From contig JAPLAT010000097.1 of NCBI GenBank assembly GCA_026393175.1, positions 1-43,247 of the forward strand: DNA of 43,247 bases. The letters are read 5' to 3'. Source of the DNA: Pseudonocardiales bacterium. Its GTDB lineage: Bacteria > Actinomycetota > Actinomycetes > Mycobacteriales > Pseudonocardiaceae. Each line of letters begins with the position of its first letter. Position 1 is the stretch's first letter. This document shows, in pieces, positions 1 through 43,247 of the stretch. The notes beneath the pieces were generated by a model. It made no database searches, was not told the origin of the DNA, and saw only the letters and a program-made list of their open reading frames with translations. Made by a program: the position numbers and the translations under genes.

Positions 1-70
1 CCCTGCGGGACCCCGCCCCGGCGTGCTGAGGCAAGCCGCGTTCCAGCGACACCGAGCACCGGAGGCCCTC

Positions 71-328
71 ATGACCAGCACCCCGATCACCCGCACCAAC
101 CTCGCGCAGACCGCCCTCGCCCGGACCGAGGTCACCGAGTCCGACACCCGCGCGACCCGCCTGGCCGTCCTCGAAGCCCAGGTGTGCGAGGTCCGCGACG
201 ACCTCGCCGACGCCTCGGCGTCCGCCGACCCCGCCCAGGCGCTGAGCGCGATGGAGCAGCTCGCCACACTGCTCCAGCACACCCTCCAGGAACTCGCCCA
301 CCTCGCCTGGGAGACCAGCCCCCGATAG
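71..328 (+). CDS. small hypothetical protein (alpha-helical, about 85 aa)
   Basis: ORF 23..328; the internal ATG at 71 (MTSTPITRTNLAQ...) is the more likely start; no recognisable domain. Confidence 0.45.
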   Translation: MTSTPITRTNLAQTALARTEVTESDTRATRLAVLEAQVCEVRDDLADASASADPAQALSAMEQLATLLQHTLQELAHLAWETSPR

Positions 329-381
329 ACGGAAGCCGGCCGGGCGGCGCCCCCGCCCGGCTGGCCGGCGCGCCCGGCGCG

Positions 382-1320
382 CTACTGCTGCCCCGCGGCC
401 TCGTCGGCCGCGCGCCACAACCGCTCGGCGACCGCGCCGAGCCGCACCCCGCCCAGCATCCCTGACCGGTCCCACGACAAGTAGCTCGTGACCGCGACCA
501 CCGACCACCAGCCCCGGTCGGGCACGACCCACGGCCCACCCGACGCGCCGCGGGTCAACCCGCACCGCGCCTCCAACAGCCCGGCCCAGCCCTGGTCGGT
601 GGACACCTGGTCACAGCTGCGCAGCCGGGTCCCGTCGAACGGCGCCGCGCTCGGGTAGCCCAGCACGTCCACCGTCGGCCCCGCCATGCCCTCACCGGTC
701 GGCTGCCGCTCGCCGCCGGCGCTGTCGTCGAACCGCATCCCGAGCGCGCCCAGCACCTCCTGCGCGGTACCCGCGGACATGTCGCGCAGCTCCAGGAACG
801 CCACGTCGACCTCCGGCGACGCGTTCGACTGCCAAGCCCGGTCGACCCACATCCGCTCCACCCCCCACACCTCGTGGGGGGCGTCGTCGCCGGAACGGGC
901 CGGGATGAACACGACCTCGTCGGCCCAACCCGGATCACGGCCGTAAGCCACATCGGGCATCCGCTCCGTCGCCGCAGGGACGTACACGCAGTGCGCCGCC
1001 GTCACCGCCAACCGCCCACTCGACGACGCCACGACAGCCGCAGAGCACGACGCGTCGTCGACCAGCAACTGGCCGACTGTCGGAAGCGCATCCATGTCCA
1101 CCGAGGGGGCGGCCTCCAGCATGACGGCATACCCGCCCGCCGCCCCCGATGCGGCAACACCTCCACCCCATGATGAATTGACCGCCCAGAGTGCTTCCAC
1201 CGGTGCTGACGCCGGCGTCGTGGTCCCTGACGGCGTCGCCGCCAGGGACGCTGCGATGGCCGTTGCTAGCAGCAGTATCACCGCAGCGACACAGCGCCCC
1301 GCTCGTTGGACCCGTCGCAC
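382..1320 (-). CDS. secreted trypsin-like serine protease
   Basis: N-terminal hydrophobic segment (CVAAVILLLATAIAASLAA), TAAHC histidine motif, DVAFLEL aspartate region, GASGGPW serine motif; start set at the GTG (VRRVQRAGRC) rather than the ATG at 1614. Confidence 0.7.
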   Translation of the reverse strand: MRRVQRAGRCVAAVILLLATAIAASLAATPSGTTTPASAPVEALWAVNSSWGGGVAASGAAGGYAVMLEAAPSVDMDALPTVGQLLVDDASCSAAVVASSSGRLAVTAAHCVYVPAATERMPDVAYGRDPGWADEVVFIPARSGDDAPHEVWGVERMWVDRAWQSNASPEVDVAFLELRDMSAGTAQEVLGALGMRFDDSAGGERQPTGEGMAGPTVDVLGYPSAAPFDGTRLRSCDQVSTDQGWAGLLEARCGLTRGASGGPWVVPDRGWWSVVAVTSYLSWDRSGMLGGVRLGAVAERLWRAADEAAGQQ

Positions 1321-1854
1321 TGAAGACTCCTCTCCTGGCGTGCGCGCAGGATCGCTCCCGATCGTGTCCCCGGCGTAGTCGCGCGTGGCGGATCCGTGGC
1401 CGCGCGTGGTCACCTCCGCGCAAGACTCTGGCCTGCGTGACCACGCGGCGTTCCACACCGTGCGGTACACGGCAGGTGCGATCGGATCGTCATCGGCGGC
1501 GTCGTGCACACCTGTCGGACTGTTGCCCGTCAGTCCGCGGATCGGCCGCCGGAGGGAGCTTGGGTCCATGTCGACATCCCGCGCGGACCGTTCGACCGCC
1601 AGGGTCGTCGTCACACCGTTGCGGCGCGGTCGAACGTCCTGTTCGCATCTGGCCGGATTGCTCGCCGCCGTTCAGATCGGGCCTGTTCGACCTCGCGTCC
1701 CTGGTGCAGCTCGGGCTCTGCCCGGTTGCCGTCACCGCCGTCCGGCCCGCCGCCGGCGCGAGGTCGTTGCGGTGCGCTGCTCGCCCCAGCGGTGCGGAGC
1801 ACAGCCGTCGTTCGGGACACCGCCCGAGCCTGAATCCGGCGTCCCCACGCAGCG

Positions 1855-1990
1855 GGACGTCCACGGTGCCGGGCTTGCGCTGGTCGGACGTCGACCTGGA
1901 CGCCGGCGCCGTGGGTCCGCCGAGACCGGCTGCGCCCGACCTACGCCCGAAGGTGCGGTGGCACATGCAGCAGGAAGGCCGGCTACTGCC
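1855..1990 (+). pseudogene. possible tyrosine recombinase (integrase) remnant
   Basis: + frame of ORF 1191..2012 reads ...TVPGLRWSDVDLDAGAV..., which resembles the G(L)RWSDVDLDAG stretch of actinobacterial phage-type integrases; no intact flanking integrase domain. Confidence 0.4.
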
Positions 1991-2133
1991 CACATCGACA
2001 GCTCGTCCATGAAGACCGACGACATCAAGTCGTGCGCCGGGCGCCGCGGCGTTCGGCTGCTCTTCGTGTTCTTCCCTCTCGCGTGGCTGCCTAGCTCGGC
2101 GAAGGCCGATACCCTCCGGGCGACTCCGGGGAG

Positions 2134-2625
2134 ATGACGATGACCGATACGGCCACCACAGCGACAGTGACGTGTTCGTGTTGCGGGCAGCAGCGGCGGC
2201 CGGAGGATGTGGCCCGTTTGCACTGCAACCCGGAGGTCGCGGTCTGCGGGAGCTGTGCCCATGACCTGGCCGGTCAGCTCGTGAACCGTCCGGCGATCAC
2301 ACCGATCTTTCCCGTCCACGACATGACAGCGGCCAAGGAGTTCTGGTCGCGGGCCGGGCTGGAGGTGGAGGAGTACAGCCCGGAGTACGCCTTCGTGATG
2401 TTCAACGGAGCCGAGGTGGCGCACCTCGATCTCCGGCCGGATCTCGATCCGGAGCGGAACGCGGCGGCCTGCTACGTGCACGTCGATGATCCTGTGGTGT
2501 GGCACCAGCAGTGGCAGGCGCAGGGGCTACCGGTCTCGGCGGTGCGGACGGAGCCGTGGGGCATGGTCGAGTTCAGCGTGAAGGACCCGAGCGGCAATCT
2601 GCTGCGGATCGGCCGCAACGAGTAG
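2134..2625 (+). CDS. glyoxalase/VOC-superfamily protein with N-terminal four-cysteine zinc-ribbon-like segment
   Basis: N-term CSCCGQ...LHCNPEVAVCGSCAHDL followed by VOC-like ITPIFPVHDMTAAKEFWSRAGLEVEEYSPEYAFVMFNGAEVAHLDLRPD...VEFSVKDPSGNLLRIGR. Confidence 0.75.
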   Translation: MTMTDTATTATVTCSCCGQQRRPEDVARLHCNPEVAVCGSCAHDLAGQLVNRPAITPIFPVHDMTAAKEFWSRAGLEVEEYSPEYAFVMFNGAEVAHLDLRPDLDPERNAAACYVHVDDPVVWHQQWQAQGLPVSAVRTEPWGMVEFSVKDPSGNLLRIGRNE

Positions 2626-2659
2626 CCCGTCCGGACACGGTTCGGACCATGATGGCGGC

Positions 2660-2974
2660 GTGCGTGTTGAGCTGCTGGTTGTTGCCGGGTGTCCGCACGA
2701 GCGGGAGGCCGAGGCTTTGCTGCGCCAGGCTCTCGACGACGTGGGCGGCCGTCTGGTCGATGTTGAGGTGCGGGTCGTCACCGCGGATGACGTCGCCGAC
2801 CTGCCGCAGTTCGGCGGTTCCCCGACGGTGCTGATCGACGGGGTGGACCCCCTCACGGAGGGGCAGGCTGATCAGGTCGGCCTGTCCTGCCGGGTCTACC
2901 GGACGCCGGCGGGTCTTGCGGGCGTGCCGTCGTTGGAGCAGCTGCGGCAGGCGCTGCGCCGCCGGCTACCTTGA
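2660..2974 (+). CDS. small thioredoxin-fold-like protein (alkylmercury-lyase-neighbour type)
   Basis: MRVELLVVAGCPHEREAEALLRQAL...FGGSPTVLIDGVDP; GTG start. Confidence 0.6.
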   Translation: MRVELLVVAGCPHEREAEALLRQALDDVGGRLVDVEVRVVTADDVADLPQFGGSPTVLIDGVDPLTEGQADQVGLSCRVYRTPAGLAGVPSLEQLRQALRRRLP

Positions 2975-3176
2975 TGAAGCGACGCTCCGTCCACGCCTGG
3001 GACCTCATCCTCTCGCCGGGCGACACGACGACCGTCGGCTTCGACGTAACCGTGGAGCTCCGAGCCACGGACCAGGACGACACTGCTCGGGCGCTGCATC
3101 CGACGGCCTCGTGCATCGGAAGCGACCCCTCCTCGCGGTTTGGGCAGCTCCCGTGGTCCCGGTGCAGCGAGATATG

Positions 3177-3237
3177 CCGCAAGTGAAGCTTGCGGCCGAC
3201 CACGGGGGCGTGGTCGAGGCGGAACGAGGGCGTTCCG
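3177..3237. promoter_or_regulatory. candidate oriT: three adjacent perfect inverted repeats
   Basis: CCGCAAG-TGAAG-CTTGCGG (3177-3195); CGACCACG-GGGG-CGTGGTCG (3197-3216); CGGAACG-AGGG-CGTTCCG (3220-3237); immediately upstream of MobC-like + relaxase genes. Confidence 0.5.
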
Positions 3238-3329
3238 GGCGCGCCGCACGGGCTGAGGCATGGAGTTCGCAGCCGCGTGCAGCGGCGTCGGCCACGGGAT
3301 GACCGTGTCCGGCTGGTGCGGTAGCGGTC

Positions 3330-3689
3330 ATGGAGGCCGACCGGCAGCGGGGTGCGCGGCGTCGGCTGCGCGCGGGCGCTCCGCGTCGCCGGCACGTCAT
3401 GCTCCGCCTCTCGGAGGAGGAGTTCGCGCTGGTGCGCGACCGGGCCGAGTCGGCGGGCATGGCCGTGGGCGCATGGGTCGCGGAGCTCGCGCTCGGCGCG
3501 TGCCGCGGCGGCGTTCGGGCCGGCGGCGTTCCCGACCTGGTGCGGTTGCATGCCGACGTGGTCGCCGCGGGGCGGCTGGAGCCCGACGGCGAGCAGTCGG
3601 CCCGCGTGGCCGAGCTGCTCGACCGTCTCGACGACGCCATCGACGCGGCGATCACGGCCTCGGGGACGGCGGCGGGGGGTGCACCGTGA
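3330..3689 (+). CDS. MobC-like / ribbon-helix-helix mobilization accessory protein
   Basis: HVMLRLSEEEFALVRDRAESAGMAVGAWVAELAL resembles RHH/MobC; directly precedes the relaxase with 4-nt GTGA overlap. Confidence 0.65.
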   Translation: MEADRQRGARRRLRAGAPRRRHVMLRLSEEEFALVRDRAESAGMAVGAWVAELALGACRGGVRAGGVPDLVRLHADVVAAGRLEPDGEQSARVAELLDRLDDAIDAAITASGTAAGGAP

Positions 3690-5122
3690 TCACCAAGGTG
3701 GTGCACGGCTGGCGGGTCGCCGGCCTGATCGCGTACCTGATGGGGCCCGGACGCGCGCAGGAGCACATCGACCCGCGCGTGATCGCGTCGTGGGACGGTC
3801 GGGACAGGGCGTGGCAACCCGCCGCCGACGCGGACGGCGGCGGGCCGGGCGTCGGGCGGTTGATCCGGGCGCTGCGGGCACCCGCGGTCGCGGCCGGGCT
3901 CCCCGAACGCGGCGGGGAGGGCGAACGGGGCTACGTGTGGCACTGCTCGGTGCGGGTCGCCCCGGGGGATCGGGTGCTGTCGGACATCGAGTGGGCCGGG
4001 GTGGCGCGGGAGCTGCTCGACGGCGCCGGGGTGGCCGGGCGGGACGATGCCGGTGGGCCGCGGTGGGTCGCGATCCGGCACGCGGACGACCACATCCACA
4101 TCGCCGCGGTGCTGGTGCGGCAGGACACCGCGAGGCGGTTCTGGCCGTCCCACGACTACCGCCGGCTGCGCACGGCGGCCAACCGGATCGAGCGCCGGCT
4201 GGGCCTGACCCTGACGGCGTCGGCGGACGGCACGGCGGCACCGGCACCGGGCCGGGGGGAGAGCGAGAAGGCGCTGCGGGCGGGTCGCGAACCCGCTCGG
4301 GTCGAGCTGGCACGGGCGGCGCGGACCGCTGCTGTCGGTGCGAGCGACGTGGAGAGCTTCGTCGACGGGCTCCGGAAGGCCGGCTACCTGGTACGGATGC
4401 GCCGTGCCCCCTCGGGGGACCTGATCGGCTACGCCGTCGCCCGGCCCGGCGACCGGGACCGAGCCGGTGGGCCGGTGTTCTACAGCGGCAGCAAGCTGGC
4501 CCCCGACCTGTCGCTGCCGAAGCTCCTGCAGGTCTGGGCCGGACTCGAACCCGACCGGGATCTCGGGGCGGCGCGGGATGCCTGGACGGCGGCGCGGCAG
4601 CGAACCGGGCGGGCCCGGGCCGCGGTCGGCGCCGCGCGCCACGACCGGGGCCGGGTGCCGGTGGACGACGTCGCGCACGCGACGGGTCAGCTGCTGACCG
4701 CCGTGGGGGAGTGGGTGCCCGGGCTGCGGGTCGCGGCCGACCGGTTCGACCGGGCCGCCCGGACACCTCACGGTGTCCCCGCGCCCCCGACCCGGCACGG
4801 GTCCCGGCTGCGTGGCGTGGCCCGCCGGCTGGTCCGCCAGCGGCGGATGATGGCCCGGATGGGCCTGGCCGTCGGCGACGACCCGGGGCCTGCCGTGGTC
4901 GCGCTGGTCACCGCGCTCACGGCGTTGGTGCGGGAGATCGGGGCCTGGCAGAGCGAGCGGGGCCACACGCACCAGAGCTCCGCCGCGACCTCGGCCGCCG
5001 GTCACCTCGACGTCTGGCTGGCGGCCCGGGCTCGCCGGCACCCGAGCGCGCCGGAGGCGGCACCCGAGCGGGGCGAGGGCCGGCGGGGGCCGGGACGGGA
5101 CCACGTCGCGGCCCACCGGTGA
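3686..5122 (+). CDS. relaxase / mobilization nuclease
   Basis: GTG start overlapping upstream TGA; VITKVVHGWRVAGLIAYLMGPG..., HCSVRVAPGD..W, AIRHADDHIHIAAVLVRQD (HxDxxHxH-like metal motif), SHDYRRLRTAANRIERRLGL. Confidence 0.8.
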   Translation: MITKVVHGWRVAGLIAYLMGPGRAQEHIDPRVIASWDGRDRAWQPAADADGGGPGVGRLIRALRAPAVAAGLPERGGEGERGYVWHCSVRVAPGDRVLSDIEWAGVARELLDGAGVAGRDDAGGPRWVAIRHADDHIHIAAVLVRQDTARRFWPSHDYRRLRTAANRIERRLGLTLTASADGTAAPAPGRGESEKALRAGREPARVELARAARTAAVGASDVESFVDGLRKAGYLVRMRRAPSGDLIGYAVARPGDRDRAGGPVFYSGSKLAPDLSLPKLLQVWAGLEPDRDLGAARDAWTAARQRTGRARAAVGAARHDRGRVPVDDVAHATGQLLTAVGEWVPGLRVAADRFDRAARTPHGVPAPPTRHGSRLRGVARRLVRQRRMMARMGLAVGDDPGPAVVALVTALTALVREIGAWQSERGHTHQSSAATSAAGHLDVWLAARARRHPSAPEAAPERGEGRRGPGRDHVAAHR

Positions 5123-5247
5123 CCATGCGGCGTGCCACGCGGTGATCACGCTCGGCGGACAACGTCCCCGACGGGCTCCGCCGAGGAGCGCCGGCAGTCC
5201 CGGCGGGGCCACGTCCGCAGGGTGGTGGGATCAGGGGAGGCGAGCCG

Positions 5248-5889
5248 GTGAGGCAGGGGAACCAGGCGATCCAGGTGATCTGCACACTGGTCGGGCCGCA
5301 GGACGTCCACGTCGCGGCGCACCGGCCCGGGACCGACGGTGCCGCCGTCGGCGTCCGGGTGGGCGGCGCCCTCCTCCACATCACCGACGGCGCGACCGTG
5401 GCCGCGTTCCTGATGGCGTGGCGAGCCGCCACCCGGCACGGTCGGGACCTCCCGGTGCGGGCCGACCCGTCCCGGGTGCCGCCGATCAGCGGCACCGCGA
5501 TCCCCGCCGTGTTCATGGAGGCCGCGGACCGGCCACCCGCGCAGGCCCGGCTCGAGCGGGGACGCGCGGGGCAGTGGTCGCGGCTGTGGGTGACGCTGGG
5601 CCGGATGACGTTCGACGTGCAGGACCAGGAGGCCCTCGTGACGACGACCGCCGCGTTCCAGCGCGCCGCCCGGATCGCACCCGGCGTGTTCCTGCCAACC
5701 CCGGACCAGCGGGCCCTGGAGCGCACCGCCGCGGCGGCCGCCCGGTTGCTCGCCACCCCGCCGAGCCGCCGCCCGCTACGTCCGGGTGCGTCGAGCCGCA
5801 CCGCCCCGGCTCCTGCGCAGCAGGGCGCCACGCCATCCCCGGCCCGCCCGGCGCCCGCTCGGGCCGCGGCGAAGGGACGAACGCGGTGA
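5248..5889 (+). CDS. hypothetical element-borne protein
   Basis: 213 aa ORF in the relaxase direction; 4-nt overlap with the next gene. Confidence 0.5.
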   Translation: MRQGNQAIQVICTLVGPQDVHVAAHRPGTDGAAVGVRVGGALLHITDGATVAAFLMAWRAATRHGRDLPVRADPSRVPPISGTAIPAVFMEAADRPPAQARLERGRAGQWSRLWVTLGRMTFDVQDQEALVTTTAAFQRAARIAPGVFLPTPDQRALERTAAAAARLLATPPSRRPLRPGASSRTAPAPAQQGATPSPARPAPARAAAKGRTR

Positions 5890-6752
5890 GTGACTACCCG
5901 CTGCTGGCGTTGGGCAGCTACGAGACCTACCAGTTGGCGCACATCGCCACGTTCGTCGCCGAGCGGATCGCCCGTCACCGGGCCGCGCCCGCGGGGCGGC
6001 CGGGCCGTGGGGAGCGGGTGGACGCGGTACGGGACCTGGCCGGCGCGGCGACCGCCCTGGGCAACGCGACCGGGACGACCATCGCCGGTCGTGACCTGCC
6101 CCGGCCGTTGGACCGCGACACCTTCCAGGCGGCGCGCGAGCTGCTGACCACGGGTCCGCGGCGGGCGGACGTGGTCGCCCTCGCCGGGACCGGGCGCCCC
6201 GGGTTCGCGGTGCTCGGGCACGTGCCCGGGATCGGCGCGGTCGGCGCGCACGCGCCCACCGCCCAGATCGCCGAGGCGCTGCGCACGCACCTGCTCACCC
6301 GCCCGGTCGGCGAGATCGCCGTGTGGGCGGTGACCCCCCATGCCCATCCGGTGCCGACCCTGCCCCGCCGGGTCGACCTCGCCGCTTTCGTCGAACACCT
6401 CGACCCGGCCGGCAGCGACGACCGGGCCGTGGCACGCAACCTGCGCGGCCAGGACCGGCGCACCGACGCCGCGATCCGCGGCCGCTTCGCCGGTGTCGAC
6501 CTCAACGCCGCCCCCCTGGTGACTCCGCCGTCCGACCGAGGCCCGCGCCCCGGTGGGGATCCCGTGCCCGCCCGGTCGGGTCGGCGTTCGTCGACGGTGC
6601 GCCGATCGGTGCGACGGTCCCCCGGGCAGACGTCGTCGGCACGAGATCGGCGCGGTCGCGCGACGGAGTGGTCCGAAGCGCGGTTGCGCCTGCGTCAGCC
6701 CGGTGCCCCGGCAGCGGCGCCCAAGGCCCCAACGACCAAGGCCGGGCCGTAG
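5886..6752 (+). CDS. hypothetical element-borne protein
   Basis: GTG start (VSDYPLLALGSYETYQLAHIATFVAERIARHR...) overlapping upstream stop; within ORF 5142..6752. Confidence 0.55.
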   Translation: MSDYPLLALGSYETYQLAHIATFVAERIARHRAAPAGRPGRGERVDAVRDLAGAATALGNATGTTIAGRDLPRPLDRDTFQAARELLTTGPRRADVVALAGTGRPGFAVLGHVPGIGAVGAHAPTAQIAEALRTHLLTRPVGEIAVWAVTPHAHPVPTLPRRVDLAAFVEHLDPAGSDDRAVARNLRGQDRRTDAAIRGRFAGVDLNAAPLVTPPSDRGPRPGGDPVPARSGRRSSTVRRSVRRSPGQTSSARDRRGRATEWSEARLRLRQPGAPAAAPKAPTTKAGP

Positions 6753-7408
6753 GGGACCAGAGCTACGGTGCCCCGGTCCCCGCCCCGCCCCGTGCCGATC
6801 GCGGAGTCACCGGCGTCGACGCCGGTGCGGACAGCGAGTGCGGTCAGCGCGACGCCGACCGCTGCGAGGACGGCGAACACCGCCGGGGATCCACCGTGCC
6901 CGACCACGATCGCGAGGGTCGGGGCGAGCTTGACGTCGCCCCAGCCCAGCACGGCGTCGGACACGAGCTTGACGGCCATCGCGGCGAGGAGCCCGAGAGC
7001 GGCCGAGATCAGCGCCTCCACCAGCGCCGCAGGCACGTCCACGGCCGATCCCGGCCGCCCGTGTGCGGCCAGGCCGACCGCGGTGACGGTGACGGGCGGG
7101 AGCGCCACGGTGAGTGCGTCCGGCAGCCGGCCCTCCCGGGCGTCGACGCACGCCGCCGCCACCCCGGCGACGGCCAGCGGCAGCGCGACCATCGCCTGTG
7201 CGGACGGCCGTGCTGCCACCGTCACGAGGCAGGCGAACGCCGCGGCGGCCACGGCCAGCCGGTCCGCCGCGCGGTCCGTGGGCGCGCGGGAGGTCGACGT
7301 CCAGAGGACCACCGCGGCCGGGACACCGAACAGCAGCACCGGCCAGGCGGTGCCGGCGGCGGCCAGGGCGGCGCCCGCACCGGAGAGGCCCACGTCCGGG
7401 GCGATCAC
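6695..7408 (-). CDS. prepilin peptidase (A24 family)
   Basis: Hydrophobic; D-x-R-EGRLPD and GWGDVKL motifs typical of A24 prepilin peptidases; GTGA overlap with the upstream gene. Confidence 0.75.
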   Translation of the reverse strand: MIAPDVGLSGAGAALAAAGTAWPVLLFGVPAAVVLWTSTSRAPTDRAADRLAVAAAAFACLVTVAARPSAQAMVALPLAVAGVAAACVDAREGRLPDALTVALPPVTVTAVGLAAHGRPGSAVDVPAALVEALISAALGLLAAMAVKLVSDAVLGWGDVKLAPTLAIVVGHGGSPAVFAVLAAVGVALTALAVRTGVDAGDSAIGTGRGGDRGTVALVPYGPALVVGALGAAAGAPG

Positions 7409-10400
7409 GGTGCGGTTCGGCGAGGGCCGTGGGGCAGCAGCTCGTGCAGGACGGCGAAGCTGTCGGGGGCGAGTTCCTCGGGGACGTCGAAGCCGCGGGC
7501 GTCGAGCAGCACGGCGGCGTAGAGCTCGAGTTCGGAGCGGTTGTCCTCGGCGTGCGCGATGCGCATGAGGTCGGTGAGGGGGCGGTCGAACGCGACGTCG
7601 AGGTCGACCGCCCGGGCACGTTCGGCGGCGCGCCGGGCGGTGGCGGTGTAGCCGCCGGCCAGCGCGAGGTCGACCAGTTCGTGGGCGGTGTCCACCAAGA
7701 ACCCGGGGATCTGGAGGTCGTGGCGCTGGTCGTGGTTGTTGAGCCACGCGTACCCGCCGGGGCGCAGCGCGGTCAGGACCGGGCCGCGGATCAGCGACAG
7801 CGCGGCCTCGTAGTCGGCGGCCGCGCCCGGGTGGGCGGCGGCGCGACGGGCCTGGGCGCGTTTGCGCAGCCGGCGGAACAGGTCCCAGTCCAGCAGGTGC
7901 CCGCGCAGCCGGTAGGTGCTGTCGTGGGCCATGTCGCTCACGAACGACGCAGAGGCGTCGCCGCCCAGGCCGCGGCCGGCCCAGCGGCGGGCGCCGTAGA
8001 AGGCGTGCCGGATCGTGGCCGGGCTGATCCTGTGGCCGTCGGGCCACAGGTCGGCGGCCGCCTGCTGGGCGGTCACCCCGGTCGGGTGCAGGCTCAGGTA
8101 GACCAGGACCTCGGTGAACCAGCTCGTCCGCGTCGCCGGCGGCGGCCCGGGCGCCCTGACCGCCGGCTCGCCCAGGATCGCGATCATCGGCACCGCGGGG
8201 GCCTCGCCCGACCGCCACGCGGCCAGGTCGGCATCCAGCCCGGGATCCTGGTGGTCCACGATCGCGAGCCGGCGCAACGCCTGCGGGTCGACCGCCACGC
8301 CGCCCGCGCCGTGGCCGTCGGTGCCGCGATCGTCCTCGTCGTGATCGGCGGCGGCCGCATCACCGGCCGGTTCGGGCGACCGGGGGATTGGCACCCCTGC
8401 CGGGCGTCCGCCGGCCGGCTCGGGGGCGTCACCGGCGCCGGACCCGGGCCCGGCGCCGGTCTCGGACTCCAGGTCCAGATCGTCGAGCCTGCCGCACTCG
8501 TCCCGTCCGATGCGTCCCTCGGCATCCCCCACGCCGTCCCCGTCCCGTGTGGTGTCCGGCGCAGTGCGGTCGTCCGGCCCGGCGTCGTCTGGCTCGGAGC
8601 CGCGTCCGCGTCCGGTGTCGTCGGTAATTGCAGGGGACGACCGGTCCTCCCCGTCGGACATCGCGATGTCGGTCTCGTCGCCGTCGTCGTCGCGTTCGAG
8701 GCGGGTGCTGCCGCCGGGGGAGGTGGCGTACGGGACGTGAGGCGGTGCGGCGTCGCTGAGTCCGCCGTCCTCGTCCATGCCGGCCGCCCACGGCTGGGGG
8801 TGGTCGAGGGGCCGGGCGGGTTCGGGTGGGGCGTTGGTGGTGCCGAGCAGCGTGGCCAGCCGGGTGCCGGCACGTGTCGCGAGAGTGGCCGCGGTCCAGG
8901 GGCCGTCGCCGACGTCGTCGAGGTGCAGGACGCCGGTCGGGTCGACGGTCAGGGCGGGATCGCCGCTGTCGAGGACGACGACGGCGACCGCGGAGTCGGT
9001 GAGGTCGACCGCATCGAGCAGGGCGTGTTCGTCGGCGTCGAGGGAGTGGGCGACGAGCAGGACGGTGGGCAGCCAGGCGTCGGGAGCGAGGTTGCGGCGC
9101 CGGCCGTCGACGACAGAGTAGAGGTGGTGGCGGACCAGGGCGGCGCGGGTGGCGCGTGCGCGGTGGTCGATCTCGGTCAGGGCGGAGGCGAGGTCGGTGA
9201 CGACGACCTGGTCCGGGTTGAGCGCGGCGAGGTCGTCGTCGAGACCGACCAGCAGGATCTCGGTGTCCTCAGCGGTGGCGCTCGTCGCGAGTTCCGCGGC
9301 GAGGTGCCGCAGCAGGGCGGTGCACCGGTCCGGGTCGCCGCCCAGGCGGAGCAGGCGGCGCTCCTCCAGGTCGATCATCAGGGTGCGGGCTCCGTCGGTG
9401 CCGATCGACACGAGGATCGGGTAGGGGGCGCACAGGCCCGCGGCTGCGGCGTCGGTGAGGGGGAGCGGGGTCTCGGCGTCCAGGACCCACCGGTGCGCCT
9501 CGCCCGTGGGGGCGAACGGGGCGGGGAGGCCTTCCTCGCCGGTCGTGGTGACCAGGGCGTCGGTGTCGGTCAACCGGATCGTGCGCAGCCCGGTGGGCAG
9601 TGCGTCCGCGGGCTGGTCGGGAGCGGTGAGGCAGCGCAGGGCCAGGTCGAGGTGACGGGCCGCGGTCCGGGTGGCCTCGTCGGCCGGCTCGGGGTGGTGC
9701 AGCGACCACTCCAGCTGCCCGTGGTCGTCGTCCGGCACGGCGATGCGGTACCGGGGCGGGCGGTGTCGCAGCTGACGGCGCCGGTGCAGTGCCAGCGAGA
9801 CCGCCGCCCCGCCCGCCACCAGGGCCGACACGCCTCCTGCGGCCAACGCCCACATCGGCGCCTCATCCACCGTGTCGCTCCCGCCGTCGGTCCGGCCGGC
9901 GTCTGCGGTCGCTCCGCCGGTGGCGCCGTCGTCCGGGGTACCTGTTTCCCCGGAGCCGTCGGTTGCGTTCTCGCCGTCGGTCGGACCTGGGAGGAGCTCG
10001 GGCGCCGGCGGGGCGGGTGCGGGCCGGGTGGTCGGGTCGGTGGCCCGCCCCTCCTCCGGCTCGGCCCGGCCGGGGGACGTCCGTCCGGGTGGGGGCTGGG
10101 GGGCGGCGGGTACCGGCGGATCAGCGGTGGGGACGGGCAGGCTGAGGGTCCAGCCGGGCCGGATCAGGTCGGGATCGGTCAGGGCCGCCCCTCCGGGCTG
10201 GGGGGTGGCGGAGTTGAGGTCGAAGAGCCGGTCGGCCAGGGCGGGGTCGCCGAGGTGTTCGGCGGCGAGACCGGTGAGGGTGTCGCCCGGCGCCACCCGA
10301 ATCGCAACGCGCGCGTCGTGGGGCAGCTCCAGGCGCCAGCCGACGGTCAATAGGGAGGCCTCGGTCAGCCGGCCGCCGTCGGGCTGTTCCCGGCCTGCGT

Positions 10401-11007
10401 TGAGGTCGTAGATCTCCCGCCAGCGCAGCGGGTCGCCCAACACGGTCTCGGCGATGCGCCACAGGCTGTCCCGCCGCTCGACGACGTGGACCGGACCGGT
10501 CCCGTCCTGGCCCGGTGCGGGGACGACCTGCGCCGGGTCGGCCGGCCTCGGGCCGGTCGGTCCCGGGCGGGTCCAGCTGGTGTCCGAGGGGGTGGCTGCC
10601 AGCAGGGTGGTGTCGGCGGCCAGGGCCGGGGCGGCCACAGCGGGACCCGCTCCCAGGACGGCGGAGACCAGGGCGGCGGCGATGCCGGAGCTCCAGCGGA
10701 GCCCGGGCAGCGTCAGCCGCGCGGTCGGGCGGCGGGTCACGACGGCGACGAGTTCCCCCACCAGCGACACGGCGAGCATCAGCCACGCGATGGCGCCGAC
10801 CGCGACGAGGAACGCGATGAGCAGGGTGCCGTCGTCGGGGCTCGTCAACACCTCCAGCACGGACCCGCCCGGCTCGAGAGCCAGCAGGAGCCGGCCGTCC
10901 AAGAGCCGGCCCGCGACATGCCACAGCGCGGCCGGGACGCCGACCAGGAGGCCGAGGATCGCGGCCGCGGCAGCGAGCGCCCGTACCGTCCGCCCGAGCG
11001 TGTTCAC
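7405..11007 (-). CDS. multi-TM LysM protein with C-terminal winged-helix/BTAD (SARP-like) region
   Basis: N-terminal TM helices, two LysM-like repeats (GDTLTGLAAEHLGDPALADRLFDLNS), a TM (MWALAAGGVSALVAGGAAVSLAL), then wHTH (FTEVLVYLSLHPTGVTAQQAAADLWPDGHRISPATIRHAFYGARR) and BTAD-like helices; AGGAGG precedes GTG at 11007 (alternative start 11025). Confidence 0.75.
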   Translation of the reverse strand: MNTLGRTVRALAAAAAILGLLVGVPAALWHVAGRLLDGRLLLALEPGGSVLEVLTSPDDGTLLIAFLVAVGAIAWLMLAVSLVGELVAVVTRRPTARLTLPGLRWSSGIAAALVSAVLGAGPAVAAPALAADTTLLAATPSDTSWTRPGPTGPRPADPAQVVPAPGQDGTGPVHVVERRDSLWRIAETVLGDPLRWREIYDLNAGREQPDGGRLTEASLLTVGWRLELPHDARVAIRVAPGDTLTGLAAEHLGDPALADRLFDLNSATPQPGGAALTDPDLIRPGWTLSLPVPTADPPVPAAPQPPPGRTSPGRAEPEEGRATDPTTRPAPAPPAPELLPGPTDGENATDGSGETGTPDDGATGGATADAGRTDGGSDTVDEAPMWALAAGGVSALVAGGAAVSLALHRRRQLRHRPPRYRIAVPDDDHGQLEWSLHHPEPADEATRTAARHLDLALRCLTAPDQPADALPTGLRTIRLTDTDALVTTTGEEGLPAPFAPTGEAHRWVLDAETPLPLTDAAAAGLCAPYPILVSIGTDGARTLMIDLEERRLLRLGGDPDRCTALLRHLAAELATSATAEDTEILLVGLDDDLAALNPDQVVVTDLASALTEIDHRARATRAALVRHHLYSVVDGRRRNLAPDAWLPTVLLVAHSLDADEHALLDAVDLTDSAVAVVVLDSGDPALTVDPTGVLHLDDVGDGPWTAATLATRAGTRLATLLGTTNAPPEPARPLDHPQPWAAGMDEDGGLSDAAPPHVPYATSPGGSTRLERDDDGDETDIAMSDGEDRSSPAITDDTGRGRGSEPDDAGPDDRTAPDTTRDGDGVGDAEGRIGRDECGRLDDLDLESETGAGPGSGAGDAPEPAGGRPAGVPIPRSPEPAGDAAAADHDEDDRGTDGHGAGGVAVDPQALRRLAIVDHQDPGLDADLAAWRSGEAPAVPMIAILGEPAVRAPGPPPATRTSWFTEVLVYLSLHPTGVTAQQAAADLWPDGHRISPATIRHAFYGARRWAGRGLGGDASASFVSDMAHDSTYRLRGHLLDWDLFRRLRKRAQARRAAAHPGAAADYEAALSLIRGPVLTALRPGGYAWLNNHDQRHDLQIPGFLVDTAHELVDLALAGGYTATARRAAERARAVDLDVAFDRPLTDLMRIAHAEDNRSELELYAAVLLDARGFDVPEELAPDSFAVLHELLPHGPRRTAP

Positions 11008-11021
11008 GACTCCTCCTGCGT

Positions 11022-11891
11022 TCACGAGGGTTGTCCGGTGGGAGCGATCGGGACGAGCACGGCGTCGGCCTCGCCGGTGCTGGTGATCGCGGGACGCCCG
11101 ATCAGGCCGAGCAGCACCGTGGGCCGGGTGATGCTGACCTCGACCCGGATCCGCCGGGCGTCGAGGACGCGGACCGTGCCCGACACGTTGGCGCCCGCGA
11201 CGGCGGCAGCGTCGAGGTGACGCTGGGCGGCGACGACCGCGGCGGCCGGGTCGACCGCCGCGTCACCGCGGCGGGCACTGGCGAGGTCGAGGGCCTGCCC
11301 GGCGGCGCGGGCGGCCTCCTCCGCCACCGCGTCGGCGGTCGCCAGTCCCTGGGCGGCCCGAACCCCGTCGATGCCCAGGCCGATCGCGACCGCCAGGGCG
11401 AGCACGCTGATCGCGGCGGGGACGCTCAACGCGCCCCCGCCCCGCTCATCGCGACCCCGCTCGCCCCGGTCCTCCGCGATACCGTGTCTGTCGGGCGGCC
11501 CGGGGCCGTCCCGGCCGGTTCCCTCGTTCACGGCCGTTCCCGCCACCGGCACCGACCCGGCCACCCCTAGTGCGCCGTCGACGGCGTCGGTGTCGAGTGC
11601 GACGTCCAAGGTGGCGCACCGCAGGTTCTGCGTGGCGAGGCTGTCATCGGCGGCGGCCCGGGCCGATCGGTCCGCGCTGGTCGGGTCGCGGTGCAGTGAC
11701 GCCACCCGGGCGGCGGCGTGCGCGGCGTGATCGACCCCCGCTTCCGCGGCGACGAGCCGCCCGCCGGCGATCGCGAACCCCACCAGCAGGGCGAGGGCCC
11801 CGATCAGCAGTGCCGCCTCCACCGAGGCGCTGCCCCCGCGCTCACCCACCGCGCACCCCGACGGGCCGGGTTGCGGGACGGCGGGGTTCAC
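11022..11891 (-). CDS. Tad pilus protein, apparent TadE-like + TadG-like fusion
   Basis: ERGGSASVEAALLIGALALLVGFAIAGGRL (TadE-like) and a second segment DERGGGALSVPAAISVLALAVAIGLGIDGVRAAQGLA (TadG-like) in one ORF. Confidence 0.65.
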   Translation of the reverse strand: MNPAVPQPGPSGCAVGERGGSASVEAALLIGALALLVGFAIAGGRLVAAEAGVDHAAHAAARVASLHRDPTSADRSARAAADDSLATQNLRCATLDVALDTDAVDGALGVAGSVPVAGTAVNEGTGRDGPGPPDRHGIAEDRGERGRDERGGGALSVPAAISVLALAVAIGLGIDGVRAAQGLATADAVAEEAARAAGQALDLASARRGDAAVDPAAAVVAAQRHLDAAAVAGANVSGTVRVLDARRIRVEVSITRPTVLLGLIGRPAITSTGEADAVLVPIAPTGQPS

Positions 11892-12331
11892 GGGGTGATC
11901 CGTTCCAGCCCGCCGACCGCCTCACGGTCGACCCCCAGCGACACGCCGGGGACGACCGACAGCGCGGTGCCGCTGACCCGGACGCGCAGCAGCCCGGTGC
12001 CCGGGTCGACGGTGACCGCCACCGTGGTGTCGGTGAGCAGGGTGCCGCCCGCGCGGGCGAGGAAGTCCTCGGCATCGCGTCGGGCGACGGCGGCGATGTC
12101 GGCGGTGCCGTAGGCGCGTCCGGTGCGCAGCCCGTCCTGGGCGGCACCGAATGCGACCTGCCCGGCGTAGGACAGCAGGGCCACCTGCACGACGGCGAGC
12201 AGGCAGGCCAGGAGCACCGACCACAGCAGCGCCATCTCCACGCTGCTGGCCCCGCCCCGCTCACCTCCGTCCACCCCCGCCCCGCCGGACACGCCGGGCG
12301 GGGTGGGGGGACGGCGTCGGATCGCCGGCAC
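11888..12331 (-). CDS. TadE-like pilus assembly protein
   Basis: ERGGASSVEMALLWSVLLACLLAVVQVALLSYA; class III prepilin-like G-x4-E. Confidence 0.75.
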   Translation of the reverse strand: MPAIRRRPPTPPGVSGGAGVDGGERGGASSVEMALLWSVLLACLLAVVQVALLSYAGQVAFGAAQDGLRTGRAYGTADIAAVARRDAEDFLARAGGTLLTDTTVAVTVDPGTGLLRVRVSGTALSVVPGVSLGVDREAVGGLERITP

Positions 12332-12337
12332 GGACGG

Positions 12338-12538
12338 TCAGTTCAGGTCGAGCAGGCCGAGCCTGTTGGCGACGAAAGCGCCGACCCCGGCGGCGATGGT
12401 GCCGGCGATGATCGCGCCCGCGCCGATGTGCAGGCCCTCGTCGGAGTTGCGGCCGCCGCCGCGTTCGTCGAGCGGCTCCAGCCGCAGGCGCACCGTCCAG
12501 AGCAGCTCCTGGGCCCGGATCGCGAACCTGGTGATCAT
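12338..12538 (-). CDS. small single-TM protein, candidate Flp-type pilin
   Basis: 66 aa ...EPLDERGGGRNSDEGLHIGAGAIIAGTIAAGVGAFVANRLGLLDLN; G-RNSDE fits a class III prepilin cleavage pattern; sits between TadC- and TadE-like genes. Confidence 0.6.
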   Translation of the reverse strand: MITRFAIRAQELLWTVRLRLEPLDERGGGRNSDEGLHIGAGAIIAGTIAAGVGAFVANRLGLLDLN

Positions 12539-12567
12539 GTGTGTCCTCCTGTGTCGGGTCGTGCCGG

Positions 12568-13464
12568 TCATGTGGTGCTGAGCAGGGCGGTGGCGGCGGG
12601 GTAGAGGACCCAGGCGGCGATGAGGACGACCTGCAGGGCGCCGGGGGTGCTCATCCGGCCGCTGGCGCGGTGGGCGTCGGTGTGTTCGTCGGCGAGCAGC
12701 TCGTCGCGCAGGCTCTCCGCGCGGGCGAGCAGGGTGCCGACGACCGCGGCACCGTCCTGCCCGGCGGTCGCGGCGATGGTCGACAGGTCGGCGCGGTCGT
12801 CGAGGTCGATATGCTCGCCGAAGGCGCGCAGCCCGTCCCACGGCATCCGCCCGGCCCGCTGTGCGACCTCGAGCTCGTCGCGCAGCCGGCGCAGGGCCCA
12901 GCTGTCGGTGAGGACCTGCGCGGGCAGGGTCAGCGCGGTGGCGATCCCCGCGCCGCCGTGGCGGAGCAGACCGACCTGCTGGAGGTAGGCCACCAGGGCG
13001 GAGCGCAGCTGGTCGCGGGCGTCCTGTGCCCGGTCCCGGACCCGGCGTGCGTGCGATGTCCACCCGACCAGCAGCGACGCCGCGGTCAGCCCGGCCGGGA
13101 CCACCAGGGGCAGCCCCGCGCCGAGCAGGGCGAGCATCCCGGCCAGGAGCGGACCGGTCGCGGCCAGGGCGGCGGCCGACCCGGCCGCGGCGAGCAGGAA
13201 CCGGTCGCGGCCGATCCCGAGCAGCGCCAGGTCCTCGTCCGGGACCCCGCCCGGGAGCCGTCGCAGGAGGGGAAGCAGCGGCTGCAGCACGCGCGCCCGT
13301 CCCGCCGGTGGGTGGTCCGGAACGGGCGGTGTGCTCCGCTCGTCGAGCGCGGCCAGCGCGGCGGACAGGACCGGGTGGCGGCGCGAGGTCGCGGTGAGCG
13401 CGAGGACGGCGGCGACGCCGAGCAGTCCACCGGCGGCGAGTGCGGCGAGCGACCCGGGGTTCAC
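12568..13464 (-). CDS. tadC: TadC-like type II/IV secretion F-family protein
   Basis: T2SSF-like region: VAYLQQVGLLRHGGAGIATAL...WDGLRAFGEHIDLDDRADLSTIAATAGQDGAAVVGTL..., terminal TM. Confidence 0.7.
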   Translation of the reverse strand: MNPGSLAALAAGGLLGVAAVLALTATSRRHPVLSAALAALDERSTPPVPDHPPAGRARVLQPLLPLLRRLPGGVPDEDLALLGIGRDRFLLAAAGSAAALAATGPLLAGMLALLGAGLPLVVPAGLTAASLLVGWTSHARRVRDRAQDARDQLRSALVAYLQQVGLLRHGGAGIATALTLPAQVLTDSWALRRLRDELEVAQRAGRMPWDGLRAFGEHIDLDDRADLSTIAATAGQDGAAVVGTLLARAESLRDELLADEHTDAHRASGRMSTPGALQVVLIAAWVLYPAATALLSTT

Positions 13465-14468
13465 GATCGCCCACCGGCTCCGGCCAGGTGCGCGCCGAAG
13501 AACCTGGGGGCGGGGCGACCCAGCGCCAGGCGCCGCATCCAGACCAGCAACGCGGTGGTGCCCGACAGCAGCATCGCCATCACGGCTTGTCCGGCCGCGG
13601 TGCCGTAGGGGGCGGCGAAGGTCGGAACGGCGGCCAGGCCCACCAGCAGCCCGGCCTGGATGACCAGCAGCAGTCGGATGGACTGGCGGTCCTCCGCGCG
13701 GGCGGCCTCGATGTCGCGGCGGGCGCGGACGTCCCGGGCCACCCCGTCGGCGAGCTGGCGCAGCACCGGGGCGATCCCGCCGCTCTGCTGCCCCAGCGCG
13801 AGCAGCAGGGCCGCGGCCACGGTGTCCCCGGCACGGTCGTCGATCGCGTCGGCGAACTCCCGCAGCGCCGCCCGCCGGTCATCCCCGCCACCGTCCAGGC
13901 TGTTCCCGCCGTCCTGCAGGCGGCGGACCAGCACCGCCACGGCCTCGGCGATCGGCTCCTCCGCCCGGGCCGCGCCACCCCGACCACCGGCTCCCGAGTC
14001 GTACATCCCCGGGGCACCGGTCATGGCGATGGCCTGGGTCAGGCCGACCGCGCCGCCGCCGGCGAGGACGTCGGCCATCCGCCGGCACCAGCCCTCCAGC
14101 GCCTCGAGCTTCTCGATGCGGGCCTGGACCTCGCGAGCCGACCCGAGGAGCCACGGCAGCCACAACCCCGCCGCGACGACCGCCAGCGCGGCGGCCGGCC
14201 ATCCGGTGACGGCCCACGCCGCCACCCCGACGCCGACGGCGATCAGCACGCGACGGCGCCGTGCCGTGGCCGACGCGGCTGGATCACCGACCGACCACCA
14301 CGCGCGCCGCAACGCCGTGACCCACGGCGGCGAGGGCGCCGCCACCCGCCCGACCTCGGCCGCCGGGTGCGTCGTGCCGGTGCTGGTCCGGCGGGCGGTG
14401 ACCGCGAGCAGGACGGCCAGCAGCAGGCAGACGCCGGCACCGGCGGCGGCGATCTCGGCGAGGCTCAC
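13461..14468 (-). CDS. tadB: TadB-like type II/IV secretion F-family protein
   Basis: GTG start overlapping TGA of the ATPase gene's end; IEKLEALEGWCRRMADVLAGGGAVGLTQAIA...; C-terminal TM helices. Confidence 0.7.
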   Translation of the reverse strand: MSLAEIAAAGAGVCLLLAVLLAVTARRTSTGTTHPAAEVGRVAAPSPPWVTALRRAWWSVGDPAASATARRRRVLIAVGVGVAAWAVTGWPAAALAVVAAGLWLPWLLGSAREVQARIEKLEALEGWCRRMADVLAGGGAVGLTQAIAMTGAPGMYDSGAGGRGGAARAEEPIAEAVAVLVRRLQDGGNSLDGGGDDRRAALREFADAIDDRAGDTVAAALLLALGQQSGGIAPVLRQLADGVARDVRARRDIEAARAEDRQSIRLLLVIQAGLLVGLAAVPTFAAPYGTAAGQAVMAMLLSGTTALLVWMRRLALGRPAPRFFGAHLAGAGGRS

Positions 14469-15970
14469 CGCGCCCACCCCTCGCCGGTGTCGTGCAGGAA
14501 CCCGAGATCGATCCCGACCTCGGCGAACGGGCGGCGGTTCTGCGGCAGCAGCGCGAACACCGCACGCGGGTCGTGGTCGGTGGGGGCGAAGATCCGGTTG
14601 AGCGCCACCCCGCCGCCCTCGCCCGGGCCGGTCACCTCGGCGACCTCGGCGACGAACCGTCCGCGTCCGCCGTGGGGGAGGGTGGTGTGGCGCAGGTGCA
14701 CGACGTAGTCGATGCCTTGGGCCGCCAGGCGGGTGAGGAACCGGTCCGACCAGCCCGCGCCGGCACCCTTCATCGCGGCGGTGACCAGCCGCTCGAACGC
14801 GTCCGCCGCCGAGCCGGCGTGCAGCGTGCACATCGATCCGGGCATGCCCGCGTTCATCGCCTCCAGCATCGGCAGGGCCTCCGCGCCGCGGACCTCTCCG
14901 ACCACCACCCTGGTCACCGACAGCCGCAGCACCTGGTGCAGCAGGTCGGACAGCGTGATCTCCCCGGCCGGGCGGCCGGTCGCGGGATCGCGCTCGGTCG
15001 ACCCCGGGCGGCACTCGGCGGCGAACAGCAACGGGTGCCGGTTCGGCAGCCGGTCGAGATTGAGCTCGAACTCGGTCTCCAGCACCGCGACCCGCTCGGT
15101 GACCGGGACCTGTCGGGTGAGCGCGCGCAGCACTGTCGTCTTCCCCGCCGCCGGCATCCCCGTGACCAGGACGGACTGCCGCGCGGCGACGAGGGCGGCG
15201 AGGAAGCGGGCCAGCTTGGCCGACACCGTGCCCAGCCGGACCAGGTCGCGCAGCCCGATGTCGACCAGGCGGTGCTTGCGGATGGTCACCTCGGGACGGG
15301 CGACGACCTCCCGGATCGCGGCCAACCTCGACCCGTCGGGCAGCTGCATGTTCAGGAACGGCTGGGACGGGGAGAACGCCCGTTCGGCGCTGCCGTGGTG
15401 GGCGGCGATGTGCTGGATCTGCGCGATCAGGTCGGCGTCGGTGTCGGCCACCGGCACGTCCGCGGACCGGGTCGAGCCGTCCGACAGGCGCAGCACCGGC
15501 AGCTCGCTGCCCTGGATGTGGATGTCCTCCACCCCGGGCAGATCCAGGAGTTCCTGGATGCGGCCCAGGCCCCACAGCACGTTCTCCACGGCCCGGACCA
15601 CCGCGCGTTCCTGCGCCGCGCTCAGCTGCGGCTCACCGCCGACCGAGCGTCGCCGGGCCTCACCGTCCAGCTCCTCCTGGACCCACGACAGCAGCAGCTG
15701 GCGCTGGTCGGCCGGGGTCAGCGACCGACCCCGCAGCTCCACGCCCAGCCGCCGCACGACCGCCTCGTGCACCCGCCGGGTGACCTCGGGATCCGCCGGC
15801 ACCCGGCCGGTTGCACCGCCACGGACCGGGCCGTCGGCGTCGGAGCGCTCCGCGTCGCTCGGCGATCCGTCCGCGATCCGCCCGGCCGGGGCAGGGGTCT
15901 CCTGGACGAACGTCAGGTCCCCACCCGGTGGGCGGGCCCCGTTCATCCGCTGCGGCGTCCGACCCTTCAT
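14465..15970 (-). CDS. tadA: TadA/CpaF-family secretion ATPase
   Basis: Walker A-like VTGMPAAGKTTVLRAL, VVGEVRGAEALPMLEAMNAGMPGSMCTLHAGSAADAFERL. Confidence 0.9.
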   Translation of the reverse strand: MKGRTPQRMNGARPPGGDLTFVQETPAPAGRIADGSPSDAERSDADGPVRGGATGRVPADPEVTRRVHEAVVRRLGVELRGRSLTPADQRQLLLSWVQEELDGEARRRSVGGEPQLSAAQERAVVRAVENVLWGLGRIQELLDLPGVEDIHIQGSELPVLRLSDGSTRSADVPVADTDADLIAQIQHIAAHHGSAERAFSPSQPFLNMQLPDGSRLAAIREVVARPEVTIRKHRLVDIGLRDLVRLGTVSAKLARFLAALVAARQSVLVTGMPAAGKTTVLRALTRQVPVTERVAVLETEFELNLDRLPNRHPLLFAAECRPGSTERDPATGRPAGEITLSDLLHQVLRLSVTRVVVGEVRGAEALPMLEAMNAGMPGSMCTLHAGSAADAFERLVTAAMKGAGAGWSDRFLTRLAAQGIDYVVHLRHTTLPHGGRGRFVAEVAEVTGPGEGGGVALNRIFAPTDHDPRAVFALLPQNRRPFAEVGIDLGFLHDTGEGWAR

Positions 15971-16839
15971 GCCGCCCCCCGGCCCCGCCGGGCGACCGGC
16001 GGCGTCGTCCCGGATCCGGTCGAGCTCCCGTCGTCGCGGCTGCGGCTCTCCCCGCGCCCGTCGTCCCTGGGTCGGTCCTCCCCGCGCGGACGGACGGCGT
16101 CGGGATCGTCGGTCCCGGTGATGCGCTCGGCCAACCGGCGGGCCGAGCGCTGCAACGGGCTGCGCCCGAACCCGCGCCACGACGCGCCGCCGTCGCTCCA
16201 CACGCCGGCCGCCCGCGGGTCGTCGGGCAGTTCACCCAGCAGCGGCAGCCCGCACGCCCCTGCGACCTCCGCGGACCCGTACGGGTCGTCGGGTGCGACC
16301 ACCAGCAACGACAGCCGCGGATCGCCCGGCGGGCACCCCAGATCCCGGGACAGCAGCGACCCGACCCGGGCGGCGGACCGCACCGCCCGCAGCGACGAAC
16401 CGCAGACCAGTACGACCAGCCAGCACTCCCGCAGCAGGCCGAGCACCCCGTCTGAGGGCAGATAGCGGCCGCAGTCGGTGATCACGTCCGCGTCCCGGAC
16501 ACGGCCCAGGTCAGCCCCTAGCCGTCCCCAGGGCAGCGTGGCGGCCTGCCCCACGCACCCGAGCCCGGCCAGCACCGGCGGCGCCCACGCCGCCGGCCGG
16601 TGCACCCGCCGCGCCAACGCCTCGTCCAGGCTCACCGAACGCAGGTCGGCCACCGCTTCCACCAGGCCCGAGGACGGGGGCCACTGCCCGGCGGCGAGGC
16701 CGGCGCGGACGTCCCCGCCGAACGGGTCGGCCTCCACCACCAGTGCCGAGCGCGGCCAGACCGACGCCAGCGCGAGGGCCGAGGTCGTCACGCCCGGGCT
16801 GGCCTTGGCCGACACCATCCCGATCAACACCCGGCTCAC
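15967..16839 (-). CDS. TadZ/CpaE-like P-loop protein
   Basis: VLIGMVSAKASPGVTTSALALASVWPRSALVVEADPFGGD; directly upstream of TadA. Confidence 0.7.
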   Translation of the reverse strand: MSRVLIGMVSAKASPGVTTSALALASVWPRSALVVEADPFGGDVRAGLAAGQWPPSSGLVEAVADLRSVSLDEALARRVHRPAAWAPPVLAGLGCVGQAATLPWGRLGADLGRVRDADVITDCGRYLPSDGVLGLLRECWLVVLVCGSSLRAVRSAARVGSLLSRDLGCPPGDPRLSLLVVAPDDPYGSAEVAGACGLPLLGELPDDPRAAGVWSDGGASWRGFGRSPLQRSARRLAERITGTDDPDAVRPRGEDRPRDDGRGESRSRDDGSSTGSGTTPPVARRGRGAA

Positions 16840-17462
16840 CCCCTGCCGATCAGCACAATCACGACCCGGCCCTCCGCCGAGGCCAGCGCGAGCTCCTCGG
16901 CGTCCGCCTGGGCCACCAGCACATCGACCGTGCGGCGCGCGTTGAGGTCCGCGTCGCCCGCGGCCACGACCGCCGCCCGTCGCGGCGGCGCGCCGGCTCC
17001 GAGCACCACCAGCACCTCGTCGCCGGGCCGCAACCCGGTCGCCGGCAACCGGCCCGCCTCGACCGACAACCCGACGACCGCCTGTCCCGGCGCCGGGACC
17101 TGCTCGGTGGTCACCGAGCCCGGGGTGAGGACCTGACCGGCCCGCAACCCGTCGGACACGACCAACCCGACCACGCCGTCCACGTCCCGCCACGGCACGG
17201 TCGCCAGGCCGCTGCCCGGCGGCAGCAGCACCTCCCGGACGTCGCCGACCTGCACGACCGACCCGACCGGCAGGTCGCGGACCAGCGCGACCACACCCTC
17301 CCGGGCCACCGCCGCCCGGTAGGCGTACACCGCCAGCAACGCCCCGACCACACCCACCACCACCGCCAGCAGCACCCTCCGCGACGACCGCCGCACCGGT
17401 AGCGTCGGCACCGCCGCTGCCGGGCGACGTACGGACGGCGACGTCGCCGGGGACGCGGTCAC
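16836..17462 (-). CDS. SAF-domain protein (CpaB/RcpC-like)
   Basis: N-terminal TM, VVALVRDLPVGSVVQVGDVREVLLP...GLRAGQVLTPGSV typical of SAF domain. Confidence 0.7.
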   Translation of the reverse strand: MTASPATSPSVRRPAAAVPTLPVRRSSRRVLLAVVVGVVGALLAVYAYRAAVAREGVVALVRDLPVGSVVQVGDVREVLLPPGSGLATVPWRDVDGVVGLVVSDGLRAGQVLTPGSVTTEQVPAPGQAVVGLSVEAGRLPATGLRPGDEVLVVLGAGAPPRRAAVVAAGDADLNARRTVDVLVAQADAEELALASAEGRVVIVLIGRG

Positions 17463-18316
17463 CGGTCACCACCGCCGACCAGCACCTGCAGCTCCCCGAC
17501 CGGCAGGGCCGCCTCACTGGCCAGCGACACCGTGTCGGTGCCCTCCACCGGGGCGCCGGCGCTGACCCCCGACCACGTCACGCTCCAGACCGCGGTCGCG
17601 GTCACCGTCCACACCCCGCGGCCCGCGGTCCGCTCGGGGAGCGAGCGCCGCGTGTAGACGTAGCCGCAGTCCGGGGACGTCCCGTCCTGCCCCGTCCACG
17701 GTGTACCCGGACCGGCGCACCGCACCAGCTCGCCGGGGGGACCCATGGCCCACTCCACCGTCGACAGTCGTGCTGTCGCCGTCACCCGCGCCCCGCCCGC
17801 CGTCGCTGTCGCCGACACCGGACCGGTGGCGGCCTCCCCGCCCTCCAGCCAGAGCCACACCGGTACCCCGACGAAGCCGGTGCCGTCCACCGACAGCCGC
17901 AGTTCCGGTGGTGCGATCTCCAACGCCTCGATCGCCTCCTGCGCCAGCACACCCGGGTCCACCGCCGGCGCGTCCGGAGCCTGCGGCTGTGCGGCGAGCA
18001 GTTCCGCGGGGTCCGGGAGCTCGGGCCCGCCGCGGACCCAACCGCCGTCCCCGAAGGGCCGCACGAGGTAGTTCGGAGGAGGCGGCGGCGGTGGTGGGCC
18101 GTCGGTGCCGTCGTCGCCGTCCGCCGGTCGCGGGGACCGGCGGTCCGTCGCCTCCGCCGGCCGTTCGGGTTCGGCTCGCCCGGGACGGCCCGGATCCACG
18201 GCCGAGACGAGGCAGCGGCCGAGGAGGTCCTCCACGACGCAGCCGCCCGGCGGCGGTTGGCTGACGTACGGGCCCGCGGCGACGAGGGCCATGCTCACGC
18301 CGAGCGCGGTCAGCAC
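17459..18316 (-). CDS. secreted hypothetical protein of the Tad operon
   Basis: signal-like VLTALGVSMALVAAGPYVSQ, Pro-rich linker, beta-rich C-term; alternative ATG at 18355. Confidence 0.6.
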   Translation of the reverse strand: MLTALGVSMALVAAGPYVSQPPPGGCVVEDLLGRCLVSAVDPGRPGRAEPERPAEATDRRSPRPADGDDGTDGPPPPPPPPNYLVRPFGDGGWVRGGPELPDPAELLAAQPQAPDAPAVDPGVLAQEAIEALEIAPPELRLSVDGTGFVGVPVWLWLEGGEAATGPVSATATAGGARVTATARLSTVEWAMGPPGELVRCAGPGTPWTGQDGTSPDCGYVYTRRSLPERTAGRGVWTVTATAVWSVTWSGVSAGAPVEGTDTVSLASEAALPVGELQVLVGGGDR

Positions 18317-18819
18317 GGCTCGTCCTGGGCCGCGTCGGTCCGGTCGACCAGCCACCGGTCGTCGCGCAGGACGATGTCGGCCCGGTAGGTGTAGCGCTGC
18401 ACGCGGTTGGCGAGGTCGTCGAGCACCTCACCGGTGCGGTCGGCGACGAGCCGCGAGTCGCCGAGGTCCACGCAGTCGACGACCAAGGCGGTCGTGTCGG
18501 TGACATCGGCGACGACGGGGGCGCGGGACACGGCCCCCTCGGTGTGCGCTGGGAACTCGGCGTAGTTGCGGATGTCGCGGAGCAACCCCTCCAGCGCGGC
18601 GCCGGAGGCGACACCGGCCGCCTCGGGCGCCCAGTCGCGCGCGCCCGGCGCGGCGTAGGCCTCCTGCGCCAGCGCCCAGAACCGCTCGTAGGCCTCCAGG
18701 GCCTGCGCAGCGGGGTCCGGAGGAACCGGGGTCGAAGGAGGCGGTTCCGCCGGGGTCGAGCACGCCGACGTGACCAGCACCGCGAGCAGCAGCATCGGGA
18801 TCCGTCTCGATGTGGTCAC
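18310..18819 (-). CDS. putative lipoprotein, first gene of the Tad operon
   Basis: MTTSRRIPMLLLAVLVTSACS lipobox; domain resembling secreted actinobacterial lipoproteins. Confidence 0.65.
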   Translation of the reverse strand: MTTSRRIPMLLLAVLVTSACSTPAEPPPSTPVPPDPAAQALEAYERFWALAQEAYAAPGARDWAPEAAGVASGAALEGLLRDIRNYAEFPAHTEGAVSRAPVVADVTDTTALVVDCVDLGDSRLVADRTGEVLDDLANRVQRYTYRADIVLRDDRWLVDRTDAAQDEPC

Positions 18820-18863
18820 CTGTGCTCTCCTCCCGCCCGGTCGAGCAGATGCTGCGGCGTCGT

Positions 18864-18901
18864 GTGGTCATGGCGTGGTCGGTCGTGGTCATCGCGTGGT
18901 C
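18864..18901. repeat. four direct GTGGTC repeats at 10-11 bp spacing upstream of the Tad operon
   Basis: GTGGTC starts at 18864, 18875, 18885, 18896 (plus a fifth at 18936). Confidence 0.6.
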
Positions 18902-19131
18902 GCACCTGGAGGCGTACCAGCGCGGCCGCGGCCCCGTGGTCGTTCCGGTCCTGGTCACCCGTTCGGCCTAGTATTCGTCGGCGTCGATCCCACCCGTCGC
19001 CGGCCGGGGGGATCGGACGCGCGCACAGTGCGACCCGGGAGCGGCAGGTCCTGCCCGGCGGCCTTGCCGCTGTCCGCGGGCCCCCGCTGCGCCGACGCGT
19101 CACCGGACCCGTGCTCCAGGTCCGTCCCGCC

Positions 19132-20385
19132 TCAGCGTCGTGGTTCGCGTGCCGTGGCCGGGTCGACGAACTGGATCACGGCGTGCCGGCCGCTGGTGCG
19201 CCACCCCGCGTCCGCGGTGTCCAGCCGGTCGGCGACGGTCTCGTCGAGACCCAGGACGACGTCGGACTTGAGCGTGCGGAGCACCGCGAACGGGTTCGGG
19301 AAATAGCCGCCCGCCTGCTGGGTCGGAGTGGGCGCGGGCCAGTGGCGGTCGCCGAACACCCGGCGGTAGTTGAGGTCGCCCTTGAGGATCGTCGTCGAGC
19401 AGTTTGCGATCTCGCCTGCGAGGTCGGCGGGCATCGCCGGGAACTCGAGGGGGGCGCAGTAGAACCAGTGGGTGCGGACGCGTGCCCGGCCGGTGCGGAA
19501 TGCGTCGCGCAGGCGCCGACCGACGGACTCGGCGTGGCCGCCCGCGCGTTCGAGCCTGCGCAGGCAGGACGCGAGGTCGGCCGTGGTGGCGTCGGAGACG
19601 TAGTACGGGGTCGGCTTGAGGTGGAGCGCGACCTCGTCGGCCCACCCGCCGGCCAGGAGGTCGTCGATCAGCACCAGGTCGGCCAGCAGCTCGCGGCCGG
19701 CGTTGTCGGCGATGAAGCAGACGGTGCCGCCCCCGGCGGCGGTCAGGGCGGCGAGCAGTCCCTCCGTCTGGTCGACCAGGACGGAGTCGGGTCCGGCTGC
19801 AGCGGCGGACCCGGTCCCGTGCTGGTGGGCGGCGAAGCCGAGGTCGGCCTTGTTGCCCCAGACGGCGTCGGTGATCAGGGTGGCGGCTCGTTCGGTCCTC
19901 GGGAGCGACGGCAGGCCGTCTAGGGCTCCCAGCGCCTCGACCAGGGCCGGATCGGCCAGCTCCGCGTCCTTCTGGTGCGCGAATGGATCGAGCCAGAACC
20001 ACGGCCCCGGGCGGAAGAAGTCGACGGCGTCGAGCAGGCGGCGGTAGAAGTAACTCTCGGCCCCGAGGAACGGTGCGGCGTCCCATCTCCGTCCCACCCA
20101 GGCGGAGGTCCACGCCGACCACGCCGCCGCGTCGTGCCGGTCCGGGGGCAGGGGGAGGAGTTCCCCTGCCGTGGACTCCTCGACGAGCCGGGTGAGCGCA
20201 TCGGCCTGGCGGTGTCCGTAGGGGTGTGCGGCACGGGCGGTGTCGACCAGGACCGGGTGTCGCTCGTGCAGCACGCTCCACGCGAACGAGCGGGTGTCGG
20301 TGCTGGTCCACGCGGCCGGGCGTCGGTCGTCCCCGGCGGGGGCGTCGTCGATCGTGGGAACGAGGTGCTCCACCCGCTGCGTCAC
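19132..20385 (-). CDS. DUF89 / ARMT1-like damage-control phosphatase family protein
   Basis: DAVWGNKADLGF, CFIADNAGRELLADLVLIDDLL, TTILKGDLNYRRVFGDRHW match the ARMT1/DUF89 signature stretches; 4-nt ATGA overlap with upstream STAND gene. Confidence 0.8.
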   Translation of the reverse strand: MTQRVEHLVPTIDDAPAGDDRRPAAWTSTDTRSFAWSVLHERHPVLVDTARAAHPYGHRQADALTRLVEESTAGELLPLPPDRHDAAAWSAWTSAWVGRRWDAAPFLGAESYFYRRLLDAVDFFRPGPWFWLDPFAHQKDAELADPALVEALGALDGLPSLPRTERAATLITDAVWGNKADLGFAAHQHGTGSAAAAGPDSVLVDQTEGLLAALTAAGGGTVCFIADNAGRELLADLVLIDDLLAGGWADEVALHLKPTPYYVSDATTADLASCLRRLERAGGHAESVGRRLRDAFRTGRARVRTHWFYCAPLEFPAMPADLAGEIANCSTTILKGDLNYRRVFGDRHWPAPTPTQQAGGYFPNPFAVLRTLKSDVVLGLDETVADRLDTADAGWRTSGRHAVIQFVDPATAREPRR

Positions 20386-23300
20386 TCCTGCTCGTGCCTC
20401 ACGTCCAGCGCGACGACCCCCGCCGAGCTGCCGGCCAGCACGCTACCGGTCGACGGGTGCACCGCGGCGCACTGGAGGGAGGCGTCGACCCGGACCAGCG
20501 CGAGCTGGTGCTGTCCGTCGACGGACCACAGCCGGATCGTGCCGTCCGCGGCCGCGGACACCAACCGGTCGCCGCCGACGAACTCCAGGGCGAGGATGCG
20601 CCCCGTGTGCCCGAACAGGTGCGTCGCTGCGCCGTCGTCGTCGAGGGCGCCGACGGTGATGTCCCCCGAGCCGAGCCCCGACGCCGTGCGGGCACCCGTC
20701 CGGTCGAGCGCGACGGACCGGACCCAGCTCGTCCCCGAGGCCCGGGCGGAGACCGGCGAGCCGGTGGCGACGTCCCAGACGCGGGTGAACCCGTCCGCTC
20801 CGCCGGTGACGAGGGTGCGGCCGTCGGGCCCGAACGCGATGCTCCGGGTTCGGCCGGTGTGGGCACTGGTCCGCCAGCGCCACTCCTGCGTGCCGACGTC
20901 CCACACCGACAGCGTCCCCCGGCCCGACGCGATCGCGACCGACTCGCCCGCCGCGTCGATCGCGACCGCCCACGCTCGCCCGGCCTCGCTCGTGAGCGTG
21001 GCCGTCAGGGAACCGGCCCCGATGTCCCACATCCGCACCGCTCCGTCGCCGCCCGCGGCGACCAGGACCTGGTCGGTCGAGGCGACGGACCACACCCGTC
21101 CGGTCCCGCCCCGGAAGGACGACACCGTCCCGCCGTCCTGCGCCCGGACCACCTCCACCGTGCCGTCGTGGTGGCCCAGGAACCCCAGGTCGCCGCTCGG
21201 GCTGAACGCCGTCGACCACACCGTTCCGCGGCCGGCCGACAGCTCCAGCGGGCCGGCGGCCCACGCCTGGTCGTCCCGCAGGCGGCGGACGCCACCGTCC
21301 TCGCAGCCCAGGATCGTCTCGCCGTCGTCGACGGCGAGCGACCGGATCCAGTCGACGGTCGGGGGCAGCGCCGCCCGGACCGCGGTGCTCGCCGCGGTGA
21401 CGAGGTGGACCTCGGCGTCCTCCCCGGCGGCGGTGGCCACGCCGCCGTCCGGCGAGACGGCCACCGACCGCACCCGCTGGCCGGTCGGCGTGCGGCGCAG
21501 CAGCGTCAACGAGCTCCTCGTGGCGCTCCACAGGCACACGCTGCCGTCACCCGACCCCGACGCGAGCAGCGGCGCGTCCGCGGCGAACGCGACCGCGCGC
21601 ACCCAGTCGGTGTGCCCGCCCTCCTCGGCGAGCAGCGCGCCGGAGTCGACGTCGTACAGCTGCACCGCCTCGTCCTCGCCGCCGGTCGCCAGCAGCGTCC
21701 CCGTGGCGTCCACGGCGATCGACCACACGGGCCGCCCGGTCGTCGTGAGGTCGCGCCGCTTCGCGCGCTCCCGGACCGACCACACGACAACGGCGCCGTC
21801 CTCCCCGGCGGAGCCCAGCTCACGGCCGCCGGGGAGCGGGACCAGTGAGCGGACGCGCCTGCTGTGCCCGGCCAACGCGCCCAGCGGGGCCCCCGACGAC
21901 AGCCGCCACAGGCGGACCACGCGGTCGTCCCCCGCGGCCGCCACGAAGTCCCCGTCCGACGACACCGCGACGGCGTGGACCCATCCGTGGTTGCCCCGCA
22001 GCACCCGCACCAGCCGCCCGGAGCGGCGGTCCCAGACGCGGACCGTGCCGTCCTCGCCGCCCGACACGACCCGGTTTGCGGTGACGGCCACCGACGTGAC
22101 GGCGCCGGTGTGGCCGTCCCCGGAGTCCTCCGCGAGCCGTGACCACCGCAGGTCGAAGCCGCGGTCGGTGAAGGTCCGCAGCTCGGCGGCCCGGGCGGGA
22201 TCGAGCAGGCCGGACCGGCCGAGGGCGACCAGCATCGTCGCGGCGGTGTCGGCGGCCGGTCCCGCACCGTCCACCAGGTGGACGGCGTGCAGGAGGGTCT
22301 CGGCGACCGCGACCGCGGTCCCGCCGCGCTCCCGGACGGCCGCCAGGGCAGCGGTGTCACCGGCGAAGGCGGTCGGTCCGAAAGAGTGCAGCTTGGCGAT
22401 CAGGTACCGCGGGTTCGAGAGGAGTTCGACGACCTCCTGCTCGAAGCCCGCGTACTGGAGGTGGTGGCTGAGGTGGTGCCACAGGTAGGCGTGGGCCGGG
22501 TCGAGCTCGTGCCAGCCGCCCGCCGCGAGCGGGCGGACGGCGGTGACCAGCGATTTGTGGACGTCCTGCAGGTTCCTGCGCGACCGCGACGTCAGACAGG
22601 CCCGGAAGACGTCGTGAAGCACGAGAGTGTCGGCGGCGGCGTCGTACGCGTCGAGCAGGGACCGGTCGGCCAGGGCCCGCGCGAACTGCCGGACCCCCGT
22701 CGCGGTCCACCCGTGCTCGGCCTCCCACCACGCCGCGAGGACCGGCACGGGGATCGGCACCGCGGGAGGGAAGACCGCCAGGTCGAGGTAGCGGTCGGCG
22801 AGGCCGCTCGTCCCGCGGAGGGTGACGTTACCGTCCAGGTGACCCAGGCTGCCCATCATCACCCGGCCGATCGTGCCCTCGCGCCGTCCCGCGTCGTCGG
22901 CGTCGAACACCTCGGGGCCCTCGTCCCGCACGGCGGTCAGCGCGCGGGACAGCGCCACCGCCTCCGACGCGCCGCCGAGCAGGTCCCTGGCCACGGTGCC
23001 GGCGACCACCGACGCGAGCAGGGGCCACCCGCTGCACGCCGCCGCGAGGGCCGGCAGGCCGTCCTGACCGTCCAGCGGCATCGGACTGCTGTCGGCGATG
23101 AGCTGCGCGGTCTGGGCGTCGGTCATGGGGCCGAGGGCGATCGTGCCCGCCGTCGCCCGGCCGACGCCCACGTCGCGCGTGGTCACCAGCCGGACCGTGC
23201 GGGTGCCGCCCAGCAGGAACGGGGCGAGCGCCCTCGCCGTCCAGACGTTGTCGAGCACGAGCAGCGCGCGGTGGTCGCCCAGCGCCTCCGCGAGCCGGAA

Positions 23301-23915
23301 GCCCGCCTGGTCCACGGTGGACAGGCCCGGACGCTCCCCGCCGAGGCGCTCGCACAGGTCGCCGACCAGGTGCAGGACGCGGGCGTCGTCGCACTCCGGG
23401 CCCAGCTCGACCCAGAGCACGGAGTCGAAGGACGCGGTGATCCGGCCGTCGTGGCAGCCGCGCAGGGCCAGGGTCGTCTTGCCGAAGCCGCCCGGGCCGG
23501 TGAGCAGCACCGTCCTCGGCTGGGGCGATGCGCCCGCCGCCAGGACCGCGTCGACCAGGGCGTCCTGCTCGGCGGGGCGGGCGACGGTCCCCGCGTCGAG
23601 CGCGGGCAGCCAGGACGCCGGCCGAGCCGCCGACCCGTCGCCGCCGGACGGCCGTTCGGACAGGACCAGGGGCAGGAGCCGGCACAGCTCGCCGCCCGTG
23701 TCGAGCACGAGGTCGCACCGCTGGGCCAGCGGCTCGGTCGGCCACCGCACGGCCTTCTCCACCTTGGCGATCAGGTCGCCGCTGTGCAGGGTGAGCCGTC
23801 CCAGGTCGTCCTGCGAGTAGTTGCGGCGCAACCTCCAGTGGCGCAGCTCGGCCCCGAAGAAGGCCCGGGCCGACTCGTGCGGCCGCAGCTCACGTGCCTG
23901 GCGAGGCATCGCCAC
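20382..23915 (-). CDS. XRE-HTH / NB-ARC (STAND) NTPase / WD40-repeat protein
   Basis: HTH (ARAFFGAELRHWRLRRNYSQDDLGRLTLHSGDLIAKVEK), Walker A VLLTGPGGFGKTTLALRG, ALLVLDNVW, RLVTTRDV; about 14 C-terminal WD40-like units (e.g. VVSGGEDGTVRVWD). Confidence 0.9.
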   Translation of the reverse strand: MAMPRQARELRPHESARAFFGAELRHWRLRRNYSQDDLGRLTLHSGDLIAKVEKAVRWPTEPLAQRCDLVLDTGGELCRLLPLVLSERPSGGDGSAARPASWLPALDAGTVARPAEQDALVDAVLAAGASPQPRTVLLTGPGGFGKTTLALRGCHDGRITASFDSVLWVELGPECDDARVLHLVGDLCERLGGERPGLSTVDQAGFRLAEALGDHRALLVLDNVWTARALAPFLLGGTRTVRLVTTRDVGVGRATAGTIALGPMTDAQTAQLIADSSPMPLDGQDGLPALAAACSGWPLLASVVAGTVARDLLGGASEAVALSRALTAVRDEGPEVFDADDAGRREGTIGRVMMGSLGHLDGNVTLRGTSGLADRYLDLAVFPPAVPIPVPVLAAWWEAEHGWTATGVRQFARALADRSLLDAYDAAADTLVLHDVFRACLTSRSRRNLQDVHKSLVTAVRPLAAGGWHELDPAHAYLWHHLSHHLQYAGFEQEVVELLSNPRYLIAKLHSFGPTAFAGDTAALAAVRERGGTAVAVAETLLHAVHLVDGAGPAADTAATMLVALGRSGLLDPARAAELRTFTDRGFDLRWSRLAEDSGDGHTGAVTSVAVTANRVVSGGEDGTVRVWDRRSGRLVRVLRGNHGWVHAVAVSSDGDFVAAAGDDRVVRLWRLSSGAPLGALAGHSRRVRSLVPLPGGRELGSAGEDGAVVVWSVRERAKRRDLTTTGRPVWSIAVDATGTLLATGGEDEAVQLYDVDSGALLAEEGGHTDWVRAVAFAADAPLLASGSGDGSVCLWSATRSSLTLLRRTPTGQRVRSVAVSPDGGVATAAGEDAEVHLVTAASTAVRAALPPTVDWIRSLAVDDGETILGCEDGGVRRLRDDQAWAAGPLELSAGRGTVWSTAFSPSGDLGFLGHHDGTVEVVRAQDGGTVSSFRGGTGRVWSVASTDQVLVAAGGDGAVRMWDIGAGSLTATLTSEAGRAWAVAIDAAGESVAIASGRGTLSVWDVGTQEWRWRTSAHTGRTRSIAFGPDGRTLVTGGADGFTRVWDVATGSPVSARASGTSWVRSVALDRTGARTASGLGSGDITVGALDDDGAATHLFGHTGRILALEFVGGDRLVSAAADGTIRLWSVDGQHQLALVRVDASLQCAAVHPSTGSVLAGSSAGVVALDVRHEQE

Positions 23916-23970
23916 CCCCGTCGTCCTGCCGGTGTGCCCTCGCGGGCGCTACGGGCATCGTCGGGCATCC

Positions 23971-24072
23971 GGACGGGGGGCGTCCACGGACGTTGTGGAC
24001 AACCGGTCTGTCCGGAACACCGGCCCCTGCGGGGTGCACCGCCCGCCGCGTCTCCGGACAACTCGGCTGTCC
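23971..24072. promoter_or_regulatory. cluster of operator-like inverted repeats in a divergent promoter region
   Basis: GGACG-N5-CGTCC (23971-23985); GGACA-ACCGGTC-TGTCC (23997-24013); GGACA-ACTCGGC-TGTCC (24056-24072). Confidence 0.45.
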
Positions 24073-24155
24073 ACCTCCGTCCCCTGGCGGGAGGTCCGGA
24101 TGTGGTGCTGATCTGTTGCCGTCGACCACAGCGTCGGGAAGGTGAGGAGGAAGCA

Positions 24156-24398
24156 GTGGATCAGCGGTACGAGATCCAGGCGCGCACCGTCGAGCGGCGA
24201 GCAGGCACGGTCCTGCGCGACGAGACCCGCCTCGCGGTCGCCGAGTCGGCGGGTGCCGCGCTGGAGCTGGCGCGGGAGTTCGCCGCCGAGGGCTTCCAGG
24301 CCTGGGTGTACGCGGTGTGCGCGCAGCCGGGGCGGACCGCGCCCGTCTACCGCTCGGTCACCCACCTGCACCCCGCCACGAGGGGGCCGGCCGCATGA
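24156..24398 (+). CDS. small hypothetical protein (80 aa)
   Basis: GTG start with GAGGAGG upstream (24144-24150); ATGA overlap with next gene. Confidence 0.6.
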   Translation: MDQRYEIQARTVERRAGTVLRDETRLAVAESAGAALELAREFAAEGFQAWVYAVCAQPGRTAPVYRSVTHLHPATRGPAA

Positions 24399-24850
24399 GG
24401 ACGTTCGGTCGTGCCCTCGGGCTCGGCACCCCGGCCGCCGACCCGCCGGGCCCCCGCTACCGCGGGCGGGTCCGGGTGGCGTTCCCCGCGCTCCTGACAC
24501 TGCACCGACCCACACCAGCGACCCCCGCCCCGCGGCCCCACCGGCACGACATCTCGGTGGAGTTCGTGTTCGAGGCCGCGAGCCTGGTGGAACCCGGCGT
24601 GGTCGTCGACGACGACATGCGTGACGAGATCGAGCAGCACGTCGCCACACGGCTCGCGCACCGCGACCTCAACCGGCTGTTCGACCGGCCGCCCACCTGC
24701 GAGGTCCTCGCCGAGCACCTCGCCAACTGGCACTGGTGCTCCGCCCGGCCGCCCGGTCACGCCCGGTTGGCCGCCGTCGTCGTCACCGACTCGGCCGGCG
24801 GGCACGGTGAGATCCACTTGCCCCCAGCCGTCGCTCACGGGACTACGTGA
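24395..24850 (+). CDS. PTPS/QueD-like (6-carboxytetrahydropterin synthase fold) protein, degenerate active site
   Basis: HRHDISVEFVFEAASLVEPGVVVDDDMRDEIEQHVATRLAHRDLNRLFDRPPTCEVLAEHLANWHW parallels the HGH...VVDF...LDH..LN...PT.E.LA.WIW pattern; catalytic Cys not seen. Confidence 0.6.
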   Translation: MRTFGRALGLGTPAADPPGPRYRGRVRVAFPALLTLHRPTPATPAPRPHRHDISVEFVFEAASLVEPGVVVDDDMRDEIEQHVATRLAHRDLNRLFDRPPTCEVLAEHLANWHWCSARPPGHARLAAVVVTDSAGGHGEIHLPPAVAHGTT

Positions 24851-25051
24851 CCGAGTCGGGTGACTGTTCGGCTCCGCACAGATGGCCTGCGCGCATCGTG
24901 CGGCTTGCTTGAGCGGTCGAGGACCTCACTCTAGCGCGATGGGCTGCGACCAACCTTGTCAGCGCCGTACGGTCGGTTGACCACCCGCGTGTAGCAGATC
25001 GGTCACGGGGAGCGAAGGAGTCCGAGCCGACCGAACTGGAGTTGACTGACT

Positions 25052-26980
25052 GTGCGCGTTGATCGAATCGTCGTTGAGGGCTTTCGCTGCTTCGACGAGC
25101 GGACCGAGATCGACTTTGATCCCGACCTCACAGCGCTCGTTGGCGCGAACGGGTCCGGGAAGACGGCGGCCATGCAGGCCCTGCTCCGGGTGTTCGGTTC
25201 GACGACCGCTCAGCGGCGGCTCCGACGCGGCGACTTCCACGTCCGGCGGGGCGAGAGCGCGACCGCCGAGCGCCAGCTTGCGATCGAGGTGCACCTGTCG
25301 TTCCCGGAGCTGAGCCAGGAAGACACAGTTGCCGACTCGGGTGTTCCCGCGTTCTTCCAGCACGTCTGCGCGGACGTGGACGGCGCCCTGCGCTGTCGTG
25401 TCCGGCTGGACGCCACCTGGCAGGACAACGGCCTCGATGGCCTCATTGACTCGCGCATCGACGCGATCACGTCGTTCGAGGATGAGCCGTCGGACGACAA
25501 TCGGTTCCCGCTCCCCCCGCACGAGCGCACCTACCTCCAGGTCGTCTACGTCCCCGCGGTGCGCGACGCCATGTCCCAGGTCGGAGCGCTCATGAAGGGC
25601 CGGCTATGGAACGCGATCAAGTGGTCGGACGAGCTGAAGGGCGCACTGAAGGACGGCGGTAAGTCGCTCAGCGACGCGTTCGAGGCCGAGCAGGGAGTGG
25701 AGACGATCGTGACCGCAATGGACTCCAGGTGGAAGGAGGTGCACGCAGCCAACACCGATGCCCACCTCGGGGTCCGGGCGATCGACGTGCGGCTTGAGGA
25801 ATTTATCCGTGGGGCGTCCTTCTTCCTGCGGCCCGACGAGGAGGGACGCGAGCGGGACGTCGACGACCTGAGTGACGGTCAGCGGTCGCTCTTCTACCTC
25901 GCCCTGACCGCCGCCACCATCGACGTCGAGCAGGCCGCCTCCGACGCCCCCGACCGGTTCGAGACCGCCGATCTCCAGCTGCCGGCGCTCACGGTCGTCG
26001 CGGTCGAGGAGCCGGAAAACAACCTCTCGCCCTTCTACCTCGCCCGCATCGTCGGGCAACTGCAGGACCTCGCCGTACGGCACCGGGTGCAGGCCCTCAT
26101 CTCCAGCCACTCGGCGAGCGTCATGTCGCGGATCAGACCCGATCAGGTCCGCTACTTCCGGTGCGAGGCGGGACGGTCGGCCATCAGCCGCATCACGCTG
26201 CCCGCGGACCCCGAGGAGGAGGCCAAGTACGTGCAGGAGGCCGTGATGCGCCATCCCGAGATGTACTTCGCCAGCTTCGTGATCCTTGGCGAGGGCAGCT
26301 CCGAGCAGGCCGTGCTGCCCCGGATCGGCGATGCGCTGGGGATCCCGGTCGACCGGTCGAGCGTCGCCGTCGTGCCACTGGGTGGGCGGCACGTCCACCA
26401 CCTGTGGCGACTGCTGAATGATCTCGGGATCCCGCACGCCACCCTGCTCGACCTTGACCGCGGGCGGCACGAGGCCGGGATCGAGCGCATCAGGACCGCT
26501 GTTCGCGAGCTGACCGCCTGCCGGCCCGAGGGGGCTGTGCACGCCGGCGGCCCGTTGTCGGCGGAGTCGCTCGAAGGCGTTCAGCCCGACTCCCCAGAGC
26601 ACGACACAGTGCTGCGCGCATGGACGGAGCACCTCCGCCAGTACGGGATCTTTTTCTGCGAGCCGCTGGACTTGGATATGAGCATGCTCACCGCGTTCCC
26701 GGACGAGTACCGGCGTTTGGGGCCGGGTCAGCAGGGGCCCCGCGGGCGCGGCGATGCACAGAATACGGTCCTCGGCAGCGGCTACGAAGAGCGATCGCCA
26801 GTCACGGGACTCGACTACGGCTTCTACCGATACCTGTTCCTGGGACGGGGCAAGCCCTCGACCCACGCCCGCGCGCTGGCTGTCATTCCGGACGACCGAC
26901 TCGCCGATCATGCTCCGGACGAGATCAAAGCCCTCCTGCGCTACGTAAAGAGCAGCATCGAGCAGGTGCCTGATGCCTGA
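25052..26980 (+). CDS. gajA-like: OLD-family ATP-dependent nuclease (ABC ATPase + TOPRIM), Gabija GajA-like
   Basis: FDPDLTALVGANGSGKTAAMQALLRVFG Walker A, LSDGQRSLFYLAL signature, VVAVEEPENNLSP Walker B, TOPRIM FVILGEGSSEQAVLPRI...LLDLDRG. Confidence 0.85.
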   Translation: MRVDRIVVEGFRCFDERTEIDFDPDLTALVGANGSGKTAAMQALLRVFGSTTAQRRLRRGDFHVRRGESATAERQLAIEVHLSFPELSQEDTVADSGVPAFFQHVCADVDGALRCRVRLDATWQDNGLDGLIDSRIDAITSFEDEPSDDNRFPLPPHERTYLQVVYVPAVRDAMSQVGALMKGRLWNAIKWSDELKGALKDGGKSLSDAFEAEQGVETIVTAMDSRWKEVHAANTDAHLGVRAIDVRLEEFIRGASFFLRPDEEGRERDVDDLSDGQRSLFYLALTAATIDVEQAASDAPDRFETADLQLPALTVVAVEEPENNLSPFYLARIVGQLQDLAVRHRVQALISSHSASVMSRIRPDQVRYFRCEAGRSAISRITLPADPEEEAKYVQEAVMRHPEMYFASFVILGEGSSEQAVLPRIGDALGIPVDRSSVAVVPLGGRHVHHLWRLLNDLGIPHATLLDLDRGRHEAGIERIRTAVRELTACRPEGAVHAGGPLSAESLEGVQPDSPEHDTVLRAWTEHLRQYGIFFCEPLDLDMSMLTAFPDEYRRLGPGQQGPRGRGDAQNTVLGSGYEERSPVTGLDYGFYRYLFLGRGKPSTHARALAVIPDDRLADHAPDEIKALLRYVKSSIEQVPDA

Positions 26981-28838
26981 GCCGGCAGATGGATGGGCCC
27001 CGGTGGGCATCGACGAGCTGGAGCCCGCCGCTCTGGACGCGGTCCGCTACCGGGGCAACGCTCACGTCACGGCCGGACCCGGCGCGGGGAAGACAGAGTT
27101 CCTAGCCCAGCGCGCGGCCTACCTGCTGATGACCGGATGCTGCGCACCGCCGCAGCGTATCCTCGCCATCTCGTTCAAGCGGGACGCCGCCGACAACCTC
27201 GGCAAACGAGTCCGCACCCGCGTTGGCCCGGTCCTAGGCCGTCGCTTCGTCTCCATGACGTTTGACGCCTTCGCCAAGTCCCTGGTCGACCGCTTCCGGC
27301 TGCTTCTACCGCCCGAGCACCGACCCATCAGCGGCTACGAGTGGATCAAAGCGCCGAACGTGAGCGGCAAGGCCGTGATGGAGGCCCTCCGGGCGGGCTT
27401 ACCCGTGTCTAAGCAAGCAGGCCTCGACTTCGAGGTGAGAGTCCTGGGCCCGCACCGCCTGCGCGAGACGAACCACGATCAGGGCCCGCACGACGAGGAG
27501 ATCGCCGCCTGGTGGTCGAGCAACGATCCAGTCCGAACCGGGCAGTTGACCTTCTTCATGATCAATCGATTGGCGGAGCTCGCCCAACGATCGTCGCCGC
27601 CACTCGCCCGAGCCGTGCGAGCCACCTTCCCCTATGTGTTCGTCGACGAGTTCCAGGACACCACCTACGCTCAGTTCGATCTGCTCGAGTCGCTCTTCGC
27701 CGGATCTAACGTCGTCGTGACCGTCGTGGGGGACGAGAAGCAACGCATCATGGAGTGGGCTGGTGCCCGGCCGGACGCCTTCGCCACGTTCGCATCCTCC
27801 TTCGGTCCGACAGCCTTCACCCTCCGTCTGAATCGCCGGTCCGCCGCGGGCCTGGTGGCGTTGCAGCACGCTGTCGCCCTGAGCCTGGACCGTGCGTCGC
27901 CCGCCGTGGTGGCGTCGAGCGCGACCACGATCAGTGGCGATCACTCGTGGATCTGGCGGTTCGGTCGGCGACGGGAGGAGGCCGAGACGATCGCAACGTG
28001 GATCAGCGACGACATGAACGAGCGAGGGACAGCACCGGGCGACTACGCCCTGCTTGTCCGCCAGAAGTCGGAGCAGGCGGAGGCGGAGATCTCGGATGCG
28101 TTCGCGGAGGCCGGGCTGCAGGTGCGCAACGACAGCAAGGACGTGGTCGAGGGTGTCCCGCTCCAGGACCTGCTCGCCTCGCCCATCACGGGTGTGGTCC
28201 TGCCATTGCTGCGCCTGATGGCTGGCGCTCGTGACCCCGACGCCTGGACGACGGTCAGCGAGCACCTCGCCTGGCTCAAGGACGCCGAGGGCGCCGCTGA
28301 GCGGCGACAGATCTCGGAGAGTCTCGGCAGGCACGTCGACCTATGGAAGCACAGGATCGCGAGTCGTCACCCGACCGAACCGCTCGCCAGGGCACTCGTC
28401 GATCACGCAGTGCGCTACGCGGGAGGTCCGGCAGCCTTCCGCAACCTCCATCCCGCGTACCGCGACCTGTGGCTGCTGGACAGCACCGTCGACGCCCTCC
28501 GCGCGCACCTCGGGAGGTGCAGCGTCCCGCCTACATGGCCGGCTGTCTTCGACCGGTTCGCCGGACGTGACGCCGTATCGCTCCTGACCATCCACAAGAG
28601 CAAGGGCCTCGAGTACGACACCGTGATCCTGCTCGGGCTGGACGACAACACGTGGTGGAGCCATCACCCTGGTGATCGCGAGGGTGCGTCGACCCTGTTC
28701 GTTGCGCTCTCCCGTGCCAAGCAGCGCATGCTGTTCAGCCATGCTCACACTCGCGGTTCAACGGAGAAGGTGTCCGATCTGTACGAATTATTGATATCCG
28801 CGGGAGTCCACGAACGGCGTCGAGGGGACCGCGAATGA
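26973..28838 (+). CDS. gajB-like: UvrD/PcrA-like SF1 helicase, Gabija GajB-like
   Basis: VTAGPGAGKTEFLAQRAAYLL, YVFVDEFQDTTYAQFDLLESL, VVGDEKQRIMEWAGA, TIHKSKGLEYDTVILLGLDD; 8-nt overlap with the OLD gene. Confidence 0.88.
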   Translation: MPEPADGWAPVGIDELEPAALDAVRYRGNAHVTAGPGAGKTEFLAQRAAYLLMTGCCAPPQRILAISFKRDAADNLGKRVRTRVGPVLGRRFVSMTFDAFAKSLVDRFRLLLPPEHRPISGYEWIKAPNVSGKAVMEALRAGLPVSKQAGLDFEVRVLGPHRLRETNHDQGPHDEEIAAWWSSNDPVRTGQLTFFMINRLAELAQRSSPPLARAVRATFPYVFVDEFQDTTYAQFDLLESLFAGSNVVVTVVGDEKQRIMEWAGARPDAFATFASSFGPTAFTLRLNRRSAAGLVALQHAVALSLDRASPAVVASSATTISGDHSWIWRFGRRREEAETIATWISDDMNERGTAPGDYALLVRQKSEQAEAEISDAFAEAGLQVRNDSKDVVEGVPLQDLLASPITGVVLPLLRLMAGARDPDAWTTVSEHLAWLKDAEGAAERRQISESLGRHVDLWKHRIASRHPTEPLARALVDHAVRYAGGPAAFRNLHPAYRDLWLLDSTVDALRAHLGRCSVPPTWPAVFDRFAGRDAVSLLTIHKSKGLEYDTVILLGLDDNTWWSHHPGDREGASTLFVALSRAKQRMLFSHAHTRGSTEKVSDLYELLISAGVHERRRGDRE

Positions 28839-29230
28839 GTGCCCGCGACCGGCTGGTTAGGTCCTCGATGACGGCGTGGACTGCTCGGGCGCGAGAGCCG
28901 TAACTAGCTGTGACCACTTCCCCATCAAGCCGCCGACCGGGCTGAACTACTGACGATGCACCTTGCGCACCGGTGGGCAGCTCGGTGTCGTCGGTCTGGC
29001 GACCGCAGAGTCGAGCTCGTCTCAGGACCGAGTTGTGCGGCCGTGCCTCCGGTCACGGCCGTTCGCTCGCGCAGCTTTACGCTGCTGGTCGGTGACCTTG
29101 CGGCCTCACGCCCCGGGTCGGACTCCGCTCCGTTCCCAAGCCCGTCCGCCGTACGGACCCGGCCGCGCGCTAGCCGGTCGCCGGTCCGGTCGATCTCGTC
29201 GTCGACGTCGCCACGGCCAACGCCGCGCCG

Positions 29231-29557
29231 GTGTCGATGCCGCCGTCGTTGATCCGCGGAGCGGAGCTGCTCTCGCCGGGAGGCAGGATCGTGACCGTCC
29301 TGTCGACGGTGCCGCCCCGTGCCCCGCTGGTGGTGGGGAGCGCCCGGCTCCTGGTGGACGAGGCGTGCGGCCTCGGCCTTCCGCGCGAACCCGCCGAGGT
29401 CGACCGGGCCCTCACGACCCGGTTCGGGGCTGCCGCCGTCGAGCTGGTCGGTGCCATCCGCCGCCGCTGCCCGGCCGATCTCGCCGATCCGGTCCTCGGG
29501 AGCGTCCTCGTCGAACTCGCTCCCCGCGTGGTGTGCGCCTACCGGCGGACACGGTGA
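29231..29557 (+). CDS. hypothetical protein, possibly a C-terminal remnant
   Basis: Open reading extends upstream of the first start codon to a TAG at 29171; protein-like composition; no recognised domain. Confidence 0.3.
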   Translation: MSMPPSLIRGAELLSPGGRIVTVLSTVPPRAPLVVGSARLLVDEACGLGLPREPAEVDRALTTRFGAAAVELVGAIRRRCPADLADPVLGSVLVELAPRVVCAYRRTR

Positions 29558-29570
29558 CCGCCGCCGGCCG

Positions 29571-30077
29571 TCATCCCCGGAGCACCACGACGACGACGCC
29601 CCTCGCCCGTATCGCGCGCACCAGGCGCCACCAGGCCAGGGCGACGAGCAGACCGAGCAGCGGGAGAAGATGCCACAGGCCGTCACGACGCAGGTCGAAA
29701 CCCCGCGACGACGTCCGGTCCGGGCCGTGGACGGGGCGGCCGGGCAGCTCGTCGGCACCGAACGACAGGGCGTCCGCGCCCGCGTAGGAGACCGAGACCC
29801 GTGCGACCGGCCGGTCGAGGGCCGTCCAGGCCGCGAGCGCGATCCGCCAGCCCGCCACCTCCGGCGGGAGGTCACGACCGGCACCGTCCACGCACCCGTC
29901 CGCGAAGACCGTCGCCACGGGCTGCCCCGTCTCGCGATCGGTCGTCGGCCTGATCGTCAGCGTCGAGCATCCGGCCCGATCGGCCGCGCTGACCGGGACC
30001 CGCAGCGTCGTCGTGCTGACCACGGCAGCCAGCACGACGAGCACGGCGGCGGCGAGCCCGGGTCGGCAGCGGAACAT
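29571..30077 (-). CDS. secreted/membrane hypothetical protein
   Basis: N-terminal signal-like MFRCRPGLAAAVLVVLAAVV and C-terminal TM followed by basic tail. Confidence 0.55.
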   Translation of the reverse strand: MFRCRPGLAAAVLVVLAAVVSTTTLRVPVSAADRAGCSTLTIRPTTDRETGQPVATVFADGCVDGAGRDLPPEVAGWRIALAAWTALDRPVARVSVSYAGADALSFGADELPGRPVHGPDRTSSRGFDLRRDGLWHLLPLLGLLVALAWWRLVRAIRARGVVVVVLRG

Positions 30078-30189
30078 CCCGTGAGCCTCCGGGTTGCACC
30101 GGCTCGTCGGCAACCGACGCCGGACCGACCTGTGGACAGTCCGCTCGACGGACGGTGCCCGAACCCCGCATCCGGCGGCACCGTGCACG

Positions 30190-30795
30190 CTAGGCCGAGT
30201 AGCTGACATGGACGTGGTCGTAGTGCCCGCCGGTCGCATCGGTCGCGTCGTAGACCCCGCCGCCGGTGTACGGGCGCCCCCAGCCGCCGCGGTCGGGAGT
30301 CGTGGGTGACCAGAAGCGGCCCTGCCAGATGAGGTACTTGACGCGTAGCGTGTCGGCGTGGGCGCGGAGCCAGTCGGCGAGGGCCCAGCCGTTCGCGAGG
30401 TCCTGCCCGGAGGGGAAGACACCGGCGGCGGTGGGGAAGTAGTCGCAGGCACGGCCGCGGGGGTGGTCGCTGCTCGGGTTCCAGGCGTGAGCGTCCCAGC
30501 AGCCCGCGGAACGGATCGGCCGTCCCGGGCCGGGCGCGCCGAAGACGCGGACGACCTCGTCGTGCGCGTGGCGGGTGGCGGGGGTGAGGCAGCGGCCGCC
30601 CGTGGGGTCGGCGACCGTGCAGCCGCTGTTGTCGCCCGGGAACGGGACGGGTGCGGCGAGGTTCCCGACCGCCGCGACGGTGCCGTCGTCGATGCCGGCG
30701 GGCCCGGGCAGGGTGCCCAGGAGGGCGCCGATGAGCAGCAGGGGCAGCAGCAGGGTGGCGACGAGCCCGCCGGTGCCGAGCAGGACGGTGCGCAC
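30190..30795 (-). CDS. ARB_07466-like / peptidase-fold exported protein of the conjugation module
   Basis: N-terminal TM; CWDAHAWNPSSDHPRGRACDYFP...NGWALADWLRAHAD...YLIWQGRFW...GHYDHVHVSYS. Confidence 0.75.
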   Translation of the reverse strand: MRTVLLGTGGLVATLLLPLLLIGALLGTLPGPAGIDDGTVAAVGNLAAPVPFPGDNSGCTVADPTGGRCLTPATRHAHDEVVRVFGAPGPGRPIRSAGCWDAHAWNPSSDHPRGRACDYFPTAAGVFPSGQDLANGWALADWLRAHADTLRVKYLIWQGRFWSPTTPDRGGWGRPYTGGGVYDATDATGGHYDHVHVSYSA

Positions 30796-30809
30796 AGCGG
30801 GACCGGTGG

Positions 30810-31319
30810 TCAGGTCGGGGACCGGGTGGGCAGGGTGGGCACCGGGGTGTGCGTGGTGATGGAGCGGTAGCGCTCGTTGTGAGCGCAGTCGGCGAACGGG
30901 CCGACGGGGGAGAGGAGCTCGCGCAGGCAGGGGTCGAGGTGGTCGCGGATCCAGACCGACAGCGCGGTCCCGGGCTCGGCGGCGAGTTCGGTCCAGGCGC
31001 GGAACAGGGCTTCGAAGCGGAAGACGGCCTCGGTGTGCTCCCACCAGACGGGGCACCAGGTCAACTCACCGCGCAGCGGACGGGCGACCATCGAGGTGAC
31101 GTGGCTGTGCACCCAGACGACGAGGTCGTCGATGGCGATCGTGAGGTCGAGGTGGGCGTCGTCGATCTCGCCGTCCTCGCCGCCGTCGGCGCGGCCGGGC
31201 GGGTCGGGTGCGCCGTTGAGCAGCTCGTCGAGCAGGTCGCTCTGGTAGGCGCGCCAGGCCTCGAGGGCCTCGACGCGGGCGGCGAGCTCGGCGACGAGTC
31301 GGGCTGCGGGGTCGGTCAT
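30810..31319 (-). CDS. DUF4913-like protein
   Basis: LVVWVHSHVTSMVARPLRGELTWCPVWWEHTEAVFRFEALFRAWTEL. Confidence 0.65.
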   Translation of the reverse strand: MTDPAARLVAELAARVEALEAWRAYQSDLLDELLNGAPDPPGRADGGEDGEIDDAHLDLTIAIDDLVVWVHSHVTSMVARPLRGELTWCPVWWEHTEAVFRFEALFRAWTELAAEPGTALSVWIRDHLDPCLRELLSPVGPFADCAHNERYRSITTHTPVPTLPTRSPT

Positions 31320-33178
31320 CGCGGGACTCCCGGAGTGCTGTCGGCGGGGCGGTTGACGGGGTTGTCGGGGCCGAGGGCCGCGACGGCCGAGCGCCGCAGC
31401 TCGCTCAGAGCGGTGTCGGCGTAGGCGGCGATGTCGGTGTGGTGGTGTTCGCGGTACCAGGGATGGAGCCGGCCGAGGGCGGCCTTGCGGCCGGTGGTGA
31501 GCAGGACGGCGTGGTCGCGGGTGATCGCGCGCAGGGCGGAGGCGGGCAGGATCGGTTCGCGGGCCCGGGCGTACTGCCGGGACACGCGGGTGCGGTCGAC
31601 GCTGGTGGAGACGCGTTCGACGTGGTGGTCGCCGATCAGTCCGGAGAGGCGTTGCAGGAAGGCGTGGTCGTCGACGCCGGCGCCGACGAGCTTGACGGTG
31701 GCCGCGGACCAGAGGGCCTGCATGCCCTGCTCGCCCCAGACCCCGGCGCCCTGCTGGTAGCTCTGCAGCATAGTGAGGACCTGGATGCCGCGTGAGCCGT
31801 AGTGGCTGTAGAGCTGGGGCAGGGCGCGGATGGGGCAGATGTTGGCAGCCTCGTCGAGAACGGCGACGACGGGTGGTTCGAGCCGTCCGCCTTCGGCCTG
31901 GGCGAGGAGTTCGGCGATCTCCAGGACGCGGTCGACCAGGGCGGTGACGACGGGTGCGGCGGTGCCGGCGCCCTCCTTGGACAGCAGGTGCAGGGTGGCG
32001 GGGCCGCGGCGGGCGGCGGCGAGCAGGTCCCACAGGTCCAGCTCGACGGGCCCGGCGCCGTCGGCCGGCGGGGTGCGCCAGGTGTCGGGCGGGGTGATCC
32101 AGCGCATGATCCGCTCGCTGGTCAGGGCCTTGGTGGCGGTGCGGGCGGTCTGGTAGATGCCCTTGGTGGTGACGTCGGCGCCGGTGAGGGTGGCCTCGAG
32201 GTCGGCGGCCTCGGTGGCGGCGCCGGCGTGGTCGAGGGCGGCGATGGCGCCGCGCTGGCCGGGTTGCAGCCAGTCCACGACCTGGCGCATCGACCCGCCG
32301 GAGACGGCGGCGGCGAGCAGGGTGGCGGTGAGGATCTGCTCGGCGGCGGCGTGGAAGAAGGGGTCCTTGCGCTCGCCGGCGATGGTGCCGACGAAGTGCC
32401 CGGCGAGGCGGGCGGCGGCCTCGACGCGCTCGGCGGGGTCGGCGTCGGCGATGGAGCGCAGGGGGTTCCACCACCAGTGCTGCGGGGCGTGGGCGATGCG
32501 CTGGGGGTCGAAGGTCCACACCGGCCCGGCGACGCCGCGCATGCCGGTGGTCAGCGCCCACAGGTCGGCCTTGTTGCTGGTGGCGACGGCGAGGCCGGGG
32601 GCGGCGAGGACGGTCGGCACGGCGATGGCGCTGGTCTTGTTCGACCGGGGCCCCATGACGACCAGCGCGACGTCCTCCCACGACATCGACACCGGCCGAC
32701 CGTCGACCGACAGCAGGCGCAGCCCCGCCCCATCGTCGTCGAGGTCCGCGGCGGCCGGGCGCAGCGTCCGGGCCCGGGCGAGGGCCCTCGCGCCGGTGAG
32801 GTCGCCGAGTTCGTGACGGCGCAGCAGCGACCGCCGAGGAACCCCCGGCTCGTGCAGTCGTCCGATCCCGATCGCGGCGGCGACGACTGCGGCGATCTCG
32901 ACCACCACGGTGGCGGCGAGGACGAGGTGGAACACCGGCTCGCTGGCGCCCGGGGCGAGCACCGCGCCCGGCCCGTCACGCAGCAGCACCACCACCGAGC
33001 CCGGGTCGAGGCCGCCGCCCGGGGCGGTGGACCGGGCCGGCGTCCAGTGGCCGGTGCCGACCGTGGCGGCCAGCCCGGCCGCCAGCCACACGTCGGCGAC
33101 CAGCGCGGCTGCGGCGGCCATGGCACCGAGCAGCAGCAGCGGTGCGGCTGCTCCACGCAGGGGCGCCGTGCTCGTCAC
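31316..33178 (-). CDS. VirD4/TraG-type coupling protein
   Basis: N-terminal TMs; ALVVMGPRSNKTSAIAVPTVL, ...PVVAVLDEAANICPIRALPQLYSHYGSRGIQVLTMLQSYQQG. Confidence 0.85.
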   Translation of the reverse strand: MTSTAPLRGAAAPLLLLGAMAAAAALVADVWLAAGLAATVGTGHWTPARSTAPGGGLDPGSVVVLLRDGPGAVLAPGASEPVFHLVLAATVVVEIAAVVAAAIGIGRLHEPGVPRRSLLRRHELGDLTGARALARARTLRPAAADLDDDGAGLRLLSVDGRPVSMSWEDVALVVMGPRSNKTSAIAVPTVLAAPGLAVATSNKADLWALTTGMRGVAGPVWTFDPQRIAHAPQHWWWNPLRSIADADPAERVEAAARLAGHFVGTIAGERKDPFFHAAAEQILTATLLAAAVSGGSMRQVVDWLQPGQRGAIAALDHAGAATEAADLEATLTGADVTTKGIYQTARTATKALTSERIMRWITPPDTWRTPPADGAGPVELDLWDLLAAARRGPATLHLLSKEGAGTAAPVVTALVDRVLEIAELLAQAEGGRLEPPVVAVLDEAANICPIRALPQLYSHYGSRGIQVLTMLQSYQQGAGVWGEQGMQALWSAATVKLVGAGVDDHAFLQRLSGLIGDHHVERVSTSVDRTRVSRQYARAREPILPASALRAITRDHAVLLTTGRKAALGRLHPWYREHHHTDIAAYADTALSELRRSAVAALGPDNPVNRPADSTPGVPR

Positions 33179-34731
33179 GTGCCCCTCCCGGTGCGGCGCC
33201 TGCGGGACGGGGGTGACGTCGCGCCTGCGGCAGGATCGGGATCGGCGCCGACCGCCCCGGCACCGGCACCCGTGAAGGCCCGGTCGGTGTCGTGCAGCGC
33301 GATCTCGCTCGGGGTGAGGGTGAGAGCGATCGGGAGACCGACGCGCTGCCCCGACTTGATCAGGTACTTGCCGCGGCCGGGGTGGCGGTGTCCGGCGTGC
33401 CAGGTGGGTGGGGCAGCCCAGGAGGTGATCAGCGCGGCTTCCCCGTCGGACAGCGAGGTGATGCGCCGGAGCCCGTCGAGCTCGGCCTCGGCCATGCCGC
33501 CCAGGACGAGGACGCCGTTGCGGGAGGCCAGGCCGCGGGCCTTCGCGCGGTCGGCCTCGGTGGGGAGGGCGTCGAGGTCGTCGAGGGAGTGGGTGACCTG
33601 GAAGGACACGATGCCGCGGTGGCGGCCGAGGCGCGTGATGCGGTCGGAGCGCTCGACCAGGCCGGGCGCGACCCGCAGGGCGCGCCACAGCTCGTCCTGG
33701 ACCTGGACGACGTTGCGCGGCCGGTCGCCGTGGGCGGTTGCGTCGGCGAGTGCGGCGGACCAGGCCCACGAGCACAGCATCGCTGCCGCGACCACGTCGT
33801 CGGCGTCGTCGTCGAGCGCGGAGATGTCGAGCGACAGGGCGGGGGTGTCGGGGTTGAACCGGGCGGTGGAGGGGCGGTCGAAGATGCCGCGCAGGGTCCC
33901 GTCGCACAGCAGCCCGAGTGCGTTGACCAGCGCACGGGTGGTCCGCCGGTACTCCAGGTCGTCCGCCGCCGCGGTGATCGTCATCAGCGGGGCGGCGGCG
34001 GACAGCAGGACGGCGAGGACGTCGGGGATGAGCGGCTCGCGGGCACCGGCGGTGGTCACCGCCAGGTCCAGGGCGGCGCCGAGCAGGCGGCGCTCGGTGA
34101 CGTCGGGTTCGTCACAGCGCACGATCGTGATCAGCGCCTCCAGCAGTGACAGGCGGCGGGACCGCAGGGTCTCGACCAGTCGGGTGCGCTGCTCGGCCGG
34201 GGCCCGGGTGAGCGCGGTGCGCAGGGGGCCGGCGTCGAGCGGGTTGAGGGAGTGCAGGCCGCGGCCGAGGTGCCACACCGCGCCGCCCAGCGCGGTGACG
34301 AGCGGGGTGTACTCGCCCTTGACGTCGCCGGGCACGACCGCGCGCATGCCGAAGGCGACGAGCCCGGCGAGCATCCGCTTAGTGATCGAGGACTTCCCGA
34401 TCCCGGGTTGACCCTGCACCCAGACCCCGGTGTTGGACACCAGCCCGGTCCGCAACCAGTGCGCCGGGTCCAGGCCGACGGGTTCGGCGGTGTGCAGGTG
34501 GCGTCCGACCGGGACCCCTCGGACGTCCCCGCCCGACGCGGTGGCGAACGGGAACAGCCCGCACAGCTGGCTGGTGGTCCCGGCGAACCGCGCACCGGGC
34601 TCGACGTGCCCGGCTCGTCCGCCCCCGCGGACCGGCCGTCCCCACGACCGCGGCACCGGCCCTGCGTCGCGTCCTGGAGACCCGGTGGGCGGGTCCGGTG
34701 GCCGTCCGTCGGCCGGTTCGCTGCTTCTCAT
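33175..34731 (-). CDS. VirB4-like conjugation ATPase
   Basis: VWVQGQPGIGKSSITKRMLAGLVAFGMRAVVPGDVKGEYTPLV; VQDELWRAL; GIVSFQVTHSLDDLDAL. Confidence 0.8.
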   Translation of the reverse strand: MRSSEPADGRPPDPPTGSPGRDAGPVPRSWGRPVRGGGRAGHVEPGARFAGTTSQLCGLFPFATASGGDVRGVPVGRHLHTAEPVGLDPAHWLRTGLVSNTGVWVQGQPGIGKSSITKRMLAGLVAFGMRAVVPGDVKGEYTPLVTALGGAVWHLGRGLHSLNPLDAGPLRTALTRAPAEQRTRLVETLRSRRLSLLEALITIVRCDEPDVTERRLLGAALDLAVTTAGAREPLIPDVLAVLLSAAAPLMTITAAADDLEYRRTTRALVNALGLLCDGTLRGIFDRPSTARFNPDTPALSLDISALDDDADDVVAAAMLCSWAWSAALADATAHGDRPRNVVQVQDELWRALRVAPGLVERSDRITRLGRHRGIVSFQVTHSLDDLDALPTEADRAKARGLASRNGVLVLGGMAEAELDGLRRITSLSDGEAALITSWAAPPTWHAGHRHPGRGKYLIKSGQRVGLPIALTLTPSEIALHDTDRAFTGAGAGAVGADPDPAAGATSPPSRRRRTGRGT

Positions 34732-34761
34732 CGGACCTCCGTTCGTGCGTCGTGGTGGTGG

Positions 34762-36276
34762 TCAGCGCCGGCGGCGGCTGGTGAGGTCGCCGGGGTCGAT
34801 CCCGATGCCGAGACCGGCGGCGAAGGCGGCGGCCTGGGCGCCGCGGAGGCGGCGCAGCCGGAGCTTGGCCTGGCCGGCGCGCTGCTCGACGTCGGCCACG
34901 GCGGCTGCGAGGTGGTCGTCCCGGGTGACGGTGGTCGTGACGTAGACGGTGAAGCGGCCCAGGCCCGCGCCCGCCGCCTCCTCGCGGGCAGACTGGACGG
35001 CGCGGGCGCGGTCGTCGCGTTCGCGCTGGGTCTCGTCGCGCCGGGTCCGCTCGGCCCAGGCACGACGCACCTGCCCGGAGGTGATCTCGTTCTCCACCCG
35101 CGCGGCGGCCTGCTCGGCGGGATAGGGCTGGTAGAGCCAGGTGACCCGCCGCGGGAACGCGCCAGGCGCGAGCAGCGGGGCCAGCACTGAGGCCGTGACG
35201 GCCTGGCGCGGGGCCTCCCGCAGCCCCCAGGTGACCGACAGGCCGCCCTCGTGGCGGTAGTGCTCCCACCGCTCCCGCGCCGCGACCGGGCCGGCGTCGG
35301 CCCACGCCAGCACCTCGGGAGCCTCACGATCGCGCCAGGCGTCGGGCGTGCGCCCCTCCCGGGTGGTGAGGCGGGAGAGCTCGGGGCGCACCTCCGGGTC
35401 GAAGGCGGCCCGGATCCGGCCGGCGAGCCAACCGGTGCTCGCCCGGCCCAGGATGGCGACCCCGCAGGCGGCCAGCTGGTTCTCCACGGCCGGGAGCCGC
35501 CGTCCGACCTCCACCGCCGAGGCGAGCAGGTCGGTCGGCCGGGGTGTCGCACGGTTCGGGTCGAGGCAGAGCGCGACACGGGTGTCGGTCTCCGCGGTCG
35601 TCGCCGGGGCCAGTTCGGCGAGTTCGGACATGATCCGCGCCGCCAGTGTCGGGGCGGCCGGGTCCATCGCCGCCGCAAGGTGGTCGCGCACGCTGGTGCC
35701 GCCGGTGGGGGCGGTGTCCACAGTGACCGACAGGTGCCGCACCAGCGGTGCGTAGCCGAGGTCGGCCAGCAGGGCGCCCCAGGCGGCGACCCAGCCGTCG
35801 GCCCGGTCGGGGTCGGCTAGGTCCAGGCCGATGGGGGAGCAGCGCAGGACCGCGGTCAACGTGCCGGTACGGCGGTGCCACAGCAGCGCGTGCCGCCCGC
35901 CGCGGCCGTCGTCGACCTCGACCGGGCACAGCGGCGCCAGCACGCCCGGGAGGTCCGCCCCGCGGGGATGTTCGGTCAGCACGCCGCCCGACCACTCGGT
36001 CCATCCCGCCGCCCGGGCACGGCCGAACCGTGCCCGCCGCACGACGACGTCGGCCAGGCTGATCCCGCCGACCCGCACCACCGTCGCGCCGATCACCACC
36101 GGCGATACCGCGAACAGCGGCAGCGCGGCGGGCGGGAACACCGACACAGCCAGCAGCGGCGCCAGGACCGCGCCGAACACCACGACCGTCGCCGTCGTCG
36201 ACAGCGAACCGACGCCCCAGCCCCGCTCGGCCCGCCAGTTCCCGTACAGCCGCGGGCCCGGCACCCGGTCGCTCAC
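34762..36276 (-). CDS. SCO6880-family conjugation protein
   Basis: GTG start VSDRVPGPRLYGNWRAERGWGVGSLS..., TM pair then large cytosolic domain; lies directly upstream of VirB4-like ATPase. Confidence 0.75.
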   Translation of the reverse strand: MSDRVPGPRLYGNWRAERGWGVGSLSTTATVVVFGAVLAPLLAVSVFPPAALPLFAVSPVVIGATVVRVGGISLADVVVRRARFGRARAAGWTEWSGGVLTEHPRGADLPGVLAPLCPVEVDDGRGGRHALLWHRRTGTLTAVLRCSPIGLDLADPDRADGWVAAWGALLADLGYAPLVRHLSVTVDTAPTGGTSVRDHLAAAMDPAAPTLAARIMSELAELAPATTAETDTRVALCLDPNRATPRPTDLLASAVEVGRRLPAVENQLAACGVAILGRASTGWLAGRIRAAFDPEVRPELSRLTTREGRTPDAWRDREAPEVLAWADAGPVAARERWEHYRHEGGLSVTWGLREAPRQAVTASVLAPLLAPGAFPRRVTWLYQPYPAEQAAARVENEITSGQVRRAWAERTRRDETQRERDDRARAVQSAREEAAGAGLGRFTVYVTTTVTRDDHLAAAVADVEQRAGQAKLRLRRLRGAQAAAFAAGLGIGIDPGDLTSRRRR

Positions 36277-37487
36277 TGCGGCCCACTCCCCGGAGAGGGG
36301 CCGGCGCCCGGGGCGTCCTCTACACCACCGGTCATCCCGCGACCGGCCGCGCGCACCCCGGCCGCTGCGGCGGCGCCCCCGGCCACGACCCCGCCCACCG
36401 CGCCGGCGCCCACCCCGGTCCCTGCCGCGGCGGAACCTCCGGCTGCACCGCTGGTCCTCGCGACCCCGGTCGCGGTGCCGCCGCTCGCCGCGGGGGCGGC
36501 CCCGGTCGGCATCGATGTCGGCGGGTGCTGGCCGAACCTCGCGTACGAGCCCGGCCCGTCGGCCTCCACCGCCGCGGCCCGGTCCACGGCCGACCGGCCC
36601 GGCGCGCCCGTCATCGCCACGGCGCCGACCGCGCCGAGGAACCCCGACCCGCCACCGCTCGCGCCTCCGAGCTGTGTGCCCGACCAGGCGAAGAACTTCA
36701 GCAGCACCGGCATCGCGATCACCGCGAGCAGCAGCACCATGATCCCGGTCAGCATCGGCGCCACGCCCTGGCCGCTGTTGTCCGGGCTGGAGAGGTAGGA
36801 GAAGCCGATGTAGTAGATGAATGCGGCGGCCGGCTTGTAGGCCGCCAGGGCGACGAGCCAGGCCAGGAGCTTGCCCAGCCACCCGTGGGTCGAGCGGGTC
36901 AGAGACCCCGACGCGGCGAGCGGCAGCATCGCGGCCAGGACCAGCAGACCGGCCTGACGGAGCGCCATCAGCAGCCACTGCACCAGCGACAGGACCGCGG
37001 CGATGAGCGCGACGAGCAGGACGACGAACACGCTGTCGCCCTCGCCGACGGCGAGCTGGTCCTGCAGGTACTGGGCGAAGTTCCCGACCGCGCCATCGAG
37101 CAGGTCCGCGGCGAGCGCGTCACCGGCCCGCAGCCCGATCTGCAGCGCAACGAGCCCGAACGCCGACACCGCTGCGTAGCGCACCAGCCCGGTGGCGACC
37201 ATCGCCGCGGGCTCGCCCTTGCGGGACAGGATGATGCGGACGGACTGCACGAGCACCCCGCCGACGAGGATCACCAGGATCAGCGGACGGGTCATACCCT
37301 GGGCGGCCACCACGGCGGGCGCGGTCGGGTCCACGCTGTCGGCCTCGGTCCACCACGCCGCCATCGACACCACCAGGTCCGCCGCCCCGCGGGCGACCTG
37401 GACGACCATGTCCTCGAAGGCTGACCCGATCGCCGCCCCGGCCTGGCAACCGACGTCCCACCCGCAATCCTGCGCCAGCACCGTCAC
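36273..37487 (-). CDS. TrbL/VirB6-like multi-TM conjugation protein
   Basis: Multiple TM segments, Gly/Ala-rich C-terminal tail. Confidence 0.7.
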   Translation of the reverse strand: MTVLAQDCGWDVGCQAGAAIGSAFEDMVVQVARGAADLVVSMAAWWTEADSVDPTAPAVVAAQGMTRPLILVILVGGVLVQSVRIILSRKGEPAAMVATGLVRYAAVSAFGLVALQIGLRAGDALAADLLDGAVGNFAQYLQDQLAVGEGDSVFVVLLVALIAAVLSLVQWLLMALRQAGLLVLAAMLPLAASGSLTRSTHGWLGKLLAWLVALAAYKPAAAFIYYIGFSYLSSPDNSGQGVAPMLTGIMVLLLAVIAMPVLLKFFAWSGTQLGGASGGGSGFLGAVGAVAMTGAPGRSAVDRAAAVEADGPGSYARFGQHPPTSMPTGAAPAASGGTATGVARTSGAAGGSAAAGTGVGAGAVGGVVAGGAAAAAGVRAAGRGMTGGVEDAPGAGPSPGSGPQ

Positions 37488-38101
37488 CGCACACCTCCCA
37501 GCAGGTCGTAGCCGGAGGTCCCGACGTGCAGGGCCGCCCGCTGCAGCGGCACCCGCAGCCGCCAGTCGCCGTCGGCCCAGCGCAGGGTCAGGTCCATACG
37601 CGACAGGGCACCGCGCGAGCGCGTCTGCTCGGTGTCGGCGAGCAGCGACACCACCACGACCGCGCCGTCACCGTCGTCCGGATCGCCGGACAGCAGGCGG
37701 TAGTACAGGGCCCGAGGTGTCGCCGGGGCCGGCGGCGGTGCGTCCGGGGCCGGCAGGACGGCGGCGAGCCGGACCCGGGCGGCGGTGACATCGCCCCAGC
37801 ACTGCTCAGTCAGGGTCGCATCGGCGACGGCCGGGTCGGCGGCGGGACTGACCCGGGCCGCGAGATGGCTGGCCGCCAGCGCCGCGCCGAGCGCGTCGCG
37901 ACCGAACCCCGACGCCCGCCCGTCCCGCTCGACCGCGGGCCCGTGCGTGGGCGACGACGCGGCGACACCGCCGGCCACCGCTACCAGAGCCGTGTCGATC
38001 GGCGGTGCCGTCGGTGCGGCAGCGCAGCCGGTGGCCACCCCGAACGTGGCCGCGGCCGTCAGGATCGTCAGCAGGCCGGGAACAGCGCGTGGGCGGCTCA
38101 T
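37484..38101 (-). CDS. conjugation-module lipoprotein/secreted protein
   Basis: LLTILTAAATFGVATGCAAA lipobox; MDLTLRWADGDWRLRVP C-term. Confidence 0.6.
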   Translation of the reverse strand: MSRPRAVPGLLTILTAAATFGVATGCAAAPTAPPIDTALVAVAGGVAASSPTHGPAVERDGRASGFGRDALGAALAASHLAARVSPAADPAVADATLTEQCWGDVTAARVRLAAVLPAPDAPPPAPATPRALYYRLLSGDPDDGDGAVVVVSLLADTEQTRSRGALSRMDLTLRWADGDWRLRVPLQRAALHVGTSGYDLLGGVR

Positions 38102-38367
38102 ATCTGGAACGCCCCCACCAGCAGCGCGGCCACTGAGGCCATCGCCAGCCCGCCAATCACCCATGCCGAGCCGGCCAGACCCTCGTAGGCGGTGGCTGAC
38201 CGGTTGCGTCGTCCGATGATCAGCATGAGCGCGCAGATGAAGATGCCGAGCAGGCCGGCGAAGACGACGCCCCACTTCATCCAGCCCAGCAGGGTGCCCG
38301 CGAGCTCGGCGAATCCGGGCGGAGCGACCGGCTCCGGGTTGGGCACCGCCATCGGTCCGAGAGTCAT
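38098..38367 (-). CDS. small two-TM protein, VirB2/TrbC-like candidate
   Basis: 89 aa with two hydrophobic helices, first T4SS-membrane gene position. Confidence 0.5.
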   Translation of the reverse strand: MTLGPMAVPNPEPVAPPGFAELAGTLLGWMKWGVVFAGLLGIFICALMLIIGRRNRSATAYEGLAGSAWVIGGLAMASVAALLVGAFQI

Positions 38368-38933
38368 CGTGTCCTCCGCAAGGTGGGTCGTGACGTGGGT
38401 CGCCCGGCGGTGGGCCGGGTCGTTGACGTGAGATGGCCGCTGAGCGCGGCGAGCAGGTCCTGCGCCGCACCGGCGTAGCGGCGCAGCGGGCGCGGCAGGT
38501 CGGTGTGCGGGACCGCCAGCAGTGCGCGTGCCTCGTCCAGCGGCGCTGCAAGGTCGCGCCAGCGGCGGACGAACGGCAGTACCACGACCGCCGTGGTGTG
38601 CGGTTCGAGCAGTCTCAGCCGGGCGGTGACCGGACGGCTGGGCCCCGAGGAGTCCGCGGCGGTCACCGCCAGCACCGGCCGCCGCCCGCCAACCCGGGCC
38701 ACCAGCTGCGCCGCGTGCCCGGCGCGGACCAGGGAGTCTCCGGTCGCCCGGCACACCAGCACGTCGACCGCGCGGCCGACGAACACACCTCGGTCGGCCG
38801 CACCCAACGCCGCCGCGACCGTCGTCGTACCGACACCGCCGGCCACACCGGCCACCGTCGGGCGGGATCGCCGGCCCAATGGAGTTCGCGCCGACGACAC
38901 CGGCCAGGACCGCGTCCTTGACTCGCTGTCCAT
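38364..38933 (-). CDS. ParA/MinD-like P-loop protein with deviant Walker A
   Basis: PTVAGVAGGVGTTTVAAALG; start chosen at MDSESRTRSWP (38933). Confidence 0.5.
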   Translation of the reverse strand: MDSESRTRSWPVSSARTPLGRRSRPTVAGVAGGVGTTTVAAALGAADRGVFVGRAVDVLVCRATGDSLVRAGHAAQLVARVGGRRPVLAVTAADSSGPSRPVTARLRLLEPHTTAVVVLPFVRRWRDLAAPLDEARALLAVPHTDLPRPLRRYAGAAQDLLAALSGHLTSTTRPTAGRPTSRPTLRRTR

Positions 38934-39078
38934 CCACCGCACCTCCTCACCTCGAGGACGGTGGCTGGCGGACGCGGCGGCCCGGTGGTCACCCGTGATC
39001 GCCCTGCTCAGCGGCGCTACGGCCTGCCCGCCAGCGCGTGCGACCACGCGCCCGGACAGCTCCTGACCACGACTGACC

Positions 39079-39357
39079 ATGTCCACGACTACGCCGCGCA
39101 GAACTGTGGACGTCGACCGTTGCGGGGACGACGATGGCGTGTACCCACGACACCGGCTACAGCTGGCCTACGACCACACCGGCTACTCGATCGCCGTCCA
39201 GGAGGGGCGCACCGCCCGGGCTCAGTGTCACGAGGTCGTGTTGGCCCTCGGGCGTCTGCAGCATCGCCTCAGCAGCACGGCGACCTGCGTGCTCGTGAAG
39301 GAGCTGCGGATCGCGCGGATGGACGCGCTACGTCGGATTGTGGAGCGGATGACCTGA
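39079..39357 (+). CDS. small hypothetical protein (92 aa)
   Basis: ORF with protein-like composition in an otherwise empty interval. Confidence 0.4.
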   Translation: MSTTTPRRTVDVDRCGDDDGVYPRHRLQLAYDHTGYSIAVQEGRTARAQCHEVVLALGRLQHRLSSTATCVLVKELRIARMDALRRIVERMT

Positions 39358-39360
39358 TTG

Positions 39361-40914
39361 TCAGTCGCGGCCGCCGGCGTAGAGGTGCCTAGCGAGGTCC
39401 TCTGGCCGGGTGAGCATGTCGAGTAGGTACAGGTACCCGAGAAGCGATAGGTCGTGCGGTATCTGGCCGGTGTGGTGAGCCAGCAGCGCGTTCGTTAGTT
39501 CGACGCGCTTGGCTCGGTTGGAGCCGTGCCCGTGGGTCGCATCGCGCAGCACCTTGATGTACTCCGCGGTGGCGTCGTCGAAGTCCAGTTCCCGGGTGGA
39601 GCCGTTCTCGTCTGGCACGCTGATCGTCGCCGAGCCGAGCTGTCGGGCCAGGTAGAACCCGGCCTGGACGCCATGCAACGCCTCGATCGCCCGACGGGCG
39701 GCGGGAAGCAGGATCTCGGCAGCAGGATTTCCGCTCAGCTCAGCATCCAGGCGGTCTAGGGTGGCCTGGGCGAAGGGGCGAGAGCACAGCTTCGCGACGG
39801 GTCGGCCTGTCAGTCTCTCGAGTGTGTCCAGCACCGTGAAGAGCAGGACCCGTCGGGCGTGGCCGTCTCGGTGGTCGGTCTGGATCGAGCCGACCCGGCG
39901 GAAGAGTTGCTCCACGCTCAGCAGGGCGTGCAGCTGCTTGGGGGGTCGAAACGTTCCCGTGGTGTCGGTGAACACCGCTGGGTCGGTGAGCACTCCGAAC
40001 AGCTCGTTGAGCCGGGTCGTCCACCACGCGAGCGCCGCCCCCGGAGCTTGCGCCGGGAGCTTCGGCATGGCCATCGTGGCACTGGCGCCCTGGCTCGGCA
40101 GGACCTGCAGCAGCTCGGCGGCGTCACCAGTGGTGCCGGCAAGGGCGGCGCCCAGCGTGTACACGATCACCCCGCTGACCCGGTGTGCAGAGAACGCCCA
40201 GACCGCTGGACTCAGCGCGCCGAGCAGGGGCCCGAGGTAGTTGTCGCCGATGAGGATGCCCTCGAAGAGGGAACGAGATGCGGCGAAGACGCTCTCGCCC
40301 TCGGACTCGAGGACTCGCTTCAGCGCGGCGATGTCACCCCCTGGCTGCAAGCGGGGATCGTAGGTCGCCTGGAGCAGGACGGTGAACAACTTCGTCCGGT
40401 GCACCAGCGCCGGTGCGAGGCGGACCAGGTGGACGCCGGCGTTCGCCAGCGGATGATCGTCAGGAGTCTCGGCGATGGTGACGTCGGTCAGCGCCTTCAG
40501 GACCGCTTCAGCCGTAGCGGGCAGCAGTGCCGGCGGGGCGTCCATGGTCTGCAGCTGCCACATCGTCACGCCGTTGACGAGAAGCCCGGACTGTTGGGCG
40601 CGTTGCTGACGTTCGACCAGCTGCTGAGGCCACTTCCCGCCGGGATCGTCGACCATCGAGGCCCGGGCGACGTCGTCGAGCCGATCCAGTCGGACGCGTC
40701 GCGCGTCAGGACCGGCGAGGTGTTCGATGGCGACCAGTTCGGGACGCACACCCCGGTAGCTCTCCTCGGTGCGAAGACGCCGGGCGTTGGGCGACCCGGC
40801 GACCGCGGTCCAGCGCAGACCCGCCTCGCTCGCGAACGGCTCGAGGCTGGGTTTGGGGATCCACGCTGGCGCCGGGACGATCGCGGCGGCGGGCAGCGTC
40901 GAGCGGGCGGCCAC
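39361..40914 (-). CDS. hypothetical protein with possible HEPN-like C-terminal motif
   Basis: 517 aa continuous ORF; C-term IKVLRDATHGHGSNRAKRVELTNALLAHHTGQIPHDLSLLGYLYLLDML (R-x5-H-like). Confidence 0.7.
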   Translation of the reverse strand: MAARSTLPAAAIVPAPAWIPKPSLEPFASEAGLRWTAVAGSPNARRLRTEESYRGVRPELVAIEHLAGPDARRVRLDRLDDVARASMVDDPGGKWPQQLVERQQRAQQSGLLVNGVTMWQLQTMDAPPALLPATAEAVLKALTDVTIAETPDDHPLANAGVHLVRLAPALVHRTKLFTVLLQATYDPRLQPGGDIAALKRVLESEGESVFAASRSLFEGILIGDNYLGPLLGALSPAVWAFSAHRVSGVIVYTLGAALAGTTGDAAELLQVLPSQGASATMAMPKLPAQAPGAALAWWTTRLNELFGVLTDPAVFTDTTGTFRPPKQLHALLSVEQLFRRVGSIQTDHRDGHARRVLLFTVLDTLERLTGRPVAKLCSRPFAQATLDRLDAELSGNPAAEILLPAARRAIEALHGVQAGFYLARQLGSATISVPDENGSTRELDFDDATAEYIKVLRDATHGHGSNRAKRVELTNALLAHHTGQIPHDLSLLGYLYLLDMLTRPEDLARHLYAGGRD

Positions 40915-41125
40915 CGCGACACACTAGATCAGCCGCTACCTGGAAGGCCGACGGCTCCTCAACAGGGCTTTGCGCCTCTACCAGGGTATACGAGACCTGC
41001 GTGGAGGATCTGGCCAGGGCAGTGACTGTAGCCGTCCACAGCCGCTGACATCCTCGTTCGTCCTGCGCTGCTGTGGGCTACGGTGAGCCACATGAACCCC
41101 TGCCTGACGCAGGGATGCAACTGTG

Positions 41126-41213
41126 TGGTGTCCGAGGGGGGACTTGAACCCCCACGCCCGTTAAAGGGCACTAGCACCTCAAGCTAGCGCGTCTGCCATT
41201 CCGCCACCCGGAC
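41126..41213 (-). tRNA. tRNA-Leu (anticodon GAG), CCA encoded
   Basis: Reverse complement GTCCGGGTGGCGGAATGGCAGACGCGCTAGCTTGAGGTGCTAGTGCCC...GGGGGTTCAAGTCCCCCCTCGGACACCA; acceptor pairing GTCCGGG/CTCGGAC (one G-U), anticodon loop TTGAGGT, long variable arm. Confidence 0.95.
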
Positions 41214-41284
41214 CGAGTGCTCCGACAGATTAGCCGATGCCCGCGGGGCGGGCCGCGACCGGGGGTGGGTGGTAGGAAGGCGCC

Positions 41285-42610
41285 GTGCCGCACCCCACCG
41301 ACGTCCGCACGGCCGAGGACGAGGTCGTCCAGCTCTGCTCCGAGCTGATCCGCATCGACACCACCAACACCGGCGATCCCGACACCGTCACCGGCGAGCG
41401 GGAGGCGGCGGAGTACGTCGCCGCGAAGCTCACCGAGGTCGGGTACGAGGTGGAGACCGTCGAGTCCGGCGCGCCGCGCCGCGACAACGTGATCTGCCGG
41501 CTCGAGGGCGCCGACCCGGACCGGGGGGCCCTGCTCGTGCACGGCCACCTCGACGTGGTGCCGGCCGACCCGGCGGAGTGGTCGGTGCACCCGTTCTCCG
41601 GCGCGGTGCAGGACGGCTACGTGTGGGGGCGCGGCGCGGTCGACATGAAGGACATGGTCGCGATGACGCTCGCCGTGGCGCGGCGCTTCAAGCGCGACGG
41701 CGTGGTGCCCCCGCGCGACATCGTCTTCGCGTTCCTCGCCGACGAGGAGGCGGGCGGCAAGTACGGCGCCGGGTGGCTCGTCGAGCACCGGCCCGACCTG
41801 TTCGAGGGCTGCACGGAGGCCGTCGGGGAGGTGGGCGGGTTCTCCCTCACCCTGGGCGAGGAGCAGCGGGTCTACCTCATCGAGTCGGCCGAGAAGGGCA
41901 TCGCCTGGATGCGGCTGCGCGCGAAGGGCAAGCCGGGGCACGGGTCGTTCCTGCACGACGACAACGCGGTGACGAAGGTCGCGGAGGCGGTCGCCCGGCT
42001 GGGCAACCACACGTTCCCGGTCACGCTCACCGACACCGTGCGCGCGTTCCTGGAGCGGATGGCCGAGCTGACCGGCGTGGAGTTCCCCGAGGACGACCTG
42101 GAGGGGGCGCTGGCCAAGCTCGGCCCGATCGCCCGGATCGTCGGCGCGACCATCCGCGACACGGCCAACCCGACGATGCTCTCGGCGGGCTACAAGGCCA
42201 ACGTGATCCCGTCGACGGCCGAGGCGGTCGTCGACTGCCGGGTGCTGCCCGGGCGCGAGGAGGCGTTCCTCCGCGAGGTCGACGAGCTGATCGGCCCGGA
42301 CGTCACCCGCGAGTGGGTGACGCACCTGCCGCCCGTCGAGACCCCGTTCGAGGGCCCGCTGACCGAGGCGATGATCGCGGCGCTGCGCACCGAGGACCCG
42401 GGCGCCGCGGCGATCCCGTACATGCTCTCCGGCGGCACGGACGCCAAGTCCTTCGCCGAGCTGGGCATGCGCTGCTACGGCTTCGCGCCGCTGCGGCTGC
42501 CCCCTGACCTGGACTTCGCCTCGCTGTTCCACGGCATCGACGAGCGCGTGCCCGTCGACTCGTTGCAGTTCGGCGCTCGCGTACTGGACACCTTCTTGAG
42601 GAACTCGTGA
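41285..42610 (+). CDS. M20-family metallopeptidase
   Basis: LLVHGHLDVVPADPAEW, GRGAVDMKDMVA, FLADEEAGGKYGA, SGGTDAKSF motifs. Confidence 0.92.
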   Translation: MPHPTDVRTAEDEVVQLCSELIRIDTTNTGDPDTVTGEREAAEYVAAKLTEVGYEVETVESGAPRRDNVICRLEGADPDRGALLVHGHLDVVPADPAEWSVHPFSGAVQDGYVWGRGAVDMKDMVAMTLAVARRFKRDGVVPPRDIVFAFLADEEAGGKYGAGWLVEHRPDLFEGCTEAVGEVGGFSLTLGEEQRVYLIESAEKGIAWMRLRAKGKPGHGSFLHDDNAVTKVAEAVARLGNHTFPVTLTDTVRAFLERMAELTGVEFPEDDLEGALAKLGPIARIVGATIRDTANPTMLSAGYKANVIPSTAEAVVDCRVLPGREEAFLREVDELIGPDVTREWVTHLPPVETPFEGPLTEAMIAALRTEDPGAAAIPYMLSGGTDAKSFAELGMRCYGFAPLRLPPDLDFASLFHGIDERVPVDSLQFGARVLDTFLRNS

Positions 42611-43247
42611 TGGAACTGAACGGCAAGCGCGCACTGGTCACCGGCGGGGCGTCCGGGATCGGCGAGGCCACGGCGCGGCGGCTGGCCGCGGCCGGGGTGC
42701 AGGTCGCCGTGGTCGACCGCGACGAGGCCCGGGCCTCGTCGCTGGTCGGGGAGATCGGCGGGCTGGCGGTCGTCGCCGACGTCACCGACGCGGCCACGAT
42801 GACCGGCCTCGTCGGGCAGGTCGAGGAGCACTTCGGCGGCCTCGACATCGTGTTCCTGAACGCGGGCACCACGGCGGGTCAGTCCGGGATCGAGGACCTC
42901 GACGTCGAGGCGTACCGCCGGATCATGGGCGTCAACGTCGACCACGTGGTGTTCGGTCTGGCCGCCGCGGTGCCGGCGCTGCGCCGCGCGGGCGGCGGCA
43001 CGATCATCGCGACCTCGTCGCTGGCCGGGCTTGTGCCGATGCCCGGCGACCCGATCTACACGCTCACCAAGCACGCCGTCGTCGGCTACGTGCGGTCGGT
43101 GGCGCCCACGCTGATCGGTGACGGCATCCGCGTCGCGGCCCTGTGCCCCGGCTTCGCCGACACCCCGCTGATCGCGCAGGCGAAGGACCAGTTCGGCGAT
43201 TTCCCGCTGCTCACCGCCGACGACGTCTCCGACGGGGTCGACGCGAT
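42610..43247 (+). CDS. short-chain dehydrogenase/reductase (truncated by window end)
   Basis: MELNGKRALVTGGASGIGEATARRL (TGxxxGIG), NAG, YxxxK (IYTLTKHAV). Confidence 0.92.
   Translation, partial: MELNGKRALVTGGASGIGEATARRLAAAGVQVAVVDRDEARASSLVGEIGGLAVVADVTDAATMTGLVGQVEEHFGGLDIVFLNAGTTAGQSGIEDLDVEAYRRIMGVNVDHVVFGLAAAVPALRRAGGGTIIATSSLAGLVPMPGDPIYTLTKHAVVGYVRSVAPTLIGDGIRVAALCPGFADTPLIAQAKDQFGDFPLLTADDVSDGVDA

Follow-up and report, generated by a model that had tools for sequence, protein, structure and literature searches.

The DNA analysed here, referred to as the window, is a stretch of 43,247 nucleotides from a Pseudonocardiales genome available as a draft (712 contigs, 90% complete, 5.7% contaminated). 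Its features are listed in Table 1. Two adjoining genes on the same strand encode a STAND/NLR-like protein and a DUF89/ARMT1-like predicted phosphatase, and a small operon is transcribed divergently from them. The window also holds a relaxase, a TraG/VirD4-type coupling protein, a secretion-type ATPase and a tRNA-Leu, and is therefore regarded as a conjugative element.

Table 1. Features of the window, with positions counted from its first nucleotide
Feature	Position	Strand	Details
Relaxase of mobile element	3686..5122	+	PF03432
DUF89/ARMT1-like predicted metal-dependent phosphatase, subfamily III	19132..20385	-	417 aa; PF01937 E=1e-48
STAND/DUF89 4-nt overlap GTGA	20382..20385	-	stop TGA of STAND, start GTG of DUF89
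STAND/NLR-like gene	20382..23915	-	1177 aa; XRE-type HTH, NB-ARC, helical region, 14 WD40 blades
Two predicted 7-bladed WD40 propellers of STAND	20403..22160	-	about aa 586-1171; AlphaFold2 strand count
NB-ARC NTPase domain of STAND	22989..23528	-	aa 130-309; PF00931 58.9 bits
HTH_31 (XRE-type, N-terminal) of STAND	23679..23858	-	aa 20-79; PF13560 28.8 bits, cut-off 27
Operator-like dyad 1, GGACAACCGGTCTGTCC	23997..24013	.	17 bp
Operator-like dyad 2, GGACAACTCGGCTGTCC	24056..24072	.	17 bp; 59 bp from dyad 1
80-aa ORF, first of divergent operon	24156..24398	+	
PTPS/QueD-like gene of divergent operon	24395..24850	+	PF01242 30.4 bits, cut-off 22.4
Gabija GajA, past divergent small genes	25052..26980	+	PADLOC 1e-212
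Gabija GajB	26973..28838	+	PADLOC 3e-179
TraG/VirD4-type conjugative coupling protein	31316..33121	-	PF12696 and PF02534

A preliminary description of this DNA had recognised a 1177-aa HTH/P-loop/WD40 gene followed by a DUF89-like gene; both were confirmed in position and strand, and both have a high GC3. The product of the first gene contains, as read from the sequence, a P-loop (GPGGFGKTT, residues 140-148), a Walker B motif (LLVLDN, 218-223), a TTR sensor (245-247), a GxP-type motif (GWPLL, 296-300) and an MHD-like motif (LHD, 433-435), and the core NB-ARC residues are invariant across seven orthologs. In domain searches the C-terminal half matched PF00400 and many WD40 models. With all of the motifs and with C-terminal, superstructure-forming sensor repeats, the protein falls in the NB-ARC clade. 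The same searches revealed HTH_31 at the N-terminus, with no recognisable effector domain there and no toxic domain recognised in the protein. An XRE-type HTH was present at the N-terminus of all four orthologs sampled (above the Pfam cut-off in three), and the ortholog from Micromonospora additionally carries an EAD1 domain.

The AlphaFold2 model of the STAND protein was built from seven sequences and has a mean pLDDT of 72.8; since this alignment is shallow, only the propeller region was used, where the blades mostly reach 80-93. The model predicts 14 blades, in agreement with the two 7-blade propellers proposed previously from about 14 WD40 units. The HTH was poorly modelled, with low confidence. 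The top PDB fold matches of the full-length model were murine Apaf-1 structures (3shf, E=1.2e-43).

The product of the second gene scored 166.6 bits against PF01937 (gathering cut-off, 25). The ARMT1/DUF89 signature stretches reported earlier were borne out, and the catalytic motifs are intact, reading WGNKADL (176), DNAG (227), YVSD (262) and KGDLNYR (335). The key residues (DN, VSD and GDLNYR) are invariant in 37 homologs, those paired with a STAND gene and those standing alone (solo) alike. A Foldseek search with the AlphaFold2 model (pLDDT 90.7) retrieved ARMT1 (6umr, 3.4e-26) and the Schizosaccharomyces pombe protein (7t7k, 4.6e-25). It is apparent from the list, headed by 6umr, 7t7k, 8tkz and 5f13, that the fold is closest to subfamily III; the DUF89 proteins of Arabidopsis (1xfi) and Pyrococcus (2g8l) rank far lower. 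Residue D265 corresponds in the alignment to D291 of ARMT1, which is the position altered in 6umr. Yeast Ymr027w, human ARMT1 and S. pombe SPAC806.04c, all of subfamily III, have PF01937, the fold and the catalytic motifs in common with this protein, but are only 22-26% identical to it and differ in that the DUF89 gene here is coupled to a STAND gene. Enzymes of subfamily III hydrolyse fructose-1-phosphate and are considered damage-control enzymes (PMC8669784). As judged from sequence and predicted structure, the second gene encodes a subfamily III DUF89/ARMT1 damage-control phosphatase with intact catalytic motifs.

The two genes overlap by 4 nt where the preliminary description had placed an ATGA; the position was correct and the letters were not, since DUF89 starts with GTG. 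This start is supported by the similarity to three relatives from Pseudonocardia, which begins at residue 4.

The promoter common to the pair and the divergent operon contains the two dyads, which make up a larger 22-nt inverted pair. The dyad pattern occurs only twice in the 5.5-Mb genome, both times in this promoter, and none would be expected in the window by chance. Another conserved footprint was observed upstream of the Streptomyces pairs, in which a CAGCrGrCTGyCG element nearly recurs at a distance of 25 bp; this difference would fit an HTH that has diverged together with the site it reads. Conservation of the dyads across genera is not demonstrable because the HTH and the promoter of the window are too diverged. 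From the sequence features of this promoter we infer that the dyads are the candidate operator of the STAND HTH. In the divergent operon, no PDB sequence match was found for the PTPS/QueD-like gene. The Gabija genes beyond it have a G+C content of 67-68%, compared with about 75% around them, and Gabija was not seen at other pairs. For these reasons it was treated as a separate insertion and rejected as a component of the STAND/DUF89 system.

The distribution of the pair was determined in about 1,550 genome slots, some genomes being repeated, and in one GTDB genome scan of at least 80 loci for which the DUF89 alignment served as query. DUF89 homologs were present in 22 of 201 genomes of the family and in 9 of 297 genomes of a phylum sample. 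No STAND gene of the HTH-NB-ARC-WD40 type adjoined DUF89 in the first 29 neighbourhoods from these samples, and three other Pseudonocardia copies are solo. The GTDB scan revealed such a gene directly upstream of DUF89, on the same strand, in Micromonospora, Frankia and several Streptomycetaceae. A search for the STAND gene in 396 Streptomycetaceae genomes yielded eight full-length orthologs, one truncated copy and a tenth, paralogous match; two genomes in addition to the window came from the class sample. STAND scores were bimodal, orthologs exceeding 590 bits and paralogs falling below 390. The pairs were confirmed by tblastn, because ORF calling had missed some genes (e.g. in L099).

After removal of duplicates, 14 distinct STAND orthologs were counted among the matches listed. 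DUF89 lies directly downstream of all 14, and of the truncated copy, with gaps of -4 to +34 nt, whereas it follows none of the nine paralogs for which 4 kb or more of downstream sequence was available (Fisher p=1.2e-6); a tenth paralog was left out, a contig end cutting its downstream sequence. In most of the nearest paralogs the N-terminus is occupied by TIR_2 or DUF4062. Pairs occur in at least five families, represented by Pseudonocardia, Micromonospora, Frankia, Streptomycetaceae and one more family. The STAND protein of the window is 42-46% identical to the other orthologs, which argues against one recent mobile element copied intact.

The DUF89-linked STAND proteins form one clade with a support of 100/100, recovered in all bootstrap trees. 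For the 14 pairs, the STAND tree matches the DUF89 tree (Spearman 0.85, 0 of 5000 permutations), with no well-supported conflict; therefore, the two genes have not been shuffled independently. Vertical descent alone would also give such agreement. An adjacency unique to one genome, which the preliminary description had considered, is contradicted by the occurrence of the pair in 14 distinct genomes; the co-occurrence of DUF89 and NB-ARC/WD40 genes envisaged there extends to every STAND ortholog found, and the two genes co-evolve. The alternative considered there, of DUF89 in a housekeeping context, is half borne out, most copies being solo and in chromosomal contexts; all of the STAND orthologs found are DUF89-linked. 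It is well supported that STAND and DUF89 constitute a conserved two-gene module. No paper naming ARMT1 together with NB-ARC, or ARMT1 together with Streptomyces, was found in the open-access literature searched, and the pair looks like one undescribed signalling unit.

The dependence between the two genes is one-sided. DUF89 mostly occurs without a STAND neighbour, and no STAND ortholog without DUF89 was found among the 14 distinct orthologs. In a DUF89 tree of 115 rows the pairs are scattered among solo copies, with 13 changes for 14 pairs, as in shuffles; on these grounds the idea that paired DUF89 proteins form their own clade was rejected. A search with a profile of the STAND C-terminus uncovered STAND remnants upstream of an intact DUF89 gene in eight loci (L101, L106, L110, L112, L126, L151, L157 and L164), with scores of 21-304 bits against 4.2 bits for the best control. 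The remnants were always of STAND, with DUF89 intact. Loci L106 and L114 have DUF89 and 10 kb downstream in common, at 90% identity, but not the STAND gene; L114 and L102 have the upstream region, STAND and DUF89 in common. The remnants and this comparison indicate that STAND has been lost repeatedly and DUF89 kept. Repeated gain of STAND next to DUF89 is disfavoured by the congruent trees and the remnants. Between the contexts in L101/L105, and likewise in L120/L121, only the DUF89 gene is common, and sharing of DUF89 alone in several comparisons suggests that the gene may also be mobile on its own. Its survival of STAND decay in eight loci implies that DUF89 is valuable alone and is not a toxin needing restraint. 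The one-sided pattern would be expected of an enzyme that is useful in its own right and whose controller is dispensable, or of a protector; it would fit a toxin-antitoxin system with STAND as the toxin, and a regulator with a single target fits equally.

The neighbourhoods of the pairs were also compared with those of solo copies. In a Pfam tally, the flanks of 12 pairs were rich in DUF2637, phage integrase, relaxase, IstB, RepSA and transposase genes, as well as in radical-SAM, methyltransferase, tRNA-synthetase-like and histidine-phosphatase genes; none of these families was among the top families at the nine solo loci that the tally covers. FtsK genes are also among the mobile-element genes flanking many pairs. 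A direct count of mobile-element markers (8 of 12 paired versus 4 of 79 solo loci, p=2e-6) is biased because the markers were chosen from paired loci, and the Pfam tally, although confined to nine solo loci, is the fairer check. Pairs are on mobile elements more often than solo DUF89 copies, which are mostly chromosomal, and mobile-element genes were found within 10 kb of some pairs, not of every one. The relaxase of the window is 35-46% identical to relaxases near four other pairs (L102, L114, L133 and L200).

Several pairs have a divergent biosynthesis-like operon beside them, the content of which differs by lineage: methyltransferase/glycosyltransferase/His-phosphatase; kinase/AdoMet synthetase/SerRS paralog; HAD/nucleoside phosphorylase/radical SAM/tRNA synthetase; two radical SAMs; or epimerase/thymidylate-synthase-like/carbamoyltransferase. 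In the L183-L185 lineage a divergent operon of this biosynthesis-like kind is missing, so the operon is not a general part of the system. Defence genes were represented by Gabija in the window, with almost no PADLOC matches around 12 other pairs; the defence-island enrichment that the preliminary description had raised thus does not appear to be general. Neither PADLOC nor NCBIfam gave anything informative on a known defence family for the pair. No relatives were found in phage records or viral contigs, and the sole plasmid match was one solo DUF89 from a cyanobacterium, without a STAND neighbour. A phage, plasmid or viral origin of the pair was rejected on the basis of these results.

The STAND protein resembles Apaf-1 in its small N-terminal domain, NB-ARC, helical region and two WD40 propellers. 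It differs from Apaf-1, to which it is about 18% identical, in having an XRE-type HTH in place of a CARD and a phosphatase, rather than a protease, as partner. The propellers of Apaf-1 have 7+8 blades, compared with the 7+7 predicted here. MalT and AfsR/SARP likewise combine a DNA-binding domain, a STAND ATPase and a repeat sensor in one protein; their repeats are TPR-like, and the HTH of MalT is C-terminal and LuxR-type. The present protein differs from them in its N-terminal XRE-type HTH, WD40 sensor and obligate phosphatase neighbour. NLR-like proteins of bacteria are generally interpreted as death switches to which a killing domain is attached. The anti-phage STANDs of the Avs, bacterial NLR-related and Swarozyc types are characterised by a recognisable N-terminal effector domain; in this STAND none was recognised, and it had no match to a known defence model, PADLOC returning only HEAT-ARM_XIII, via its repeats, and nothing for DUF89. 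Bacterial TIR- and DUF4062-NB-ARC-WD40 proteins have homologous NB-ARC and WD40 regions (about 25-37% identity), but their N-termini hold NADase-type domains and no DUF89 gene adjoins them. The NADase domain of Swarozyc is DUF4062, reported to be anti-phage (PMC13174449, preprint). The EAD/STAND conflict systems of multicellular bacteria have in common with the pair a STAND NTPase, an actinobacterial distribution and, in one ortholog, EAD1, an effector-recruiting adaptor; they differ in their caspase, peptidase or nuclease effectors, none of which occurs in the pair, and DUF89 is not mentioned in their description (PMC7159879).

We tentatively propose, at slightly under even probability, that a ligand-gated STAND transcription switch controls the DUF89 damage-control phosphatase in a conserved, often mobile module. 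Such a switch would be the simplest mechanism. The WD40 propellers would sense a ligand, NB-ARC would act as a nucleotide-gated switch, as in Apaf-1, and the N-terminal HTH would take the place of a killing domain. The active protein would bind the dyads in its own divergent promoter and thereby raise expression of the translationally coupled DUF89 gene and probably also of the variable divergent operon. DUF89 would hydrolyse a sugar-phosphate-like or other damaged phosphometabolite, an activity that would protect or re-set the cell during the STAND response. In this scheme we infer the binding to the dyads, the activation by binding, the signal sensed and the DUF89 substrate.

The unique dyads in the divergent promoter and the persistence of DUF89 after STAND loss favour a regulator with its target over an effector in a death switch. 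The sensor/switch with a phosphatase effector put forward in the preliminary description is upheld as a genuine STAND-DUF89 pairing, but its effector part is not, the N-terminal slot being filled by a DNA-binding-type HTH and not by a killing domain. Against a regulator, the HTH is modelled by AlphaFold with low confidence and might serve as an adaptor, and the L183-L185 lineage lacks a biosynthesis-like divergent operon; direct protein contact is also possible, because the Micromonospora ortholog has EAD1 and the nearest paralogs have NADase-type domains.

By analogy with these paralogs and their TIR or DUF4062 domains, an anti-phage role is possible. Upon infection the STAND protein would oligomerise and recruit or activate DUF89, an essential phosphometabolite (e.g. 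a sugar phosphate) would be depleted, and the cell would be arrested. The Apaf-1-like architecture and fold, the TIR- and DUF4062-NB-ARC-WD40 proteins as closest paralogs, the conflict-system adaptor EAD1 in Micromonospora (PMC7159879), the frequent location on mobile elements and the adjoining Gabija genes would all suit NLR-type defence or self-killing. We nevertheless consider it unlikely, if deserving of serious attention, since the effector slot holds an HTH with operator-like dyads upstream, DUF89 relatives of known activity are damage-control enzymes for fructose-1-phosphate and are not themselves toxins (PMC8669784), DUF89 is common alone and outlasts STAND, PADLOC was almost empty around the 12 other pairs, and relatives in plasmid, phage and viral records amounted to one solo DUF89 on a plasmid, with none in phage records or viral contigs. 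A bacterial NLR with gated dephosphorylation of a specific metabolite as its output, serving as mobile-element-borne immunity, appears rather doubtful to us; equally doubtful is the corresponding history, in which an Apaf-1-like switch would have swapped an N-terminal NADase domain for an HTH and gained an obligate DUF89 partner.

DUF89 might instead be a protector, in the manner of an antitoxin or self-resistance enzyme, that removes the product or ligand by which STAND or the divergent operon product becomes harmful; STAND could then not survive in its absence, and DUF89 could survive alone. That STAND never occurs without DUF89, that DUF89 often occurs without STAND and that the remnants are always of STAND would agree with this, as would divergent operons apparently equipped to produce phosphorylated metabolites. 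However, the same asymmetry would follow from a regulator that has one target, some pairs have no such operon, and STAND has no recognisable toxic domain; a protector thus seems quite improbable. It is very improbable that the pair serves the mobile element itself, with the STAND HTH controlling transfer or maintenance genes, or the exclusion of related elements, and DUF89 in support: relaxase, DUF2637, integrase, RepSA, IstB and FtsK genes flank many pairs and relaxases at four pair loci are related to that of the window, but such genes are not within 10 kb of all pairs, cargo genes need not serve transfer, and solo copies of DUF89 lie mostly on the chromosome. A chance meeting of a housekeeping phosphatase with an actinobacterial STAND of a common kind, suggested by the solo-only first samples, the lack of a STAND neighbour at most DUF89 copies and the abundance of NB-ARC-WD40 genes in the family, was reversed by the GTDB scan and is hardly credible beside 14 of 14 paired orthologs against 0 of 9 paralogs, the congruent trees and the single STAND clade.

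With the ligand-gated transcription switch as the preferred reading, the pair represents one NLR-like clade in which an Apaf-1-like chassis has been kept, a DNA-binding-type domain occupies the killing slot, and the gene is found only beside a metabolite-repair phosphatase. Should the coupling prove functional, sensing of the innate-immunity type would be linked to metabolite damage control. DUF89 enzymes would then gain a dedicated regulator, and its signal and their substrate would be testable in a two-gene system.

The relaxase, secretion-type ATPase and coupling protein genes listed in the table below, together with a tRNA-Leu gene, are read from sequence as a conjugative element. The tRNA-Leu gene, situated close to one end, is a possible integration site. 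The complete Gabija system next to the pair (the STAND gene and the DUF89 phosphatase gene directly downstream) has a G+C content of 67-68%, as compared with roughly 75% in the surrounding element, so Gabija is probably a separate insertion adjoining the pair. Immediately ahead of it, and divergent to STAND, are two overlapping genes, which may be part of either Gabija or the STAND module.

Features of the window and of L042, a locus from another genome of the window host's family
Feature	Location	Strand	Remarks
MobA-type relaxase	window 3686-5122		
Secretion-type ATPase	window 14465-17411		Together with SAF/RcpC-like neighbour
80-aa ORF and PTPS/QueD-like gene	window 24156-24850	+	PF01242, 30.4 bits (PTPS/QueD-like gene)
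Gabija (GajA, GajB)	window 25052-28838	+	
TraG/VirD4 coupling protein	window 31316-33121		
tRNA-Leu (gag)	window 41126-41213		
WD40 STAND-type protein, 1210 aa	L042 5000-8632	-	Different from window STAND, no ortholog
DUF89	L042 9183-10337	+	

Among the nearest paralogs of the window STAND are bacterial DUF4062-NB-ARC-WD40 proteins (L210-L212, L215 and L217, from genomes of family f87, as is the Frankia pair), which share their domain order with the eukaryotic NWD1- and TEP1-type proteins. In L042, the WD40 STAND-type gene is divergent and two genes from DUF89.

DUF89 genes (about 9935-11210) compared between the loci L101 and L105, L102 and L119, and L120 and L121 are 82-94% identical, their contexts are largely unrelated and homology stops sharply at the gene ends; it is as if DUF89 moved as a single-gene unit. 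S. aidingensis carries two copies, one with and one without an orthologous STAND directly upstream. Upstream of the pair in L155, L200 and L201 is a conserved divergent operon, encoding a 101-118-aa protein, radical-SAM proteins and one more protein without assigned function. This operon was found with STANDs of two different lineages, which suggests that operon and pair can be recombined.
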